NCBI RefSeq assembly: GCF_003814705.1
Contig: NZ_RKRA01000001.1
Location: 3,974,776-4,038,775, forward strand
Source of the DNA: Georgenia muralis
Lineage (GTDB): Bacteria; Actinomycetota; Actinomycetes; Actinomycetales; Actinomycetaceae
Reading direction: 5' to 3'
Length of the DNA: 64,000 nt
A program made the translations under genes and the position numbers. Shown piece after piece: positions 1-64,000 of the stretch. Numbering within the stretch: the stretch's first letter is position 1; each line of letters begins with the position of its first letter. The notes beneath the pieces are model-generated. The model was not told where the DNA came from and did not search any database. It worked only from the letters and a program-made list of their open reading frames with translations.

Positions 1-1
1 G

Positions 2-448
2 TCAACCTTCCTGTGCGTGGCCGTGACCGAGGAGTTCTTTGTCGCGGCCCAAATCGGCGACGGCGTCATCGGAGCTGAACGCGATGGCGAACTCGAACTT
101 GTGACCCTCCCGGACAACGGGGAGTTTCCGAACGTGACGACGTTCGTGACGTCAAAGAATGCGGTGCCCTCCATGCAGATCACAAAGGGCGAGTTGGATG
201 GTTACAACGGCTTCATTCTAATGTCCGACGGCACGGCAGAAAGTCTCTACAACTATGAGCGTCGTGTCTTGGCGCGCGCGTGCCGCACTCTCTTTCGCAT
301 CATATCTGACGCCCCCACCTATGCCGTCGCCAATCCTGCGTACAAGAAGGAACTCAAGCGCGTCATGGACCTTCAGATCCGTGAAGGAACCGACGACGAC
401 TGCTCGATCGGCATCCTCGCCCGCTCGACCCGTGTAGTCGGCGCCTGA
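2..448 (+). CDS. PP2C-type protein phosphatase, C-terminal part (cut by window start)
   Basis: The frame is open to the first base of the window, so the N-terminal half lies outside; a GTG at 17 is probably internal. The visible part resembles the second half of a PPM/PP2C Ser/Thr phosphatase: a QIGDGVIG strand (GDG motif), then FILMSDGTAESLYN (the SDG motif with a metal-ligand Asp), and a closing TDDDCSIGIL with the last metal-binding Asp. Such proteins dephosphorylate Ser/Thr residues with two Mg/Mn ions. Related standalone PP2C proteins often sit beside a kinase and a vWA protein; those partners, if any, would be upstream of the window. Family call is good, biological role unknown. Confidence 0.8.
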   Translation, partial: STFLCVAVTEEFFVAAQIGDGVIGAERDGELELVTLPDNGEFPNVTTFVTSKNAVPSMQITKGELDGYNGFILMSDGTAESLYNYERRVLARACRTLFRIISDAPTYAVANPAYKKELKRVMDLQIREGTDDDCSIGILARSTRVVGA

Positions 449-566
449 ATGCGCCAGCACCGAGAAAAGCTCTGGCGATGTAGTTGGTCAGCTTGCGAAA
501 GCCGAGAGCGAACCGCGCGATCAGACCCTACACAAGACCCGGGGCGATCCAATCTGCAACCTGATT

Positions 567-580
567 CCTGTGTACACAGG
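567..580. promoter_or_regulatory. Perfect 14-bp palindrome, possible operator
   Basis: CCTGTGTACACAGG is a perfect dyad placed 24 bases before the ATG at 605 that opens the next reading frame. Position and symmetry suggest a dimeric regulator site. No cognate regulator can be named. Confidence 0.35.
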
Positions 581-684
581 GTATGGCGGTGGTTGGATGG
601 CGGGATGCAATCTGACGCCACTTCGATCGACGTCGTCGACGAGCTCATCATGCACATCGAGAATCGCCTGGGCGCGCCGTCGTC

Positions 685-1341
685 GTGGTCCTTTCCCGGG
701 GCTATCCCGACAGTCTCGCGCTCTGCGTCATCGACTCCGTCCAGTCGATCGGCGTGCGATACGGCAGCGTGCAGAAGGTCGTAGCGCGGTACCGCACCCA
801 CCGAGGTGAGGAGCGCGCCAACGGCGACGACCTCGATGACATCCGAAACGTCTTCGCCGAGCTGGGCGGTGTGGAGGGCTGGACGCGCACCGTCGGCAAC
901 CGTCACGAGTCCTCCACGGCGGCGCGCGCGCCGCTGAAGGCCGAGGTCATCCTTCGAGCTGCCACGCGGCTGCCGCAGCTGGGGGTCACCACCACCGAGG
1001 ACCTGCGCACCGCACCCGAGCCGAAGGTGCACGACTTCAAGGCCGCGTGGCTCGCCCTGCCGGGTCAGAAGTCGGGGATCAGCTGGCGGTACCTCCTCAT
1101 GCTCGCCGGTGTTCCCGGCGTGAAGCCGGACCGGATGGTCCGCCGGTTCGTCGAGAGCTCCTCCGTGCCCGTTGACCCGTGGATGTCGGCGGGTGAGGTG
1201 GCGGAGCTGGTCGAGGAGGCGGCCCGACGGCTAGGGGTCTCGGCCAGTGCGCTCGACCACGCCATCTGGCTCCATGAGTCCGGCAGGAAGGCGAGCAAGC
1301 CGCTCGACCGCCCGGACAAAGTCCCAGCTGGGCTGGCCTGA
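685..1341 (+). CDS. Conserved hypothetical protein with HhH-like C-terminal region; apparent frameshift near its start
   Basis: 218 residues in this frame (GTG at 685). The middle (SRGYPDSLALCVIDSVQSIG, then GVRYGSVQKVVARYR) and the later helices (WRYLLMLAGVPGVKPDRMV) have the look of a small all-helical protein with a helix-hairpin-helix element, as in HhH-GPD-type folds, but no glycosylase active site is evident. The frame begins abruptly inside the protein. The +2 frame from an ATG at 605 encodes a plausible N-terminus (SIDVVDELIMHIENRLG) that ends around 676, where the conserved sequence continues in the present frame. A one-base shift near 670-685 would join them. It is either a real frameshift mutation or a sequence error. 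Function unknown. Confidence 0.55.
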   Translation: MVLSRGYPDSLALCVIDSVQSIGVRYGSVQKVVARYRTHRGEERANGDDLDDIRNVFAELGGVEGWTRTVGNRHESSTAARAPLKAEVILRAATRLPQLGVTTTEDLRTAPEPKVHDFKAAWLALPGQKSGISWRYLLMLAGVPGVKPDRMVRRFVESSSVPVDPWMSAGEVAELVEEAARRLGVSASALDHAIWLHESGRKASKPLDRPDKVPAGLA

Positions 1342-1351
1342 GGGGCTTGAG

Positions 1352-2329
1352 TTGGTCGCCCTCCCCAGGAGCCCGCGAGGTCTGACGGTCGCGGAACGGC
1401 TTGCACTGGGCTCGGTCCCGCCGAAACCATCGGTTCCTTTGTCGGCGCCCGCAGCAGAAGTCTTCGTCCTGCCCGCGGGTCCGGAGACCCTGAACGGGAT
1501 CGACGCGACCGGGAACGACATCGACCTTGGACCGCTGGGGGCTCTGCGCGGCGCCTCCGTGGTGTCGACCTCGGCCGTGGCCGTGCGGAAGATGGCACGC
1601 GCTCATCGCCTGCACTACTTCTGGCAGCGGTCGGGCTCGGACCTCCAGGTGCACTTCACGGACGGCGCGAGCCTCCCGGCGGCCGAGACACGGGATGCCG
1701 ACGCGGCCGCAGCCCTGTTCGGACCCACGCTGGACGAGCTCGACATGGTTCACGAGGCTCCCGTCTCGTGGACGACGGCGCGGCGACCTGGATGGCGTGC
1801 CGGTGGATCGCTAGGCGTGTGCTGTCCGCGACCGGGCCCTGGTGATGCCGTGTGTGGCGCCCACCTCGAGTGGCTCGACTGGTGGCACCCGGCGGCCACC
1901 CGCATGAGGAACTCCGCCTACGTCTACTGTGCCGTCCACGGTCAGGCATCTGCGACGCACGTACGGACCATGCGTGAGGTGATCGACGCAAGACGTCTGC
2001 TCGACAGCCTCGTCTGGGCACACCCTGCGACTGTCGGCAGCCACCGCATCTACGCGTTCGACGTCCAAGGGGTCGGCCGGCCGGTGATCTACGTCGGTGA
2101 GACGACCAAGCGCATCACCGAGCGTCACGGGCAGCACTGCTCTCCCGACCACCAACCGAAGGCGCAGGTCCTCAAACCCCACGGTCGCTCGGCAGGCCCG
2201 CTCAGACAGGACCTTGTGCCCTGGCTACCGCCTCTCGGCTCTCAAGCGACAGCGCGCGCAGCCGAGCGATTCGTCGCGGCAACACTGCAGTACCGCGGTC
2301 TGGAGATCGCGGGCGACGGCCGCCACTGA
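1352..2329 (+). CDS. Hypothetical protein with GIY-YIG-like C-terminal domain
   Basis: About 325 residues from a TTG at 1352; the start is uncertain because the frame is open upstream and overlaps the previous gene (first candidate start 1247). The C-terminal third contains RIYAFDVQGVGRPVIYVGET followed by TKRITERHGQH. This matches the shape of a GIY-YIG nuclease core: two short strands carrying Tyr, a YVGET turn, then an Arg and His helix. A late Glu (in ARAAERFV) could be the metal ligand. The N-terminal two thirds is unrecognised but has Cys/His residues (CCPRPGPGDAVCGAH) that could bind zinc. Possible nuclease, unproven. Confidence 0.5.
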   Translation: MVALPRSPRGLTVAERLALGSVPPKPSVPLSAPAAEVFVLPAGPETLNGIDATGNDIDLGPLGALRGASVVSTSAVAVRKMARAHRLHYFWQRSGSDLQVHFTDGASLPAAETRDADAAAALFGPTLDELDMVHEAPVSWTTARRPGWRAGGSLGVCCPRPGPGDAVCGAHLEWLDWWHPAATRMRNSAYVYCAVHGQASATHVRTMREVIDARRLLDSLVWAHPATVGSHRIYAFDVQGVGRPVIYVGETTKRITERHGQHCSPDHQPKAQVLKPHGRSAGPLRQDLVPWLPPLGSQATARAAERFVAATLQYRGLEIAGDGRH

Positions 2330-2417
2330 TCACCAAGCTGACGACGCAAGGTCCCGCTCACCGATGGCCGGGCGGGCTGTCCGCCCGCACGGCTGCGCGG
2401 AATCCAGCCACCGCATC

Positions 2418-3281
2418 TCAGGCGCCCACGTTCAACGGGTGATGCGCGTTGGTCACGGTCGTGTGGACGAGACGTCGGCGCCAGGCCAGCGCATCCACGG
2501 CGACGCGCTCGGACGAGCCGGTCATGGTCGTGCCGAGACCCGCTGCAGCGATCGGACGCAGGCTCAGCCCCTCCGCCTCTTCGATGAGCCGGATGGCCCG
2601 GCGCGCGGGGGTGGCCACCGCGGGCTGGTCGAGCGCGTCCATACCGGCCGCCTCCATGATCGCGGCGAACTGCTGCCGCAGGCTGAGCGGGCTGTCGAAC
2701 ACCTCGGCGACGACCTGGTGGCCACCGATGCCGATCACGACGCCGAGCTCGCCCGGCAGCGTCCGCATCGTCGCCACCAGGCGGCGGACGTCGGCCGCGC
2801 CACGGTCGGCGTGATCGGCGTACGAGGACGTCGGACTCTGGCCGAAGCGGGCCTCGTACTGGGCCACTCTCTGCCAGACCGTTCCTTGGGCGCCGTGGTC
2901 CCCACGTCGGCGAGCCGCCGCACGAATGCGGGAGCTTGCACGCCGGCCGGCCGTCCGGTGCCCGGCGCCGCCACTCCACCGGCCCTGCTCCACGCACACC
3001 ACCTCGACGGCGAGGGACTCCCTCGCGGGCAGAAGGACGGAGCGGGTCAGCGCCCGGGTCTGCCAACCGCCTTCAAGGAGCATCCCCTCGGTGATGAGCA
3101 ACGGCATGCTGGCGCTGTTCTGGGCGAGCACGTGGCCCACGGCGGGCCCGTCCGGCAGCTCCGACACGACGAGCGATGCGTCGTCGATGCCGTACCCGCG
3201 GGAGGTGGGGGCGTCACCCCACACCGGGAAGACGGTCAAGGCGCCAGCGTTCGCACCCCTGCCGACATGAAGCTCTCTCAT
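2418..3281 (-). CDS. ARPP-1-type protein (DUF6569-like), ADP-ribose/NAD-associated
   Basis: 287 residues from the ATG at 3281, which has an AGGGG-type ribosome site just upstream; a GTG at 3290 is the alternative. The order of motifs matches the ARPP-1 family: N-terminal beta strands, SMPLLITEGMLLEGGWQTR, VEVVCVEQGRWSG, a QGTVWQRVAQYEARFGQSPT segment, and VVIGIGGHQVVAEVFDSPLS near the end. The family was described computationally as associated with ADP-ribosylglycohydrolases and NAD metabolism; I know of no assigned biochemical activity. It is divergent from the Nudix regulator at 3346, with a 64-base shared promoter region, and this neighbour supports a link to ADP-ribose or NAD metabolites. 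Confidence 0.7.
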   Translation of the reverse strand: MRELHVGRGANAGALTVFPVWGDAPTSRGYGIDDASLVVSELPDGPAVGHVLAQNSASMPLLITEGMLLEGGWQTRALTRSVLLPARESLAVEVVCVEQGRWSGGAGHRTAGRRASSRIRAAARRRGDHGAQGTVWQRVAQYEARFGQSPTSSYADHADRGAADVRRLVATMRTLPGELGVVIGIGGHQVVAEVFDSPLSLRQQFAAIMEAAGMDALDQPAVATPARRAIRLIEEAEGLSLRPIAAAGLGTTMTGSSERVAVDALAWRRRLVHTTVTNAHHPLNVGA

Positions 3282-3306
3282 TCCGACCACCCCTTATCTC
3301 GTTCCT

Positions 3307-3322
3307 GCGCTAACCATAGCGC
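3307..3322. promoter_or_regulatory. Inverted repeat in the ARPP-1/NrtR divergent promoter
   Basis: GCGCT-N6-AGCGC lies midway between the two divergent starts (3281 and 3346). It is the only clear dyad in the gap and is a reasonable operator for the adjacent NrtR-like protein, which would then control both transcripts. Confidence 0.4.
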
Positions 3323-3345
3323 AACTCTGAGCTAAACTGTGTGCA

Positions 3346-4092
3346 ATGAGGAACAACGACGACCTGACCGGGTATCCGCGACCCAACGTCGCCGTCGATC
3401 TGGCCGTGCTGACCGTGGCACCGGATCGGTCGCCCGACCCCGCCCGACCCGACGGGCAGCTCGTCGTCCTGGTCCAGGACCGGGAGACGGGTCCTGCCGG
3501 GCCCGCACTCCCCGGCCGGTTCCTTCGCGAGCGGCAGCACATCCCGGGCGCCGTCGCCGACGTCCTCCGCCTCAAGGTCGGCCTCAAGGTCCCGGTCCCG
3601 GCCCCCCACCTCCTGCGCGTCTTCGACGACCCCGACCGCGACCCTCGGGCCTGGACGATCTCCCTCGGCCACGCCCTCGTCCTCCCCCACGAGGTCCTGC
3701 GGATGGGCCGCGGGCGGCTGGTCGGCGTCGACCTCACGGGCGCGCTCGTCTCGGACGACCCGCTGCTCTTCGACCACGGCACGATCGTGCGGGAAGCCGC
3801 CGCGGCGATGCGCGATCGGTACGAGCACCTGCCGGACCCGGACGGGCTCCTCGGAACGGAGTTCACCCTCGCCGAGCTGCGCGCCTGTCACGAGGCCGTG
3901 CTCGGCGAACGACTGCTCAAGGACACCTTCAACCGGCGGATGAGCGAGCACCTGGAACCCGTCCTCGAGCGCGGGAGCACCCTGACCCGGTCCGCCGGGG
4001 GACGACCCGCCCGGGTCTTCACCAAGTCGGGAGACGCCGACCATCGCGCCACCTCACGACGTCGGCTCCAGCTGCCCCGCGAGTCGGTCTGA
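3346..4092 (+). CDS. NrtR-like regulator: Nudix domain plus winged helix
   Basis: 248 residues. The first about 150 residues form a Nudix-like fold (AVDLAVLTVAPD, then LVVLVQDRETGPAGPALPG, then a helix at the position of the Nudix box). The catalytic Nudix signature GX5EX7REUXEEXGU is not intact: the region reads LPGRFLRERQHIPGAVADVL, so it should bind rather than hydrolyse its ligand. The C-terminal part (FTLAELRACHEAVLGERLLKD, then TFNRRM) is the winged helix typical of NrtR, a repressor that senses ADP-ribose-type ligands and controls NAD genes. Only 31 bases separate it from the macro/SIR2 gene, so the two are probably co-transcribed. Confidence 0.75.
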   Translation: MRNNDDLTGYPRPNVAVDLAVLTVAPDRSPDPARPDGQLVVLVQDRETGPAGPALPGRFLRERQHIPGAVADVLRLKVGLKVPVPAPHLLRVFDDPDRDPRAWTISLGHALVLPHEVLRMGRGRLVGVDLTGALVSDDPLLFDHGTIVREAAAAMRDRYEHLPDPDGLLGTEFTLAELRACHEAVLGERLLKDTFNRRMSEHLEPVLERGSTLTRSAGGRPARVFTKSGDADHRATSRRRLQLPRESV

Positions 4093-4123
4093 CCTGTCCG
4101 CGCCCTCCTGGAACGATGTCGCC

Positions 4124-5644
4124 ATGTCCGGACACCTCTTCGTCATCCACGGCGACCTTCGCAAGCTCGCCTGCGACGGCATCGCCATCCCGTGCGACGA
4201 TCGCTTCAACATCACGGACGTCTGGTCCGATTTCCTGCCGGGCAACCTCCCTCGCGTCCCAGGCACCGGCTGGTTGCGGCTGCCACACCCCTCGACAGGC
4301 ACGGCCGTGGCGCTCCCGGACAGCGACGGACGCAGGGTCACCGCCGTCGCCACCGTCCACGACGACATGACCATCACCAGCATGGTCCAGCGGATGCTCG
4401 ACGGCGTCACGGAGCTCGCCGGCGGGCTCGAAGCCCGCGGCGGCCGAGACCGGCCGCTCCTCGGCGTCCCGATGATCGGCACCGGAGCGGGCGGATTGCA
4501 CCATCAGCGCGGCGAGGTCATCGACGTGTACCTCCCGGCGCTGGCGACCGCGGCTCGCGACCACGGTTTCGACATCGCCTTGGTGGTGCAGGACCGCCGC
4601 GATGTGGCGGCGGTCCAGGCCCGGCGCACCGACGAGCAGTGGGCGGCGCTCCCCGAGCACCTGGAGGCGGAGGCGGACCGGCTGGGCACGATGGCGGCCA
4701 AGGGCCAACTGTCGTTGTTCATCGGCGCCGGCGTCTCCAAGCCGGTTGGGCTCCCCGACTGGCAGACGCTCTTGCGGATACTCGCCGAACGAGCACAGCT
4801 CCCGACCGACTGGCCGGATGACGCCGACCCGCTCGACGTCGCCACTTCGATCGCCGAGAAGCTCGAGATCGAGGCGGAGCTGGGCAAGATCCTGGGCACT
4901 CCTCGCCACGGCATCGGCCATGCCCTCCTCGCCGGCCTCCGTCCCCGGGAGATGGTCACGACCAACTTCGACCCGTGCATGGAGCATGCGCTCGAATCAG
5001 TGCTGGGCGAGGAGGGCTTTCGCGTCATGACCCGGCGCCTTGCCGACGGTGCTCTGCCCTGGCTCCTGAAGCTCCACGGAGACATTGCGCGGCCAGGCTC
5101 CGTGGTCCTGACCCGGGCGCACTACGACGCCCACGCGGAGGAGTACAAGGCGCTCGCCGGAGTGGTCCAGTCCCTTATGCTCACAAGCCATCTCCTCTTC
5201 GTCGGGTTCAGCATGACCGACCGCGACTTCCTCGACATGGCGGCAGCGGTCGCACGGGTACGGGCCGATGCAGAGCCTGACGGTGCGAGCTCGCGGCCCA
5301 CCGCAGGGACCGTCCTTCCGCTCATTCGCAAGACCGACCAGGAGTTCCAGCTGGAGGGCGATCTCACGTTCCTTCCGATGGCCGAGACCGGAAGCGTGGC
5401 GGAGGCGGCCCGAACTCTCGAGGTGTTCCTGGACCGGCTCTCCTGGACCGCCGCTCGGACCCACAGCCTCTCGGCCGAGTACCTCCTGGACGAGCGGTAC
5501 CTCTCCGGCCTCAGCCCGGCCGACCGCGCACTCCGCGACGCGTTGATCGAGTTCGAGCGCACCATCTCACCCGCCGCGAGATCGAGCGTCGGCTGGGACA
5601 AGATCCGAGAGACTCTGGAGGCACTCGGGGCGAAGTCCAGATAG
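4124..5644 (+). CDS. Macro-like domain fused to SIR2-family NAD-consuming domain
   Basis: 506 residues. Residues 1-165 resemble a macro domain: VIHGDLRKLACDGIAIPCDD opens it, and PMIGTGAGGL (116-125) is the phosphate-binding loop type of ADP-ribose binders. Residues 195-430 are a SIR2-like domain with FIGAGVSKPVGLPDW (GAGxS at 201-205), TTNFD (279-283), KLHGD with His318 and GFSMTD (361-366). These are the motifs of the SIR2 group used as NAD-depleting effectors in phage defence (Thoeris ThsA, DSR proteins). The last 75 residues are helical. It follows the NrtR-like gene. A role as NAD hydrolase or ADP-ribose-sensing effector is inferred; a metabolic deacylase is less likely given the domain subtype. 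Confidence 0.75.
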   Translation: MSGHLFVIHGDLRKLACDGIAIPCDDRFNITDVWSDFLPGNLPRVPGTGWLRLPHPSTGTAVALPDSDGRRVTAVATVHDDMTITSMVQRMLDGVTELAGGLEARGGRDRPLLGVPMIGTGAGGLHHQRGEVIDVYLPALATAARDHGFDIALVVQDRRDVAAVQARRTDEQWAALPEHLEAEADRLGTMAAKGQLSLFIGAGVSKPVGLPDWQTLLRILAERAQLPTDWPDDADPLDVATSIAEKLEIEAELGKILGTPRHGIGHALLAGLRPREMVTTNFDPCMEHALESVLGEEGFRVMTRRLADGALPWLLKLHGDIARPGSVVLTRAHYDAHAEEYKALAGVVQSLMLTSHLLFVGFSMTDRDFLDMAAAVARVRADAEPDGASSRPTAGTVLPLIRKTDQEFQLEGDLTFLPMAETGSVAEAARTLEVFLDRLSWTAARTHSLSAEYLLDERYLSGLSPADRALRDALIEFERTISPAARSSVGWDKIRETLEALGAKSR

Positions 5645-5925
5645 GGGCGTGAAGCCGGCGACATCGCGGTTACCCGGTCAGCCGGAGGCGCTCCCGCGCC
5701 GACTGGGCCCCCGACCGTTGGCTCAGGTCCCGCCCTTCGACGTGGCCGCGGTTCTTGCCGGTAAGGCCACGGCGATCGGGTGGGGCGTATGCGTGTAGCA
5801 GTGCCCTGTTCGAGGTGCTCTTGGCATTGCCGGTTACCGGTCCCGAGGCCCGCCTGGCAGTGGGTCGTTAACACTTCTCCATTCCGTGCGTCTCTGTAGG
5901 TGAAGCCACTACGACAAGGAGCGAC

Positions 5926-6879
5926 GTGCCTACCAACACCGCCATCAACCTGTCCCGCGTCTACGTCGAGGACGCAGGAATGCCCGCCCGCCGCGAGAGC
6001 GCGCTGCGACTCATCCATCACCAGCTCGGCCTCACCGACGTCACCGACCCGCACAAGAAGGAGATGCTGAGCATCGCCATCTGGAAGTGGACCGAGGCGG
6101 AGGGAGTAGCGCCGTACGCGAAGTACCACGTCCGCCTTCGCTCCACGGGTGCCCTGGACACGAGTAGCCCGAGCCCGGTGAACCACGAGCACGTCTGGCA
6201 GCGGAAGTGGATCATCGAGCAGCTCCTGAACCGCCCGGAGTGGTCGCTCGACGAGCTCCGCGACTTCCTCGAGCAGTACGCCGTGGCGTGCACCGTCACG
6301 GTGGAGGAGCACGCCCGCCTCGGCCAGGTCAGCGCCGTCGGCTGGGACCGGTACGTCGCGGCCGGTGTGGAGATCTACGACATGCTCGAGGAGCGCCGGT
6401 TCGTGCCGCCCACGAGCGGGGCCACCACGCAGACGCCCGCGACCGCCGATCTCCCCGAGGACGTGGAGACCACCGAGATCGAGGCCACTGCGGGTGCACC
6501 GCTCTCGCTCGACGAGGCGCTGGTCGAGCGCGCCGGCGACCGTGCGCCGCTGCTGCGGTCCCTCCTCGACCGGCTGACGGACGAGGAGGTGGCGGCCGTC
6601 GTCGGCGCATCGCGCGACGGCGGGACCGGTGACTACATCCGCCTCCACGACCTCGCCATGGGTGAGCCGTCGCCGGCCGTGGCGTACCTGCACTGGACGG
6701 GGAAGCTCTCCGTGCGGCTCGTCCCCGAGGACCTCCCGGCGGAGCTCGCTGCGGACGACCGGCTCGGCCGGCCGCAGCACGTCCGGTACGGCGTCACGTC
6801 CCGTGTGACAACACCGAACGACCTCGACACCGCCGAGGGGCTCATCCTCCTCGCCCTCGAGAAGGCGAGGGCACTGTGA
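5926..6879 (+). CDS. Uncharacterised protein with His-rich N-terminal domain
   Basis: 317 residues from GTG 5926, preceded by AAGGAG. The N-terminal 150 residues contain SPVNHEHVWQRKWIIEQLL and, later, AVACTVTVEEHARL. This spacing of His and Arg residues occurs in a family of actinobacterial hypotheticals and could be a metal-binding, HNH-like arrangement, but I cannot show catalysis. Residues 170-200 are a Thr/Glu-rich linker, and the C-terminal domain (about 200-317) is unrecognised. The stop overlaps the start of the next gene by four bases, so the two are probably translated together. It lies 281 bases after the macro/SIR2 gene, in the same direction. That gap shows no gene. Confidence 0.6.
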   Translation: MPTNTAINLSRVYVEDAGMPARRESALRLIHHQLGLTDVTDPHKKEMLSIAIWKWTEAEGVAPYAKYHVRLRSTGALDTSSPSPVNHEHVWQRKWIIEQLLNRPEWSLDELRDFLEQYAVACTVTVEEHARLGQVSAVGWDRYVAAGVEIYDMLEERRFVPPTSGATTQTPATADLPEDVETTEIEATAGAPLSLDEALVERAGDRAPLLRSLLDRLTDEEVAAVVGASRDGGTGDYIRLHDLAMGEPSPAVAYLHWTGKLSVRLVPEDLPAELAADDRLGRPQHVRYGVTSRVTTPNDLDTAEGLILLALEKARAL

Positions 6880-8021
6880 CGGGTCACGACGTCGCGTCGA
6901 CGCTCCTGGAGCTGGACGGTCTCCGACTGCTCTCGACCGAGGAGCACCACGACACCTTGGTGCACCGCATGGGCCGCGACGGCCGAGCAGACCTCCTCAT
7001 CGGGGGTCCGCTCGATCCGGACGACGCACCGTCCTCGCAGGGGTGCTGGCTCGGCGTGGAGGTCGGAACCTACCCGGCCACCACCCCCGTTCTAGATACG
7101 CTCCTGACCGCCCAGGACGCAGGGTTCACCGGTTTCGACCGCCTTCGCGGCGCCCTGAGCGGTGACGGCTTGGTCACGCTGTGGTGGACGGAGGACTTCC
7201 GGCCCGAGGACCTGTCGCTGGCGAGCACCCGGGCCATCGCCCATCGAGCTGATGAGGGTGCTCGGCACGTGCGCGAGGCCATGGATGGTCCACGCCGCCG
7301 TGAGCCGACTGGGACCGACAACCGATCGCTCGAATGGGCGGACCGGGCCGGCGACCGCGCCCTACGCCGCGGCGGTCACAGCCGATGGACCTTCCGTGCC
7401 GAGACGTTCGTGGGGCCCTACAGGTGGGCGGACGGGATCGACCCGCGGGGCGACGGGCCCCACGTCGACGTGCGGGACGCCTTCGTGCAGGTCGGTGAGG
7501 GCCCGTGGTCGGTCCGGACGTCCGTCACCGGGGACGACGCCGTGATGTGGTTAGAGGGCCGGTGGCCGCCTGACTGCATCCGTCTTGAGACCGGCGCGGG
7601 CAAGGTCGTCGTCGCGGGCGGGCTGGGGCTGGTGGCATTCGCACTCGAGGACCGGCACGACCTCACGCGTGGCTTCGAGCGCGCGCTCAGTATCCGTGAC
7701 GAACCGACGTTCCTCGACGTCGCCCTCCACGCGCTCGCCAAGTACTCCAAGCTCGACGTCCCGGTCCGACCCGTCATGCCGAAGGGACTCTTCGGCTGGC
7801 AGCGTCCCTTCACGATCGTCGCCTCCACAGTGACACGGGAGGCCCGGGTCCGCGTTCTCGTGCCCGACCGCGGCGAGCTGGAGGACGACGGCGCCCTGTC
7901 GGTTGCCATGACGGATCTCGTTCGGGCCGGGGGTCACGGCTCTGCCGAGGTCCTCGAGCGGTTCAGGGACCGGTTCGCCGGGCTCGATCAGGCGCTGACG
8001 CGCCGACCCGAGCGGGGGTGA
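6876..8021 (+). CDS. Uncharacterised protein, translationally coupled to the gene before it
   Basis: 381 residues from GTG 6876, overlapping the previous stop (GTGA). I recognise no family. The sequence is soluble and mixed alpha/beta: an N-terminal segment with WLGVEVGTYPATTP, a charged middle around residues 120-170, and a C-terminal half with LETGAGKVVVAGGLGLVAFA and a helical end. It has no signal peptide or convincing membrane helix. The stop codon directly abuts the stop of the convergent sigma factor at 8022. The coupling suggests that it acts with the protein encoded at 5926. Confidence 0.6.
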   Translation: MTGHDVASTLLELDGLRLLSTEEHHDTLVHRMGRDGRADLLIGGPLDPDDAPSSQGCWLGVEVGTYPATTPVLDTLLTAQDAGFTGFDRLRGALSGDGLVTLWWTEDFRPEDLSLASTRAIAHRADEGARHVREAMDGPRRREPTGTDNRSLEWADRAGDRALRRGGHSRWTFRAETFVGPYRWADGIDPRGDGPHVDVRDAFVQVGEGPWSVRTSVTGDDAVMWLEGRWPPDCIRLETGAGKVVVAGGLGLVAFALEDRHDLTRGFERALSIRDEPTFLDVALHALAKYSKLDVPVRPVMPKGLFGWQRPFTIVASTVTREARVRVLVPDRGELEDDGALSVAMTDLVRAGGHGSAEVLERFRDRFAGLDQALTRRPERG

Positions 8022-8531
8022 TCAGTCGAGGACGAACCCGGGGAACGCCTGACGGATCTTGCGACGAGCGACGCTCAGCTTCACCCTGACGGACCGCTCG
8101 GTGTAGCGGCACCTCTCCGCGAGCTCACGGGTCGAGTAGCCGGCGGACTGACCGAGGAGCAGGTCGCGCTCGACGTCGTTCACCACGGCGAGAGCCCGCT
8201 CGAGGTCGTCGCGTGCCGCCACCTTTCCGCTCGGTGATCGGGCCGCGAGATGGGCCGGGAATGGCCGTTCGCCGGGCTCGGGGCTGCTGTTCGGAAGGTC
8301 GGTCCAGCCGTCAGCAGGCCCCGCGCGGTGCTGGTCGATCGCCAGGCGTCGCGTCACCTGGCGCACCCAGGCTCGCGGTTCACGAACCTCTTCGAGGTTG
8401 ACCCACAGCCGGGTGAGGGCTTCGCTGGCGACGTCCTCCGCCGACTCCCCCGCTCCCTGCTCGCGGGCCACGGCGAGCGCGACGCGCCGAAGGTCGCTCC
8501 AGTCGAGCTCCTCAATGGACCCGTCCTCCAT
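8022..8531 (-). CDS. ECF-like sigma-70 family RNA polymerase sigma factor
   Basis: 169 residues. Region 2 is visible as EDVASEALTRLWVNLEEVRE and RAWVRQVTRRLAIDQHR (residues 30-70). Region 4 is ERDLLLGQSAGYSTRELAERCRYTERSVRVKLSVARRKIRQAF near the C-terminus, with the helix-turn-helix in STRELAERCRYTERSVRVKL. Length and architecture fit a small alternative sigma factor. No anti-sigma gene is adjacent on either side; it is convergent with the unknown gene at 6876. Confidence 0.85.
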   Translation of the reverse strand: MEDGSIEELDWSDLRRVALAVAREQGAGESAEDVASEALTRLWVNLEEVREPRAWVRQVTRRLAIDQHRAGPADGWTDLPNSSPEPGERPFPAHLAARSPSGKVAARDDLERALAVVNDVERDLLLGQSAGYSTRELAERCRYTERSVRVKLSVARRKIRQAFPGFVLD

Positions 8532-8719
8532 GGCACCTCTCTCCGATCAGACGAGCAGCCCCCCGACGAGCTACGGGGCGTCTGCAGCCGAAGGGCAACC
8601 TACCGGCACGGGCGTCCGCACCGGGGCGGGATCACGGCGAACAGCACCCGGCCGGCCAGCATGACGGCGGAACTATGTGGACGGTGGCGTGCCATGGGTC
8701 GCCGACCAGCGGGCAGTCG

Positions 8720-9180
8720 TCAGCCCGGCTCCCCCGCCTGGACGAGCCCGGACTCGTACGCGACGACCGCGATCTGCACCCGGTCGCGAGGGTCGAGCTT
8801 GGTCAGGACCCGGGAGACGTACGTCTTGACCGTGGCCTCGCTGAGGAACAGCTTGGCGCCGACCTCGGCGTTCGACAGGCCTCGCGCGACGAGCCGCACC
8901 ACCTCGGTCTCCCGCTCGCTCAAGGCGCTCAGCTCGGTCGGCCGTTGCCCGGCCGGGGGCCGGCGGGCGAACTGGGTCAGCGTCCTCGTGATAAGCGCCG
9001 GCGCCAGCATCGACTCCCCGCGTGTGACCACCCGCACGGCGTGAACGGGTCGTCGGGGGCGACGTCCTTGAGGAGGAACCCGGCGGCGCCGGCCCGGACG
9101 GCGGACCACACGTACTCGTCGAGGTCGAACGTCGTCAGCACCACGATCCGCGGCTGCGGCGCCGGCCGGGCGAGGATCTC
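8720..9180 (-). pseudogene. NarL/FixJ response regulator remnant (5' deleted, frameshifted)
   Basis: The C-terminal LuxR-type HTH is intact: LSERETEVVRLVARGLSNAE and VKTYVSRVLTKLDPRDRVQI. Upstream in another frame lies the end of a receiver domain: PRIVVLTTFDLDEYVWSAVR, then AGAAGFLLKDVAPDD. The two halves meet near 9045-9050, where one base appears lost. The first 50 or so residues of the receiver, including the phosphoacceptor Asp, are missing. Their place is taken, from about 9178, by the tail of an AlkD-like gene on the opposite strand. No partner histidine kinase is present. This is decayed and not expected to make a working regulator. Confidence 0.8.
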
Positions 9181-9399
9181 GTCGAGGCAGAGATGAAGGA
9201 CGCCCCGGACCGCCTCCAGTGGGCGATGAACACCTGCCTCGCCCAGATCGGCAACACGCACCCCGAGCAGCGGGCCCGCGCGCTGGACATCGGTGAGCGC
9301 CTCGAGGTGCTCAAGGACTACCCCACCCCGCCGGGCTGCACGTCACCGTTCGCGCCGATCTGGATCACCGAGATGGTGCGCCGGCAGAACAGCTCGTAA
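9178..9399 (+). pseudogene. 3' fragment of a DNA alkylation repair (AlkD-like) gene
   Basis: The frame MKDAPDRLQWAMNTCLAQIG to the stop at 9399 aligns, almost residue for residue, with the last 70 or so residues of the intact gene at 49396-50076 (MKDAPDRLQWAMNHCLAQIG, and the shared ending LKDYPTPPGCTSPFAP). Similarity starts a few codons before the ATG at 9193 and breaks off at the junction with the response regulator remnant. The fragment lacks more than two thirds of the protein and has no own promoter or start, so it is a relic. Differences from the intact copy point to an older or separately acquired paralogue. Confidence 0.8.
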
Positions 9400-10305
9400 G
9401 CGGAACCGCTCCCTGACACTCCGGCATAAGCTCGGCCTGAACCGCGAGGCGAGCGCCTGACGCGTCGCGGCGACGTCGACGTCGCCGCCGTCCTCGACCA
9501 GGAGCTTCGCGAGTCGTTTCGGCCAGAGGACCGGTACCCCGCGCGTGGAGAACGCACTACCGATCATCGGCCAGTCCGCCTCGACGAAGCAGATCACACC
9601 CGTCACCGGCACGTCGCCAACGACCTCGCGGACCAGCTCGACCTGCTTGAGCACGCCGTCGACGAGCTTCGTGCAGTCGCGGCGGCCCACGAGCAGCCTC
9701 TCGACCCGAGGTCGGAGGAAGCCGCCCTCGATGGTCAGCTGAGGACGTCCCTGGTAGCGCTTGGCGTCGATCACCCAGATGCCGCCGCCGGTGACGGCGA
9801 TGTGGTCGATGTTTGCCCTCGTGCCGGGAATCCGACGGTCGTGCAGGACGACGACCCCTCGGGAGGTCAGCCCGTCGAGACGAGCACCCAGGCGCTCCTC
9901 GCCGACGGCCCCACGCTCCCACGCCGTCGTGCTCTGCCGCTCGTCCGACAGGGCCACCGCGACGCCGCCGAGCCTGCCCCACCGTTGGCGGAGTCGCTCC
10001 TCGTCCCGTGCTCTGCGACGCTCGTACTCACGGCGAGCGGACGAGCCGGCCACCCCGGCTTCCTCAGCTGGCTCCGAGGTCGCCGGCTCCGGCGCCGACG
10101 TGAGCATCAGGCTTTCGTCACTCGCGGTGGTCGCTGTCTCCTCGACAGGACACTCAACGCACCGCACGGTCCTCGTCGCGCGTTCGTAGACGGCGTCGGT
10201 GCGCGCAGGGAGCCCGGCCCCGCACACCCGGCAGGTTCCGGGATACCGGAGCCTCATCCGGCGGGACGCCTCCGAGGCGGGCTCTCCGTCGGTCGTCTCT
10301 GTCAC
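9343..10305 (-). CDS. NERD-domain protein (nuclease-related)
   Basis: 320 residues. An N-terminal zinc-ribbon-like stretch (GTCRVCGAGLPARTD, then TVRCVEC) precedes a charged linker and a NERD domain at about 130-290. The likely nuclease core is RANIDHIAVTGGGIWVIDAK (Asp, then a D-x-K at the end of the strand), preceded by RGVVVLHDRRIPGTR. NERD domains belong to the restriction-endonuclease-like fold, but most are unassigned. The last 20-odd residues read antisense through the AlkD fragment, so the natural C-terminus was probably replaced when that fragment arrived. It stands alone with no obvious operon partner. Confidence 0.7.
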   Translation of the reverse strand: MTETTDGEPASEASRRMRLRYPGTCRVCGAGLPARTDAVYERATRTVRCVECPVEETATTASDESLMLTSAPEPATSEPAEEAGVAGSSARREYERRRARDEERLRQRWGRLGGVAVALSDERQSTTAWERGAVGEERLGARLDGLTSRGVVVLHDRRIPGTRANIDHIAVTGGGIWVIDAKRYQGRPQLTIEGGFLRPRVERLLVGRRDCTKLVDGVLKQVELVREVVGDVPVTGVICFVEADWPMIGSAFSTRGVPVLWPKRLAKLLVEDGGDVDVAATRQALASRFRPSLCRSVRERFRLRAVLPAHHLGDPDRRER

Positions 10306-10442
10306 GCCGTCAGGCTATCGACGGGAATGCCGGCACTCGTCCGAATCGCCTGGGAGGATCAGTGTCGAGACCACGGAGGTGCCAGTCGTCCTTGACCCCA
10401 GCTTCCCCACCGAGCGTCCCCCTCGGCGAGGACCATGGCGGC

Positions 10443-10777
10443 ATGAGCACCGTCGACGAGGCCACCGCCGAGGTCCCCTCGCCCTCGCGCGAAGCCCTCC
10501 AGCACGTCATCGACATCGCCCGGCGGCTCGCGCCGGACGCCGAGGACGGCGTGAGCTACGGCATGCCGGCCCTGAGGGTCGCGGGCAAGCCGTACGTCGC
10601 CGCGGCGAAGCACCTCTCGCTCTTCCCGTTATCACCGGCCGCGATCGACACCGTGCGCGACGAGCTCGCGGGCCACTCGCTGTCGAAGGGCACCGTGCGC
10701 TTCACGGCCGAGCACCCCCTGCCCGACGACGTCGTCGAGCGCATCGGGCCCGGCTCGCGGAGATCACCGGCGGGTAG
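10443..10777 (+). pseudogene. DUF1801/YdhG-like protein gene with C-terminal frameshift
   Basis: The sequence from MSTVDEATAEVPSPSREALQ to HPLPDDVVER is nearly identical to the intact gene at 15334-15684. After VVER the reading frame departs (IGPGSRRSPAG), while the expected ending (ARLAEI, stop at 10777) continues in another frame, so about one base is missing near 10745. Unshifted, it would be about 112 residues, the usual size. The family fold is small alpha/beta; an iron-chaperone role is known for a Bacillus member only. The translated product would have a wrong tail in place of the last helix. Confidence 0.7.
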
Positions 10778-10824
10778 GCCGGGGCGGACAGCCTCCCGCG
10801 AAGACGCCCGGCCCAGGTCACGGC

Positions 10825-11763
10825 TCAGCCCTGCGTGTCGGCGTCCTCCGGGACCATGAAGCGAACGACGACCTGGCCGCCCCCGTGGTCGTCGCGGGTT
10901 CGCATCGTGGCGTCGATGCCGTCGGCGGCGTAGCTCGCGCCGGCGCCCCCGCCGGCACCCTGCAGCAGCTCGGGTCCGCTCGCGCCCCCACCGCCGCCGC
11001 CGCGGTACCCCGCTCCGCCGCCTCCGCCGCCGGCGCAGTCGCTGGTGCCGCCGGGGCCACCGAAGCCGCCCCGCCCGTCACCGCCCGCCGTCAGGGCGCC
11101 ACCGCACAACCCGTCGCCGAACGACTGCAGCGCCGAGCTGCCACCGGCACCGTCGGTGCCGGCGGTGGCTCCGGTGCCGCCCCTGGCGAGACCGGCGCCG
11201 GCACCGTCGCCGGCGACCTCGCCGGCGTTCCCGCCGGAACCACCGAGGCCTCCGAGGCCGCCCCCCTGGCCACCGCCGCCGCCGGCGACCAGGAGCTGGT
11301 CGCCGCCGTCGCCGTCCAGGACGGCGCTGAGCCCGCCGCCGCCGTACCCCTGGGACGTGCCGTCGAGCGCGCCGCCCCCCTCCCCGGCCAGGGAGCCGCC
11401 CGAGCGTCTGGCGGCACCGAGGCTGACGACGATGCCGAAGGCGTCGCCCGGCGTCACCGGCACAGTCGCAGTCACGAGGGCGCCGTAGCCACCTCGGAAG
11501 TCGTACGGGTCGCCCGCGCCGGAGCCGCCGCGCAGTGCGAACGTCGCGCTCGTCACCCCCTCCGGCACCCTCCAGAGGGCGGCGCCGGGGGTGGACCAGG
11601 TGCAGACCTGCTCGCCCTCACCCGGTCCGGGGACGCACCCGTCCGGGCCCGTCCCGCTCGGCGACGCCGTCGCGAGAGCTCCCGCCGTGGCGAGCGCGGC
11701 GACCGTGGAGATCGCGGCGATCCCGACCAGACGCCGCCTGGGACCTGCCGTCGTGGGGAACAT
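10825..11763 (-). CDS. Secreted glycine-rich protein
   Basis: 312 residues from the ATG at 11763, chosen because AAGGAG lies eight bases upstream and a signal peptide follows at once (RRRLVGIAAISTVAALATAG). The mature protein starts with a small beta domain (CTWSTPGAALWRVPEGVTSA), then about 200 residues of Gly-rich repeats (runs of GGGG, GGSG, GGAG), and ends in a short strand QVVVRFMVPED. This matches glycine-rich exported proteins with a beta-helix or PE-PGRS-like composition. Cys residues are sparse. It is monocistronic. Role at the cell surface is unknown. Confidence 0.7.
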   Translation of the reverse strand: MFPTTAGPRRRLVGIAAISTVAALATAGALATASPSGTGPDGCVPGPGEGEQVCTWSTPGAALWRVPEGVTSATFALRGGSGAGDPYDFRGGYGALVTATVPVTPGDAFGIVVSLGAARRSGGSLAGEGGGALDGTSQGYGGGGLSAVLDGDGGDQLLVAGGGGGQGGGLGGLGGSGGNAGEVAGDGAGAGLARGGTGATAGTDGAGGSSALQSFGDGLCGGALTAGGDGRGGFGGPGGTSDCAGGGGGGAGYRGGGGGGASGPELLQGAGGGAGASYAADGIDATMRTRDDHGGGQVVVRFMVPEDADTQG

Positions 11764-11892
11764 TGCCGAGCTCCTTCGCCTACGGTCGAGATGGGACCTC
11801 GACCGTAGGACGGTCCGCTCCGGCGACACATCGGGCAAATGCCCGGGTTTCGCTCTGCCCGCCTCGGCCTCAGCCCGGACGCCCGGCCGCGC

Positions 11893-14385
11893 TCAGTCCT
11901 GCCCGTGCCGCACCCACCAGACGGCTGCCTCGGCGCGCCCCCGCACGCCGAGCTTGCGGTAGATCGCCGTCGAGTGGTGCATGACCGTCTTGACGCTGAG
12001 CTGGAGGAGTTCGGCGATCTCGCGGTTGGTCAGGCCGTCGACGATGTGGCCCAGCACCTGCCGTTCGCGGGCCGTGAGCTCGTCCGCAGGCGGTGCGGAC
12101 CGCACCGCCGGGGCCGAGCGGAGCACGTCCTCGACGTACGACGAGGTTCGAGCGAGGACCTCGGCCCACCCGAGTGAGGCGCCCTCGTGGAGGCTGCGGG
12201 CCCACACCTGTGGCGGGAGACCCGCTGCCAGCCGCGCCACCTCCTCCTCGTAGGTCCGCCGCCACATCACCGGCCAGGACGTGGAGGAGACCAGCTGCGC
12301 CCAGGCGGCGCCGTGCAGGGTGGCCGCGACGACCCTGTCACCGCGAACCGCGGCCACCCGCACGACGAGGGCCACCATGAACTCGGACAGGCGCCACCGC
12401 CGGGGCTCGTCCACGTCGCGCAGCGCGTCGGCGACGAGCCGGCACACGCCGATCGTGTCGCCGCGCGCGAGCGTGTCCCGGGCTTCGTAGGCGCGCGCCA
12501 GGCTCAGGTAGAAGGGGTCGCCGAACGCCCTCGCGAGGTCGAGCAGGTCCGCCGACGACGGGGCCAGGTCGGCGTCGACCGTGCGTGTCTCCCGCAGCGG
12601 GATGAGCAGCAGCGCGGCACCGATCCGGGCGACCGGGTCGCCGCTGAGCCGCGCGGCCTCCATCACGGCCAGGCCGGTGTCCCACGCCCCGTCGAGGTCC
12701 CCCGTGACGTGGTGCAGCATGGCCGTCCAGAGCCGGAACCGGTCCGCCCACACCCGGTGGCCGATCCGGTCGGCGAGGCTCACCCCCTCGGCGAGCAGCC
12801 TCCCGGTCAGCTCGAGGTCGCGATGCACCGGCAGGGCGAGGCAGGCCAGGGCCAGGGTGCGCAGCAGCGCCGTCGGTGACCCGTGCCGCCGGACGAGCTC
12901 GGCTCCCTCGTGCCAGGTCCGCATGACCCGTTCGGGCGCTTCGCCGGTGTCGACGGCCCCCAGGCCGCCGGCCGCCAGCCAGACCAGCGCGTCACCGCGG
13001 GTGGCCTCGTCGACGTCGGCGGCGCCCGGGTCGTCGAGGAGCCGGCGCAGCACCCGGTGCACCTCGCCGTGGTGGCCCTGACGCACGGCCACCGGCGCGG
13101 CGTCGGAGGCCAGGCGCAGCGCCCTGGCCACCTCGCCGCGCGACGCGTACCACTCGACGGCGGCGACGAGGTCGGCGAGCAGGGGTGTCAGGACCCGCAG
13201 CCCCTCGGTCTCCTCGGCGTCGTCCCACCGCGTGGCGCAGTGCCGGGCGACCGCGCTCAGGTAGGCGGCGTGCCGGCCCCTGAGGTCCTCGGCCTCACCC
13301 GCCAGCCGCGCCTCGCGCGCGGCGAAGTCCCCAACCAGCGCACGCAGCCGGAACCGCGGCTCGACGTCCGAGGGTGACGCTGCGACGGGGTGCTCCGGGG
13401 TCCCGGGGGCGCCCGGCACGGGTGCGGCCGCCTGGGCGTGGACCGGCTCGGCGAGGGAGACGTCGACGAGCTCGGCGAGGGCGTCGACGAGCCGGCCGTC
13501 GTCGAGGTCCGGGCCCACCACCGCACGCAGGTGGTCCAGGCCGAAGGTCTCGGCGAACACCGACGCCGCCCGCAGGGTGCGCTGGGCGTCCGCGGAGAGG
13601 TGGGCGTGGGTCCAGGCGAGCGACGAGCCGAGCGGCCGCCCCTCGGCGTCCCGCCACGTCAGGACGGCCCGGCGGCCGGCGTCGGACTGGCCGGTCAGCT
13701 CACGCAGGATCCCGGGCACACCCAGGACCGGGGTCCGTGCCGCGCACACCTCGAGGTCGCGCGGTACACCGGCCAGCAGCGCGCAGAGCCGCTCGACGTC
13801 GTCGAGGACGACCTCGCCGGACCGGAACCGCGGGTCCACCCGCGCCGCGTGCTCGAGGAACAGCGCCGCGGCCGGTGAGGGGGTGGCGGCGCCGCGCGGT
13901 GGGGCGGCATCGCCGACGTGGGCCAGGCCGCCGAGCGGGTAGCGCACCTCCCACGGCCGGTTCAGCCCCGTGACCGAGGTCGCCAGGACCGTGGTCAGCG
14001 GGTCGAGGGCGGCGACGACGGTGTCCGCCTCGTCCCGGCGGTCGGGCTCGAGGTCCTCCAGGACGACGACCACCGGTGGCCGGGCGGCACCGTCCCCCAC
14101 CCAGCGGCGCAAGGTGGCGAGCCGGTTGCGGACCTGCTCGACCAGGGGCTCCTCGCGGTCGTCGAGGAGCGGCTCGGCGAGGACGAGCGTGCCGCGCCGT
14201 CGGAGCCGGGCCGCCAGTGCGCGCACGACCGCGCTCCTGCCGATGCCCGACCGCCCGGTGACGCTGACCCACCGCACGGCCGGCCGGTCGAGCAGCGCCG
14301 TGAGCCGGTCGAGGTCGTCCGCGCGCCCCACGAGGCGCCCGGTATCCGCGACCGGGACCGGGACCTCCTCGCTCCGGGTGCTCAC
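11893..14385 (-). CDS. Large LuxR-family regulator with AAA-type ATPase domain (LAL-like)
   Basis: 830 residues from GTG 14385, which has GGGAG at proper spacing (the GTG at 14391 is too close to it). Order: ATPase domain at about 10-300 beginning GRLVGRADDLDRLTALLD, a TPR-like helical middle to about 750, and a C-terminal LuxR HTH (LTARERQVLGHIVDGLTNRE, then VKTVMHHSTAIYRKLGV). The P-loop reads GRSGIGRS: the invariant Lys of GxxxxGK(S/T) is Arg. That change usually weakens nucleotide binding. The protein is a large signal-integrating transcription factor; its ligand and targets are unknown. It stands alone between a secreted protein and a CinA-like gene. Confidence 0.8.
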   Translation of the reverse strand: MSTRSEEVPVPVADTGRLVGRADDLDRLTALLDRPAVRWVSVTGRSGIGRSAVVRALAARLRRRGTLVLAEPLLDDREEPLVEQVRNRLATLRRWVGDGAARPPVVVVLEDLEPDRRDEADTVVAALDPLTTVLATSVTGLNRPWEVRYPLGGLAHVGDAAPPRGAATPSPAAALFLEHAARVDPRFRSGEVVLDDVERLCALLAGVPRDLEVCAARTPVLGVPGILRELTGQSDAGRRAVLTWRDAEGRPLGSSLAWTHAHLSADAQRTLRAASVFAETFGLDHLRAVVGPDLDDGRLVDALAELVDVSLAEPVHAQAAAPVPGAPGTPEHPVAASPSDVEPRFRLRALVGDFAAREARLAGEAEDLRGRHAAYLSAVARHCATRWDDAEETEGLRVLTPLLADLVAAVEWYASRGEVARALRLASDAAPVAVRQGHHGEVHRVLRRLLDDPGAADVDEATRGDALVWLAAGGLGAVDTGEAPERVMRTWHEGAELVRRHGSPTALLRTLALACLALPVHRDLELTGRLLAEGVSLADRIGHRVWADRFRLWTAMLHHVTGDLDGAWDTGLAVMEAARLSGDPVARIGAALLLIPLRETRTVDADLAPSSADLLDLARAFGDPFYLSLARAYEARDTLARGDTIGVCRLVADALRDVDEPRRWRLSEFMVALVVRVAAVRGDRVVAATLHGAAWAQLVSSTSWPVMWRRTYEEEVARLAAGLPPQVWARSLHEGASLGWAEVLARTSSYVEDVLRSAPAVRSAPPADELTARERQVLGHIVDGLTNREIAELLQLSVKTVMHHSTAIYRKLGVRGRAEAAVWWVRHGQD

Positions 14386-14549
14386 GGGCACTCCCTACGC
14401 TGGGCGCTGTCGTCGGCGTTGGGGTCATTCTGCCGGACACCGACCGTCCGGGTACCGGCCACGGCACTCCTCTGCGCCCCGATGGGCGCCGGTTTGCCGA
14501 ACTTGTCGTCCGCCGGGACGTGCCGCCCACCGGCACATAGGCTCCGGAC

Positions 14550-15278
14550 ATGCCCAACCCCACTGCCGCCATGCTCGTCATCGGCGACGAGATCCTCTCC
14601 GGTCGCACCCGGGACGCCAACGCCTATCACCTCGCCGGTGAGCTGACGTCCGCCGGGATCGACCTGCACGAGATCCGGGTGGTGCCGGACGTCCACGACG
14701 TCATCGTCGGTGCGCTGAACGCCCTGCGCGTCGCGTACACGCACGTCTTCACCTCCGGCGGGATCGGCCCGACCCACGACGACATCACCGCCGACGCCGT
14801 CGCCGCGGCCTTCGGCGTCGGGATCGGCGTGCGCGACGACGCCCGGGCCCTGCTCGAGGCCTCCCTGGCCCGGCGGGGACGGACCGCCACGGCCGACCAG
14901 CTCCGCATGGCGCGCATCCCCGACGGCGCGACGCTCATCGTCAACGACCTCTCCGGCGCACCCGGATTCAGCATGGGCAACGTCCACGTCATGGCCGGGG
15001 TGCCGAGCATCTTCGTCGCGATGCTCGCCACCGTCCTGCCCACGCTCGAGGCCGGCGTCCCGCGTCTGTCCCGCGAAGTCCGCTTCGACGTCGGCGAGGG
15101 TCGGATCGCGACGCCGCTGCGCGCGCTCGCCGAGGCGATGCCGGAGCTGAGCGTCGGCTCCTACCCGTTCCGCGAGGGCGACACGTACGGCACGACCGTC
15201 GTCGTCCGCGGTGCCGACGAGGCGCTGATCGACGCGGCGGTGGCCCAGCTCGAGAAGATCCGGGCCGAGATCGGCTGA
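14550..15278 (+). CDS. CinA/MoaB-like molybdopterin-binding domain protein
   Basis: 242 residues. The MoCF-biosynthesis-type fold is clear: AAMLVIGDEILSGRTRDANA near the start, then the conserved TSGGIGPTHDDITADAVAAA and a later VPSIFVAML. This is the N-terminal domain of CinA-type proteins; the C-terminal nicotinamide-nucleotide deamidase domain is missing, so it belongs to the short form. In related proteins this domain has ADP-ribose pyrophosphatase activity, but that is family knowledge, not shown here. Next gene starts 55 bases downstream in the same direction. Confidence 0.85.
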   Translation: MPNPTAAMLVIGDEILSGRTRDANAYHLAGELTSAGIDLHEIRVVPDVHDVIVGALNALRVAYTHVFTSGGIGPTHDDITADAVAAAFGVGIGVRDDARALLEASLARRGRTATADQLRMARIPDGATLIVNDLSGAPGFSMGNVHVMAGVPSIFVAMLATVLPTLEAGVPRLSREVRFDVGEGRIATPLRALAEAMPELSVGSYPFREGDTYGTTVVVRGADEALIDAAVAQLEKIRAEIG

Positions 15279-15333
15279 GCGCTCGGCACGTCGTTCTCGC
15301 ACAGCGGCCGAGACCCTGCACCACCATGGACCG

Positions 15334-15684
15334 ATGGGAACGGTCGACGACGCCATCGCAGCGGTCCCCTCGCCGTCGCGTGAGGCGCTCCAGCGCGTCA
15401 TCGACATCGCTCGGCGGCTCGCGCCGGACGCCGAGGAGGGCATGAGCTACGGCATGCCGGCGCTGCGGGTGGCGGACAAGCCGTTCGTCAGCGTCGTCGC
15501 CGCGGCGAAGCACCTCTCGCTCTTCCCGTTCTCCCCCGCGGCGATCGACACCGTGCGCGCGGATCTGGAGGGGTACTCGCTGTCGAAGGGCACCGTGCGG
15601 TTCACCGCCGAGCACCCGCTGCCCGATGACGTCGTCGAGCGTCTCCTGCGGGCCCGGCTGAGCGAGATCCGCAAGCCGATCTGA
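15334..15684 (+). CDS. DUF1801/YdhG-like small protein
   Basis: 116 residues. Landmarks are REALQRVIDIARRLAPDAEE, GMSYGMPALRVADKP, AAAKHLSLFPFSP and GTVRFTAEHPLPDDVVERLL, the usual order for this family (start helix, SYGMP strand, KxHLSLFP strand, and closing KG(T/S)xRF motif). It is the intact paralogue of the frameshifted gene at 10443, from which it differs mainly by a three-residue insertion (SVV) and a normal C-terminus. Family members are small stand-alone proteins; one Bacillus member is reported as an iron chaperone. Function here is uncertain. Confidence 0.75.
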   Translation: MGTVDDAIAAVPSPSREALQRVIDIARRLAPDAEEGMSYGMPALRVADKPFVSVVAAAKHLSLFPFSPAAIDTVRADLEGYSLSKGTVRFTAEHPLPDDVVERLLRARLSEIRKPI

Positions 15685-15694
15685 ACGCGGTCGA

Positions 15695-15721
15695 CCGCCC
15701 CCGGAGCAGCTCCGGGGGCGG
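15695..15721. terminator. Bidirectional hairpin between convergent genes
   Basis: Arms CCGCCCCCGGAGC and GCTCCGGGGGCGG pair perfectly over the 44-base gap between the stop at 15684 (+) and the stop at 15729 (-). There is no long T tract, as is common at this GC content. Confidence 0.75.
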
Positions 15722-15728
15722 CCGACCT

Positions 15729-17888
15729 CTACGGGGCGATGGTCATTGTGAACACGTCACCGGCTCCCGCGTTGGTCTGACCGTCCGGTGCGCCGAAGGT
15801 GAGGCCAGAGACCAGCACGCTTCCATCGGGCGCGCCGGCGGCGTAGAGGTTTGCCTCGTCCCACTCGTCGGCCCCGTCGCGGTCGGCGGACCCGAACTGG
15901 TCGAGCTCACCCACCGCGCCGGCAGCGTCGAGCACCGCGGTGAACACGTCGACCCCACCAACCTGGGAGCCGACCGGCCCGTACGTCGTGCCGACGAGGA
16001 ACACGGAGCCGTCGGCGCGAGCCACGGCGGTGACGCCACGGTCGTCGGTGGCCGTCCCCAGCTGGGTGGTCCACAGCTCCGAGCCGTCGACGGCGAGGGC
16101 GAGGGCGAAGGCGTCCTTGTCCCCGAACGCCGTCGCGCCGAGCCGGCCGCCGGTGTGGCCGACGGCGATGGCGGTCCCGTCGTCGCGGACGGCCATCCCG
16201 CTCACCTGATCCGTGTCGCCGGTGCCGTGCTGGTTCAGCCAGGTGACGTCGCCGGCCGCGGACAGCCTGGCGGTCCAGCCGTCGAGCGAGCCGGCGTGGG
16301 TCGCGCCGGGCATCGCGCCGCCGGCGACCCCGCCCACGTACACCCCGCCATCGGGCGCCGATGCGACGGCGAGAGCCTTGTCCTCGCCGGTGCCGCCGAG
16401 CTGGGTGGTCCACGCGATGGCGCCGTCGGCGGTGACGTGGGCGACGAGCGCGTCCTTGTCGCCGGCGCTGGGGCCGTCGACGCTGCCGCTGGTGTACCCG
16501 GCCACGTACGCGCCGCCCGCACCGTCGGAGGCGACGGCGTAGATGCGGTCGGCGGCGGCCGGGTCGCCGAGCTGGGTGGTCCAGGCGCGCGCCCCGGCGG
16601 CGTCGATTCCAGCGACGAAGGCGTCGTCGCTCGCGCCCGTCGGGTGGGCGCCGTCGAGGTCGCCGCGGGTGTACCCGGCCGTGACGACGCCGCCGTCGCT
16701 CCCGGCGACGACGCCGTAGGCGCGGTCGTTGGCCGCGGTGGCCAGGGCGTGACGCCAGGTGACGCTGCCGTCGGCCGCCCGCCGCTCGAGGACGACGTCC
16801 ATCGCGCCGGCGTAGGGGACGTCGGCGTAGGCGGCCCCGACGTTGAGGCCGACGAGCGTGCCGTCGTCGAGCGCGAGCACGCCGCCCGCACGGTCGTCGG
16901 CGGTCGTGCCCACCAGCTCAGCGCTCCAGGGTGCGACCGGCTCGGTGCGCAGCCGCGCGGAGACGTCGGTGATCGCCTCACGGAAGGCGGGCTGCCACAC
17001 GTCCCAGTCGTGGCCGCCGTCGAGCACGCGGAGCTCGGCCGTCACACCGTCGACGCGGCGTGCGGTGTTGTACAGCTGGGCCGCCTCGAAGTCGAGGTCG
17101 TGGGAGGCGTCGGCCGGGTCGGGGTTGGCCCACTCGTCGTCGCCCACGGCGATGAACAGGTGCACCGGCAGGCTCGGGTCGAGCGCCTCGAGGGCGGTCG
17201 GGTAGCTCAGCTCGGTGTAGCGGTGCTTGTCGAAGAGCTTGTGGCCGACGCCGTAGGCGCCGTAGTCCCGGGTCGAGGAGTCGGCGGGCGGCTGGGGCAC
17301 GTAGACCGCCGGGCTGAGCACGATGCCGGCGGAGAAGGTGTCCTGGTGGGCGAGGGTGAACCGCAGCGCCCCGGCGCCGCCCATGGAGTACCCGCCGACG
17401 GCGCGGGCCGCCCGGTCCTCGACGGTGCGGTAGGTGGCGTCCACGTGCTCGACAAGGTCCTCCGTGAACGCGGTCTCGACGGGCACGCCCGCGCCCGCGC
17501 CGGTCGTCCTGTCCCCGGTGTAGAGCGAGTCGGTGTACCAGCTCCCCCGCTCATTCCAGGGCGCGTCCGGCATGACGACGACCATCGGCTGGATGGTGCC
17601 CGCGGCGATCATCTCGTCGAGGTCCCCTGCGACGCGCTGCCACGCCGCCTGGGTGTCGCCGCGGCCGTGGAGGAGGTAGACCGTGGGGTACTCGGCGTCG
17701 CTGGTGTCGTACCCGGCGGGCAGGTAGACGGTGTAGTCGATCGCTCCGACGGCGTCGGACGGCGCCTCGGCGGAGCGCACGGTGCCGTGCTCCACCGCGA
17801 GCGCCGGGAGGGCGAAGACCGCCCCCGCTCCGGCGACGGCGACTGCCGCCAGTGCTGTGAGGGGACGGCGAAGGATGCGTGTCGTCAT
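15729..17888 (-). CDS. Secreted esterase fused to a C-terminal beta-propeller-like repeat domain
   Basis: 719 residues from ATG 17888 (AAAGGAG upstream). Residues 1-31 are a signal peptide ending LPALAVEHG. Residues 45-290 are a putative esterase of the alpha/beta hydrolase fold: TVYLLHGRGD, the nucleophile elbow GGYSMGGAG, acid in FIAVGDDEW, and His in DGGHDWDVW. Residues 300-719 hold tandem repeats built on the pattern VYVGG/AGYT..G...(D)AF...D.AG...W(T)TQLG, like bacterial beta-propeller repeats (SBBP type). The fusion suggests an exported enzyme with a binding or display module. It is last in the minus-strand cluster, separated from the CitE gene by 49 bases, and ends at a hairpin. Confidence 0.8.
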   Translation of the reverse strand: MTTRILRRPLTALAAVAVAGAGAVFALPALAVEHGTVRSAEAPSDAVGAIDYTVYLPAGYDTSDAEYPTVYLLHGRGDTQAAWQRVAGDLDEMIAAGTIQPMVVVMPDAPWNERGSWYTDSLYTGDRTTGAGAGVPVETAFTEDLVEHVDATYRTVEDRAARAVGGYSMGGAGALRFTLAHQDTFSAGIVLSPAVYVPQPPADSSTRDYGAYGVGHKLFDKHRYTELSYPTALEALDPSLPVHLFIAVGDDEWANPDPADASHDLDFEAAQLYNTARRVDGVTAELRVLDGGHDWDVWQPAFREAITDVSARLRTEPVAPWSAELVGTTADDRAGGVLALDDGTLVGLNVGAAYADVPYAGAMDVVLERRAADGSVTWRHALATAANDRAYGVVAGSDGGVVTAGYTRGDLDGAHPTGASDDAFVAGIDAAGARAWTTQLGDPAAADRIYAVASDGAGGAYVAGYTSGSVDGPSAGDKDALVAHVTADGAIAWTTQLGGTGEDKALAVASAPDGGVYVGGVAGGAMPGATHAGSLDGWTARLSAAGDVTWLNQHGTGDTDQVSGMAVRDDGTAIAVGHTGGRLGATAFGDKDAFALALAVDGSELWTTQLGTATDDRGVTAVARADGSVFLVGTTYGPVGSQVGGVDVFTAVLDAAGAVGELDQFGSADRDGADEWDEANLYAAGAPDGSVLVSGLTFGAPDGQTNAGAGDVFTMTIAP

Positions 17889-17937
17889 GCTTCTCTCCTT
17901 TGAGGGCATCGGCGGTACTGGTCGGTGCGGGGTGGTG

Positions 17938-18765
17938 TCAGGTGCTGTCGTCGGCCAGGGCGAGGACCGCGCGGGCCTGCTCGACCATCGCGACGTCGAG
18001 GAAGGTGCCGTCCTCGAGCGCGACGGCGCCGACGCCGTCGGTCCGCGCGTCACCGACCCGGGCGAGGACGGTGCGGGCGCGTTCGACCTCCTCCCCGGTG
18101 GGGAGGAAGGCCTCGCGGATCGGCCCGAGCTGGGCGGGATGGATCGCCGCCCGGCCGAGGAACCCCAGCGCCCGGCCGGCACGGCAGGAGGCGCTGAGCC
18201 CGTCGACGTCCTTGACGTTCGGGTGGACGGACATGTGGGGCGACGGCAGTTTCGCTGCGCGGGCGGCGACGACGACCCGGCTGCGGGCCCAGCTGAGCCC
18301 GGCGTCGTCGGTGAGCCGCAGGTCCGAGCGCAGGTCCGCCTCCCCGAGGCCGACCGACGCCACCTGCTCCGACGCGGCCGCGATCTCGAAGGCCCGCTCG
18401 ACACCGAGGGCCGACTCGAGGAGCAGGTGCAGGCTCCGGCTGGGCAGGGCGGCGGCGAGCTCGCGCACCTCCGCCGCCGACTCGACCTTCGGCACCCGGG
18501 CACCGACGTCCGCCGGCACGGCGGCCAGCATGGCGACGTCGTCGGCGTGCCACGGCGTCGAGACGTGGTTGACCCGCACCTGCACCGGCCGGTCCACCGT
18601 CGCGAGCAGCCGCGCCGTCTCCGACCGTGCCCGGTCCTTCGCCGCTGGCGCGACGGCGTCCTCGAGGTCCACGATCACGACGTCGGCCTCGGACGCCAGG
18701 GCCTTCTCGACCCGGTCGGGCCGGTCCCCCGGCGCGTACAGCAGGGTCAGCACGGGCCGCCTCAT
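17938..18765 (-). CDS. HpcH/HpaI aldolase / CitE-like CoA-ester lyase
   Basis: 275 residues. The sequence RRPVLTLLYAPGDRPDRVEK, followed by ADVVIVDLEDAVAPAAKDRA, is the hallmark of the CitE (citrate lyase beta / malyl-CoA lyase) family: the Arg and Glu-Asp-Ala positions that bind the CoA ester and metal. LHLLLESALGVERA carries the second metal-ligand Glu, and VGLGEADL its Asp. Enzymes of this family cleave 3-hydroxyacyl-CoA esters such as citramalyl-CoA or malyl-CoA to acetyl-CoA and an oxoacid. It overlaps the CoA-transferase gene by four bases, so the pair probably activates a hydroxyacid and cleaves it. Exact substrate unknown. Confidence 0.85.
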   Translation of the reverse strand: MRRPVLTLLYAPGDRPDRVEKALASEADVVIVDLEDAVAPAAKDRARSETARLLATVDRPVQVRVNHVSTPWHADDVAMLAAVPADVGARVPKVESAAEVRELAAALPSRSLHLLLESALGVERAFEIAAASEQVASVGLGEADLRSDLRLTDDAGLSWARSRVVVAARAAKLPSPHMSVHPNVKDVDGLSASCRAGRALGFLGRAAIHPAQLGPIREAFLPTGEEVERARTVLARVGDARTDGVGAVALEDGTFLDVAMVEQARAVLALADDST

Positions 18766-19970
18766 ACCGCCCCGTCCTCACGGAACGCCGCCACCTGGTC
18801 CGGGGTGAACCCCAGCTCCCCGAGCACGGCGTCGGTGTCCGCGCCGTGCGGACGGCCGGTGAAGGAGATGACGCCGACGTTGCCGGAGAGGCGGAAGAGC
18901 GGGCCCTGCATGCGCATCGGCCCCAGCTCGGGGTCCTCGATCTCGTGGATCGTGCCGAGCGCCTGGAACTGCGGGTCCTCGACGATGTCGTGCGCGTCGT
19001 AGATCGGTGCGACCGCGGCCTGCGCCTCCTCGAAGGCGGCGACCACCTCGTCGCGGGTGCGCCGGGCGATCCACGCCCCGACGGCCTCGTCGATGACGAC
19101 GGCGTGCTGTGCGCGGAGGTGGCCGTGCGCGAACCACGGCTCGTCGATGAGGTCCGGCCGGCCGACGAGCCGCATGATCCGCTCCGCGATGGACTGCGCG
19201 GAGCTGGACACCGCCACCCACTGCCCGTCCCCGGTGCGGTAGGTGTTGCGGGGGGCGTTGTTCGTGGAGCGGTTGCCGGTGCGGGGCTGGACGGTCCGGG
19301 TCTGGTCCCACCGCGTGATCTGCGGACCGAGCATGGCGAGGATCGGCTCGATGATCGACACGTCCACCACCTGCCCGCGCCCGGTGGCCTGCCGGGTATG
19401 CAGGGCGGTCATGATCGCGTAGGCGGTCGCGAGGGAGGCGATGCCGTCCGCTAGCCCGAAGGGCGGCAGGGTGGGCGGGCCGTCGGGCTCGCCGGTCATG
19501 GCCGCGAACCCGCTCATGGCCTCGGCCAGGGTGCCGAACCCGGGGCGGGTGCGGTACGGGCCGACCTGCCCGAACCCGGAGACCCGGGCGAGGACGAGGC
19601 CGGGGTTGGCGGCGGAGAGCTCGTCGTACCCGAGGCCCCACCGCTCCAGGGTGCCGGGGCGGAAGTTCTCGATGACGACGTCGGCGGTCGCGGCGAGCCG
19701 CAGGAACACCTCACGGCCGCCGTCGGAGCCGAGGTCGACCGTCACGGCGCGCTTGTTGCGCCCGAGGGTCTTCCACCACAGGTTCACGCCGTCCTTGGCG
19801 GCGCCGTGCCCCCGGGAGGGGTCGGGCTTGCGCGGGTGCTCGACCTTGACGACGTCGGCGCCCATGTCGCCCAGGTGCATGGCCGCGAGGGGGCCGGCGA
19901 ACAGCGTCGACGCGTCCACGACCTTCAGGCCGGCCAGGGCTCCGCGGGCGGGGTCACGGGAGACGGTCAT
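18762..19970 (-). CDS. CaiB/BaiF family class III CoA-transferase
   Basis: 402 residues from ATG 19970. Class III features: LKVVDASTLFAGPLAAMHLG (with Asp and adjacent Ala-Gly-Pro), MGADVVKVEHPRKPD, the NLWWKTLGRNKRAVTVDLG strand, DVVIENFRPGTLERWGLGYD, and PPFGLADGIASLATAY. The catalytic Asp sits at the usual region near residue 170 (GLADGIAS). Such enzymes transfer CoA from a donor ester to a carboxylic acid. The start overlaps the stop of the gene before it by four bases (ATGA), and its stop overlaps the CitE-like lyase. Together they resemble citramalate or itaconate catabolic pairs, which is inference. Confidence 0.85.
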   Translation of the reverse strand: MTVSRDPARGALAGLKVVDASTLFAGPLAAMHLGDMGADVVKVEHPRKPDPSRGHGAAKDGVNLWWKTLGRNKRAVTVDLGSDGGREVFLRLAATADVVIENFRPGTLERWGLGYDELSAANPGLVLARVSGFGQVGPYRTRPGFGTLAEAMSGFAAMTGEPDGPPTLPPFGLADGIASLATAYAIMTALHTRQATGRGQVVDVSIIEPILAMLGPQITRWDQTRTVQPRTGNRSTNNAPRNTYRTGDGQWVAVSSSAQSIAERIMRLVGRPDLIDEPWFAHGHLRAQHAVVIDEAVGAWIARRTRDEVVAAFEEAQAAVAPIYDAHDIVEDPQFQALGTIHEIEDPELGPMRMQGPLFRLSGNVGVISFTGRPHGADTDAVLGELGFTPDQVAAFREDGAV

Positions 19971-22045
19971 CGCTCGCCCTCCAGGGTCCAGGCGCACCGG
20001 AAGCCGATGCTCGACGATCGGGCCAGGCCGAGCCCCGGCACGAGCAGCTTGGCGGTGAATCCCGGTTCGCGGACCCCGCCGTCGAAGTACCACTCCGAGC
20101 CCTCGGACTCGTGGGCGGAGCCGCCCTTGAGCATGGCGAAACGGGTGCGGCCGTCGCTGTGCTCGCTCTCGGTCCAGCTCCACACCGCTGGTGTGCGGCG
20201 GCGCAGGCCCCGCTCGGCGGCGAGCTGCCACTCGTCCTCGGTGGGCAGGCGCCCGCCGCGCCAGGCACAGTAGGCGCGGGCGTCGTCGAGGTCGACGAAG
20301 GTGACCGGCTCGTCCTCGCGGCCGGCCGGCGGGCGGTCACCGTCGAAGTGGGCGAGGAAGCGGTGGGCGACGGCGGGCCGGTAGCCGGTGGCGTCCACGA
20401 ACGCGGCGAACTCGGCGTTGGTGATCTCGCGTGCGACGGCGACCGGGCGGTCGAGCCGACCGTCACGCTGGAGGGTGCGGGCGTCGTGCAGCCGCGGGAC
20501 GAGCGGCTTCCACTCGTCGACGTAGGGGGCGCCCTGGTACATGCCGGTCTCCCGCGCGCGGTGGCGCACGGTGAGGACGTACTCCCCCGCCGGGACGACG
20601 GCGGCGTCCACGGGCACGAGGCCGGCCGGCGTCGGGGCGGGCGTTTCCGCGCCGGCCGGCGCCGTGCCGGGCTGGGCCGAGGCGGGTCCGGCGGGCGGGA
20701 CCGGGGTCACCCGGTGGGCGAGGCGGTGCGGGAAGCGGGCGTCGTCGTCGAACGGCATGGTGGCGAGCCGCTCGAGCAGCCCGGGGAGCCAGTCCGGCTC
20801 ACTCGCCCCGGGCGCCACGGCGAGAGCGGCGCCGATCGAGCGGGCGCGGACGGTGACGGCGCTGGCCTTCGCGTCGCCGGTACGGGCGGTGCTCACGCCG
20901 TCACCGCCCGTCCCGAACAGATCCAGCACGCTCCCGTCGGCGGGCAGCGAACCGCTCCAGTCGGCGTCGCCGCGGTTGACCAGCGCCCACAAAGTCACGC
21001 CGTCGCGGGCGAAGGTCGAGGCGTAGACCCCGGCGCTCTCGGCGTCCGGCGAGATCTCCGCGAGCGGGGTCCACTCCGCCTCGAGCAGCAGCTCGGTGGC
21101 GGCGCGCTGCACGGTCACCATGCGGCGCACGGTGGCGGCGTCGCGGGGGTTCCACCCGACCCACACGCCGAACACCACCTCCCACACCATGACCCCGACG
21201 CCGTTGAGCCAGGCGGACTGCAGCTCCTCGGCGTGGTCGCGGTGCCAGCGGCGGATGTGGTGCTGCATGTGGCGGCGCTCGTACCAGTGGGCGCGGAGCA
21301 CACCCGGCACGGGGCTGTCGGCGAAGAACTGCGCCCACGAGGCGTTGTGGTCGACGATCCGCTCGACGGCGAGCTTGGACTCGCCCTCCAGCACGATCCC
21401 GGGGCGGGCACGCTCGAGGGAGTCGACGAGCTCGGGGTCGGCCTTCTTGAGGGTGTCGAGGAAGACGCCGTCGGCCGGCAGGTCCCGGACGAGGGCGGCG
21501 AGCTCGGTGAGGTCGTCCTCGCCGCGGCGGGTGCCGGTGTCCCAGGGGTTGTAGTCGACGAAGACCTTCACGCCCGCGGCGTGCAGGTCCTCGACGAGCC
21601 CGGTCAGGCCCGGGACGTCGCGGTAGAAGTCCCACTGGTTCCGGTCATCGATGCCGATCACCGGGTAGGCGTGCCAGAGCACGACGGCGTCGAGGCCGCC
21701 GAACCGCTGGCGGGCGTCGTCGAGGAAGCGCTCGGGGGTGAAGCGGTGGTCGTCGAAGGAGTACAGCAGCTCGTCCCACAGCCACACCTGCGCCACGGTG
21801 AAGCAGCGCGCGGCCCACCGGGCGCCCGGCCGCTCGTACGCGGCGCCGTCGTAGGCGTGGCGCCGCCGGGCGCCCTCACGCCAGGCGGTGAGCCGCGCCC
21901 GCCACGCGGGCCGGTCGGCGGGGTCGTCCGGGGCGGCGAAGATCTTGGCCTCGTCGAGGGCGGCGAGGTCGGCGCCGTCCTCCAGCGGGACGGGCGTCGG
22001 CCGGTCGATGGGGCGCGGGACGAGCGGGTCGAAGCTGTAGGTCAC
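19967..22045 (-). CDS. TIM-barrel glycosidase-like domain fused to an FGE/sulfatase-modifying-like domain
   Basis: 692 residues from GTG 22045 (GTGA overlap with ribokinase). Residues 60-340 look like a glycoside-hydrolase TIM barrel: LDAVVLWHAYPVIGIDDRNQ, AGVKVFVDYNPWDTG, DGVFLDTLKKADPE, GIVLEGESKLAVERIVD, and HWYERRHMQHHIRRWHR; an Asp in FLDTLKK and a Glu in VLEGE are candidate catalysts. The C-terminal 180 residues are FGE-like (VAREITNAEFAAFVDATGYR, GGRLPTEDEWQLAAERGL, IGFRCAW). The Cys pair needed for formylglycine synthesis is absent, since the segment reads KGGSAHESEGSEW. That module is therefore probably non-enzymatic, perhaps ligand binding. No signal peptide, so likely cytosolic. 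Confidence 0.65.
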   Translation of the reverse strand: MTYSFDPLVPRPIDRPTPVPLEDGADLAALDEAKIFAAPDDPADRPAWRARLTAWREGARRRHAYDGAAYERPGARWAARCFTVAQVWLWDELLYSFDDHRFTPERFLDDARQRFGGLDAVVLWHAYPVIGIDDRNQWDFYRDVPGLTGLVEDLHAAGVKVFVDYNPWDTGTRRGEDDLTELAALVRDLPADGVFLDTLKKADPELVDSLERARPGIVLEGESKLAVERIVDHNASWAQFFADSPVPGVLRAHWYERRHMQHHIRRWHRDHAEELQSAWLNGVGVMVWEVVFGVWVGWNPRDAATVRRMVTVQRAATELLLEAEWTPLAEISPDAESAGVYASTFARDGVTLWALVNRGDADWSGSLPADGSVLDLFGTGGDGVSTARTGDAKASAVTVRARSIGAALAVAPGASEPDWLPGLLERLATMPFDDDARFPHRLAHRVTPVPPAGPASAQPGTAPAGAETPAPTPAGLVPVDAAVVPAGEYVLTVRHRARETGMYQGAPYVDEWKPLVPRLHDARTLQRDGRLDRPVAVAREITNAEFAAFVDATGYRPAVAHRFLAHFDGDRPPAGREDEPVTFVDLDDARAYCAWRGGRLPTEDEWQLAAERGLRRRTPAVWSWTESEHSDGRTRFAMLKGGSAHESEGSEWYFDGGVREPGFTAKLLVPGLGLARSSSIGFRCAWTLEGER

Positions 22046-22944
22046 GCGTGCTCCCTCGCGAGGTGGGCGGTCTCGGTGGCGGTGGGGACGGCATCCTGGG
22101 CGCCCGGCCGGGTGACGGCGAGCGCCCCGGCCGCGGCGGCGAGCCGGGCGGCGCCGGCGAGGGAGGCGCCATCGGCCAGCGCCGCGGCGAGGACGCCGCA
22201 GAAGGTGTCCCCGGCCCCGGTGGTGTCGACGGCGGTGACCCTGGGTGCGGTCACGCTCTGGTGCTCGCTGCCGCGCTCGGCGACGAGCGCGCCGTCGCCG
22301 CCGAGGGTGACCACGACGGCGGGGACCCGCTCGAGGAGGGCGGTGGCCAGCTGTGCGGGGCTGCCGTCGCGGCCGGCGAGGTCGCGGGCCTCGTGCTCGT
22401 TGACCACCAGGATGTCGACCTCGGCCCACAGCTGCGCCGGCAGATCCCGGGACGGGGCGGCGTTGAGCACCAGCCGCGCGCCGTCCCGGCGGGCCCGCGC
22501 CGCGGCGACCACGGTCTCCAGCGGGATCTCCAGCTGGGCGAGGACCACGTCCGCCACCGCGAGCCGGCGGGCCGCGACGGCGTCGACGCTCACCTCGGAG
22601 TTCGCGCCGGGCGCGACGATGATGGCGTTCTCGCCGTCGTCGGTGACCCAGATCAGCGCGGTGCCGGTGGCCTCCGCGGAACGGGCGACCAGGTCGGTGT
22701 GGACGCCGGCGCCGGTCAGGGAGGCGAGCAGCAGGTCCGCGGCCTCGTCCCGGCCGAGCGCGCCGAGGAACCACGTGTCCGCTCCCCCGGCCCGGGCGGC
22801 GGCGACCGCCTGGTTGGCCCCCTTCCCGCCGGGGGTGCGGCGGAGGTTGCCGCCGAGGATCGTCTCCCCCGGGCCTGGGTGGCGCGGGACGTCCACGACC
22901 AGGTCAACGTTGGCGCTGCCGACGACCACCACCGTGCCGGTCAT
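22042..22944 (-). CDS. rbsK: Ribokinase (PfkB family)
   Basis: 300 residues from ATG 22944. It shows the ribokinase landmarks in order: VVVVGSANVDLVVDVPRHPG, GGNLRRTPGGKGANQAVAAA (substrate site), DILVVNEHEARDLAGRDG, VVVTLGGDGALV and the PfkB signature VTAVDTTGAGDTFCGVLAAA with the catalytic Asp. It phosphorylates ribose to ribose 5-phosphate, or a related sugar. It overlaps both neighbours by four bases; an ADP-ribosylglycohydrolase precedes it, so ribose set free from a ribosyl substrate is a plausible substrate here. Confidence 0.85.
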   Translation of the reverse strand: MTGTVVVVGSANVDLVVDVPRHPGPGETILGGNLRRTPGGKGANQAVAAARAGGADTWFLGALGRDEAADLLLASLTGAGVHTDLVARSAEATGTALIWVTDDGENAIIVAPGANSEVSVDAVAARRLAVADVVLAQLEIPLETVVAAARARRDGARLVLNAAPSRDLPAQLWAEVDILVVNEHEARDLAGRDGSPAQLATALLERVPAVVVTLGGDGALVAERGSEHQSVTAPRVTAVDTTGAGDTFCGVLAAALADGASLAGAARLAAAAGALAVTRPGAQDAVPTATETAHLAREHA

Positions 22945-24290
22945 GCTGCCCCCTCCTGCAGGCGCAGCGTGCGCCGCGCCAGGTCGTCGATGCTCCGGAC
23001 GGCGCCGCCCGGCAGGGAGGTGGCGATCGTGCCGTGGATCGGCGCGGTCCAGCTCGCCCCGATGCCCTCGGTGCCCAGCAGCGCCCCCAGGACGGAGCCG
23101 ACGGTGGCGCCGGCGGAGTCGGTGTCCCACCCGGCGGTGACGGCGATGGAGACCGACGGGCCGAAGCTCCCGCCGCCCTTGGTCAGCGCGTACGCGATGA
23201 CGGCGGCGTTGTTGAGCACGTGCACCCAGTGCAGGTGGCCGTACTCGGCGTGCAGGACGTCGAGCCCGGCGGCGACGTCCCCGTCCGCGCGACCGATCTC
23301 ACGGCCGCGGCGCACCGCCCGCGCCAGCCGGCTCTGCGGCGGGAGCACGGTCTCGGCGGCGTCGAGGGCCTGCTCCACGTCGTCGACCACCAGGGCGGCC
23401 GAGCACAGGGCGGCGGCCCACATGGCGCCGTAGATCCCGTTGCGCGTGTGGGACAGACGCGCGTCCGTCCAGGCCAGGCGAGCGGCGCCGCGCACGTCGC
23501 CGGGGCGCACCCAGCCCAGGACGTCGGTGCGGATCAGCGCGCCGATCCACTCACGGAACGGGTTGAGGTACGTGGCCGTCTCGGGCACGGGCCGGACGTC
23601 GAGGATGTTGCGGTAGGCGGCGCGCTCGGCGGTGAAGACCCGCCCGGCCGGGAGGTTGTCGAGCCAGGCCCGGGCGACGTCGTCGGTGGTGAACCCGGTC
23701 CCATGGCGCTCGAGGAGGTCGAGGGCGAGGAGGGGGTAGTTGAGGTCGTCATCCTCCGGCATGCCGTCGATGTTCTCCTCGAGGGAGGTCGGGGCGCTGC
23801 GCCGGTTCCACGGCCAGCGGGCGGCGACGTCCTCGGGGAGCCCGACGGCGGTGAACCACGTCTCCAGCGGCCACCGCCCGGTGGCGCGCAGGATCTCCTC
23901 GATGCCCTGGCGCGGGATCTTCTCCACCGGTTTGCCGAGCAGGCACCCGGCGGCCCGTCCCGTCCACGCGCCGTGGACGCGCCGCTCCTGGTCGGTCGGC
24001 GCCGGTAGGGACGGCGCGGGCGGGAGCAGCGCCTCGATGGCGTCCCAGCCGTCCGGCTCGTGGTCCGCCGGCGCCGCCGGCAGGGCGGCGAGCTCGGCGA
24101 GGTGGGCGCGGGCGAGGACACGCAGCTCCGGGGTGGCCGGGGTGGCCGAGGCGCCGGAGACGGCGGGGACGACGTCCCCGCCGGCCTGCTGCCACCGCGC
24201 CACGACCGCCGCGACGTCCCTGCCCTCGGCGGCCGACTGGACGAGCTCGTGGGCGAGCAGGTCCTCGGGCTGGGCCCACGTCAGTCTCAC
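22941..24290 (-). CDS. ADP-ribosylglycohydrolase-family protein, long form
   Basis: 449 residues. The N-terminal about 110 residues are an extra helical segment. The ARG/DraG core starts at VHGAWTGRAAGCLLGKPVEK and has NIDGMPEDDDLNYPLLALDL (acidic metal-ligand cluster) and TAGWDTDSAGATVGSVLGAL (D-T-D-S metal site). Members of this family hydrolyse ADP-ribosyl or related ribosyl bonds using two Mg or Mn ions. The cluster has two such genes with overlapping ends: this one and the gene at 24287. Whether the substrate is ADP-ribose linked or another N- or O-riboside is unknown. Confidence 0.85.
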   Translation of the reverse strand: MRLTWAQPEDLLAHELVQSAAEGRDVAAVVARWQQAGGDVVPAVSGASATPATPELRVLARAHLAELAALPAAPADHEPDGWDAIEALLPPAPSLPAPTDQERRVHGAWTGRAAGCLLGKPVEKIPRQGIEEILRATGRWPLETWFTAVGLPEDVAARWPWNRRSAPTSLEENIDGMPEDDDLNYPLLALDLLERHGTGFTTDDVARAWLDNLPAGRVFTAERAAYRNILDVRPVPETATYLNPFREWIGALIRTDVLGWVRPGDVRGAARLAWTDARLSHTRNGIYGAMWAAALCSAALVVDDVEQALDAAETVLPPQSRLARAVRRGREIGRADGDVAAGLDVLHAEYGHLHWVHVLNNAAVIAYALTKGGGSFGPSVSIAVTAGWDTDSAGATVGSVLGALLGTEGIGASWTAPIHGTIATSLPGGAVRSIDDLARRTLRLQEGAA

Positions 24291-25453
24291 GCCGGCTCAC
24301 GCTCCATGAGGGTCTCCAGCGCGGCGAGCCGGGCGCGGGCGCGCGTCCGGTCCCGCTCGACGATGTCCAGGGCCACCTGCCCCATGAGGTGACCGGTCGC
24401 GCGGATGTCCATCTTCGAGGCGGTCTCGATCTCGTCGAGCCACTCGGCCGGGACGACGTCGGGGCCGCCCAGCCCGGCACAGATCGCACCAGCCATGACG
24501 GCGATGGAGTCGGCGTCGCGTCCGTAGTTGACGGCGCCGAGCACGGCGCCGCGGAAGTCCCCGCGGTAGCCCAGGACGAGCCCGAACGCGGCAGGCAGCT
24601 CCTCGATGGCCTTGGTCCGGGAGGGACGCCGGGCGTCCATGGACATCTGCCGGTACTCCGGGCCCACCGAGTCGTAGGGCGCGACGGCGTCACGGACGAC
24701 CCTGGCCAGCTCGCGCTCCTCCTCGTCCGTGGTGGGGACGTCCCGGCCGACGACCGCCTCGACCATCGCGACGAGCGCGGCCCGCGTGCCGTCGTGCGCG
24801 ACGTCGAGGGCCGCGGTGACGACGTCGTCGAGCGTGGCGCCGGGGGCGACCGCGGCGGCCACCATGGCAGCGAAGACGCCGGCGGCCTCGCGGCCGTAGC
24901 TGGCCTGGTGCGCACCGGCGACGTCGATCGCCTCGGCGTAGGCACCCCGGGGGTCGCCCGGGTTGGCCAGGCCGACGGGCGCCATGTACATCGCGGCGCC
25001 GCAGTTGACGATGTTGCCCACCCCCGCCTCGCGGGGGTCGACGTGGCCGTAGTGCAGCCGCGCCACCAGCCACTTCTCGGCGAGGAAGACCCGCTGGAGG
25101 ATCAGGGCGGTGGTCTCGAGCTCGGGGATCCACGTCGGCTCGCCGATCATGAGCGGCACGAGGTCCTCGGCGACGGCGTACGCGTCGAGGTGGTCGCGGC
25201 GCCGGGCGTAGACCTCGACGAGGGCACGGGTCATGAGGGTGTCGTCGGTGATGTGCCCGTCGCCCTTGTGGTACGGCGCGATCGGGCGGGCGTCGCGCCA
25301 GTTCTCGAACCAGGGCCCGACGATGCCGGTGATACGGCCGCCGTGGCGCTCCTCGATCTGCTCCGGCGTCCAGCCCTCGATGGCGCCGCCGAGGGCGTCC
25401 CCGACGGCGGCACCGGTGATCACTGCCACCGCTCGGTCTTCCAGCCAGCTCAC
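24287..25453 (-). CDS. ADP-ribosylglycohydrolase-family protein
   Basis: 388 residues from GTG 25453 (the longer frame from 25486 carries a start-like segment unlike the family). Landmarks: AVITGAAVGDALGGAIEGWT at the N-terminus, DGHITDDTLMTRALVEVY (D-D-T metal motif), an internal VNCGAAMYMAPVGLANPGDP and a C-terminal NYGRDADSIAVMAGAICAGL (D-A-D-S). These are all expected for an active DraG/ARH enzyme. It overlaps the next ARG gene by four bases. Upstream lie three direct repeats and a hairpin that ends the ABC transporter section, so it may have its own promoter. Confidence 0.88.
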   Translation of the reverse strand: MSWLEDRAVAVITGAAVGDALGGAIEGWTPEQIEERHGGRITGIVGPWFENWRDARPIAPYHKGDGHITDDTLMTRALVEVYARRRDHLDAYAVAEDLVPLMIGEPTWIPELETTALILQRVFLAEKWLVARLHYGHVDPREAGVGNIVNCGAAMYMAPVGLANPGDPRGAYAEAIDVAGAHQASYGREAAGVFAAMVAAAVAPGATLDDVVTAALDVAHDGTRAALVAMVEAVVGRDVPTTDEEERELARVVRDAVAPYDSVGPEYRQMSMDARRPSRTKAIEELPAAFGLVLGYRGDFRGAVLGAVNYGRDADSIAVMAGAICAGLGGPDVVPAEWLDEIETASKMDIRATGHLMGQVALDIVERDRTRARARLAALETLMEREPA

Positions 25454-25471
25454 GTCTGCTCCCGTTCGTTC

Positions 25472-25542
25472 GTGATGCCCTCGCACGGAGGGATCGTGAT
25501 GCCCTCGCAGGAGGGATCGTGATGCCCTTGCACGGAGGGATC
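25472..25542. repeat. Three tandem copies of a 23/24-bp repeat upstream of the ARG operon
   Basis: GTGATGCCCTCGCACGGAGGGATC (written in two parts here: GTGATGCCCTCGCACGG and AGGGATC) occurs at 25472-25495, as a 23-base version at 25496-25518, and again with one change at 25519-25542. The copies are adjacent with no spacers. They lie just upstream of the ARG gene at 25453, so they may be protein-binding sites or a slippage product. Confidence 0.8.
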
Positions 25543-25567
25543 GCCATGTCCTCAGCCTGCCGAGATG

Positions 25568-25613
25568 TCACCGGCCCAGCGTCACGAGCTCGTGACGGTG
25601 GCCGGGCCGGTGA
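25568..25613 (-). terminator. Hairpin after the substrate-binding protein gene
   Basis: TCACCGGCCC pairs with GGGCCGGTGA, and inside it CGTCACGAG with CTCGTGACG, giving a two-part stem about 29 bases below the stop of the lipoprotein gene at 25642. It may terminate or attenuate the transcript before the ARG genes. Confidence 0.65.
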
Positions 25614-25641
25614 CCTCTCGCTCTGCCGATGGGTGGTGCGG

Positions 25642-26928
25642 TCAGGCCGTGATCTCGTCCCAGCCGGCCTGGAGCTCCTCCGCGAGCCCGGCGGAGTCGA
25701 TCTCGCCCGCCAGGTAACGCTGGAACGCAGGGGTGGCCACGGTGTCCTTCCACTGTGCGTAGGCGTCGACGAACAGGTACGGCGCGTCCGTGAAGTGCTG
25801 GCCGGAGGCGAGGACGGTGTCCCAGCCCGGCTCGCCCGAGAGGTTCTCCGCCATGACGTCCTGGGCGGAGCTGGACGCCGGGATGAGGGCGTCCGCCTCG
25901 TTCAGCGCCGCGAGGTTCTCGGCCTGGGTGAAGAAGTTGAGGAACTCGGCGGCCTGCTCCGGGTACTCCGAGTCGATGTTCACCGAGAGTGTCTGCGGGT
26001 TGGCAGCCTGACCGGCGCCCTCAGGCCCCTCCAGCGGGGGCAGCACGATCCAGTCGAAGCCCTCCGGGGCGTCGGCGGCGATGTTGGCCGCCTGGAAGGA
26101 GCCCTGGATCGTCATGGCGATCTCGCCGGCGTAGAACGAGGCGAGCACCTCGGAGCCGGACTGGGTGAGGGAAACGGGCAGGATCGACTGGTCCTCGGTG
26201 TTCATGGCGTTGACGAGCTCGGGGATGGCGAGCTCGCCCTCGTCGACCTGCAGAGCGGCGTCGGCTCCGGTGCCGTCGAAGTAGGTGCCGCCGAAGGCCG
26301 GCCCCATGGTCATGAACGCGGCGGTCGGGCTCTTCAGGCCCCAGCCGAGGCCGTACTTGCCGTCCGCCGTCGTCGTCTTCGCGATCTCACGCAGCTCGTC
26401 CCAGGTCATGGTCTCACCCGTGGGGATCTCCACGCCCGCATCCTCCAGGAGGGTGCGGTTGGCGAAGACCATGTAGGACTGCAGCTCGGTCGGGTAGCCG
26501 ATCACCTCGCCGTCGACCGTGACGGTCTGCATGATGCCCTCGGGCACATCGGAGGCGAAGTCCTCGTCCATCCACTCGGACAGGTCGGCGAGGTAGCCGT
26601 CGCGCGCGAAGGGCACGATCGAGGCGGCCTCGTAGTGGATGATGTCCGGCGCCGCGCCACCGTTGAACTGGGTGATGAGCTTGTCGTAGATGCCGTCCCA
26701 GCCGGCCGGGACGATCTCGACCTGCGTGTCGGGGTTCTCCTCGTTCCACTGGGCGACGATCGACTCAGTCGCCTCGATGGCGGCGGGCTGGTCGGAGAGG
26801 GACTGGAACTCCAGGGTGATGGGCCCGGTGGGTTCCGCCTCGGTGTCGCCGTCCCCGCCGCCACAGGCAGTGAGGACGAGCAGGCCGGCGGTGAGGCTTG
26901 CAGCGATGGAAGCGCCACGCTTGTTCAT
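25642..26928 (-). CDS. ABC sugar transporter substrate-binding lipoprotein
   Basis: 428 residues from ATG 26928. A lipoprotein signal (AASLTAGLLVLTACGGGDGD) puts the lipid-modified Cys at about residue 22. The rest is a family 1 (MalE/UgpB-like) solute-binding protein: LEFQSLSDQPAAIEATESIV, NPDTQVEIVPAGWDGIYDKL, FANRTLLEDAGVEIPTGETM and an ALNEADALIPASSSAQ end. It would capture the transported ligand outside the cell and pass it to the permeases encoded just upstream on the transcript. The ligand is unknown; the downstream ARG, ribokinase and glycosidase-like genes suggest a ribosyl or glycosyl compound. Confidence 0.88.
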   Translation of the reverse strand: MNKRGASIAASLTAGLLVLTACGGGDGDTEAEPTGPITLEFQSLSDQPAAIEATESIVAQWNEENPDTQVEIVPAGWDGIYDKLITQFNGGAAPDIIHYEAASIVPFARDGYLADLSEWMDEDFASDVPEGIMQTVTVDGEVIGYPTELQSYMVFANRTLLEDAGVEIPTGETMTWDELREIAKTTTADGKYGLGWGLKSPTAAFMTMGPAFGGTYFDGTGADAALQVDEGELAIPELVNAMNTEDQSILPVSLTQSGSEVLASFYAGEIAMTIQGSFQAANIAADAPEGFDWIVLPPLEGPEGAGQAANPQTLSVNIDSEYPEQAAEFLNFFTQAENLAALNEADALIPASSSAQDVMAENLSGEPGWDTVLASGQHFTDAPYLFVDAYAQWKDTVATPAFQRYLAGEIDSAGLAEELQAGWDEITA

Positions 26929-26960
26929 GTCTTGTCGCCTTTCAGCGTTGTGGAGGTGGA

Positions 26961-27788
26961 TCAACCCTTGACGGCACCGGACAGGAGTCCGCCGGTGAGC
27001 TTCTTCTGCATGATGGAGAAGAAGACGATGCTCGGGATGGCGGCCAGGACCGAGCCCGCGGCGAGCGGGCCCAGGGCCACCTTCCCCTCCCCGCCGACGA
27101 ACATCTTCAGCGTGATCGGCAGGGTGTAGTTCTCCGGCGACTGCAGGAGGACCAGGGCGAAGAAGAACTCGTTCCAGGAGGAGACGAAGGAGAACATCGC
27201 GGTCGCGACGATGCCGGGCATGAGGAGCGGGAACACGATGCGGCGCAGCACCACGAGCCGGCCCGCGCCGTCCATCGCCCCGGCCTCCTCCAGGTCCGGC
27301 GGGATGGCCGAGACGTAGCCCTGGAGCATCCACAGCGCGAACGGCATCGTGTACGTGGTGTGGACCAGCGTGAGGCCGATGAGACTGTCGGTGAGGCCGA
27401 CGGTCCGCAGGATGAGGAACAGCGGCAGGATGATGAGGATGACGGGGAAGACCTGGCTGACCAGGATCCAGCCCGTCCCGACCGTGCGGAACATGCCCTT
27501 GAACCTGGCCAGGACGTAGGCCGCCGGCAGCGAGATCAGGACGACCAGGGCGGTGGAGACGAGGGCGACGACGATCGAGTTCCCCGCCGAGCGCACCAGT
27601 CCCTGACGCTCGAGGGCCTCGGAGAAGTTCTCCCAGTGCCACTCCTGCGGGATGAGGTTGACCGAGAGGGAGTTCAGCTCGGCGGAGGACTTCACGGAGG
27701 CAGAGATCAGCCACAGCAACGGGAAGCCCAGGAACAGGATGTAGAGGAAGAGTGCGGCGTACTGCGCCGGCTTGACCACTGCGCGCAC
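26961..27788 (-). CDS. ABC sugar transporter permease (MalG type)
   Basis: 275 residues, GTG start at 27788, three bases after the other permease's stop. Six membrane helices fit the profile, starting with YAALFLYILFLGFPLLWLIS and including SIVVALVSTALVVLISLPAA. The EAA loop that contacts the ATPase is DLEEAGAMDGAGRLVVLRRI. No ATP-binding subunit is encoded in the cluster, so it must share an MsmK-type ATPase encoded elsewhere. Confidence 0.88.
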   Translation of the reverse strand: MRAVVKPAQYAALFLYILFLGFPLLWLISASVKSSAELNSLSVNLIPQEWHWENFSEALERQGLVRSAGNSIVVALVSTALVVLISLPAAYVLARFKGMFRTVGTGWILVSQVFPVILIILPLFLILRTVGLTDSLIGLTLVHTTYTMPFALWMLQGYVSAIPPDLEEAGAMDGAGRLVVLRRIVFPLLMPGIVATAMFSFVSSWNEFFFALVLLQSPENYTLPITLKMFVGGEGKVALGPLAAGSVLAAIPSIVFFSIMQKKLTGGLLSGAVKG

Positions 27789-27791
27789 GGC

Positions 27792-28766
27792 TCAGGACTC
27801 CTTCTCTTCGCGGAACTGCGACCAGAGGTACGCGGCGAGCAGCAGGACGACGACGACCACGAGCACCACGCCCATCGCAGCGGCGTAGCCGATGTTGCGG
27901 TTCTTGAACGCCTCCAGGTAGGTGAAGAGCATCGGCAGCATCGTCTTCCCGCCGGGTCCGCCCTCGGTGAGGACGTACACGAGGCTGAAGGAGTTGAAGT
28001 TCCAGATGAAGTTGAGCGACGTGATCGAGGTGAGGATCGGCCGCAGGCTCGGCACCGTCACGCTCGAGAACCGGCGGACGGCGTTCGCGCCGTCCATCGA
28101 CGCCGCCTCGTAGAGCTCGCCCGGGATCTGCTGCAGACCGGCGAGGAGCGTGACGGTCGTCTGGGGCATGCCGAGCCACACGCCGACAACGACGACGGCG
28201 GGGAGGGCGGTGTCGAAGTTGCCCAGCCAGTTGATGCTGTCAGGCAGACCGACCGCGCCGAGCACGGCGTTGAGCGGGCCGGCGTTGGGCGAGTAGATCA
28301 TCCGCCACATGATCGCCACGACCACCGGGGGCATCGCCCACGGGATGAGTGCGAGCACGCGGGTGAGCCCCTGGAAGCGGAGGTCGGAGTTGAGCAGCAG
28401 CGCCAGGCCCATGCCGGCGAGGAGCTGGAGCAGCGTGACCGAGACCGCCCACACCATGCCGATGCGGAAGGAGTCCCAGAAGAAGCTGTTGTCGAGCAGC
28501 CGCGTGAAGTTGTCGATGCCGACGAACGCGTACTCGGGGTTGCGCACCAGCCGGGCGTCCGTGAAGGCGAGGAGCACGCCTACGAGCAGCGGAGCCACAC
28601 TCAGGAGCAGGATCGGCAGCAGCGAGGGCAGGACGAGAGCGATGGCCTCGCGGCGCTTGGCTTTCCCGACGCCGCCCATGCGGGGCTTCTGCGCCCTGCG
28701 GAGGTCCGGGCTGGGGTCCGGAAGTGGCGGCCGTTGGCGACCGCTGGCGAGCGACGGCGCTGTCAT
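27792..28766 (-). CDS. ABC sugar transporter permease (MalF/UgpA type)
   Basis: 324 residues. A Pro-rich cytoplasmic N-terminus is followed by membrane helices beginning IALVLPSLLPILLLSVAPLL. The EAA motif is LYEAASMDGANAVRRFSSVT, with a Gly after the Asp as expected. The start overlaps the stop of the LacI-type regulator by four bases, and the next permease starts almost at once, so translation is coupled through the whole block. With the permease at 26961 it would form the membrane channel. Confidence 0.88.
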   Translation of the reverse strand: MTAPSLASGRQRPPLPDPSPDLRRAQKPRMGGVGKAKRREAIALVLPSLLPILLLSVAPLLVGVLLAFTDARLVRNPEYAFVGIDNFTRLLDNSFFWDSFRIGMVWAVSVTLLQLLAGMGLALLLNSDLRFQGLTRVLALIPWAMPPVVVAIMWRMIYSPNAGPLNAVLGAVGLPDSINWLGNFDTALPAVVVVGVWLGMPQTTVTLLAGLQQIPGELYEAASMDGANAVRRFSSVTVPSLRPILTSITSLNFIWNFNSFSLVYVLTEGGPGGKTMLPMLFTYLEAFKNRNIGYAAAMGVVLVVVVVLLLAAYLWSQFREEKES

Positions 28767-29791
28767 GCCATCTCCTCCTCGTGACAGGTGGACTCGCGCA
28801 CCCGGAGCTCGGGCGCGACGAACACGTTGGTGGGTCCGCTCGACGGGTCGTCCAGGAGCGCGAGCATGAGCTCGGCAGCACGGCGTCCGCGCTCGCTCGA
28901 GTGGAGGGAGACGCTGGTGAGGCTGGGCTGGTACACCTGCCCGATCTCGGTGTCGTCCATGCCGGTGACCGCGACGTCCTCGGGGACGTGCAGCCCTGTC
29001 TCACGGACCGCCTTGATCGCGCCGATGGCGAGCAGGTCGTTGGCGGCGACGATCGCGTCGAGGCGGTGCCCGGCGTGCCGCGCGAGCAGAGCCTGGGCGC
29101 CGGCACGGCCGGCCGCGACGGTGAAGTCGCCGGCGGTCTCGGCGTCCACGAGGTCGGCGCTGAATCCTTCGCGCTCGACCGCCTCGTCGAAGCCACGCCG
29201 GCGGGCGGAGCCCGGCGTGGTGTCGGCGGGACCGTTGAGGAAGCCGATCCGCCTGCGGCCGAGTGCGACGATGTGCGCGACGGCCTGCCCGATGCCACCC
29301 GCGGAGTCGGTGGAGACCGAGTTGAGTCCGGAGTCCTCCAACGACCGGCCGATGACGACGACAGGGACGGGCGCCTCGCGGAGCGCTGTGACCAGTGCGT
29401 CCGTCACGCGGAGCGGGCTGACCACGAGGCCGTCGACCAGGCCGCTGCTGAGGCCGTGGACGAGCTCGATCGTCGACTCGGCCGAGTCCCCCGTGGTGGC
29501 GACCATCAGGCGGTACCCACGCCCGGCGAGCTCACCCTGCAGTGCCTTCATCATCTCGACGTAGACGGGGTTGCCGATGTCCGCGACGGCGAAGGCGATC
29601 TGGAACGTGCGGCGCAGGCGCAGGGACCTGCCGGTGGCGTCAGCCTGGTAACCCAGCTCGGCGGCTGCGACACGGACCTTCTCCACCATCGCCTTGCTGG
29701 CGCCGCTGCCGTGCAACGCGCGGGAGGCGGAGGCGAGGGAGACGCCGGCGCGGTCAGCGACCTGCGGCAGGGTGGCTCGGTGAGTGCCCAT
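28763..29791 (-). CDS. LacI-family transcriptional regulator
   Basis: 342 residues with a GAGGAGGG ribosome site upstream. The N-terminal HTH and hinge read TLPQVADRAGVSLASASRAL and KVRVAAAELGYQADATGRSL; the ligand-binding domain is of periplasmic-binding type (TFQIAFAVADIGNPVYVEMM, and later AIVAANDLLAIGAIKAVRET). It is the first gene of the transporter operon, and two palindromic boxes lie 50-90 bases upstream of its start. It would repress the cluster until a sugar-like inducer binds. Confidence 0.9.
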   Translation of the reverse strand: MGTHRATLPQVADRAGVSLASASRALHGSGASKAMVEKVRVAAAELGYQADATGRSLRLRRTFQIAFAVADIGNPVYVEMMKALQGELAGRGYRLMVATTGDSAESTIELVHGLSSGLVDGLVVSPLRVTDALVTALREAPVPVVVIGRSLEDSGLNSVSTDSAGGIGQAVAHIVALGRRRIGFLNGPADTTPGSARRRGFDEAVEREGFSADLVDAETAGDFTVAAGRAGAQALLARHAGHRLDAIVAANDLLAIGAIKAVRETGLHVPEDVAVTGMDDTEIGQVYQPSLTSVSLHSSERGRRAAELMLALLDDPSSGPTNVFVAPELRVRESTCHEEEMA

Positions 29792-29841
29792 GCGGTTTCC
29801 CTCCTCATCGTTGATGGCGGTGCGCAGACGTCCAGTCGAAC

Positions 29842-29855
29842 TGGAAACGTTTCCA
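29842..29855. promoter_or_regulatory. LacI-family operator 1
   Basis: TGGAAACGTTTCCA is a perfect palindrome with the central CG of LacI/GalR boxes, about 50 bases upstream of the regulator start. It should bind the adjacent LacI-type protein and allow autoregulation of the operon. Confidence 0.7.
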
Positions 29856-29866
29856 AGTCGTCGCTG

Positions 29867-29882
29867 TTGGAAACGTTCTCAG
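29867..29882. promoter_or_regulatory. LacI-family operator 2
   Basis: TTGGAAACGTTCTCAG repeats the half-site GGAAACGTT of operator 1 with a weaker right half. The centres are about 25 bases apart, so two dimers could bind near one face of the DNA and loop or cooperate. Confidence 0.6.
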
Positions 29883-30022
29883 ACAGAGTTGCGGTTGTCA
29901 ACACCGAGCACCGGTGCGACGTCTTGACGGACGATCACCACGACGGCGGTCAGGTGATCCCGCGGCAGGTCCCCGCGACGTCGTCTCCGGCTGCTGCCGC
30001 TTCCCGTGGTGGGGCCGAGGGC

Positions 30023-30064
30023 GGTTGGGTCCAAGGTCCCTGCTCTGGGACCTTCGACCCAACC
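30023..30064. other. Long inverted repeat of unknown role
   Basis: GGTTGGGTCCAAGGTCCC and GGGACCTTCGACCCAACC (17 of 18 positions pair) flank a six-base loop. There is no T tract, and it lies upstream of the dehydrogenase rather than after a gene. It could be an operator, an RNA structure in the leader, or a terminator of an antisense transcript. Confidence 0.6.
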
Positions 30065-30176
30065 GCGTTTCCGGCGCTAGCCGGACAATTCCCGCAGGGC
30101 GACGGCGTCCGCACGGCCCACCCGCCCGTGCTCGAACGATCCGGCCCGCCGGGTGCGGGCACGAGAGGAAGCTGCC

Positions 30177-31220
30177 ATGCGCGCAGTGGTTTTCACCGAC
30201 TTCCAGACCTTTCCCTCACTCACCGAGGTCGAGCGGCCCGTCCCTGGGCCGGGCGAGGTGCTCCTCAAGGTGGCGGGCTCGGGGGCCTGCCACTCCGACG
30301 TCGCGATCTACGAGGACTTCGCCGAGGGCACTCCCGGGGCGATCGCACCGGGCTTCACCCTCGGCCACGAGGTCTCCGGCTGGATCGAGGAGACCGGACC
30401 CGGCGTCCACGGATTCACCAAGGGCGAGGCGTTCCTGGCCTACGGCCCGATCGGCTGCGGGCACTGCAAGGCCTGCTCGCGCGGCCAGGACACGTACTGC
30501 GAGAACGTGGCGTCGATGCCCTACCTCGGCATCGGGCTGGGCCGGGACGGCGGCATGGCCGAGTACGTGCTCGTCCCGGCGCGCAACCTCGTACCCCTCG
30601 GTGACGCCGACCCGGTGGACGCGGCACCGCTGAGCGACGCCGGTCTCACCCCGTACCACGCCATCAAGAACGCCCTGCCGAACCTGGCCGGCGGCGGCCG
30701 CTTCGCACTCGTGATCGGGCTCGGCGGGCTCGGGCAGGTGGCGGTGCAGATCCTCACCGCGCTGACCGGGGCGACCGTCATCGCGACCGACATGAAGGAC
30801 GACGCCATGCGGCGCGCCGAGGCCAACGGTGCGGTGACCGTGCCGGGCGGGGAGAACCAGGTCGCCGCGATCCGCGAGCTCACCGGCGGCCGCGGCGTCG
30901 ACGCCGCCTTCGACTTCGTCGGGGCCACGCCCACCATCAAGACCGCGCAGGCGTCGATGGCGCAGGGCGGACGGCTCACCGTCGTGGGCATCGCGAACGG
31001 CGTCACCGAGTGGTCGTTCTTCACGACCCCGTACGAGTCGACCATCAGCAACACGTACTGGGGCACCATCGCCGACCTGCACGAGGTCGTCGCGATGTAC
31101 CGCGCGGGCCAGATCCGGCCCGAGGTCGAGCGGTACTCCATGGACGACGCCCTCGAGGCCTACCGCAAGCTCGAGTCCGGCCAGCTCTCGGGCCGCGCCG
31201 TCGTCGTGCCGCACGTCTGA
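30177..31220 (+). CDS. Zinc-dependent alcohol dehydrogenase (NAD(P)-linked, MDR family)
   Basis: 347 residues from ATG 30177, behind GAGGAAG. Catalytic zinc ligands are in GACHSDVAIYED and TLGHEVSG; the structural zinc motif is GCGHCKACSRGQDTYC; the Rossmann loop is ALVIGLGGLGQVAVQ, followed by VIATDMKDDAMRRA, where the Asp after the second strand favours NAD. Length is usual for this family. It is monocistronic and followed by a strong hairpin. Substrate unknown. Confidence 0.9.
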   Translation: MRAVVFTDFQTFPSLTEVERPVPGPGEVLLKVAGSGACHSDVAIYEDFAEGTPGAIAPGFTLGHEVSGWIEETGPGVHGFTKGEAFLAYGPIGCGHCKACSRGQDTYCENVASMPYLGIGLGRDGGMAEYVLVPARNLVPLGDADPVDAAPLSDAGLTPYHAIKNALPNLAGGGRFALVIGLGGLGQVAVQILTALTGATVIATDMKDDAMRRAEANGAVTVPGGENQVAAIRELTGGRGVDAAFDFVGATPTIKTAQASMAQGGRLTVVGIANGVTEWSFFTTPYESTISNTYWGTIADLHEVVAMYRAGQIRPEVERYSMDDALEAYRKLESGQLSGRAVVVPHV

Positions 31221-31236
31221 CCGGCGCACGCGAGTC

Positions 31237-31272
31237 GGGTGGGTGGTGGACCGCAGGGTCCACCACCCACCC
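31237..31272 (+). terminator. Terminator after the alcohol dehydrogenase
   Basis: GGGTGGGTGGTGGACC and GGTCCACCACCCACCC form a perfect 16-bp stem with a GCAG loop, 17 bases after the stop codon. Confidence 0.85.
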
Positions 31273-31304
31273 GTGAACACCGCTCCTCCGTCGCACGCCG
31301 TCAG

Positions 31305-31318
31305 CGTTACATGTAACG
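31305..31318. promoter_or_regulatory. Palindromic operator of the MazEF-like pair
   Basis: CGTTACATGTAACG is a perfect 14-bp palindrome ending seven bases before the antitoxin start codon. Toxin-antitoxin complexes usually repress at such sites. Confidence 0.55.
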
Positions 31319-31325
31319 TAGACCC

Positions 31326-31535
31326 ATGGCTTCTACGAGGGAGCGGGTGAAGGCGCACCGCCGTCGCCTCCGCGAGCAGGGACTCCGGCCGGTGCAGATC
31401 TGGGTGCCGGACGTCAACGCCCCTCAGTTCGCCGAGGAGGCGCGTCGACAGTCGGCTGCGGCTGCGCGGAGCGACGCCGAACAGGATGACCAGGCATTCG
31501 TCGACGCCATCTCGTGGGAGAGCGCGGACGAGTGA
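31326..31535 (+). CDS. MazE-like antitoxin (DUF3018 type)
   Basis: 69 residues. The N-terminal part RERVKAHRRRLREQGLRPVQ followed by IWVPDVNAP is the usual opening of short antitoxins of this group: a DNA-binding basic helix, a strand and a flexible toxin-binding tail (SDAEQDDQAFVDAISWE). It ends in TGA, which is shared with the GTG start of the toxin. It should neutralise the MazF-like protein and, with it, repress the palindrome just upstream. Confidence 0.8.
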   Translation: MASTRERVKAHRRRLREQGLRPVQIWVPDVNAPQFAEEARRQSAAAARSDAEQDDQAFVDAISWESADE

Positions 31536-31861
31536 GGCGAGGAGACGTCTTCACCGCTGCAGCACGAGGTCCGGACACCGGAGAGCCGAGACCGGTGGTG
31601 ATCGTTCAGGACGATCACTTCGACCTGACGGCGTCGGTCACGGTCTGCCCCACGACGACCAGCGAGGTCGAGGCACCGCTCTTCCGTATCCAGGTCGAAC
31701 CCTCCCTCTCGAACGGACTGACCAGGTCGAGCCGTCTCATGGTCGACAAGGTCACGACCGTTCCTCGAGCCGACCTGGGACAGCGGCTCGGGCGCCTCAG
31801 CGACGCCGACATGGTTCGGCTCGACCGTTCCCTCATCGTGTTCCTCGGGCTGGCGGGCTGA
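31532..31861 (+). CDS. mazF: MazF-like endoribonuclease toxin
   Basis: 109 residues from GTG 31532 (GTGA overlap with the antitoxin). MazF/PemK-type landmarks: RRGDVFTAAARGPDTGEPRP, VVIVQDDHFD, SVTVCPTTTS and a later KVTTVPRADLGQRLGRLS, whose KVTTV strand is highly conserved. Such toxins are ribosome-independent RNases that cut single-stranded RNA at short motifs; the recognition sequence cannot be inferred. Downstream lies the IS110-type element. Confidence 0.85.
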   Translation: MRRGDVFTAAARGPDTGEPRPVVIVQDDHFDLTASVTVCPTTTSEVEAPLFRIQVEPSLSNGLTRSSRLMVDKVTTVPRADLGQRLGRLSDADMVRLDRSLIVFLGLAG

Positions 31862-31921
31862 ACGGACCCAGGGCGAACGGCTCGGCTGGTGCCGACCGAT
31901 CGGACGACACCGACACCGACT

Positions 31922-33380
31922 GATGCTCCTATTGGTTGTCAAGCTGCTTGGAGCCATTGGCGGTAGGCGCGGGCGAGGTCGTCGTCGCGGCGGGTGCCGC
32001 GTTCGATGGTGGAGATGTGCATGGGCCAGACGCCGAAGTGGGCGGCGGCCTGGGTCAGGGTGATGTTCTTGGCCTGTCGGGCGGGGCGCAAGTCCGCGGT
32101 CGCGGGGGCCGTGACGACTCGGGTGAGGTACTTGAACATCTCCCGGGCGAGGGCACGTTTGAGGGTGCGGAGGATCTCTTTGCTCGAGCGGCCTCTGGCG
32201 CGTTGTCGCTGAACGTAGGCGCGGGTGGTGGGGTCGCTGGACATGCGGACCAGGGCGACGCGGTGCAGGGCGTTGTTCGCGGCGCGGTCCCCTCCCCGGG
32301 AGAGCCGGTAGCGGCGGGTCTTGCCCGAGGAAGCGGGCACCGGTGCGGTGCCGCACAGTGCGGCGAAGGAGGCCTCGTTGCTGAGCCGGTCGGGGTTCGC
32401 GCCGGCGGTGATGAGCAGCTGGGCAGCGGTGTCTGGGCCGACGCCGTGGGCGGCGAGCAGACCGGGGTTCATGGACTCCACGACGGTACGGATGTCGCGC
32501 TCGAGGTCAGCGGCCTGACTAGTGAGGAACTCGTGTCGTGCGGCGAGGTCCTTCAACGCGCGCATGATGGCCGCGCCGACTGGGTCGTAGCGGGTGGTGC
32601 GGCTTCGGGACAGTGCGGTGACCAGCTTGGTGTTGGTCATGGAACGGTACTTCTGCCGGATCGAGTCCGGTGCGGTGACCAGGACTTGGTGGATCTGGTG
32701 GATCGTCGCCGTGCGTGCCTTGACCGCGGAGCGGCGGGCCAGGTGCAGGGCGCGCAGGCCGAGGATCTTCTCGTCCTTGGGTGGCGAGGTCGCCCGGCCG
32801 GAGAGCACCGCACGGGCGGCGTGATAGGCATCGATGGGGTCGGACTTGCCCTGGCGGCGGCGGACGGTCTTGTCGGGGCGCAGCACCTCTCGGACCTCGA
32901 GCCCGCCGGCGGCACATGCCCGGGCGATCCCGGCCCCGTAGGAGCTGGTGCCCTCGATGCCGACCCGCTCGATCGCGCCGTGGCTGTTCAGGAAGTCGTA
33001 CGCCGCCCGGTAGCCCGCCGGAGTGGTCGCGAACTCGGCGTCGGCGATCTCCCGCCCCAGCACGCTCACGACAGCCACATGGATGGTCTCGGCGTGGGTG
33101 TCGATGCCTCCGATGACCTCCTCGGCCCCGTCGTCACGGTCGTCATCTCCTGGTGCCGCTGTCATGCTGGAACCGCCCTTTCGCTGGAGTCGATGGGGTC
33201 GACGCCGGTCGGGACGGTCAGACAGGACACTGGTGAGGAACCGCCAAGCTCTTATCAGGTCATGACCGGCCCGGCCGGTGCCATGCCCGAGGGGCCGGAC
33301 AGATCAACTGGAAGGCAACCCAGCAGGGCGCCAGTCAGTAGGCGGGTCACGACCCCTCGGAACACGCTTCCTATCATCAG
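31922..33380 (-). mobile_element. IS110-family insertion sequence (approximate limits)
   Basis: The element is defined by its transposase at 31939-33165; no inverted terminal repeats are visible, as is usual in the IS110 family, so the ends given are approximate. It lies between the MazEF-like pair and the Wadjet operon. The non-coding stretch 5' of the transposase (33166 to about 33380) is the position where IS110 elements encode their bridge RNA. Confidence 0.6.
31939..33165 (-). CDS. IS110-family transposase (DEDD recombinase)
   Basis: 408 residues. The N-terminal RuvC-like DEDD domain is seen in VIGGIDTHAETIHVAVVSVL (first Asp), VGIEGTSSYGAG (Glu) and RRQGKSDPIDAYHAARAVLS (the two Asp). 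The C-terminal Tnp20-type domain has AALCGTAPVPASSGKTRRYR with the conserved serine, then GGDRAANNALHRVAL. The last 45 residues (ITLTQAAAHFGVWPMHIST) form an HTH-like tail found in many actinobacterial members. The reading frame is intact. IS110 enzymes insert elements guided by an RNA from the element. Confidence 0.92.
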   Translation of the reverse strand: MTAAPGDDDRDDGAEEVIGGIDTHAETIHVAVVSVLGREIADAEFATTPAGYRAAYDFLNSHGAIERVGIEGTSSYGAGIARACAAGGLEVREVLRPDKTVRRRQGKSDPIDAYHAARAVLSGRATSPPKDEKILGLRALHLARRSAVKARTATIHQIHQVLVTAPDSIRQKYRSMTNTKLVTALSRSRTTRYDPVGAAIMRALKDLAARHEFLTSQAADLERDIRTVVESMNPGLLAAHGVGPDTAAQLLITAGANPDRLSNEASFAALCGTAPVPASSGKTRRYRLSRGGDRAANNALHRVALVRMSSDPTTRAYVQRQRARGRSSKEILRTLKRALAREMFKYLTRVVTAPATADLRPARQAKNITLTQAAAHFGVWPMHISTIERGTRRDDDLARAYRQWLQAA

Positions 33381-33400
33381 TGTCGGTGGGGGCACCTACC

Positions 33401-34948
33401 ATGGCGCGCATGACCGAGGAGGCGACGGCGGAGCTCGGCCCGGACCCCTGGGCCGCCTACCTCGCGGGTCCGGAGTCCATCCCGACCTACCTGACCTCGC
33501 GCCACGCGGCGCAGTACCGCACCGTCGTCGACGTCCTCCTCGCCACGCAGGACTCCTCGCTCACCGGCATGAGCTTCGACGAGGCACGCTCCGCCGTCGT
33601 CGCGCACCTGACCGCGGTCCTCGACAGCGAGACGGCGCGGCGACTCACCGACGAGGAGGTGTTCCCGCTCGAGGCCCGTCTCGAGCAGCTCGCGGACTGG
33701 GGGGTGCTGACCCGGTGGCAGGAGCCGGCCCGCAGCGGTGAGGACTTCCTGCGCCGGCGCGACCGGTACCAGCTGACCCCGCGGGCGGCGGCGCTGCACC
33801 ACTTCTGGCGGACGCTCGGCGACGACGTCGAGCCCGAGGCCGACATCGCCCTGGCCCCACGGGCGATACGCGAGCGCGCGGAGGCGTTCGAGGTCGCCGT
33901 GCTGGCCGCGGACTACACCTCGGCCGCCAACGAGTTCGCCCAGATCAAGGTCCAGCGCGAGTCGATGGCCCGGGCCGCCCGCTCCTGGCAGCGGACCCTG
34001 GCCCACGCCCTGGCCGGACGTCCCGAGGAGCACAAGCAGGACCTGCTCTGGCAGACCCTATCCGCCTACATCGCGATGTGGGGCGAGCAGGTCGACGTCC
34101 ACTCCCCCGCGATCTCGGCGTCGCTGGACCGCCTGGACGCCCGGCTGGACACGGGCGTCTGGCGGGCGTGCGTGCGGGCCTCCATGGGTGAGGGCGCCCC
34201 GGAGTCGGCGGTCGACGCCTCGGTCGAGCGGTGGCGCGAGGCCTGGGTGGTGCTGCGCCGCTGGTTCGACGGCCCCGACTCCCAGGCGCGGAGCCTGCGC
34301 CGGCAGCTGCGCGACCTCGTCTCCCCGTGGGCGCGCAACATGGGCATCCTCATGGGGTCGGCGGGGACCGTGTCCCGGCGCGGCGACCTCCTCGCGCTCG
34401 CGACCGCGATCGAACGTGCCGAGGACGAGGACGTCGCCTGGCAGCTGTGGGACGTCGCGACCGGGTTGTTCGCCTCGCGGCACCTGCTCGTCGCCGCCCC
34501 CTCGGCCGAGGATCAGCGACTCTCCTGGGCCGAGGCTCCGCCGGCGCCGATCGCCACGCGGTTCCGGGAGCAGGGTGCCCGCGCCGTGGCCGGTCGGGTC
34601 TCCCGGGCCCCGAGCTTCGCCGAGGGGCGCCGGCTCTCCCGGCTGGCGCGCCAGCAGCGCGAGGCCGGACGCGAGGAGGCCATCGCCCGCCTGCGGGCCC
34701 GGTCCGGCACCCGGGTGGGGACCTGGCCCCAGATCGACCGCGAGGAGCTCACGGTGCTGCTGGACCTGTTCGCGACCGTGACGCGCCTGAGCCGTCACGG
34801 CGACGGCCACGACCGCACCGCCGTCACCGAGGACGGCCGCTGGCGGGTGCGCCTGACCGAGCCGGAGCCCGGCGCGGTGGTGGTCCTCGACTCCCCCGAC
34901 GGTGCGCTCGCCCTGCGGGACTGGCACTTCGAGATGACGCCGGCATGA
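33401..34948 (+). CDS. jetA: Wadjet subunit JetA (DUF2397/TIGR02677 family)
   Basis: 515 residues from ATG 33401. The protein is mostly helical, with the family start PDPWAAYLAGPESIPTYLTS, then RHAAQYRTVVDVLLATQDSS and a middle DVHSPAISASLDRLDARLD. Length and order fit JetA, the kleisin-like member of the four-gene Wadjet set. Its stop overlaps the next gene by four bases. In other bacteria Wadjet recognises and cleaves circular DNA such as plasmids. Sub-type: the DUF2397/DUF2398 set, which I recall as type II. Confidence 0.85.
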   Translation: MARMTEEATAELGPDPWAAYLAGPESIPTYLTSRHAAQYRTVVDVLLATQDSSLTGMSFDEARSAVVAHLTAVLDSETARRLTDEEVFPLEARLEQLADWGVLTRWQEPARSGEDFLRRRDRYQLTPRAAALHHFWRTLGDDVEPEADIALAPRAIRERAEAFEVAVLAADYTSAANEFAQIKVQRESMARAARSWQRTLAHALAGRPEEHKQDLLWQTLSAYIAMWGEQVDVHSPAISASLDRLDARLDTGVWRACVRASMGEGAPESAVDASVERWREAWVVLRRWFDGPDSQARSLRRQLRDLVSPWARNMGILMGSAGTVSRRGDLLALATAIERAEDEDVAWQLWDVATGLFASRHLLVAAPSAEDQRLSWAEAPPAPIATRFREQGARAVAGRVSRAPSFAEGRRLSRLARQQREAGREEAIARLRARSGTRVGTWPQIDREELTVLLDLFATVTRLSRHGDGHDRTAVTEDGRWRVRLTEPEPGAVVVLDSPDGALALRDWHFEMTPA

Positions 34949-36177
34949 CGCAGTCGGCTCGCGAGCTCCAGACCGCCTTCACCTCGCTGCTGGCCACGCC
35001 CGCGCTCTCCCGGGCCGGCAGCCCTGAGACCTTCCACCTCGTGCGCCGCCACCAGAACCGCCTCGGCGAGTGGTTCGACACCCGCCTGGGCTACCGGCTC
35101 GTGCTCTCGGCCACCACGGCCCGGCTGGTCCGGCTCGCCTCGCCCGCGGGCGTCGTCTCGCCCGGGCCCTTCGAACCCGTTCCCCGGCGGGCCCTCGTCC
35201 TGGCGCTGCTGGCGGCTGCGGTCGCGGAGGACGCCGACGAGATCACCTCCACGCAGGAGCTCTCCGACCGGGTCAGCGTGCTCTCGGCACGCGAGGAGGT
35301 CGGCGTGGAGGCGTACGACCCCGACCGGTTCGCCGAGCGTCGCACGTTCGTCCAGGGGCTCGGGATGCTGCTCCGGGCGGGGGCGCTCGTTCCGCTGGCC
35401 CGACGCGACGAGGACGCCCGCGAGGGCTGGGCCCACCAGCGCGACCAGGTGGGCGGGGCGTACCAGGTCCAGCGCGAGATGCTCCTGCGACTGGTCCATC
35501 CCGCGAACCTCACCGCCGCGCTCGGCGCCGACCCGCACGGCCCGCGCCCGGACGGACCCGGCGGGCACGGGCCCGCCGACGCCGCCGAGCACCCCGCCCG
35601 GTTCGGCGTCATGCGCCGGATCGTGGAGCTGCCGGTCTGCCTCGTGGCCGACCTCGCACCCCGTGAGCAGGAGTACCTGGCGGGCCAGCGCCCGCGGATC
35701 GCCCAGTGGTGCGAGGAGATGACGGGCTGGACCCTCGAGCACCGCCGGGAGGGGGTCGCGCTCGTCCCGGACCACGAGGGCGGGACGGACCTGCCGTTCC
35801 CGCGTCCCCGAGCCCGCGACTTCGCGGCCCTCATGGTGCTCGGCGAGCTGGTGCGGGCGGCGCCGCCCGCCGGGTCTGCCGCGCCGGTCGTGTCCCGGGA
35901 GGTCCTGCTCGACGCCGCCGACCGGGTGCGGACCACCTACCCCCGGGCCATGACGAAGGATCTGGCCGGGCGCGACGCCGTCGCCGACCGGTCGGTCGAG
36001 CTGTTGGTCGCCCTCGACCTGCTCCGGCCCGGCCCGGTCCCCGGCTCGTGGCACCTCATGCCGGCCGCGGCGCGTTTCCGCGACCCGGCGGTCTCCGTCG
36101 GCGGACCCCAGCACGACGAGGCGCAGCCCCGGCCCGAGAACCAGAGCGCCCTGTTCGACACGGAGGTTTTCTCATGA
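34945..36177 (+). CDS. jetB: Wadjet subunit JetB (DUF2398/TIGR02678 family)
   Basis: 410 residues. Landmarks are LQTAFTSLLATPALSRAGSP, HQNRLGEWFDTRLGYRLVLS, RRALVLALLAAAVAEDADEI and a late LRPGPVPGSWHLMPAAARFR. It is winged-helix-like, as in KITE-type subunits that bind the kleisin of SMC complexes. It overlaps jetA by four bases at the start and jetC by four at the end. It would bridge JetA and the JetC ATPase. Confidence 0.85.
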   Translation: MTQSARELQTAFTSLLATPALSRAGSPETFHLVRRHQNRLGEWFDTRLGYRLVLSATTARLVRLASPAGVVSPGPFEPVPRRALVLALLAAAVAEDADEITSTQELSDRVSVLSAREEVGVEAYDPDRFAERRTFVQGLGMLLRAGALVPLARRDEDAREGWAHQRDQVGGAYQVQREMLLRLVHPANLTAALGADPHGPRPDGPGGHGPADAAEHPARFGVMRRIVELPVCLVADLAPREQEYLAGQRPRIAQWCEEMTGWTLEHRREGVALVPDHEGGTDLPFPRPRARDFAALMVLGELVRAAPPAGSAAPVVSREVLLDAADRVRTTYPRAMTKDLAGRDAVADRSVELLVALDLLRPGPVPGSWHLMPAAARFRDPAVSVGGPQHDEAQPRPENQSALFDTEVFS

Positions 36178-39100
36178 TGGACCCGGGACGGTGGCTCGCC
36201 GCGCAGGCCACCGGCGCACTGCCCCTGCCCACGCGGCAGCGCTGGCAACCGCTGCGGGTGGGCATCGTCAACATGTGGGAGTACGACCGGGCCGAGTTCT
36301 GGAGCGCCGACGGACGGCTGATCCTGCGCGGCGCCAACGGCTCCGGCAAGACGAAGGTCCTCGAGCTGACCACGCTGATGCTCCTGCGGGGGGAGATCGC
36401 CCCGGCCGTGCTCGACCCCTTCGGCAGCCGGAACCGCACCATGGGGTACAACCTGCTCGCGTCCGGGCAGGGCGACGACCCGCGACCGGCCGTCGACGCC
36501 GCCACGGGCTACTCGTGGGTGGAGTTCGGCCGGCTCGACGACGACGGCGACCCGCAGTTCGTCGTCGCCGGGGTCGGGGCTGCGGCCCGGCGTGCCGCGG
36601 GCAACCCCGCGATCACGTCCTGGCGCTTCGTCACCCACCTGCGACCGGGCCGCGACCTCGAGCTCGTGCAGGACCGGCGGGTCCTGCCTGAGAAGGAGCT
36701 GCGCGCCCTGCCCGGGATGACGGTGTTCTCCAGCGCCGCCGCCTACCGCGATCGTCTCTCCGCCGAGCTCTTCGGCCTGTCCGCCGGCGCCTACGACAAC
36801 CTCACGAACCTCCTGCGGGAGCTCCGGGTCCCCAAGCTCGGCGAGCGGCTGAACCCGGCCACCCTGGCCGCCACGCTGCGGGACGCCCTGCCGCCGCTCG
36901 CGTCCCACGAGGTCAGCCAGCTCGCAGACGGCTGGGACGGGCTGGAGTCGCTGCGCGAGCGGATGGCCCAGACCGAACGCGCCGCCCGCGCCGTCGCCCG
37001 CTACGTCGCCGACAGCTGGCGGCCCTGGGCCCGCGCCGTCGTCGAGCAGCGCGCCGGCGAGATGGCGGTCGCCACCTCGCGCCTGGACCGCACCACCCGG
37101 GACCGGCGCCAGGCGCAGGAGTCGCTCACGGCGAGCGAGGCGCTCGTGCAGACCACCCGGGTCGACGAGGAGGAGGCCGGTGCCGAGCTGCAGCGCCAGC
37201 GCGCCGCCCTGGCCGAGCTCATGGAGTCCGAGGCGTACCGCGACGCCCAGCAGGCCGAGCACCGCGTCACGAGCCTGCGGGACGAGACACGACGGCTCAC
37301 CGCGCAGGCCGAGGACGCTGCCACCCGGCTGGCCGCCGCGGAGCGGGACCGCACGGACGTCGTGGCCCGGCATGCCGGCGCCACGGACCGGCTGACCGAG
37401 TCGGTCGCCGCACGGGAGCGCGCCGCGGAGCTGCTGCACGGCACCGGGGGCCCGGCCGGGGTCGTCGTCGCGCTGCCCGAGGACGCCCTCCCCGCCGCGC
37501 TGCACGCCCTGCGCGCCACGGTCCAGCGACGCTCCGAACGCCTCCGCCACCTGCGCACCCTCAGCGCGGAGCACCAGCGCGCGGCGCGGACGGCGGAGGG
37601 CTCCGGGACCGAGCTGAGCACCCGCGAGGCCGACCTCGCCGGCGCCCAGCACGACGCCGACGGACGTGCCGACGCCCTCGACGGCGCCGTGACCAGCCTG
37701 CAGAGCGCCCTCGTGGCGTGGGCGGGGCAGCTTCGTGAGCTCGACGGCGCTGCCTGGCTCCCCCGCTGGGAGGACGCCGTCGCCCAGCTCGACGTGCCCG
37801 ACTCCGACCCGCCCGTCCTGCGCGAGCTCGTCGACGAGGCCACCACCGCCCCGCGTCGGCTGCTCACCGCCGAGCTCGGCCGGCTCACTGCCGTGAGGTC
37901 CGAGATCGACAAGCGCCTGGACCGCACGGTCGAGGATCTCCGGCGCGAGCGGTCCACCACCGAGCAGAGCGTCCCGGAGCCGGTGGGCTGGCGCCGCCGC
38001 GAGCGTCCCGCGCCCGGCCCGCACGGTGCGCCGTTCTGGCGCTGCGTCGAGCCCGTCGGTCTCGACGACGACGCGGCCGCGACCCTCGAGGCGGCCCTGG
38101 CAGCGGCCGGCGTCCTCGACGCCTGGGTGAGCGAGAGCGGGTCCCTGCTCAGCGCACCCGACGGCACGGCCGTGGCCGAGGTCGTCCTGCGCCCCGGCGG
38201 GCCGCCCGTGGAAGGCCCGACCCTCACCGCGGTCCTCGCTCCCGCCGAGGGCTGCCCCCTGCCCGGCGAGACGATCCTCGCGCTGCTGTCCACCATCGGG
38301 TGGGGCCGCCCGCCCGTGCCGGCGGAGGCGTGGTTCGCCCCGGACGGCACCTGGTCCCTCGGGCCGCTCACGGGGCGGGCGGCACCGCTGCAGCCGGCGT
38401 CCTACCTCGGCGCCACCGCGCGGGAGGCGGCGCGCCGGCGGCGGATCGCCCTCCTCGAGTCCCAGGAGCGGGACCTGCGCGCCGACGTCGTCGAGGCGAC
38501 CCGCGCGGTGCACGGCGTGCAGGACCGCCTGACCCGCCTCGACAGCGAGGCCCGCACCGTGCCCGCGGACCACGGCGCCCGGGCAGCCCGGACCGCCCTC
38601 GCGTCGGCCCTGCGCGCCGTCGCCGACGCCGAGCAGCGAGCGGCGGCGACCCGGCGCCGTCACGAGGAGAACCTCGGGGCGGTGAGCCAGGCCCGCGCCG
38701 CCCTGACCCGGTACGCCTCCGAGCACGGGTTCTCCCCCGACGACGTCCCGGCGCAGGAGGAGGCGCTCCGGGCGTTCTCCGCGGCGCTGGAGCGACTCGG
38801 GCACGCCGTCGCGATCGAGGACGAGCGCCGCCGTGCGGCGGCGGACGCCCACGACGCGCTCGACGTGGCCACCGCCCGCGTGGCCGTGGAGCGCGAGAGC
38901 CGGGCGCGGCGGGTCGCCGAGCTCGAGGAGTGCCGCACGCGGCTGCACACCCTCGAACGGATGATGCGCAAGGACCACGCCGAGGTGCTCGCGGAGCGGC
39001 AGCGCATCGACGACCACGTCCGTGAGCTCGAGACCTCCGTCCGCGAGCTCGGCCGGACGCTGCTGGCCGCCACCGTCGAGGCGGAGAAGGCCCGCGGCGT

Positions 39101-40349
39101 CCTGGACCGCCACGAGGAGGCCTACGTCGAGGCGGAGGGCCGACGGGACCGCGCGATGGCGGCGTGGTGGGTGGCGGCCGACGCCGGCCTGCTGTCGGCG
39201 CTGGAGATCGACGCCCCCGAGCGGCACACCGTCGAGGCCGCCCGCGTCTCCGCCCGCGCGGCCCGCGGCTCGCTGTCGGTCTCGGCCGAGGACCTCGCGG
39301 CCGCCGTCGACCGGGCCTGGCGGGCGTGCTTCGCCGCGACCTCCCGCCTGGGCGAGGAGCTCGCCACCGAGCGGGACGCCCGGCACCGCCAGGACGCCGA
39401 CGCCGTCCTGCGGGGCTTCGAGATCCTCGCCGACCCCGACGCCGGCTGGCAGCGGCCGGACCTGGCGGAGCAGTCGTTGACCGAACAGCTCCACCGCCAG
39501 CGCGCACACTTCGACGAGGAGCAGCACCGGGTCCTGGCGACGCTGCTGGGCTCGACGTTCATCGAGCACCTCAAGGAGCGCCTGGACTACACCCAGCGGA
39601 CGTTCACCCGCATCAACGACCGGCTCGCCGAGCACCCGACGCGCCAGGGACAGTCGGTCCGGCTGCGGTGGGAGCCGGACTCCCAGGACCCCGAGGCCGG
39701 CCAGGTCATCCACGCCCTCAGCCGCGGGTTCGACCAGCTCACCGCCGAACGCCAGGAGCAGGTCCGCCAGTTCCTCGCCCGGCGGATCGAGGACGCGCGG
39801 GACAACGCCGAGGCCGACGGGCAGGACTGGCGCGAGAGTCTCCACCACGCCCTGGACTACCGCACCTGGCTGCGGATCACGCTGCAGTACCGGGCCGGCC
39901 GGGAGAGCGCCTGGGTGCCCTTCGACGCCGCGACGCACGGGTCGAAGTCCGGCGGTGAGAAGGTGGTCCTGCTGTCGCAGCCGCTGTTCGCGGCCGCCGT
40001 GGTCGCCTACGACTCGGCCCTGCCCACCGCTCCGCGCTGGGTGTGGCTGGACGAGGCGATGACCGGTGTCGACGCCGAGCTCAAGGCGTCCTTCCTGGGC
40101 CTGACGGTCGACTTCGACCTCGACCTCATGCTCACCGCGCACGACGAGTGGGGCACCTACCCGTCCGTGCCGGCGGTGGCCATCTACGACCTCGCCCGGG
40201 AGAAGGGGTTCCCCGGCGTCGACTCCGTGGTCTACCTGTGGGCGGGCGGCCGGCGGGTGAGGGTGGCGGACGTGGCCGCAGGACCGGCCACATCCGCGGC
40301 GGCGGTGGACGTCGAGTCCGAGCTCGACCTCGAGGGTGCACGTGGTTGA
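36174..40349 (+). CDS. jetC: Wadjet subunit JetC, SMC-like ATPase (TIGR02680 family)
   Basis: 1391 residues from ATG 36174. The ATPase head starts with a Walker A at 53-60 (RGANGSGKT). Long Arg/Glu/Ala-rich coiled coils follow (about 250-480 and 770-1110), interrupted by a hinge-like segment. The C-terminal head has the signature HGSKSGGEKVVLLSQPLF (SGGEK near 1258) and a Walker B strand PRWVWLDEAMTGVD (near 1290). This layout is that of MukB/SMC-type motors of Wadjet, which extrude DNA loops on plasmids. It is the third gene of the operon and overlaps jetD by 14 bases. Confidence 0.9.
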   Translation: MMDPGRWLAAQATGALPLPTRQRWQPLRVGIVNMWEYDRAEFWSADGRLILRGANGSGKTKVLELTTLMLLRGEIAPAVLDPFGSRNRTMGYNLLASGQGDDPRPAVDAATGYSWVEFGRLDDDGDPQFVVAGVGAAARRAAGNPAITSWRFVTHLRPGRDLELVQDRRVLPEKELRALPGMTVFSSAAAYRDRLSAELFGLSAGAYDNLTNLLRELRVPKLGERLNPATLAATLRDALPPLASHEVSQLADGWDGLESLRERMAQTERAARAVARYVADSWRPWARAVVEQRAGEMAVATSRLDRTTRDRRQAQESLTASEALVQTTRVDEEEAGAELQRQRAALAELMESEAYRDAQQAEHRVTSLRDETRRLTAQAEDAATRLAAAERDRTDVVARHAGATDRLTESVAARERAAELLHGTGGPAGVVVALPEDALPAALHALRATVQRRSERLRHLRTLSAEHQRAARTAEGSGTELSTREADLAGAQHDADGRADALDGAVTSLQSALVAWAGQLRELDGAAWLPRWEDAVAQLDVPDSDPPVLRELVDEATTAPRRLLTAELGRLTAVRSEIDKRLDRTVEDLRRERSTTEQSVPEPVGWRRRERPAPGPHGAPFWRCVEPVGLDDDAAATLEAALAAAGVLDAWVSESGSLLSAPDGTAVAEVVLRPGGPPVEGPTLTAVLAPAEGCPLPGETILALLSTIGWGRPPVPAEAWFAPDGTWSLGPLTGRAAPLQPASYLGATAREAARRRRIALLESQERDLRADVVEATRAVHGVQDRLTRLDSEARTVPADHGARAARTALASALRAVADAEQRAAATRRRHEENLGAVSQARAALTRYASEHGFSPDDVPAQEEALRAFSAALERLGHAVAIEDERRRAAADAHDALDVATARVAVERESRARRVAELEECRTRLHTLERMMRKDHAEVLAERQRIDDHVRELETSVRELGRTLLAATVEAEKARGVLDRHEEAYVEAEGRRDRAMAAWWVAADAGLLSALEIDAPERHTVEAARVSARAARGSLSVSAEDLAAAVDRAWRACFAATSRLGEELATERDARHRQDADAVLRGFEILADPDAGWQRPDLAEQSLTEQLHRQRAHFDEEQHRVLATLLGSTFIEHLKERLDYTQRTFTRINDRLAEHPTRQGQSVRLRWEPDSQDPEAGQVIHALSRGFDQLTAERQEQVRQFLARRIEDARDNAEADGQDWRESLHHALDYRTWLRITLQYRAGRESAWVPFDAATHGSKSGGEKVVLLSQPLFAAAVVAYDSALPTAPRWVWLDEAMTGVDAELKASFLGLTVDFDLDLMLTAHDEWGTYPSVPAVAIYDLAREKGFPGVDSVVYLWAGGRRVRVADVAAGPATSAAAVDVESELDLEGARG

Positions 40350-41604
40350 CGCCGTTCCGCCCGGTCTCCGGGCCTGGGCGCAGACCGCCGGGGGCACCAA
40401 GGTCGTCGACGCCCTGCGCGAGCGCGGCCGGCGAGGAGCGTCACTCGAGCGCGGGAAGGTCACCGCGGACCTGACCGAGGCCGAGCGGTCCGACGTCGGG
40501 CGGCTCCTGGGCACCCCCTGGACGCTGGGCACCGCCCCGGTCCGGGTGGAGCACCTGGCCAGGGCGGTCGCGGAGCACGGGCTCGACGTCCCGGCGTTCC
40601 TCGAGGGGCTGGACGGCGCACCGGTCGTGCCGCGCAGCGCCGAGCGGGCCGCGGCCCGCGCCGGACGGGTCGAGGAGACGGACCGCGCCGTGCGGACACT
40701 GGTCGAGGCCGGCGTCGACGCCGAGGCCGCGGCGGCCTGGGCCGCCCACCCGGTCACGCCCGCCGGTGGCGACGGCACGCTGGTCCACCTGGCCGGTCAG
40801 GTCGCGCGCGCCTGGGGCCACCTCCCGCACGGCGGTCGGCCCGTCCGGCTCGCCGAGCTCGCCACGCTCGTCACCGGCGCGGACGCCCACGCGCTCGACC
40901 GGGACACCGCGGCGGGACGCGCGACGGTCCTGCTCGTCGCCCTCGTGCACGGTGAGGACTACCCGGCGGGACCGTCGTCGTGGCGGCAGCGGTGGGCCCG
41001 GGCGGACGTGTGGTGCGACACCATCTCCTCCACGGCGCTGGTGCTCAACCTGCCGCTGCGCGGGACCGCGCCCGCCGTCGCGGTCGCGACGGCGACGCCC
41101 GGGGAACCGGTGTGGCTGACCCTGCGGTCACTCGCGGGCAGCTGGGCCGTCGCGGCGCCCGCCTCGCGCGGATCGGTGTTCGTCTGCGAGAACCCCACCG
41201 TGGTCGAGGCGGCCGCGGACCGCCTCGGTCCGGCCTGTCCGCCGCTGATCTGCACCGACGGCGTGCCGACACAGACCGTGATCGACCTCGTCGCCACCGT
41301 GGCGGGTGCCGGGTACACGGTCCGGGCCCGGGCGGACTTCGACGGCAGAGGTGCCGACATCGTCCGGCTGCTCACCACCGTCGCACCCGCGCTCGAGCCG
41401 TGGCGGTTCACGCGGGGTGACTACGCCGCCGCGGGCGGTGTCCTCACCGACCCGACCTCGGCGCCGGACGCCGTGCTGGTCCGGGGTGACATCACGAACG
41501 CCATCCACGAGGAGGCGCTGCTCACCGACCTGATCGACGATCTGCGCGACGCCGCAGACGTCCTTGTCGGCGACCCGCACCTGCGGACGAGTCGTAGGCC
41601 ATGA
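40336..41604 (+). CDS. jetD: Wadjet subunit JetD, Toprim-like nuclease (DUF2399/TIGR02679 family)
   Basis: 422 residues from GTG 40336. The C-terminal part is Toprim-like: the Glu is in SVFVCENPTVVEAAA (Glu285) and the D-x-D in RARADFDGRGAD (Asp334 and Asp336), with a strand ICTDGVPTQTVIDLV between them. These residues bind the catalytic metal in the nuclease that makes the double-strand cut in Wadjet. The N-terminal 200 residues are the arm that docks on the complex. It ends just before a hairpin, so jetABCD is a complete and apparently intact operon. Confidence 0.9.
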   Translation: MHVVDAVPPGLRAWAQTAGGTKVVDALRERGRRGASLERGKVTADLTEAERSDVGRLLGTPWTLGTAPVRVEHLARAVAEHGLDVPAFLEGLDGAPVVPRSAERAAARAGRVEETDRAVRTLVEAGVDAEAAAAWAAHPVTPAGGDGTLVHLAGQVARAWGHLPHGGRPVRLAELATLVTGADAHALDRDTAAGRATVLLVALVHGEDYPAGPSSWRQRWARADVWCDTISSTALVLNLPLRGTAPAVAVATATPGEPVWLTLRSLAGSWAVAAPASRGSVFVCENPTVVEAAADRLGPACPPLICTDGVPTQTVIDLVATVAGAGYTVRARADFDGRGADIVRLLTTVAPALEPWRFTRGDYAAAGGVLTDPTSAPDAVLVRGDITNAIHEEALLTDLIDDLRDAADVLVGDPHLRTSRRP

Positions 41605-41632
41605 GGGGCCCGGGTCCTCGGACCCGGGCCCC
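41605..41632. terminator. Bidirectional terminator after jetD
   Basis: GGGGCCCGGGTCC and GGACCCGGGCCCC form a perfect 13-bp stem with a TC loop right after the jetD stop, and serve also the convergent SRPBCC gene whose stop is at 41652. Confidence 0.85.
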
Positions 41633-41651
41633 ATGTCGCACCTTCCGAGCC

Positions 41652-42578
41652 TCATGCCATGGCGAGGTGCGGCGCCTCCAGCCGCTCCTTGGCGCCGGCG
41701 AGCATCTGCTCGAGGAACTCCTCGTGCGATGCCGCCATCATGGTGACGAACCGCTTGCCGACCACCGGCACGCCCAGGTGCCACCGGCCCTGCCCGCTCA
41801 GGCGGGTCCCGCCGTCGACGGGCTCGAGGGTGAAGGTCCACATCGGGCTCTCCGGCCCGAAGGTCACCTTCGCCACGACGCGCTCGGGACGGACGGCCTC
41901 GACGATCTCGAGGCCCCCTTCCATGTGAGCGCCGAGCCAGTGGGTGTAGATGCGGGCCGAGGTGCCCACACCGTCGGGCGTGCGCCGGACCGACCTCATG
42001 GCGACGTCGGGCGCCCCGGTCCAGAACGTCCCGATGTCCAGGACGTCCTCGTACACCCTCTCGACCGGTGCGTCGATGAGGACCGACCGCGTGAGGACGC
42101 CGGGTGCGACGTCCTCGGCCGGCTCGACCTCCTCGGCGGGGATGCCCTCGATCGCGGCCTTGACGTTGGCGAGGAAGGTGAGGAACTCGCTCACCGACCG
42201 CCTCGCGGTGAGGCTCTCCATCGGCGCACCGACGATGGGGGTGTCGTAGCTCCACTCGACGACGATGGTCACAGCCGTGGCGCCGTCGTGCGGGGCGAAC
42301 GTGAAGGTGAACCGCGGTCCGAAGGACGACTTCACGACGAGCCGCTCGTTCGGGACCATCTCGAGCAGGTCGACGTGCCCCTGCATGTGCATCGGGCCCA
42401 ACACCTTGATGAAGAACTCGGCACGACTGCCCACGCCGTGCGGGGTGTCCGTCATCTGGCCTGCGCGGACGTCCGGCCAGCAGTCCCACAGCTTCCCGAG
42501 GTCCTTCGCGAACGCGAAGACCTCCTCGACCGGGGCGTTGATCATGGTTGTGTGCTCGACCCTTGCCACCGTCCTCAT
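41652..42578 (-). CDS. Tandem SRPBCC (START/Bet v1-like) domain protein
   Basis: 308 residues from ATG 42578, behind GAGGAG. Two copies of a SRPBCC fold lie head to tail: residues 1-150 (MINAPVEEVFAFAKDLGKLW, FIKVLGPMHMQGHVDLL) and 160-308 (VLIDAPVERVYEDVLDIGTF, then MWTFTLEPVDGGTRL). Such proteins bind hydrophobic ligands in a cavity, and many pair with an ArsR-family regulator. The remnant of an ArsR gene lies on the other side of the shared promoter, which supports this. No catalytic residues can be assigned. Confidence 0.8.
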   Translation of the reverse strand: MRTVARVEHTTMINAPVEEVFAFAKDLGKLWDCWPDVRAGQMTDTPHGVGSRAEFFIKVLGPMHMQGHVDLLEMVPNERLVVKSSFGPRFTFTFAPHDGATAVTIVVEWSYDTPIVGAPMESLTARRSVSEFLTFLANVKAAIEGIPAEEVEPAEDVAPGVLTRSVLIDAPVERVYEDVLDIGTFWTGAPDVAMRSVRRTPDGVGTSARIYTHWLGAHMEGGLEIVEAVRPERVVAKVTFGPESPMWTFTLEPVDGGTRLSGQGRWHLGVPVVGKRFVTMMAASHEEFLEQMLAGAKERLEAPHLAMA

Positions 42579-42757
42579 CTCCTCTGGACGGTCGGGACAG
42601 CCCGCCAGCAGCTCCCCCGTTGGCGACCGAGACCGCCCCTGCTTGGAGTTTATGACCGCCGGCTCAGGGAACAACGGGCGTAGGTCCCGGACGGCCGCCG
42701 GCGCCGGGTGCCAGCCCTGTGCACCGAGCCACGACCGCCTGCGCATGCCCTTGCAGA

Positions 42758-43001
42758 TATATATCGGTCGGCGCGATCGTCGACGCGCTCGGCGTCGGCC
42801 AGCCGCAGGTGTCCCGGCACCTGCGGGTCCTGGCCGACGCGGGGGTCGTCGGCGTGACGAAGCGTGCAGCGCCGCATCTACCGGCTGCTCCCCGGACCGG
42901 TACAGGACCTCGAGGAGTGGGTCGCCGGCCTCACGGCCACCTGGCCCGACCGGATGGACCGTCTCGGCACCCTCCTCGACGACAAGGACGGAGCAGCATG
43001 A
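42758..43001 (+). pseudogene. ArsR-family regulator remnant
   Basis: Two frames carry parts of one ArsR protein: VGAIVDALGVGQPQVSRHLR (HTH) in one and VQRRIYRLLPGPVQDLEEWV plus the final helix (to the stop at 42999-43001) in the next; they meet near 42860. The N-terminal helix before the HTH is missing. Its position, divergent from a SRPBCC gene, is the usual partner arrangement. The final ATGA overlaps a possible start codon of the downstream frame. Confidence 0.7.
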
Positions 43002-43081
43002 CTGGCCCACGGGACCGCGCGGTCGGGGCCGCTGGCACACTGGACGCTGACCATCCCGTCGGCCGACACCGCGAGGACCCC

Positions 43082-44200
43082 GTGCCGAAGAAGCGCAAGA
43101 ACCGCAAGACGCGGACCCACCAGACGCAGCCCCCGGTGCGGCGGCCGCACCGGAGAGACCGTCCGGACCCCACCGGCTCCATCGGCGGCAACATCATCGA
43201 GGCCGCGCGCTCCCAGGGGTTCGACGTCACCGGCCCCGCCGGTGTCGCCGCGGCCATGGAGTGGTTCAACTCGCTGAGCTACGAGGAGCGCTTCGCCGTC
43301 ACCGAGACGGGTCGGCTCCCGGACGACGCCGCCCCCGGCACCCCACAGGCTCCGGGTGAAGCCGGTGCCGCGTTCGGGCTCGGCCCGGGCGGCCGGCCAC
43401 GGCTCTCGGTCGTCCCGGACCTGGGCGTGAGCTGGTCCGACGACGACGCCTGGCCCGACGAGGACGACGAGGACTGGCCGGACGAGGACGACGACGTCGA
43501 GCTCGCCGACATCTGGCCGCCGTTCCTGGGCGACCCGGTCGACCCCGATGCCGTCCCGGCACCGACCTCCCTCGCCGAGCAGGCCGCCGCGGTCTCGGGA
43601 ACCACGCTGGTGCGCCGCGCCGACGCCCTGCTGGCCTGGCTCGGCGACGGCCGGCGTGTGACGAGCACCGGTGCGCTGCGCCAGGCCGACACCGCGGAGG
43701 TCATCGGGCTGCTCGGGCTCGACGACCCGCACGTGCGCTCGATGTGGGACGTCCCCGAGCTCGCGCTGCTCTGGACCGCCCTGGTCGCCGGTGGCTTCAT
43801 CGACCTCAGCCGGACCACCGTCTCACCCGCAGCGAAAGCCCTGCCGTGGGTAGGCCCGAACGGCGACGCCGAGGCGCGAGTCAACTGCGGCAACGTCCTG
43901 TTCGGCTCGGCGCTGCTGACCTTCCTCGCGGAGCAGGAGGACGGGACCACGGTGGCCGCGATGCCCCCGCTGACCTTCCTGGCCCTGACCAAGGCGGCTC
44001 AGCCCGGTGGCGTCCACCTCGCCGCCCCCACACACCCGTCCGCCGACCTCATGGCGGTGATGGTCCACGCTGACCTTGCTGCACTCGCGACGGCCGGCGT
44101 GCTCAGCGTTGCGGACGACCGCTACGAGCTCCCGGCGCACCTACTCCCGGTTCTCGACGTGGTCATGCAGCAGGTGGTCGATCAGCTCGGCCTGACCTGA
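43082..44200 (+). CDS. Uncharacterised protein with acidic linker
   Basis: 372 residues from GTG 43082, chosen because GAGGA lies at normal distance and a very basic segment follows (VPKKRKNRKTRTHQ); an ATG at 42998 would give a longer protein starting within the ArsR remnant. Residues 145-170 are a run of Asp and Glu (DDDAWPDEDDEDWPDEDDD). The C-terminal 200 residues are helical (RADALLAWLGDGRRVTSTGA, LGLDDPHVRSMWDVPELALL). I do not recognise a family. The basic start and acidic middle suggest binding to nucleic acid or to a basic partner, which is only a guess. Confidence 0.6.
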   Translation: MPKKRKNRKTRTHQTQPPVRRPHRRDRPDPTGSIGGNIIEAARSQGFDVTGPAGVAAAMEWFNSLSYEERFAVTETGRLPDDAAPGTPQAPGEAGAAFGLGPGGRPRLSVVPDLGVSWSDDDAWPDEDDEDWPDEDDDVELADIWPPFLGDPVDPDAVPAPTSLAEQAAAVSGTTLVRRADALLAWLGDGRRVTSTGALRQADTAEVIGLLGLDDPHVRSMWDVPELALLWTALVAGGFIDLSRTTVSPAAKALPWVGPNGDAEARVNCGNVLFGSALLTFLAEQEDGTTVAAMPPLTFLALTKAAQPGGVHLAAPTHPSADLMAVMVHADLAALATAGVLSVADDRYELPAHLLPVLDVVMQQVVDQLGLT

Positions 44201-44219
44201 GCCGCGTGGGGCAGTCGGA

Positions 44220-44552
44220 TCACAGGCCCAGGAGCCGCCGGAGCGCAAGCTCCGCGCGCGCGAGTGTCACCACGTCCACCGCACCCATCCTTCGGAGCAG
44301 GCGCTGGGGCGAGATGGCCCGGACGTCCTCGCACTTGACATAGCTTGTCTGGCGCAGACCGGAGGCTCCCGGTTCAACCTCGACATGAGTGACCGACGGC
44401 CGGTGGGTTCGGGTCATAGGCAGGACCGTGACGACTGGCGGTGCCGAGTCGAGCCAAGGCTGAGCGCTGATGATCACAACCGGCCGACGCATCGACTGCT
44501 CGTGCCCCACTGGCTCACCGAGATCAGCGAGGTGGATCTCGCCGCGAATCAC
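44220..44552 (-). CDS. MazF/PemK-like toxin
   Basis: 110 residues. RGEIHLADLGEPVGHEQSMR and RPVVIISAQPWLDSAPPVV open it; SYVKCEDVRAISPQRLLRRM contains the C(E/D)xxR strand of PemK/MazF folds. The start overlaps the stop of the antitoxin gene (44549) by four bases, so the antitoxin is translated first and the toxin coupled to it. It would be a sequence-specific mRNase. Confidence 0.82.
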   Translation of the reverse strand: MIRGEIHLADLGEPVGHEQSMRRPVVIISAQPWLDSAPPVVTVLPMTRTHRPSVTHVEVEPGASGLRQTSYVKCEDVRAISPQRLLRRMGAVDVVTLARAELALRRLLGL

Positions 44553-44809
44553 CAGTCATCCTCCCTGAGGGCGTCGTCGACCGGATCACGAAGGTTGTCA
44601 GCGGCCGCCGGATCGTGGAGGCGGGCGCGGCGCTCCTCGTCGGTCAGCGCGGCGTTCTCCGACCGAACCCGCGTCCAGAACTCGCCTTCCTCGGAGGCAT
44701 CCAAGGCGGTCTCGATGGCTGCAGCGAGCGTCGAGTGCTGCTGCCTCGCGCGGACGGCCAGCCGGTCACGCAACGCACGCGGCACCTTGATGGTCGTGGA
44801 GTCATTCAT
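44549..44809 (-). CDS. Ribbon-helix-helix-type antitoxin for the MazF-like toxin
   Basis: 86 residues from ATG 44809. The first half, TTIKVPRALRDRLAVRARQQ followed by HSTLAAAIETALD, is a ribbon-helix-helix DNA-binding unit. The acidic second half (LTDEERRARLHDPAAADNLR) would wrap the toxin. The inverted repeat at 44808-44821 overlaps its start codon and is the likely site of autorepression. Confidence 0.78.
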   Translation of the reverse strand: MNDSTTIKVPRALRDRLAVRARQQHSTLAAAIETALDASEEGEFWTRVRSENAALTDEERRARLHDPAAADNLRDPVDDALREDDW

Positions 44810-44821
44810 ACCCACTGGTAT
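44808..44821. promoter_or_regulatory. Inverted repeat over the antitoxin start
   Basis: ATACC-CACT-GGTAT straddles the ATG of the antitoxin gene (44809, minus strand). It is short but symmetric and in the position expected for toxin-antitoxin autoregulation. Confidence 0.5.
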
Positions 44822-44875
44822 ACCGCCACGGACACCAAGCGGCAATGCCTCACCGGACCATGGGGAAGGGAACGG

Positions 44876-44908
44876 CAGAGGGGACCGGATGCCCTCCGGT
44901 CCCCTCTG
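44876..44908. terminator. Hairpin terminator
   Basis: CAGAGGGGACCGGA and TCCGGTCCCCTCTG pair over 14 bp with a short loop, immediately downstream (minus strand) of the phosphoesterase remnant. Confidence 0.8.
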
Positions 44909-44916
44909 GCTGTGAG

Positions 44917-45365
44917 CTACGGGCGCTTGGCGTACCCGCCCGCGTGCGGCGGCGGGCCGGGCTGACCGGCGAACGCCGGCCGGGCCCGCTCCCCCGGCGT
45001 GCGCGGGCGGCTCACCGGCCCCTGGCTCGCCCGCACCACCGCGCGAGATCGTCACCGTCTCCACGGCTGAGAGGGCCTCGGCGCCGTAGGGGTCGGTGAC
45101 CACCACGTTCCAGCCGTGCTCCCCCGCCGGGAGGTCGGCCCACCCGGCCGTGACCGTCTCCCCCGACGGGACGCCCTCGAACTCGGCGATCTCGACGCCG
45201 GTGAGCACCTCGACCACGAGCGCGTCGGTGGCCAGCACCTTCTCCCGCGGGGTGATGCCGACCGCGGCGTAGGGGATGGTGAAGTCCTGGTGCTCGGCCG
45301 CGAGCGAGGCGTCGTCGGCGTCGTAGTCGTCCAGCGACGGCGAGTACGTGCGGGCGACCGGCCGC
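44917..45365 (-). pseudogene. C-terminal remnant of a secreted metallophosphoesterase-like protein
   Basis: The frame from about 45365 reads ARTYSPSLDDYDADDASLAA, EHQDFTIPYAAVGITPREKV and VNVVVTDPYGAEAL-like strands (seen as GWNVVVTDPYGAEALSAVET). This is the C-terminal part of calcineurin-like exported phosphoesterases. The catalytic domain is gone, and the tail shifts frame: the natural end AGGYAKRP with its stop at 44917 lies in another frame. A hairpin follows at once, as for a former gene end. It should not be functional. Confidence 0.55.
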
Positions 45366-45416
45366 ACCCGCGCCGCCCTCGGCCCACATCCTGAGATCCG
45401 GGCGAACCGGACGAGA

Positions 45417-45430
45417 ACAGACCGGTCTGT
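45417..45430. promoter_or_regulatory. Perfect palindrome before the sulfur-type ABC operon
   Basis: ACAGACCGGTCTGT is a perfect 14-bp dyad 52 bases upstream of the ATG at 45483. It resembles the AGACCG...GTCT box at 50753 beside the TetR gene. Confidence 0.6.
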
Positions 45431-45482
45431 CGGTGGGAGCGTCGAGCCATCACCGGACCGACACCGCCCAGGAAGGCCCGAC

Positions 45483-46541
45483 ATGACCACCTCCCCCTCG
45501 CTCGAGGACGTCCTCGAGGACGTCCTGCCCGACATCGCCGACAGGGCCGGGGCCATCGACCGCTCGGACGCCGACCCCATCGACGACCTGCGGGTCCTCG
45601 CCCACCGGCTCGACCTGTTCGACCCGAGCGCGACGTCGGTGGCCACCGCGGTGCGGGTCATCGAGTCGGTGGCCCGCGCGTCCCTCACCGTGGGGTTCGT
45701 GGCCTGGGCGCAGCGGATGGCGGCGGAGTACCTCGCCCTCGCCCCGGCCTCACCCCGCACGGCCACCCGGCTCGCCGACGTCGTCGCGGTGCGCCGCCGC
45801 GGGGTGACGGCCATGGCCGCCGGCCAGCGCCAGGCGGTCGGGCTCGAGAAGGCCCCGGTCACCGCCACCCCCGACGGTGCGGGCGGGTACCGCCTCAGCG
45901 GCACGGTGGCCTGGGCGTCGAACGTCGCCGCGGACAGCGTCGTCGTCCTGGCCGCGAACCTGCCCGGCGGCGGCACCCGCGTCCTCGCCGTCGACGCCGC
46001 CGACCTCACCGTGCGCGCGGCGCCGGACCTGCTGGGCCTGAACGCCACGGCGTCCGGCTCCCTCCTCATCGACGACGTCGCCGTCCCCGCGGACGCCGTC
46101 GTCAGCACCGACCTCCAGGCCTTCGCCGCCACGGTGCGGCCCCGGTTCCTGCTCCTGCAGACCGCGTTCTGCAGCGGCGTCACCGGCGCGGCGCTCGACG
46201 CCGCAATCCCCCAGCTCGCCGGCACCGGCGCCGTCTACGCGGGCGACCACGAGGACCTCGCCGCCCGCTACGACGACCTCCGGGACCGCCTGCACGGCTA
46301 TGCCGCCGACTCCACGCCCGGCACGGTCGCGGTGCGCGACCTCATCGCCCTGCGCCTGGAGAGCACGACGCTCGCCACCGCCAGCACTCGCCTGGGCCTG
46401 GCCCTGGACGGCGGGCGCGGCTACGCCACCGCCTCGGCCACCAACCGGCGATTCCGAGAGGCGTCCTTCCTGCCGGTGCAGTCCCCCTCCGAGGCCCAGC
46501 TGCGCTGGGAGCTCGCCCGGGCCGAGGCGGTGGCGCGATGA
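45483..46541 (+). CDS. Acyl-CoA dehydrogenase-like flavoprotein of the sulfur (SfnB/DszC-like) group
   Basis: 352 residues. The sequence fits the acyl-CoA dehydrogenase fold: an N-terminal helical domain, a middle beta domain (GGYRLSGTVAWASNVAADSV, then VLAVDAADLTVRAAPDLLGL), and C-terminal helices. The catalytic Glu position of true dehydrogenases is not evident; related members use FMNH2 and oxygen. It overlaps the ATPase gene by four bases and heads a sulfonate/taurine-type ABC operon, which suggests release of sulfur from an organosulfur compound. Substrate unknown. Confidence 0.78.
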   Translation: MTTSPSLEDVLEDVLPDIADRAGAIDRSDADPIDDLRVLAHRLDLFDPSATSVATAVRVIESVARASLTVGFVAWAQRMAAEYLALAPASPRTATRLADVVAVRRRGVTAMAAGQRQAVGLEKAPVTATPDGAGGYRLSGTVAWASNVAADSVVVLAANLPGGGTRVLAVDAADLTVRAAPDLLGLNATASGSLLIDDVAVPADAVVSTDLQAFAATVRPRFLLLQTAFCSGVTGAALDAAIPQLAGTGAVYAGDHEDLAARYDDLRDRLHGYAADSTPGTVAVRDLIALRLESTTLATASTRLGLALDGGRGYATASATNRRFREASFLPVQSPSEAQLRWELARAEAVAR

Positions 46542-47305
46542 GCGCCCCCGTGACCCCGCCCGTGACGGTCGCGCCCGCCGTCCGCATCGACGGGGCCCGC
46601 CGGACCCTGCCCGACGGCCGCCCCCTGTTCGCCGACCTCGACCTGGAGGTGCGGGAGGGCGCGTTCTTCGTCCTGCTCGGCCCGTCCGGCTCGGGCAAGT
46701 CCACGCTGCTGCGCGTCCTCGCCGGGCTCGACCAGCTCGACGACGGCACGGTCGACCTCGCCGCCGTCAGCGAGGCCGACGGCGCCGGCCGGGTCCGCCC
46801 GAGCGTCGCCATGGTGTTCCAGGACCCGCTGCTCTACCCCTGGCTCACGGTGCGGGAGAACGTGGCCCTCGGCTCGCGGTTCCGGTCCACCCGCGAGCGC
46901 CACGGCCACTCCGACCTGCAGGAGATGCTGGAGCACTTCCGCCTGGACCACCTCGCCGACGCCTACCCCGACGAGCTCTCCGGCGGGCAGGCCCAGCGGG
47001 TCGCCGTCATGCGCGCGGTGGGGGTCCGGCCCCGCCTGCTCCTCCTCGACGAGCCCTTCAGCGCCCTCGACCCCGCCACCCGGGCCGACCTGCAGCAGTG
47101 GCTCGCCGGTGTGGTGGCCGAGCTCGGCACGACGACGATCCTCGTCACCCACGACGTCGACGAGGCGATCACGCTCGGCGGCCGCATCGGGCTGCTCAGC
47201 GGCTCCGGCGTCGTCGACCGCGTGTGGACGGACGTGGACCGCGCCCGCGAGGGCAGCGCCCGGACCGCGCTGCGCACCGAGATCCTCAGCGAGTACCGCC
47301 GATGA
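46538..47305 (+). CDS. ABC transporter ATPase (SsuB/TauB-like)
   Basis: 255 residues. Walker A in FVLLGPSGSGKSTLLRVLAG, Q-loop near MVFQDPLLYPWLTVRENVAL, signature LSGGQAQRVAVMRAVGV, Walker B PRLLLLDEPFSALDP and H-loop LVTHDVDEAI. All motifs are intact. The context (SsuA-like binding protein and SsuC-like permease follow, each by four-base overlaps) puts it in the nitrate/sulfonate/taurine class. Confidence 0.92.
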   Translation: MSAPVTPPVTVAPAVRIDGARRTLPDGRPLFADLDLEVREGAFFVLLGPSGSGKSTLLRVLAGLDQLDDGTVDLAAVSEADGAGRVRPSVAMVFQDPLLYPWLTVRENVALGSRFRSTRERHGHSDLQEMLEHFRLDHLADAYPDELSGGQAQRVAVMRAVGVRPRLLLLDEPFSALDPATRADLQQWLAGVVAELGTTTILVTHDVDEAITLGGRIGLLSGSGVVDRVWTDVDRAREGSARTALRTEILSEYRR

Positions 47306-48483
47306 GCCTGACCCGCCGGGGACTGCTGCGCGCCGGGTCCGGCCTCCTGGTGGCGGGCGCCGCCGCCGGGGGTCTGACCGGTCTGGCCAACCTCGGCATC
47401 ACCGCCGCCACCGGGGCCCCGGCCACCTCCGGGCGGGACCGGCCGCTGCGGATCGGCTACCTCCCCATCACCGACGCCTCGCCCCTGCTCGTGGCGCACG
47501 GCCACGGGCTCTACGCCGAGCACGACCTCGACGTCGCCCAGCCGGTCCTCTTCCGCAGCTGGGCGGGTCTGGCCGAGGCCTTCCTCACCCGTCAGGTGGA
47601 CGTGGTGCACATGCTCATGCCGATGGCGCTGCAGCTGCGCGCGACCGTCGACCCCGGCGCGCGGGTGCTGGCCTGGAACCACACCTCCGGGTCGGCCCTG
47701 ACCGTGGCCCCGCAGGTCACCGACCTCGCCCAGCTCGCCGGGCAGCAGGTGGCCATCCCCGGCTGGTGGTCGATCCACAACATCGTCCTGCAGCGGATGC
47801 TGCGCGGCGCAGGCCTCGAGCCGGTGATCCGGCGCGGCGCGTCGGCCCGGGCCGGGACGGTCGAGCTCATCGTCATGTCGCCGTCGGACATGGTGCCCGC
47901 GCTGGCCGGGGGGTCGATCGCGGGATACACCGTCGCGGACCCGTTCAACGCCGCCGCCGAGGCGCGCGGGATCGGGCGGATCCACCGGTTCCTCGGCGAC
48001 GTCTGGAAGGACCACGCGTGCTGCGTGCTCCTCACCCACGACGAGCTCATCGACGCCCGACCCGGCGCGGTCCAGTCCCTCACCGACTCCGTCCTCGCCG
48101 GGCAGCGGGCGATCGTGGCCGACCGGGCCGGGGCCGCCGCCACCCTGACGGAGATGTCGTACCTGCCCCAGCCGGGGCCGGTGGTGGCCCGGGCGCTCAA
48201 CCAGCCCGCCGGCGCCCACGCCGTCGTCCACCCGGCGTGGGACCCGCACCTCATCGGGTTCGCGCCGTTCCCGTTCCCGAGCTTCACCGAGGCCCTGGTG
48301 GAGACCATGCACGCCACCGTCGTCGACGGCGACCGGACGTTCCTCGACCGCCTCGACCCCGCCGCGGTCCACGGGGCCCTGGTGGACGACCGGTTCGTCC
48401 GCACCGCCCTCGAGCGCACCGGCGGCGCCGCCGCCTGGGGCCTGCCCGCCGACCTCACCCGTACCGAGGAGATCGCCGTATGA
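47302..48483 (+). CDS. ABC transporter substrate-binding protein, SsuA/TauA-like, Tat-exported
   Basis: 393 residues from ATG 47302. The N-terminus SLTRRGLLRAGSGLLVAGAA has a twin-arginine (RRGLL) signal. The body has RIGYLPITDASPLLVAHGHG, VDVVHMLMPMALQLRATVD, a hinge in QQVAIPGWWSIHNIVLQRML and IVADRAGAAATLTEMSYL. That order fits the NMT1/THI5-like periplasmic-binding fold of sulfonate importers. As a Tat substrate it may be exported folded, perhaps with a cofactor. Ligand unknown. Confidence 0.85.
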   Translation: MSLTRRGLLRAGSGLLVAGAAAGGLTGLANLGITAATGAPATSGRDRPLRIGYLPITDASPLLVAHGHGLYAEHDLDVAQPVLFRSWAGLAEAFLTRQVDVVHMLMPMALQLRATVDPGARVLAWNHTSGSALTVAPQVTDLAQLAGQQVAIPGWWSIHNIVLQRMLRGAGLEPVIRRGASARAGTVELIVMSPSDMVPALAGGSIAGYTVADPFNAAAEARGIGRIHRFLGDVWKDHACCVLLTHDELIDARPGAVQSLTDSVLAGQRAIVADRAGAAATLTEMSYLPQPGPVVARALNQPAGAHAVVHPAWDPHLIGFAPFPFPSFTEALVETMHATVVDGDRTFLDRLDPAAVHGALVDDRFVRTALERTGGAAAWGLPADLTRTEEIAV

Positions 48484-49373
48484 GCGCCCAGATCCCGACC
48501 GCGCCGCCCTCTGGCGCGCCGACCCGCAGCGCCCCTCCCGACGCCCGCACCGACGTGCTCCGCGCGCGGAGCCGCGGGGCCCGGTCCGGCCGCCTGGGCG
48601 CCACGCTCGCCGGGTTCGCCACGCTGATGGTGCTGTGGTGGGCGCTGACCCACCCGGCGGTGGTGGACGACCCGATCCTGCGGGCGGTCGCCCCGCAGCA
48701 CGCCCTGCCCGCGGTGGCCGGGCTGTTCGCCCGCGGCGTCCTCGTCCCGGACGCCCTCGCCTCGCTCTACCGGCTCCTCAGCGGTCTCCTCGTGGCCGCC
48801 GTGGTCGGGATCCCGGTGGGTCTGCTCGTGGGGCTCAACCGCCGGCTCGAGCAGGCCACGCACTCGCCGTTCCAGTTCCTGCGGATGATCTCGCCGCTGT
48901 CCTGGACGCCGCTCGCCGTCGCCGTCTTCGGTATCGGGCACGAGCCCGTGGTCTTCCTCGTGGCCGCGGCGGCCGTGTGGCCGATCGTCATGAACACCGT
49001 GGCCGGGGTGCGCGCCATGGATCCCGGGCACGTGCTGGTGGCCCGCTCGATGGGTGCGACGCACCGCGAGATCCTGCTCGCCGTCGTCCTGCCCTCGATC
49101 CGGCCCGCCCTGCTCACCGGGTTCCGGGTGGCCCTCGGGACGGCGTGGATCGTCCTGGTCCCGGCGGAGATGCTCGGAGTCCGGTCAGGCCTGGGCTACC
49201 AGGTCCTCAACGCGCGCGACCAGCTCGCCTACGACCAGGTGATGGCCGTCATCGTCGTCATCGGGGCGCTCGGCTTCCTCCTCGACACCCTCTCGAGGCG
49301 CCTGCTCGAGCGGCGCCGGGCCGCGCCGGCCGCGCGGGCGACACGGGCCCCCGCCGGGGCCGCCGTAGGCTGA
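48480..49373 (+). CDS. ABC transporter permease, SsuC/TauC-like
   Basis: 297 residues. Six membrane helices (TLAGFATLMVLWWALTHPAV is the first). The ATPase-coupling loop is GHVLVARSMGATHREILLAV, with the family EAA-like GA. It ends with an Arg/Ala-rich tail and overlaps the binding-protein gene by four bases. Confidence 0.9.
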   Translation: MSAQIPTAPPSGAPTRSAPPDARTDVLRARSRGARSGRLGATLAGFATLMVLWWALTHPAVVDDPILRAVAPQHALPAVAGLFARGVLVPDALASLYRLLSGLLVAAVVGIPVGLLVGLNRRLEQATHSPFQFLRMISPLSWTPLAVAVFGIGHEPVVFLVAAAAVWPIVMNTVAGVRAMDPGHVLVARSMGATHREILLAVVLPSIRPALLTGFRVALGTAWIVLVPAEMLGVRSGLGYQVLNARDQLAYDQVMAVIVVIGALGFLLDTLSRRLLERRRAAPAARATRAPAGAAVG

Positions 49374-49395
49374 CCCCGACGATCGGGAGGGCGAG

Positions 49396-50076
49396 ATGGC
49401 GCAGACGGCGACGACCGGGACGACGGTGGCCGAGGTGATGGCCGAGCTGGCCGCACTCGAGGACCCCAAGGTCCGCGCGGTGAACGTTCGGCACGGCGAC
49501 GACCACGGCGTGAACCTGACGAAGCTTCGCGCGGTCGCCAAGCGGCTCAAGACCCAGCACGAGCTGGCCCGTGAGCTGTGGTCGACCGGTGACACCGCCG
49601 CGCGGCTGCTGGCCATCCTCGTCTGCCGCCCGAAGGCGTTCGAGCGGGACGAGCTCGACGCCATGCTGCGTGACGCGCGGACCCCGAAGGTGCACGACTG
49701 GCTCGTCGGCTACGTCGTCAAGAAGTCCCCGCACGCCGAGGCGCTGCGCGTGGCGTGGTTCGCCGACCCGGTGGTCGCGAGCGCCGGCTGGGCGCTGACC
49801 ACCGACCGCGTGGCGCGCAGCCCCGAGGGCCTGGACCTGCCCGGGCTCCTCGACGTCATCGAGGCGCAGATGAAGGATGCTCCTGACCGCCTGCAGTGGG
49901 CGATGAACCACTGCCTGGCCCAGATCGGCATCGAGCACACCGAGCACCGCGCCCGGGCGCTGGAGATCGGCGAGCGACTCGAGGTCCTCAAGGACTACCC
50001 GACCCCGCCTGGCTGCACCTCCCCGTTCGCGCCGGCCTGGATCACCGAGATGGTGAGCCGGCAGCGCACCTCGTAG
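49396..50076 (+). CDS. AlkD-like DNA alkylation repair protein
   Basis: 226 residues. The helical-repeat architecture of AlkD-type DNA glycosylases is visible: AEVMAELAALEDPKVRAVNV, then the RHGDDHGVNL loop, LRAVAKRLKTQHELARELWS, MLRDARTPKVHDWLVGYVVK and WAMNHCLAQIGIEHTEHRAR. AlkD-type proteins remove alkylated purines using a cationic pocket made by such repeats. The start at 49396 has GGAGGG in front. A decayed 3' copy of a close relative is at 9178-9399. Confidence 0.8.
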   Translation: MAQTATTGTTVAEVMAELAALEDPKVRAVNVRHGDDHGVNLTKLRAVAKRLKTQHELARELWSTGDTAARLLAILVCRPKAFERDELDAMLRDARTPKVHDWLVGYVVKKSPHAEALRVAWFADPVVASAGWALTTDRVARSPEGLDLPGLLDVIEAQMKDAPDRLQWAMNHCLAQIGIEHTEHRARALEIGERLEVLKDYPTPPGCTSPFAPAWITEMVSRQRTS

Positions 50077-50087
50077 CGGACGCAGGC

Positions 50088-50678
50088 TCAGCGGGCGAGC
50101 ATCGCCGCGGCGAGGTCGCGGGCGGTGCGGAGCGGCTCGCCGTCGCGGGCGAGCTTCGACCCGGCCAGTGCGCCGTCGTAGAGGACCCGCAGCCGGCGGG
50201 CGAGCTCCTCGGCGTCGTCACGGCCGTCCTGGCGCAGGAGGTCGGCGATGGTGGTGAAGAACCAGTCACGGTGGGCCGTGATCGCGGCGCGGACGGCGCG
50301 CTCGCCCGCCGTCGTCGCCTCCGGATAGTCCGACGCGACGCCGAGGTAGAGACAGCCGCGGTGGTGCGGCTCCTGGCCGGCCAGGGCGAGGTCGAAGAAG
50401 GTCAGCACCTTCGCCGTGGGGTCCGCCTCGTCGGCGACGGCGCCCGCCCACCGGTCGCGGTCCCGCTCGTCGAGCGAGCGGACGTAGGCCGCCACGAGCT
50501 CGTCCTTGGAGCCGAACGTCGTGTACAGGCTCGCCTTCGCCACGCCCGCCTCGCGCAGGATGCGGTCGATGCCGACGGCGTGGACGCCCCGCTCGGCGAA
50601 CAGCTCGGTCGCGGTCGCGAGCAGCCGGTCCCGAGGGCGGAGCCGCTCGGCGTGCGCCCGCCCGGTGGTCAGAGTCAC
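50088..50678 (-). CDS. TetR-family transcriptional regulator
   Basis: 196 residues, GTG start. The N-terminal HTH reads DRLLATATELFAERGVHAVG, then IDRILREAGVAKASLYTTFG and SKDELVAAYVRS, typical of TetR/AcrR. The rest is a helical ligand domain. It is divergent from the DUF4242-type gene at 50850, and an inverted repeat lies in the shared 171-base promoter region. Confidence 0.9.
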   Translation of the reverse strand: MTLTTGRAHAERLRPRDRLLATATELFAERGVHAVGIDRILREAGVAKASLYTTFGSKDELVAAYVRSLDERDRDRWAGAVADEADPTAKVLTFFDLALAGQEPHHRGCLYLGVASDYPEATTAGERAVRAAITAHRDWFFTTIADLLRQDGRDDAEELARRLRVLYDGALAGSKLARDGEPLRTARDLAAAMLAR

Positions 50679-50752
50679 GCGACCACCTTATCGATCGGGT
50701 TCGTGGGCCTCCCCACGGATCGGTCCAGCCCGTGGACATCGCAAGCTCGACT

Positions 50753-50766
50753 AGACCGACCTGTCT
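50753..50766. promoter_or_regulatory. Candidate TetR operator
   Basis: AGACCGACCTGTCT is an imperfect dyad (AGAC...GTCT) between the divergent TetR gene and the gene at 50850. It shares its outer bases with the palindrome at 45417-45430. Confidence 0.5.
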
Positions 50767-50849
50767 GTTCATCGGTTAGCCTGGCAGCAGCCCGTCCACG
50801 GGGCAGACCACGTTGCCCGCGGGCAGACATCGACATGGAAGGAACCCGC

Positions 50850-51374
50850 ATGGCTCTCTACCTGTACGAGACGGTCCCGAACGAGGCGCACCGCGAGGAC
50901 CCGGCCGCCGTCGTCGCCGGCATCGGTGAGCTCCTCACTGCCGCGGGGGCCGAGGTCATCGAGTCCCAGGTGACCCGCGGGGCCACCCAGATCTTCACCG
51001 TGGCCGAGGTCGCGGACGACGCCGCCGCGCCCGCCCTCGACCCTGCCGCCCTGGACGCCGTCTCGGTCTCCCCACCGGCGAAAGTGCGGATCGTCGGGGC
51101 GGACCTCGCCGACATCAAGGCCGCCCGCCCCGCCGCCGGCTACCTCGTCGAGTGGGACATCCCCGCCGAGATCGACATGGACAGCTACCTCACGCGCAAG
51201 AAGGCCAACGCCCCGCGCTACGCCGACGTCCCCGAGGTGAGCTTCCTGCGCACCTACGTGCGGGAGGACACCCTCAAGTGCCTGTGCTTCTACGACGCCC
51301 CCGACGAGGAGGCGGTCGTGCGCGCCCGCACCGCCGTCAGCACCCCGATCAGCCGGCTCCACGAGCTCGTCTGA
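50850..51374 (+). CDS. DUF4242-type (SCO4226-like) protein
   Basis: 174 residues from ATG 50850, with GAAGGAAC just upstream (an ATG at 50835 is too close to it). Two alpha/beta repeats are seen: MALYLYETVPNEAHREDPAA and, later, EVSFLRTYVREDTLKCLCFY, then DAPDEEAVVRARTAVSTPI. The second matches DUF4242 (SCO4226 was shown to bind nickel); the metal ligands here cannot be assigned. It is probably controlled by the divergent TetR protein. Confidence 0.7.
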   Translation: MALYLYETVPNEAHREDPAAVVAGIGELLTAAGAEVIESQVTRGATQIFTVAEVADDAAAPALDPAALDAVSVSPPAKVRIVGADLADIKAARPAAGYLVEWDIPAEIDMDSYLTRKKANAPRYADVPEVSFLRTYVREDTLKCLCFYDAPDEEAVVRARTAVSTPISRLHELV

Positions 51375-51762
51375 ACCGGACCACATCGTCCGGTCGGCGG
51401 AGCACGACACCAGCGACCTTGGACCTGTCGTCCGGCGGGTTCCGGGGTTAGGGTGGACGGACAAGACCGCAACTCCCCCGGCGGTCGGACGCGGTGCACA
51501 CGTTCGCCGGCGGTGGGGGGAACGGTGCGGAACGGAAGCAGAGCAGGTGATGCGTAGAGGTGATGAAGCCAACTAGCGCTACCCGGCCGTCAGGCGACGT
51601 GCGACCACTTGGCCGTTGATGCGAAGTCAGCACCGGCACAGCCCATGATCGGGCATGTCGCGGAAGCCGACCCACCGGGAAAGCACCCTTGAGAGGCCCG
51701 GGTCCACGGACCCGGGCCTCTCCCCGTGCGCTCTGCTCGGTCAGCCCTTGCGACCGATGCGG
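51375..51762. other. Intergenic region with a strong hairpin; possible small RNA
   Basis: 388 bases between convergent genes. No supported ORF. There is an imperfect C/G-rich stem in about 51473-51525 and a perfect terminator at 51691-51722. A short untranslated transcript ending at that hairpin is possible but unproven. Confidence 0.3.
51691..51722. terminator. Bidirectional terminator
   Basis: GAGAGGCCCGGGTCC and GGACCCGGGCCTCTC pair perfectly over 15 bp with a two-base loop. It is placed just below the stop of the minus-strand gene at 51763 and beyond the plus-strand gene ending at 51374. Confidence 0.85.
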
Positions 51763-52617
51763 TCAGCCCCCGACGAGAACCGACGCGCCGCCGTCGTCGA
51801 CGGTGTAACCAGGTGCGGCGTGATCGGCGTCGCCGTGGCCATCCTCCGCGGGTCCCGCCAGGGAGACGACCAGCGTCCCGGCGACGACGAGCGCGACACC
51901 CACCACCGGGACGAGCCGGCGCCCGCGCGGGTGCGTGCGCTCGAGGAGCATGACCCCGGTCAGCGCCGCCAGGGCCACGAGGTTGCCCGTCCCGACGGCG
52001 AACATCACGAGCATGAGCGCCCAGCAGCACCCCAGGCAGTAGCCGGCGTGCCGCAGGCCGGTGTGCCAGGCGCCGGCCACGCCGCGCCGGTAGTGCGTCC
52101 ACAGGAAGGCGGACGGGGATCGGCACTCGGTGAGGCAGCGCTCCTTGAGCGGGCTGAGCTGGAACAGCCCGGCCGCCACGAGGACGCCGCCGGCGATGAG
52201 GTCCGGCCGCTGGGCGAGCCACGGCGAGGCGTCGACCGCCCGGTGCAGGACGGCGTCGCCGCCGAGCGCGACGACGGCGAAACCGGTCCACACCGCGAAG
52301 TAGGCGGAGGTGAAGACCGCCATCGTCGTCCGCGGCCGGGCCTGCCCGCGGGCGACCCGCCCGAAGGCCCGGAGCATCGGCAGCGCGGTGGGCAGCATCA
52401 TCGCCGCCGTCATCACCTGCCAGGTGGCCACGAACAGGACCAGGACCACGGGCAGCGACGCCGGCGGCGCGCTCAGGATGGCGCCGTGGTCGAGCACCGC
52501 CGGGCGGTCGAGCACGACCAGGACCAGCATCAGCGCCCAGGCAGCCGTGACCGTGACCAGGACCAGCGGGTCGAGCCCGGCCCGGAACCGGGCCAGCGGT
52601 GCGTGCGCGACGGCCAT
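51763..52617 (-). CDS. DUF2182 membrane protein
   Basis: 284 residues. Seven or so hydrophobic helices; LDPLVLVTVTAAWALMLVLV and TWQVMTAAMMLPTALPMLRA are characteristic of DUF2182. LSPLKERCLTECRSPSAFLW and GLRHAGYCLGCCWALMLVMF hold the conserved Cys residues, suggesting metal handling. It lies 11 bases after the DUF1326 gene. These two families commonly occur side by side. Confidence 0.85.
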   Translation of the reverse strand: MAVAHAPLARFRAGLDPLVLVTVTAAWALMLVLVVLDRPAVLDHGAILSAPPASLPVVLVLFVATWQVMTAAMMLPTALPMLRAFGRVARGQARPRTTMAVFTSAYFAVWTGFAVVALGGDAVLHRAVDASPWLAQRPDLIAGGVLVAAGLFQLSPLKERCLTECRSPSAFLWTHYRRGVAGAWHTGLRHAGYCLGCCWALMLVMFAVGTGNLVALAALTGVMLLERTHPRGRRLVPVVGVALVVAGTLVVSLAGPAEDGHGDADHAAPGYTVDDGGASVLVGG

Positions 52618-52628
52618 CTCGCCACCCC

Positions 52629-53255
52629 TCAGGCAGTGAAGCGGAAGTGGCCCTGGAGGGCGTTGTGCCCGCCGAGGTCGACGTCGGGCAGACCGTGCCG
52701 GCTGCCGTCGCGGGTGAACCGCGACGCCCGGCCGACGTAGACGGGCGAGCCGGGGATGGTCGAGAAGACCGTTTCGGACAGCACGGACGGCTGCCCGGTG
52801 GCGCCGGTGAACCCGGTGATCTCGGCGTCGGCGAGGTTGCCGACGGTGAGACGCCCAACACCCTCGGCCACCGTGAACACGATGGGGGCCCGCTCGACAG
52901 CGGCGACCTCACCGATGAGGGCGGCCAGGTCCGCGACCGCACCGCCCAGCTGCCCCGTGAAGAGGCGCAGGAGGGCGCGCTCCTGCTCCTGCGTGGCCTT
53001 GTCATCGACGACGACGACGGCGCGCCAGCCGCCGGCGAGGACGTTGCCGGGGATGTGGACGCTCAGGGCGAGGGTCAGGCCCGAGACGTCGGTGCCCTCG
53101 ATCGTCCCGGAGTCGACGTGCCAGGCCAGGGCGGAGTCGCACGTGCCGCCGTCGGGGTCCTCCCCCACCCAGCACGGGCAGATCACCTCGCAGGAACAGA
53201 CCTCGAGCAGCCGGCCCTCGACGTCGTACGTGGTGGTGGGTGCGGTGGTGGTCAT
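52629..53255 (-). CDS. DUF1326 protein
   Basis: 208 residues. The start YDVEGRLLEVCSCEVICPCW, then VGEDPDGGTCDSALAWHVD, is the Cys-rich opening of DUF1326 (C-S-C...C-P-C-W). A later IPGNVLAGGWRAVVVVDDKA and the family's C-terminal strand RFTRDGSRHGLPDVDL follow. Partner of the DUF2182 protein downstream. No reaction is assigned to either family. The 176-base gap upstream shows no gene. Confidence 0.85.
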   Translation of the reverse strand: MTTTAPTTTYDVEGRLLEVCSCEVICPCWVGEDPDGGTCDSALAWHVDSGTIEGTDVSGLTLALSVHIPGNVLAGGWRAVVVVDDKATQEQERALLRLFTGQLGGAVADLAALIGEVAAVERAPIVFTVAEGVGRLTVGNLADAEITGFTGATGQPSVLSETVFSTIPGSPVYVGRASRFTRDGSRHGLPDVDLGGHNALQGHFRFTA

Positions 53256-53431
53256 GGTGATCCTCCTCGGTCGTACTCCTCACGCTAGGAGCGCCGCTGG
53301 CATGGCCGCGTCCGTCGTACCACCCACGTCGCCGGGGCGCGGCGGCCCCCGTGCGGCCCCGGTGCGGCGCGGTGCACGTAGGGCGCACGTGGCTCAACGG
53401 GCTGGGCACGAGCGCTGGCCGCCCAGGGACC

Positions 53432-54517
53432 TCAGCTCCGCGTGCCGCTCGGGTGCGCGGTCGCCGCCGCTGCTGCAGCCCGGGCCCCCTTGCCGGTCAG
53501 GCCGAGCTTGACGTAGACGTTCGACAGGTGCCGCTCGACGGTGCGCGGACTGATGCCGAGCCCGGCGGCGATCTCGTCGTTGCCCAGCCCGCGCCGCACG
53601 AGCGCCATGACGTCCAGCTCGCGGACGGTGAGCGGCGTGTGGGGCGCCCGGCCGGCGTCGCCGTCCGGGTCGCTCGCGAGGAAGTCGTCGACGAGGCGGA
53701 AGAACCGCTGCCAGGCCGGCTCGTCGGGCTGGATGACGTGGTTGCGGCCCGGGAGCAGGACGAACCGGGCGTGCGGGATGGCGGCGGCGACCTCCTGGCC
53801 GGCGGACAGCGGGATGACCCGGTCGTCGTCGAGGTGCATCACGAGCGTCGGGACGGTGACGTGCGGCGCGACGTCCCGCACGTCGATCGCGCCGAAGGCC
53901 GCCTCGAAGCGCGCGGCGTCGGCCGGCGTCGTGGTGCGCCGCAGGAGCTCGTCGTAGGCGCGGAGGAGCTCCTCGTCACCATCGGGGACGAAGTCGGAGG
54001 TGTACAGGCGGCGGAACGTCGGGTTCTCCTTGCCCCAGGCGATCCGGATGAGGGTGGTCATGGCGTCGCGGGCCTGGCGCTGGAGGTCGGTGGGGTCGCG
54101 GTGGTCGAAGCCGCGCAGGTACCCGCCGTAGAGGACGAGGTGGCTCACCCGCTCGGGATGGGCCGCGGCGTAGCGGATCGCGACCGGCGTCCCCTGGGAG
54201 ACCCCGAGGAGGGCGAAGCGGTCCAGGCCCGCGGCGTCGACGACGGTCTCGAGGTCCTCCACCCAGGCGTCCAGCGAGAAGTCCTCGACCTCCCGGTCGG
54301 AGAGGCCGCAACCACGTTCGTCGTAGCGCACCACCGTGTACCGGCTGCCCAGCTCGGCGAGGAAGGGCTGCCAGATCGGGCTCTCCCAGTCGTACTGGAG
54401 GTGGGTCAGCCAGTGCGCGGCGCGGACGAGCACCGGTCCCTGGCCGTGGACGGCGTACGCCAGGCGCGTGCCGTCCCGCGCGGTGGCGAACCCGATGCGC
54501 TGCTCGAGCGCTGCCAT
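53432..54517 (-). CDS. Alpha/beta hydrolase fused to a LuxR-type HTH
   Basis: 361 residues (second of two adjacent ATG codons). Residues 1-270 are an alpha/beta hydrolase: VVRYDERGCGLSDREVEDFS, the nucleophile elbow FALLGVSQGTPVAIRYAAAH (Ser in GVSQG), an Asp in MHLDDDRVIPL and His in LPGRNHVIQPD. Residues 290-350 form a LuxR HTH: LTVRELDVMALVRRGLGNDE, then ISPRTVERHLSNVYVKLGL. This fusion is known in actinobacteria; the hydrolase fold probably senses a small ligand. Stand-alone gene. Confidence 0.85.
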   Translation of the reverse strand: MAALEQRIGFATARDGTRLAYAVHGQGPVLVRAAHWLTHLQYDWESPIWQPFLAELGSRYTVVRYDERGCGLSDREVEDFSLDAWVEDLETVVDAAGLDRFALLGVSQGTPVAIRYAAAHPERVSHLVLYGGYLRGFDHRDPTDLQRQARDAMTTLIRIAWGKENPTFRRLYTSDFVPDGDEELLRAYDELLRRTTTPADAARFEAAFGAIDVRDVAPHVTVPTLVMHLDDDRVIPLSAGQEVAAAIPHARFVLLPGRNHVIQPDEPAWQRFFRLVDDFLASDPDGDAGRAPHTPLTVRELDVMALVRRGLGNDEIAAGLGISPRTVERHLSNVYVKLGLTGKGARAAAAAATAHPSGTRS

Positions 54518-54580
54518 CACCTCAGTGTAGGGACCGTGTCGCGCGGCGTGGCTGTCGGCGGCCCTTCAGGGTGAGGCCTG

Positions 54581-54599
54581 GTAGCACCCCGAGTGCTAC
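54581..54599. promoter_or_regulatory. Operator of the Phd/VapC pair
   Basis: GTAGCAC-CCCGA-GTGCTAC is a perfect inverted repeat 10 bases upstream of the antitoxin start, the usual place for a Phd-type operator. Confidence 0.6.
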
Positions 54600-54609
54600 A
54601 GTGTCCGGT

Positions 54610-54894
54610 ATGACGCGTATCGGCATCCGGGAGCTCCGCCAGCACGCGTCCCGCTACATCGCTCTGGTGAGGAAGGGCCAGACCGTCGAGGTGACGGACC
54701 GGGGACAGCTGGTCGCGCTCCTCACTCCCCCGGAAGGCGCCCGGAGCGCTCGGGAGCACCTGATCGCAGCCGGCCTGCTCATTCCGGCGACGAGTCCGAG
54801 TGGGCGTCTCCGCTCCCCTCACCCGGTGCCGGTGGCACCCGGCGAACCGGCCAACGAGGATCTGCTCGACGCCGGCCGCGAGGAACGGATGTGA
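54610..54894 (+). CDS. Phd/YefM-family antitoxin
   Basis: 94 residues from ATG 54610. The N-terminal DNA-binding domain reads TRIGIRELRQHASRYIALVR, then KGQTVEVTDRGQLVALLTPP, a textbook Phd start. The C-terminal tail (PATSPSGRLRSPHPVPVAPG) would insert in the toxin. The last codons overlap the toxin start (GTGA). The toxin is of the PIN type. Confidence 0.88.
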   Translation: MTRIGIRELRQHASRYIALVRKGQTVEVTDRGQLVALLTPPEGARSAREHLIAAGLLIPATSPSGRLRSPHPVPVAPGEPANEDLLDAGREERM

Positions 54895-55292
54895 TCTACC
54901 TCGACTCGTCGGCGATGATGAAGCTGGTGCGACGCGAGGTAGAGACAGCCGGGTTCCTCGAGTGGCTCCAGCTTCACCGTGACCTCCCCGCGGTGACGAG
55001 CGAGCTCGGCCGGGTCGAGGTCCTGCGAGCCGCGCGACGAGCTGGCGCCAACGCGCTGGCAGAGGCGCGGGCCGTCGTGGGAGACCTCGACCTCATCTCG
55101 CTCGACCGCGCGGTGCAGGACGTCGCGTGCGACGTCGGAGATCCGTCGCTCAGGACCTCGGACGCGCTGCACCTCGCCTCCGCCCGCCTGCTCGGCGACG
55201 CCCTGACGGTCCTCGTCACCTACGACGACCGTCTCGCCGACGCCGCACGGGCCGCCGGCCTAGACGTCGCCTCTCCCGGCCGGTCGACCTGA
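54891..55292 (+). CDS. vapC: VapC-like PIN-domain toxin
   Basis: 133 residues from GTG 54891. PIN-domain acidic residues are in MIYLDSSAMMKLVRREVET (first Asp), TSELGRVEVLRA (Glu) and LRTSDALHLASARLLGD (Asp), with a final TYDDRLADAARAAGL carrying a further Asp. It is therefore likely an active Mg-dependent RNase. It is coupled to the Phd-like antitoxin. Region 55293-55335 downstream is empty. Confidence 0.9.
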   Translation: MIYLDSSAMMKLVRREVETAGFLEWLQLHRDLPAVTSELGRVEVLRAARRAGANALAEARAVVGDLDLISLDRAVQDVACDVGDPSLRTSDALHLASARLLGDALTVLVTYDDRLADAARAAGLDVASPGRST

Positions 55293-55335
55293 CGTGGCGC
55301 ACGCGCCGGTCGCCCACGACCGGGTCGCTCGTCCC

Positions 55336-56709
55336 TCAGCACACCCCTAGCTGCACCAGCGTGTCCGTCAGACCACTGACGAAGGCGTCGAGGTCGGGGA
55401 CGACGTCGACGTCGCCCACCACGTCGATCTCCAGGGTTCCGGCGTAGGAGAGCACACCGACGGACAGCGCGAGGTTGCCCTGGTTGGTGCCCAGCTGGAA
55501 GAGCTCCAGCACCGGCGCGCCCGCGAAGACGAGCGGCTCCGTCGGGCCCGGGAGGTTGCTGACGAGCAAGTTCACCATGCGCTGGTGGTTCATCACCCCG
55601 ACCATCCACCGGCGCAGCAGCCGCCCGCCGGGCCGCAGCGGCGGCCGGCCCCGGTGCGCGGCGGTGTGGGCGGCGATCAGCTCCAGGCGGCGCACCGGGT
55701 CCGCCTCCCCGACCGGCACAGGTACCACCCGCACACCGGTGAGGTTGCCGGCGGCGCCGTCGGGGCGCGCCGCGGGATCGCGGAGCGAGGCGATCACCGA
55801 GACGCGGAGGACGAGATCGTCCGTGAGCTCGCCACGGCCCTCGAGCAGGCGCCGGGCCCCGCCGGCCACCGCTGCCAGGACGACGTCGTTGACCTTGCCG
55901 CCGTGGGCGTGGGCGACGGCCTTGGTGCGGGCCAGGTCGGCGCGGGCGAGGACGATCCGGCTGCGCCCGCCCACCGGCCGGTTGAAGGAGACGGCGGGCG
56001 CCCGGCCGGCGCGCAGCACCTCCACCGTCTCCGCGGCCCGGTTTACCGCCGTCCGGGCTCCGGTCACCCCAGCGCGCGTGGCGGCACGCGCACCCTGCCG
56101 AGCCGGCGAACGCCCGGCGGCGTCGCGCACCTCCGCGAGATCGAACACCGGCCCCTGTCCTGCGGCGCCCGGCCCGCCGGTGAAGAGCGACTCCAGCAGA
56201 CCGAGGACCGCCACGCCGTCGGCGATGACGTGGTGCAGTCGCAGGAACAACCCGACCCGGTCCCCGGGCAGGCCGGTGAGGAGCCACATCTCCCACAGCG
56301 GGCGGTCACGGTCGAGCGGCCGCTCGTTGATCCGGGTGCAGGCCTCGAGCAGGGCTGCCTCGTCGGCGGGCGGGTCGAGCGCCTGGGCGCGCACGTGCCG
56401 GGTGAGGTCGACGGGTCCGGGTGCGGACCAGTGCGCGCCGCCGTGAGCAGCCCGGTGCACCACGCCGCGTTACGCCACGGCGCGGTGCGGCAGGACGAGC
56501 CGCTGCCGCAGGCGGCGCGGCAGCCGCGCGCTCATGTGCTCGCGCACCGCGTCGATCCGAACCTCGCCGGCAGGGTCGAGGAGCGGGCGCCCGTCGAGGA
56601 CGGCGAGCGCGGCGACGTGCATGACCACCCCGCGGGACTCCACCAGGAGGTTGGTGACATCCATGGCGCTGAGGCGGTCCAGCGGCGCGGGCCGTCGCAC
56701 GAGGGTCAT
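55336..56709 (-). pseudogene. WS/DGAT (wax ester synthase/diacylglycerol acyltransferase) gene interrupted by an in-frame stop
   Basis: The N-terminal part (56709-56470) has APLDRLSAMDVTNLLVESRG and ends at a TAA after LVLPHRAVA. Three codons later, a GTG at 56463 opens the rest in the same frame. That part has the catalytic HHxxxDG (LHHVIADGVAVLGLLESLF) and GKVNDVVLAAVAGGARRLL, a family hallmark, and runs to 55336. Two in-frame pieces with no gap point to a nonsense mutation (or sequence error); reinitiation at 56463 could make the larger piece. The intact enzyme would esterify acyl-CoA to alcohols or diacylglycerol. Confidence 0.7.
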
Positions 56710-56778
56710 CGGCCACCTCCCAGTCGTCGGGAGCTCACACCACCACCGTAGGCGCGGCGGTGGAGGGCGGCCGACACA

Positions 56779-57375
56779 TCACCGGCCGCGATCCCGCTGC
56801 CGCTGACGCATCACGACGTACGTCGCACCGCCGAGCAGCAGCCCGGCGACGATGACGATCACCGTGCCGGTGGTGCCGGACACCACGGACTCGAGCATCT
56901 GGCGGGACTGCGAGGTGGGGTCGGCGAGGACCACGCCCACGAACGCGGCGACCAGCACGCCGGCGAGGACCGAGACCCACCTCGACGACACCCCGTCCAG
57001 CCCCATCTTCGCTCGCAGGATCTGCGCGGCCCGGACGATGCGCCCGGCCCGGACGATCCTCAGCGCACCCACGACTCTGAGCAGGCGGAGCAGCTGGACC
57101 GGTCCCACCGCGAGCACGACGGCGATGGCGACGGCCACGGTGAGCAGCACCATCCACACGTGCTTCCGCAGCCATGCGACCTTGTCGCCCGAGACGGCGA
57201 AGAGCACGACCGTCTCGGCGACGAGGACTCCCCCGCTCAGCCAGTTCGCGCCCGTGCCGAGCGTCGCCCAGGGGTCGTCGAGCAGCGTGAGGAAGACGGC
57301 GGGGACGGAGGCGACGGCGGCGACCAGGACCGGCAGGGCGAGACGCTCTTCCCACCGGCTCTCCCGTTCCTCCAT
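56779..57375 (-). CDS. Voltage-sensor-like membrane protein without a pore
   Basis: 198 residues from ATG 57375. Helices one to three (LALPVLVAAVASVPAVFLTL; LSGGVLVAETVVLFAVSG; VWMVLLTVAVAIAVVLAVG) are followed by an S4-like segment, LLRLLRVVGALRIVRAGRIV then RAAQILRAK, with an Arg about every third residue. One further helix (VIVIVAGLLLGGATYVVMRQ) closes it. Kv channels have a TVGYG filter between two last helices; none is seen. It looks like a voltage-sensor domain with altered or missing pore. A channel or regulator role is inferred. Confidence 0.65.
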   Translation of the reverse strand: MEERESRWEERLALPVLVAAVASVPAVFLTLLDDPWATLGTGANWLSGGVLVAETVVLFAVSGDKVAWLRKHVWMVLLTVAVAIAVVLAVGPVQLLRLLRVVGALRIVRAGRIVRAAQILRAKMGLDGVSSRWVSVLAGVLVAAFVGVVLADPTSQSRQMLESVVSGTTGTVIVIVAGLLLGGATYVVMRQRQRDRGR

Positions 57376-57487
57376 CGGCCACCACGTTACCGGCGCGCCC
57401 ACATGCGGGCGCGCCGGCCGGGACGGCGGAGGAACGAGCCCAAGGGACTGCGCCCTCCATCGAGAGCAGTCGACCAGCGTCGCCCGT

Positions 57488-57535
57488 GTCACCTCGTTGC
57501 GAGTCTGCGTGCACAGATCGTCGCAACAAGGTCAC
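57488..57535. repeat. Inverted repeat, REP-like
   Basis: GTCACCTCGTTGCGA and TCGCAACAAGGTCAC (13 of 15 pair) flank an 18-base centre containing CAGATCG. A related arrangement (TTGCGA then AGATCG inside an inverted repeat) is at 59448-59511. Confidence 0.45.
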
Positions 57536-57542
57536 ATCGTCA

Positions 57543-57580
57543 AGCAGCCCCCAACCGGTTGCGCGGTCGGGGGCTGCTTT
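57543..57580 (-). terminator. Terminator below the secreted hydrolase gene
   Basis: AGCAGCCCCC pairs with GGGGGCTGCT across a loop of about 16 bases, which has its own short pairing. It is about 70 bases downstream of the stop at 57653. Confidence 0.7.
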
Positions 57581-57652
57581 CACGATGCGGGTCGGCGTCG
57601 ACCCCGGTCAGCGACGTCTCGGTAACCGTGACGTCGCCGGGGTCGCGCTGCC

Positions 57653-59242
57653 CTACTCCGCCGGGACGCCGATCCGGTCCAGGAGGTCTGCAGCAACGCC
57701 CGCGAGGTACTCCGCGCCCCACTCGGTGAGGTAGCCGGCGTCGATCTGCTGGGCGTCGACCTCGGCGACCAGGGCGAGGTACTCCGCCCGGGTGCCGTAC
57801 GTCTGCCCGAACTCCTCAGCGGTGATGAGGTCGACCGAACCGTAGACCGACCCAGGCTTGGAAGCCCCGAGGTACGAGCCCAGCGGGTACTCGATGAGGC
57901 CGTAGCGCACACCACCGGTGACGTTGCCGCTCTCGTCGCGGACGAGGGCGCCGTCGGCCTGGTCGAACCACTGGGAGGGGGCGGCCTCCTTGCCGGTCTT
58001 GCTCCAGCTCACCAGCGCCTCGGCGGCGGCAATGATCGTGGGCTCGAGCGGGTAGGGGTTGAGGGCGTCGCGGAACTCCTCCTTGTGCACGTCGGTGTTG
58101 GGCAGCCGGCCCGCCTTGTAGATCTCCGCATCCGCCGGGATGACCGGGGAGAGGAGGTCGGTGTGCGGGGTGCCGGGCACCTGCCAGTGGCGGCGGTTGT
58201 CCGGCAGGTCCTTCTCGGCCAGGGTCGCGGCGCCGAACAGGCCGGCGTCACCCTCCGAGGTGACGGTGATGAAGGGGACGTCGAGCGCGGGCTCGGAGCC
58301 CGGGCCGACGACGAACCCGTCGGTGTCCGCCTGCTGGAGAGGGCGCTCGAGGACAGCGCCGACGGAGTTGAGGTAGCCGTCGAAGACCGGCCCGCCGTTG
58401 GCCGCGGTGACGGCCTCGTGGAAGTGCGTGGCGTAGGTGTTGATGTAGATACCGGACTGCGACTGCCCCATGAGCAGGACCGTCTTGGCCTTCTCGCCGC
58501 CGAGGACGGCGCGCCCGTCGTTGCCGTCGAGCAGGGTGCCGACCTGGGTGAGGATGTCCCACGCGAGGCCCTCCTCCGCGCCGGGCACCACCATGAAGGG
58601 GTTGAACGAGGGGTCGTCCGGGTCGGCGACGATGGGCTCACGCTCGACGTCCTCGACGTCCCAGGTCAGCGGCGCGTAGCGCTCGGCGTCGAAGTTCTTC
58701 AGGGCGTCGACCTGGATGGGCTTGGAGGTGACGCCGACGACGGTGTGGCCCTCGTCCATCGCCCAGTCCCACATGCGGCGCCAGTGGTCCTCACCCGGGA
58801 AGCCGTTGGAGGCGTTGAGGATGTCCACGAGCACGACACCGGAGGAGTCGCCCTTGTGCGCGGGGCGGCGCACGAGGATGTGGTTGGTGTAGTCGACGTC
58901 CTCGGTGACGACGCTCAGCTCACCCTCGGCGGCCGCGTCGTCGTCGTAGACGTTGGCGGTGCCCGAGAGGAAGTACTCCTCCTCGACGTAGCCGCGGGCG
59001 GCGAGGTCGAGGGGCTGGCGGGCCCGTTCCATCGTCGACCAGGGGTAGCTGTCCTCGGTGACGGCGATCGGTCCGACGACGTCGGGCACCGCCGTGAGGG
59101 ACTCGGTGACGGCGTCCGGCTCGGCGTGCGGGTGGGCGGGCGGGGCGGCGACGGCGGGTGCCATGGTGGCGGTCAGGCCGATGGCGCCGAGCGCCGCGGC
59201 AGTCACGGCGATGTGCCGCCGGGTCAGTCTCTGGGTGGTCAA
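57653..59242 (-). CDS. Secreted alpha/beta hydrolase-domain protein
   Basis: 529 residues from TTG 59242, supported by an AAGGAG site at correct spacing; no ATG fits. A signal peptide follows (RHIAVTAAALGAIGLTATMA then PAVAAPPAH). The body has LLMGQSQSGIYINTYATHFH (nucleophile elbow GQSQSG), a candidate acid in VTSEGDAGLF, and His in PGTPHTDLLSP. It fits a large exported hydrolase with an alpha/beta fold (Abhydrolase_10-like). Substrate unknown, perhaps an extracellular ester or polymer. A hairpin ends the gene. Confidence 0.78.
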   Translation of the reverse strand: MTTQRLTRRHIAVTAAALGAIGLTATMAPAVAAPPAHPHAEPDAVTESLTAVPDVVGPIAVTEDSYPWSTMERARQPLDLAARGYVEEEYFLSGTANVYDDDAAAEGELSVVTEDVDYTNHILVRRPAHKGDSSGVVLVDILNASNGFPGEDHWRRMWDWAMDEGHTVVGVTSKPIQVDALKNFDAERYAPLTWDVEDVEREPIVADPDDPSFNPFMVVPGAEEGLAWDILTQVGTLLDGNDGRAVLGGEKAKTVLLMGQSQSGIYINTYATHFHEAVTAANGGPVFDGYLNSVGAVLERPLQQADTDGFVVGPGSEPALDVPFITVTSEGDAGLFGAATLAEKDLPDNRRHWQVPGTPHTDLLSPVIPADAEIYKAGRLPNTDVHKEEFRDALNPYPLEPTIIAAAEALVSWSKTGKEAAPSQWFDQADGALVRDESGNVTGGVRYGLIEYPLGSYLGASKPGSVYGSVDLITAEEFGQTYGTRAEYLALVAEVDAQQIDAGYLTEWGAEYLAGVAADLLDRIGVPAE

Positions 59243-59447
59243 GGAGCTCTCCTTCGAGGAACGTCGGTGTCCTGTCGGCGAGGCCGCGGTGATCGCGGCC
59301 CGCACGGGTCGTGCGAGGGAGGCGCTGCGGTCGCTCCTCGGCACACGACGCAGTCTTCGGAGCACCGACACCTGTGGCCACCGGTTGCCACAGGTTGCCC
59401 CGAGCCCGTTCCCTCGGCGGGTCGGCGTGTCACACACCCGAGCCACG

Positions 59448-59511
59448 CGCCGAGTTGCGGGTTGTTGCGACCAGATCGCCTCGAGGACCAGCCACAACCC
59501 CCAACTCGGCG
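59448..59511. repeat. Inverted-repeat element, REP-like
   Basis: CGCCGAGTTGCGGGTTGTTG pairs with CCACAACCCCCAACTCGGCG at 18 of 20 positions, around a 24-base centre that includes AGATCGCC. Elements of this shape (GAGTTG...CAACTC around a short loop) are scattered between genes in many actinobacterial genomes, as I recall. Confidence 0.6.
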
Positions 59512-59554
59512 ACGGGACCGTCGCGCGAGCCTGCCGACACCCGGGCATGCCGAT

Positions 59555-59581
59555 GACCGGCCACGCGGGACGTGGCCGGTC
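59555..59581 (-). terminator. Terminator of the LPxTG-like repeat protein gene
   Basis: GACCGGCCACG and CGTGGCCGGTC form a perfect 11-bp stem with a CGGGA loop, 15 bases downstream of the stop at 59596. Confidence 0.8.
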
Positions 59582-59595
59582 ACCTGCTGTGCTCG

Positions 59596-61050
59596 TCAGC
59601 TGATCTGCATCCCGAACCGCCGGGTCGCAGCGAGACCGGCCAGCATGAACAGCACGGCGAGCCCGCCGAGCATCCGGCCGTCACCTCCGGTTACCGGGAG
59701 GGAGCCGGTGGACATCGCAGCCACTCCGGTGCCAGAGATCTGCGCCGCCGGTCCGCCCGAGGCACTGAGGGCGTGCGTCAGGTTGGCGACCGTGACGATC
59801 CGTCCGGCGCCGAGGACGCCGGTGCCAACGGCCGCGCCACCCGTGGAGACGACGGCGTTGTCGCCGGCGGTCCGGTCGGCGGAGTCGACGCCGAGGTCGA
59901 CCTCCGCATCCACGATGACGACCTCGCCGGTGTCGGCGTCAGTCCCGGTGTCGGTGTCGGTGTCGGTGTCAGTCCCGGTGCCTGCGTCCGTCCCGGTGCC
60001 TGCGTCCGTCCCGGTGTCGGTGTCAGTCCCGGCGTCGCTGCCACCGATCGCGAGATCGACATCGACGGTGGCCGGATCGGCCGCATCAGCAGCCTGCTCC
60101 TCGGAAAGGTCACCACCGAGAAGCTCACCGTCGACGTCGACAACCTCATTCGAGGCGGCGCCGGTCAGGTCGACCTCCACGTCCGCGGTGACGAGGTCCT
60201 CGGCGCCCACCGCGATGTCGTCGGTGCCGACACCACCGGTGTCGCTGCCACCGATCGCCAGATCGACATCGACGGTGGCGGGATCAGCAGCGTCGGCCGC
60301 CTGCTCCTCGGACAGGTCACCACCGAGAAGCTCGGCATCGACGTCGACAACCTCATTCGAGGCGTCGCCGGTCAGATCGACCTCCGCGTCCGCAGTGGCG
60401 AGGTCGTCAGCACCCACCGCAATGTCGTCGGTGCCGATACCACCGGTGTCCGTGCCACCGATCGTGAGATCGACATCGACCGTGGCCGGGTCAGCCGCGT
60501 CGGCCGCCTGCTCCTCGGACAGATCGCCACCGAGAAGCTCGGCATCGACATCGGCAACATCGTTGGCGGCGTCGCCGGCCAAGTCGACCTCCACGTCCGC
60601 GACGACGACCTCACCCGCACCCGTGTTCTCGGTGCCGGTGGTGCCTGTGCCGGTGCCGGTGTTGGCGTCACCGATCGCGAGGTCGACATCGGCGGTTGCC
60701 GGGTCGGCGGCGTCGGCCGCCTGCTCCTCGGACAGGTCACCACCGAGAAGCTCGGCATCGACATCGACCACCTCGTTGGCGGCGTCGCCGGTGAGGTCGA
60801 CCTCCGCGTCCACGGTGACGACGTCGCCGGTGCCTGTGCCCGTGACGGCGTCGGTGCCGCCGAGGGTCGCGTCGACGTCCACCAGGACGTCCTCCGTGGC
60901 TGTCACCTCGGTGACGACCTCGACGGACGCCTCGGCGTTGAGGTCGAGGCCGGTTCCGCCGACCTCGGCGTGTGCTGCTGTGGCGCCGGCGGCGAAGAGG
61001 CCACCGGTGACGAGCGCTGTCTTGAGCGCCCGAGTGACGTAGATGTGCAT
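59596..61050 (-). CDS. Repeat-rich, cell-wall-anchored (LPVTG) exported protein
   Basis: 484 residues from ATG 61050. Signal peptide: RALKTALVTGGLFAAGATAA. At least four repeats of about 70 residues follow, each around VDVDAELLGGDLSEEQAADA and ADPATVDVDLAIGGSD-like text. Next comes a region of TDTDTDTG repeats, coded by hexamer DNA repeats near 59945-60035. The C-terminus is a sorting signal: SLPVTGGDGRMLGGLAVLFM, more hydrophobic residues, then ATRRFG. The LPVTG and the basic tail support sortase anchoring. Composition is acidic (Asp, Glu, Ala, Thr), suggesting an extended surface fibre. Confidence 0.8.
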   Translation of the reverse strand: MHIYVTRALKTALVTGGLFAAGATAAHAEVGGTGLDLNAEASVEVVTEVTATEDVLVDVDATLGGTDAVTGTGTGDVVTVDAEVDLTGDAANEVVDVDAELLGGDLSEEQAADAADPATADVDLAIGDANTGTGTGTTGTENTGAGEVVVADVEVDLAGDAANDVADVDAELLGGDLSEEQAADAADPATVDVDLTIGGTDTGGIGTDDIAVGADDLATADAEVDLTGDASNEVVDVDAELLGGDLSEEQAADAADPATVDVDLAIGGSDTGGVGTDDIAVGAEDLVTADVEVDLTGAASNEVVDVDGELLGGDLSEEQAADAADPATVDVDLAIGGSDAGTDTDTGTDAGTGTDAGTGTDTDTDTDTGTDADTGEVVIVDAEVDLGVDSADRTAGDNAVVSTGGAAVGTGVLGAGRIVTVANLTHALSASGGPAAQISGTGVAAMSTGSLPVTGGDGRMLGGLAVLFMLAGLAATRRFGMQIS

Positions 61051-61129
61051 GGCTGAATCTCCTGACTGAGGGATGGGTGCGCACAGGGCGCGGGGTCGCG
61101 TGCCGGCAGTGGAGCCGGCCGGACCCGCC

Positions 61130-62218
61130 TCAGGCAGGAGAGACGGAGACGTCCAGAGCGATGCTCTGCGGTGTGGGGTCGTCGCCGGGGTTGCCGCGAG
61201 ATGTGCGCGGTCCGGCGTCGAGGTTGTAGGGAGTGGCCGGAGCGGCCTCCGCGGCGGCGGACGCACCACTCGCGGCCACGACGGGCGTACCGGGAACCGC
61301 GGCTGACGACGGCGTGCGTGCGTTCCCGATGCTTCCGACGACTGTGCCGGTGGTTGCGCCTGGTTCGCCCTCGGTGGCGACGAGCGTCGGGCCGGCCGGC
61401 CGCGGCTCCCCGGTTCGAACCTGGGAGGTCGCACCATCGAACCGGTCGGCGCCTGTCGTCACGGTGGATGCGGCCACGTCATCGGCGCCGGCGCTGCCGT
61501 CGTCGGCCACCGGAGCGGGTGCCACGGCCGCCGGACCGGCGACCGGCGACTCCGCCGGAATCTGGAGCGCGGGGGTCGTGGTCTCGGGTGCAGCGGCCTC
61601 CAGGACCGGCTCGAGCACGACGTCGTCGAGGGCATCTCTGACGGGGGCGAGAGCGGGCTCGACCGGCGCGCTGATCTCCGTGAGGCTCTCCACGACGGGC
61701 GCCACCGCTTCGACGACCGGCGCAGCCACCTCGACGACCGGCGCTGCCACCTCGACGACCGGCGCTGCGACCTCGACGACCGGCGCTGCGACCTCGACGA
61801 CAGGGGCAGCCGCCTCCACGACCTCGACCACCGGGAGTGCTGCCTCAATTACCGGCGCCGCAGTCTCCACGACCGGTGCCACCACCTCGACGACCGGGGC
61901 AGCCACCTCGACCACCGGCGCCGCAGGGGCTACCGCCGTCTCGACCGCCTCCGCGCTCACGCTCTCGACGACCTCGTTCGTGGCGGAGGCCACGGGGTCG
62001 ACGGCGGTCGAAGCCGTCGCGGCCACGTGCTCGACGACGCTCTCTGCGCCGTCCAGCGCGCCGCCGTCGAGCACGGACGCACTCGCGGACGACGCGAGCG
62101 CGGCACCGGCGGCCAGGGCGCCCACCGACCCGGCGAGCAGCCCCAGCCCGCGGAGGGCCCAGCGTCCGAGACGGCGTCCGCCGTCCGAGCGCTGGCCCCT
62201 GCCCTGCGAGCCGGACAT
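61130..62218 (-). CDS. Exported protein with APVVEVA heptad repeats
   Basis: 362 residues. A basic start (RRLGRWALRGLGLLAGSVGA) leads to a signal or anchor helix ending ALASSASASVL. Residues 85-170 are about a dozen copies of the heptad AAPVVEV (some APVVEA, APVIEA), an amphipathic pattern likely to form a long helix or polyproline rod. The C-terminal 150 residues are low complexity. No sortase motif is present. It is 79 bases upstream of the LPVTG protein gene, in the same direction, so they may be co-expressed at the surface. Confidence 0.7.
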   Translation of the reverse strand: MSGSQGRGQRSDGGRRLGRWALRGLGLLAGSVGALAAGAALASSASASVLDGGALDGAESVVEHVAATASTAVDPVASATNEVVESVSAEAVETAVAPAAPVVEVAAPVVEVVAPVVETAAPVIEAALPVVEVVEAAAPVVEVAAPVVEVAAPVVEVAAPVVEVAAPVVEAVAPVVESLTEISAPVEPALAPVRDALDDVVLEPVLEAAAPETTTPALQIPAESPVAGPAAVAPAPVADDGSAGADDVAASTVTTGADRFDGATSQVRTGEPRPAGPTLVATEGEPGATTGTVVGSIGNARTPSSAAVPGTPVVAASGASAAAEAAPATPYNLDAGPRTSRGNPGDDPTPQSIALDVSVSPA

Positions 62219-62340
62219 GTCACCTCCGGTGTGGTCTACGCCACAACGTAGAGGCGACCTTGCGAAGGTGCCACCTGAACAGGTGCCGACAGGAATGGGC
62301 TACGAGGCACGGCGAGGGAACGGCAGCCCGCGGTGCGCGC

Positions 62341-62362
62341 CGGCCCGCGGTAACGCGGGCCG
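62341..62362 (-). terminator. Terminator below the MMPL transporter gene
   Basis: CGGCCCGCG and CGCGGGCCG form a perfect 9-bp stem with a GTAA loop, seven bases below the stop at 62370. Confidence 0.8.
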
Positions 62363-62369
62363 ACCCTGC

Positions 62370-64000
62370 TCAGCGCACCGGCGCCGGCTGCGCCACGGCG
62401 TGCGGCTGCTCGCCGTCGTCGATCCCGAGCGACCGCTCGAGCTTGGCCCCCTCGACGTCGACGTCGGGCAGCGCCCGGTCGAGCCAGCGCGGCAGCCACC
62501 ACGCCCGCTCCCCGAGCAGGCTCAGCACCGCCGGGGTGAGCGTCATCCGCAAGAGGAAGGCGTCGACCAGGACGCCGAGGGCCAACCCGAACCCGATCGG
62601 CCGGATCATCGTCAGCTCGGCGAAGATGAACCCGCCGAAGACCGAGACCATGATGATCGCGGCCGCGGTGACCACCCGGGCGCTGTGGTCGAACCCGCTG
62701 ACCACCGCGGCGCGGACGTTCTCGCCGTGCACGTACGACTCGCGGATCGCCGAGACGAGGAACACCTGGTAGTCCATCGCCAGGCCGAACAGCACGCCGA
62801 TGAGGATGATCGGCAGGAAGCTGAGGATCGGTCCGGGCTCGTGGACCCCGAAGATCCCCGAGCCGATCCCGAGCTGGTAGGTGGCCACGATGCCTCCGAA
62901 CGCCGCGGCGAGGGAGAGCAGGAAGCCCGCGGTCGCGAGCAGCGGCACCCAGATCGAGCGGAACACCAGCAGCAGGAGCACCAGCGACAGCCCGATGACG
63001 ACGGCCAGGTACACCGGCAGCGCGTCGGCGAGACGCTCGGAGATGTCGATGTTCGCCACGGTCTGCCCCGTCAGGCCCAGCGTGGCCCCGCGCGCCTCAC
63101 CGATGACGGGCGCGGCGTCGTCGAGCCGGTGCACGAGGTCCACGGTCGACTCGGTCGAGGGCCCCTCGGCCGGCACGAGCTGGAAGGCCAGGGTGGAGCG
63201 GTCCTCGCTCACCCCGAACGGGACCACGTACTCCACGCCCTCGACGCCGGCGAGGTCCTCGGCGACGTCGAGCTGGACCGTGGTCACCGCGGCGTCGTCG
63301 GCGGGCACTTCATCCGGAGTCGCGACGACGATGAGCGGACCGTTGGCACCGGCGCCGAAGTTGTCGCGGATGAGGTCGTAGGTGCGGTACGCGGTGGAGT
63401 CCGCGGGCTCGGCGCTGCCGTCGGGCAGGCCCAGGCGCAGCTGCTGGACCGGGCTGGCGAGCACCCCAGCGAGGACGACGACGCCGACGATCGCCAGCCA
63501 CGGGTACCGCTGGACGACGGCGCCCCAGCTCCGGCTCGGACGGCTCTCGCGCCGCGAGCCGGTGGGCTCCGCCGTCGCCGCGCCGGCGGGGTGAGCCGCC
63601 CTCGCCGCGCGACGCTCCCCGGCGGCCCGCGCCGCACCACGCCGACGTCGCGGCAGGACGCGCTCCCCGAGCAGCGAGAGCAGCGCCGGGGTCAGGGTGA
63701 TCGCCGCGAGCACCGCGACGACGACGGTCGCGGCCGCGACGAGGCCCATGACCGCGAGGAAGGGGATGCCCGTGACGGTCAGCGCCGCGAGCGCGATGAC
63801 GACCGTCATGCCCGCGAACGTCACCGCGTTGCCCGCGGTGCCGGTGGCCAGGGCGATCGAGTCGGTCCGCGCCATACCGCCCGAGAGCTGGATGCGGTGG
63901 CGGTTGAGGATGAACAGGGAGTAGTCGATGCCGACCGCGAGGCCGAGCATGAGCGCCAGCGCCGGGGTCACGCTGGTCATCTCGACGACGGCGCTGAGCG
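62370..64000 (-). CDS. MMPL-family RND exporter, C-terminal part (cut by window end)
   Basis: At least 540 residues are visible; the frame is open to the last base, so the N-terminus is outside. The visible part starts within the first membrane block (LGLAVGIDYSLFILNRHRIQ, GNAVTFAGMTVVIALAALTV). A cytoplasmic linker and an extracellular domain (VEYVVPFGVSEDRSTLAFQL) follow, then the second block (YLAVVIGLSLVLLLLVFRSI; GVLFGLAMDYQVFLVSAIRE). The GxxxDY loops in both halves are the proton-relay positions. Family members export lipids or antibiotics across the membrane. No regulator is visible next to it. Confidence 0.88.
   Translation of the reverse strand, partial: LSAVVEMTSVTPALALMLGLAVGIDYSLFILNRHRIQLSGGMARTDSIALATGTAGNAVTFAGMTVVIALAALTVTGIPFLAVMGLVAAATVVVAVLAAITLTPALLSLLGERVLPRRRRGAARAAGERRAARAAHPAGAATAEPTGSRRESRPSRSWGAVVQRYPWLAIVGVVVLAGVLASPVQQLRLGLPDGSAEPADSTAYRTYDLIRDNFGAGANGPLIVVATPDEVPADDAAVTTVQLDVAEDLAGVEGVEYVVPFGVSEDRSTLAFQLVPAEGPSTESTVDLVHRLDDAAPVIGEARGATLGLTGQTVANIDISERLADALPVYLAVVIGLSLVLLLLVFRSIWVPLLATAGFLLSLAAAFGGIVATYQLGIGSGIFGVHEPGPILSFLPIILIGVLFGLAMDYQVFLVSAIRESYVHGENVRAAVVSGFDHSARVVTAAAIIMVSVFGGFIFAELTMIRPIGFGLALGVLVDAFLLRMTLTPAVLSLLGERAWWLPRWLDRALPDVDVEGAKLERSLGIDDGEQPHAVAQPAPVR

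Follow-up and report, generated by a model that had tools for sequence, protein, structure and literature searches.

The window analysed here is a 64,000-nucleotide stretch of Georgenia muralis DNA, and all of the features described below lie on its minus strand. Ten genes are read in one direction from 29791 to 17938, in the order LacI-family regulator, permease 1, permease 2, solute-binding protein, ARG1, ARG2, ribokinase-like kinase (RK), TIM-barrel/FGE fusion, CaiB and CitE. Their identities are Pfam matches over curated cut-offs (LacI, BPD_transp_1 twice, SBP_bac_1, ADP_ribosyl_GH twice, PfkB, FGE-sulfatase, CoA_transf_3 and HpcH_HpaI, respectively), and the original prediction had placed the ten co-directional genes correctly. 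It had also placed short overlaps at most junctions, and four-base overlaps are indeed present at six of the nine (LacI/permease 1, ARG1/ARG2, ARG2/RK, RK/fusion, fusion/CaiB and CaiB/CitE), while the remaining three are gaps of 3, 32 and 188 bases; these distances are computed with the GTG at 25453 as the ARG1 start. An eleventh gene in the same direction, which had been missed, lies 49 bases past CitE and encodes a secreted esterase (17888–15729). A role as a defence system was rejected, since PADLOC matched neither ARG1 nor ARG2 nor the barrel protein. No relative was found in viral contigs, and no description of the cassette was found in the literature searched.

Permease 1 (27792..28766; UgpA/MalF-like) and permease 2 (26961..27788; GlcU/MalG-like) both match PF00528 and score under the cut-offs of the NCBIfam equivalogs, and the binding protein is an SBP_bac_1 lipoprotein (25642..26928; PF01547, 135.6 bits); two permeases with an SBP_bac_1 binding protein make this a CUT1-type importer. 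As had been predicted, the Pfam scan shows no ATPase gene inside the operon. One ATPase serves many importers in actinobacteria and an operon without its own is ordinary there; two genes with a MalK-type OB domain, which presumably encode importer ATPases, lie elsewhere in the genome, so the absence is not unusual. CUT1-type actinobacterial sugar operons have a LacI regulator, two permeases, a binding protein, an intracellular glycosidase and a shared ATPase. The window operon resembles them in its regulation and importer layout, but ARG-family proteins and a member of an unnamed barrel family would take the glycosidase role, and it carries a CoA branch in addition. Directly after the binding-protein gene a strong RNA stem-loop is predicted (25561..25620; −62.5 kcal/mol and z −6.3 for the 106-base region), and long stems are found in many, though not all, of the other gaps between the binding-protein and ARG1 genes.

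The LacI-family regulator (28763..29791; PF00356 and PF13377) has its best NCBIfam scores with GntR, UriR and RbsR, all far under their cut-offs. Upstream of its gene lies a pair of predicted operators: a perfect 12-base palindrome, GGAAACGTTTCC (29843..29854), and, as the upstream half of the pair, GAGAACGTTTCC (29869..29880; −89 of LacI), which has two palindrome mismatches. Among the best 80 of 174 relatives, an exact copy of the palindrome is present in 50 of 74 LacI upstream regions, a copy within two mismatches in 66 of 74 (and in none of 73 control stretches taken from within the operon), and at least two sites, each with two mismatches or fewer, in 52 of 74. Searching the G. muralis genome itself with at most one mismatch gave one operator site and one for a backwards control; with at most two mismatches there were 29 operator-like sites and 23 for the control, which is no excess, so that further LacI targets are indistinguishable from chance.

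The loci compared throughout are those of the best 80 of 174 relatives (the 94 weaker ones were left out; L155 is the same locus as L074), eight of which lie too near a contig end to be assessed (L034, L042, L044, L067, L076, L079, L081 and L087). All ten genes are present in order at 63 of the 72 assessable loci of this best-80 set, in other actinobacterial genomes; eight of the 72 lack the kinase only, and one, in Nocardiopsis coralli, is decayed and keeps the barrel and ARG2 without CaiB, CitE, ARG1 or the kinase. The complete ordered cassette at 63 of 72 loci rules out chance gene order, and the neighbourhood survey of the ARG, ribokinase and TIM-barrel trio that had been suggested as a check returned a conserved block. 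Start codons were chosen nearest to the window's start, which biases these loci toward the window's junction distances. For each of the nine remaining genes, distances between protein pairs correlate with those of the fusion protein (r 0.90–0.97, 59 rows), although shared ancestry alone likewise gives a high r; low minima in this comparison arise because L079 brings in paralogous permeases (34% and 26%). The protein sets hold only matches that span at least 85% of the query and are free of stops and X. A search of the phylum with the full fusion (three candidates scored per genome) gave matches in 125 of 396 genomes, but the matches listed, except in the G. muralis genome, cover the FGE-like part only and the figure is not a cassette count. 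The barrel alone was found in 20 of 394 genomes of the class, G. muralis included, with up to four candidates scored per genome, and re-searching one family with all candidates scored returned the same 15 genomes (15 of 22).

ARG1 (24287..25453; GTG start; 163.3 bits) and ARG2 (22941..24290; 163.5 bits, with about 100 extra N-terminal residues) are the only matches in the genome to the ADP-ribosylglycohydrolase family PF03747, whose cut-off is 26.2 bits. Among the best 80 of 174 relatives, every one of 75 ARG1 rows has the motifs TDDT and D-x-D-S, and every one of 76 ARG2 rows has EDDD and DTDS; we take these to be the acidic metal-binding motifs near both ends of the protein. The predicted model of ARG2 resembles ARH3, DraG and MJ1187. 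Against the NCBIfam equivalogs DraG and Tri1, ARG1 scores 53.7 (cut-off 337.05) and 42.8 (cut-off 490), and ARG2 matches neither. In one actinobacterial family (f107) all 13 cassettes that could be read at this position carry two further ARG genes, giving four; the extra genes were Pfam-scanned in two of the 13 loci, and at one locus (L169) the alignment of the second extra ARG spans just 184 residues. Of the 15 genomes of this family, L160 (at a contig end) and L172 (where only the barrel gene was seen) stand outside this count. A case of a PF03747 protein acting on a food glycoside was not found in the literature searched.

The fusion protein (19967..22045) joins a TIM-barrel glycosidase-like domain to a C-terminal FGE-like domain, where alone the FGE-sulfatase match lies (PF03781, 71 bits against a cut-off of 23.3). 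Formylglycine-generating enzyme requires a catalytic cysteine pair; the fusion has three cysteines in total, and of 80 rows (best 80 of 174 relatives) 53 have cysteine at one of the two positions in its FGE part and 56 at the other, so we reject an active formylglycine enzyme. The barrel domain matches no Pfam family at E values up to 10, 19 members of the barrel family gave only chance-level Pfam matches to four unrelated families, and no PDB entry matches significantly by sequence. Its predicted model (pLDDT 81) matches the fold of GH13-type enzymes (Z 18.6, 312 residues aligned, rmsd 3.8); the 50 structure matches listed span Z 15.7–18.6 and include named GH13 and GH129 enzymes (VIA-align). 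Foldseek matches are mixed: GH30, fucosidase and galactosidase barrels stand among them beside GH13-type ones, which makes any assignment to a glycosidase class tentative. In the model Asp197 lies on barrel strand 4 (residues 193–199) and Glu222 on strand 5 (218–223); both are present in 80 of 80 rows from the best 80 of 174 relatives and in 12 of 12 rows of another alignment, and both are retained in barrels from Sphingopyxis and Spirosoma, where Glu220 is lost. GH13/GH129-type alpha-glycosidases share the fold and the placement of the Asp/Glu pair on the fourth and fifth strands, but have no significant sequence relation to the window barrel, which has the extra FGE-like domain. By predicted fold and Asp/Glu pair, the barrel looks like a retaining glycosidase.

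The kinase (22042..22944; PF00294) scores 277.5 bits against the TIGR02152 ribokinase equivalog, just under the cut-off of 299.65, and its best PDB matches are ribokinases (176–208 bits). Residues D16, K43, N46, E143 and D255 of E. coli RbsK, presumably its ribose- and ATP-site residues, align with identical residues of RK, and all 66 rows from the best 80 of 174 relatives keep the GGKG and AGD motifs. The gene is dispensable, being absent at nine of the 72 assessable loci in that set, the decayed one included; the eight genomes that lack the cassette kinase alone encode ribokinase-type kinases elsewhere, and a kinase over the TIGR02152 cut-off was found in just two of the nine genomes examined. 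The score under the equivalog cut-off and these absences make ribose uncertain as the sugar.

CaiB (18762..19970) is a class III CoA-transferase by Pfam (PF02515, 399 bits against a cut-off of 23.3) that reaches no NCBIfam equivalog cut-off. Its Glu208, at what we take to be the catalytic Asp site, is found in every one of the 79 rows from the best 80 of 174 relatives. The four aligned PDB chains have two Asp, one Glu and one Ser at this position and the Sphingopyxis CaiB has Arg, so non-standard chemistry is possible. The CitE-type C–C lyase (17938..18765; PF03328) has R64, E117 and D144 in 78 of 78 rows of the same best-80 set. A CoA-transferase and a CitE-type lyase also belong to the RipA-RipB-RipC layout of itaconate degradation, but CitE scores 151.8 bits against the RipC citramalyl-CoA lyase equivalog (cut-off 375), the cassette has no hydratase and sugar genes are added to it; RipC-type itaconate degradation was therefore rejected. 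The esterase (15729..17888; PF00756 and PF06739) is a secreted CE1-type enzyme fused to an SBBP beta-propeller, with structure matches to ferulic acid esterases in its first part and to CylK in the propeller. It is an accessory member: a homologue lies 21–262 bases after CitE at 17 of 80 loci (best 80 of 174 relatives).

A single record, plasmid pSFD01 of Sphingopyxis sp. FD7, holds an alphaproteobacterial version of the operon. It carries a TonB receptor, a ribokinase-like kinase (52% identical to RK), a barrel/FGE fusion (32%), a GH127-type protein and a CaiB (34%), and divergently a CitE (34%), a Na:solute symporter and a carboxylesterase; 34% for CaiB and CitE across phyla is ordinary family-level similarity. 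Kinase, fusion, CaiB, CitE-type lyase and an esterase are thus shared with the window operon, but the import side is a TonB receptor with a Na:solute symporter rather than an ABC importer, the esterase belongs to another family (PF00135), and a LysR rather than a LacI regulator lies nearby. The GH127-type protein, of a furanosidase type, stands there without ARGs: ARG1 and ARG2 profiles had no match in 42.5 kb of the plasmid's stretches, while two control loci were matched. The names of GH127 enzymes refer to L-arabinofuranose or aceric acid rather than to ribose, and the sole NCBIfam match of the Sphingopyxis protein is a weak one to the aceric acid hydrolase model (83.4 bits of 950). In Spirosoma the annotated neighbours of the barrel gene include no ribokinase, CaiB or CitE, and a GH28 pectinase-family gene adjoins it.

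We give a little less than an even chance to the reading that these genes, under LacI control, form a self-contained operon for catabolising an imported glycoside whose 1,2-cis pentofuranosyl unit is most likely alpha-D-ribofuranosyl; each reaction in it, like the substrate, is what we infer from the genes and models above. Where the secreted esterase is present, it would trim an ester outside the cell, and the MalE-type ABC importer would take the glycoside in with energy from a shared ATPase encoded elsewhere. ARG1 and ARG2, built on the metal-dependent ARH fold, would be furanosidases for small molecules and not protein de-ADP-ribosylases, probably releasing ribose, and the barrel/FGE protein would be a retaining alpha-glycosidase whose nucleophile is Asp197 and whose acid/base is Glu222. 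The kinase would phosphorylate the freed ribose, CaiB would load the acid part onto CoA, and CitE would split the CoA ester into an acyl-CoA and a keto acid; a hydroxy acid of the 2-substituted malate type, such as citramalate, would fit this pair. The original prediction had an imported ribosylated or glycosylated compound with an acidic aglycone hydrolysed and both halves catabolised. That a single regulated unit imports and degrades some glycosidic compound is supported by the conserved block, the operator, the kinase residues, the barrel and the Sphingopyxis GH127-type protein; ribose as the sugar, an acid as the aglycone and the proposed substrates of CaiB and CitE are conjectural.

An operon of the same kind could instead serve a furanose other than ribose: the ARGs would act on a different pentofuranoside from plant cell walls, where pectin side chains contain such sugars as L-arabinofuranose, apiose and aceric acid, and CaiB and CitE would degrade a branched sugar acid. 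The GH127-type protein with its weak aceric acid hydrolase match, the pectinase-family neighbour in Spirosoma and the ferulic-esterase-like secreted enzyme all point this way, but the kinase is ribokinase-like and 52% identical between two phyla and the cassette has no isomerase or oxidoreductase for such sugars; we consider this unlikely. Salvage of ADP-ribose, NAD pieces or nucleosides, in the manner of E. coli yegTUV, seems improbable to us. That system has the same trio of transporter, ARG protein (YegU) and PfkB kinase (YegV), and its single-target local repressor is YegW (GgaR), reportedly a sensor of ADP-glucose (PMC10819704). It differs in having one ARG, an MFS transporter, a GntR-type regulator and no barrel glycosidase, CaiB, CitE or esterase, and its own functions are putative. 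The likeness of the window's LacI to GntR, UriR and RbsR, though far under cut-offs, would suit salvage, but the importer belongs to the oligosaccharide class, the cassette encodes no phosphatase, nucleosidase or deaminase, and the barrel, CaiB, CitE and esterase would be left unexplained. That ARG1 and ARG2 are regulators stripping ADP-ribose from proteins, as DraG does, is very improbable: the family fold and metal motifs are present, but ARG1 scores low against the DraG and Tri1 models and ARG2 not at all, the cassette has no ADP-ribosyltransferase gene, two to four ARG genes stand in line with catabolic genes, and the Sphingopyxis stretches have no ARG.

The glycoside-catabolic reading may extend further, and we hold this extension tentatively, at well short of an even chance: ARG-family proteins would make up a group of furanosidases with catabolic roles, evolutionarily interchangeable with GH127 enzymes, and the operon, with its unnamed family of barrel glycosidases, would digest a glycoside that is widespread in nature, in which a ribofuranosyl or related group is conjugated to a 2-hydroxy dicarboxylic acid, as an unrecognised bacterial food source. 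PF03747 proteins are usually annotated as ADP-ribosylglycohydrolases and may here instead be sugar-cutting digestive enzymes, an idea that the fixed operon and the GH127-type counterpart without an ARG nearby make directly testable. The barrel is also a candidate for a new family of glycosidases, and various soil actinobacteria seem to have the means to feed on the operon's substrate, one not named in the literature searched.

Ten genes run in one direction on the minus strand of the window from 29791 to 17938, in the order LacI-type regulator, two ABC permeases, MalE-type binding protein, two ADP-ribosylglycohydrolase-family proteins (ARG1 and ARG2), ribokinase-like kinase, barrel/FGE fusion protein, CaiB-family CoA-transferase and CitE-type lyase. 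The original prediction of a co-directional gene run with four-base overlaps at most junctions is correct, with such overlaps at six of the nine. The source genome is 4.14 Mb in one contig, and at this locus its closest named relatives are species of Georgenia. Next on this strand, 49 bases past CitE, comes an eleventh gene (17888–15729), for a secreted CE1-type esterase that ends in an SBBP beta-propeller; besides the window, 17 of 80 loci have it. At the other end, a zinc-type alcohol dehydrogenase gene (30153–31220, plus strand) is divergent from LacI, and an IS110-family transposase gene (31939–33165, minus strand) separates the operon from a four-gene Wadjet-type defence system (33278–41604, plus strand), whose successive frames match the JetA2, JetB2, JetC2 and JetD2 models.

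A one-per-species genome scan gave 174 relatives of the fusion protein, of which the best 80 loci were taken. The neighbourhood survey of the ARG-ribokinase-barrel trio that had been proposed with that prediction found the full set of ten genes in unchanged order at 63 of the 72 of these loci with enough flank; the kinase alone is missing at eight, and at one, in Nocardiopsis coralli (L035), the cassette is decayed, retaining the permeases, binding protein, ARG2 and fusion protein without LacI, ARG1, kinase, CaiB and CitE. Hosts include Georgenia, Oerskovia, Cellulosimicrobium, Promicromonospora, Cellulomonas, Amycolatopsis, Prauserella, Nocardiopsis, Saccharopolyspora, Microbacterium, Glycomyces, Arthrobacter and Kribbella, among others. 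With the start codon nearest to the window's chosen in each case, the LacI/permease junction is a 4-base overlap in 67/67 loci and the fusion/CaiB junction an overlap of 4 or 1 bases in 64/71. The barrel domain is found in 20 of 394 sampled genomes of the class (its own counted), and at full length in four of nine Georgenia genomes (its own and eight others of the genus). Given this low incidence and the conserved gene order, the cassette is patchy but travels as a block. Protein distances of the nine other cassette genes correlate with those of the fusion protein (r 0.90–0.97, 59 rows with the window counted). This is consistent with joint inheritance, although common ancestry by itself also yields high r. 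Separately, one in-frame TAA falls within the matched part of the barrel gene at L007 (genome G023), which is possibly a pseudogene, and at L172 (genome G628) a barrel-domain gene stands alone, with no other cassette gene found in the 20 kb around it.

ARG1 and ARG2 are clear members of PF03747 and its sole matches in the genome. Since their metal motifs are invariant (75/75 rows for ARG1, 76/76 for ARG2), both should be active hydrolases. Neither qualifies for the DraG or Tri1 equivalogs of NCBIfam; the predicted ARG2 structure (pLDDT 93) matches ARH3, DraG and MJ1187, and in the CGAAM[Y/R] loop ARG1 has Tyr156 and MJ1187 an Arg, in a weak alignment segment (5 bits). In one family of the same class, all 13 cassettes readable at this point (L157–L159 and L161–L170) have an additional pair of genes between binding protein and ARG1, 72–85% (first gene) and 59–75% (second) identical to those of one family member. 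All four extra proteins match PF03747 in a Pfam scan of two of the 13 loci, which gives the cassettes of this family four ARGs each. So many ARGs behind a sugar importer would be expected of enzymes that attack several bonds in one glycoside, and are difficult to square with de-ADP-ribosylation of a single protein. We consider it probable that ARG1 and ARG2 act on a small glycoside.

The fusion protein (19967–22045) has 692 residues, with the FGE-like domain C-terminal. Residues 27–417 (model pLDDT 81) resemble GH13-type barrels (Z 18.6, 312 residues, rmsd 3.8), and no sequence family was detectable for them in Pfam or among PDB sequences. GH129 enzymes are also among the structural matches, and because the Foldseek matches are mixed (GH30, fucosidase and galactosidase barrels too), GH13-type is a candidate glycosidase class only. 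Asp197 on the fourth barrel strand and Glu222 on the fifth, which occupy the places of the nucleophile and acid/base of GH13-type enzymes, are invariant in 80/80 rows and are retained in distant Sphingopyxis and Spirosoma proteins; Glu220 is not. No conserved cysteine pair was found in the FGE-like domain across 80 rows, which favors a role in binding or structure over formylglycine chemistry.

A second, independent version of the gene set is found on the Sphingopyxis sp. FD7 plasmid pSFD01. Genes for a TonB receptor, ribokinase-like kinase, fusion protein, GH127-type (beta-L-arabinofuranosidase-like) protein and CaiB point one way there, and next to them, divergently transcribed, are those for CitE, a sodium:solute symporter, LysR and a carboxylesterase, the last from another family. 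Identity to the window is 52% for the kinase, 32% over nearly the whole length for the fusion protein, and 34% for both CaiB and CitE, which is no closer than general family members. The ARG1 and ARG2 profiles, which gave matches in control loci L158 and L171, had none in the 42.5 kb around this cluster (L174, L176) or in the Spirosoma stretch. This comparison, with one record, suggests that kinase, barrel protein, CoA-transferase and lyase are kept across phyla with a different importer, and with a GH127-type furanosidase where the ARGs are missing; it is the strongest hint that the cassette ARGs are furanosidases. The Spirosoma fusion gene adjoins a GH28 gene, and no ribokinase, CaiB or CitE is among the annotated genes around it.

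The kinase keeps the ribose-site residues when aligned with E. coli ribokinase, and scores slightly below the curated NCBIfam ribokinase cut-off. All eight genomes whose cassette is missing just the kinase have ribokinase-type kinases elsewhere (best of each 223–355 bits). In CaiB (18762–19970) Glu208 is invariant (79/79 rows); four PDB chains have two Asp, one Glu and one Ser at this position, and the Sphingopyxis CaiB has Arg. CitE retains the residues that bind metal and carboxylate (78/78 rows), and its nearest NCBIfam model is RipC, whose cut-off it does not reach. Pfam found no hydratase or oxidoreductase among the cassette genes, so the acid would already have to be a 3-hydroxyacyl precursor at CoA attachment. 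Since malate and citrate need no CaiB/CitE route, the simplest guess is a 2-substituted malate such as citramalate, and a citramalate-like acid is a tentative assignment.

A perfect palindrome, GGAAACGTTTCC, lies upstream of the LacI gene. When up to two mismatches are allowed, it is found in 66/74 LacI upstream regions versus 0/73 equal-length control stretches from within the operon. At least two such sites are present in 52 regions, paired 31–35 bases apart in 42 of them, and the window's pair is spaced by 26 bases. Because this operator is conserved, LacI autoregulation is well supported on sequence grounds. Its own genome has one site with at most one mismatch, that at LacI (a backwards control pattern also gives one), and 29 with at most two versus 23 for the control; LacI may plausibly have this one target only. 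Directly 3' of the binding-protein gene is a strong RNA stem-loop, and long stems follow this gene in many, not all, other loci. Such hairpins commonly boost binding-protein expression relative to downstream genes. Three near-identical 23–24-base repeats (about 25470–25545, minus strand) lie shortly upstream of the ARG1 start codon.

Very probably this is a dedicated import and breakdown operon, although we infer every reaction of the following pathway. The secreted esterase may remove an acyl group outside the cell, and the glycoside would be taken up by the ABC importer, which would draw on a shared ATPase; two MalK-type candidates for it are encoded in the genome. The imported glycoside would be hydrolyzed by ARG1, ARG2 and the barrel enzyme, the kinase would trap ribose (on balance the favored pentose), and CaiB with CitE would convert the acid to acyl-CoA and a keto acid.

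A Bacteroides ribose-scavenging locus reportedly has related proteins. According to PMC10819704, E. coli yegTUV comprises a transporter, an ARG protein and a PfkB kinase under a single-target repressor with reported sensing of ADP-glucose, and its authors regard the functions of the three genes as not clear. We found no description of the cassette in the searched literature, which lacked most subscription journals, and we would class the operon as a previously undescribed variant, within that literature, of a sugar-catabolic operon. It contributes a candidate glycosidase family that has no name and, probably, a new function for an already known family of hydrolases.
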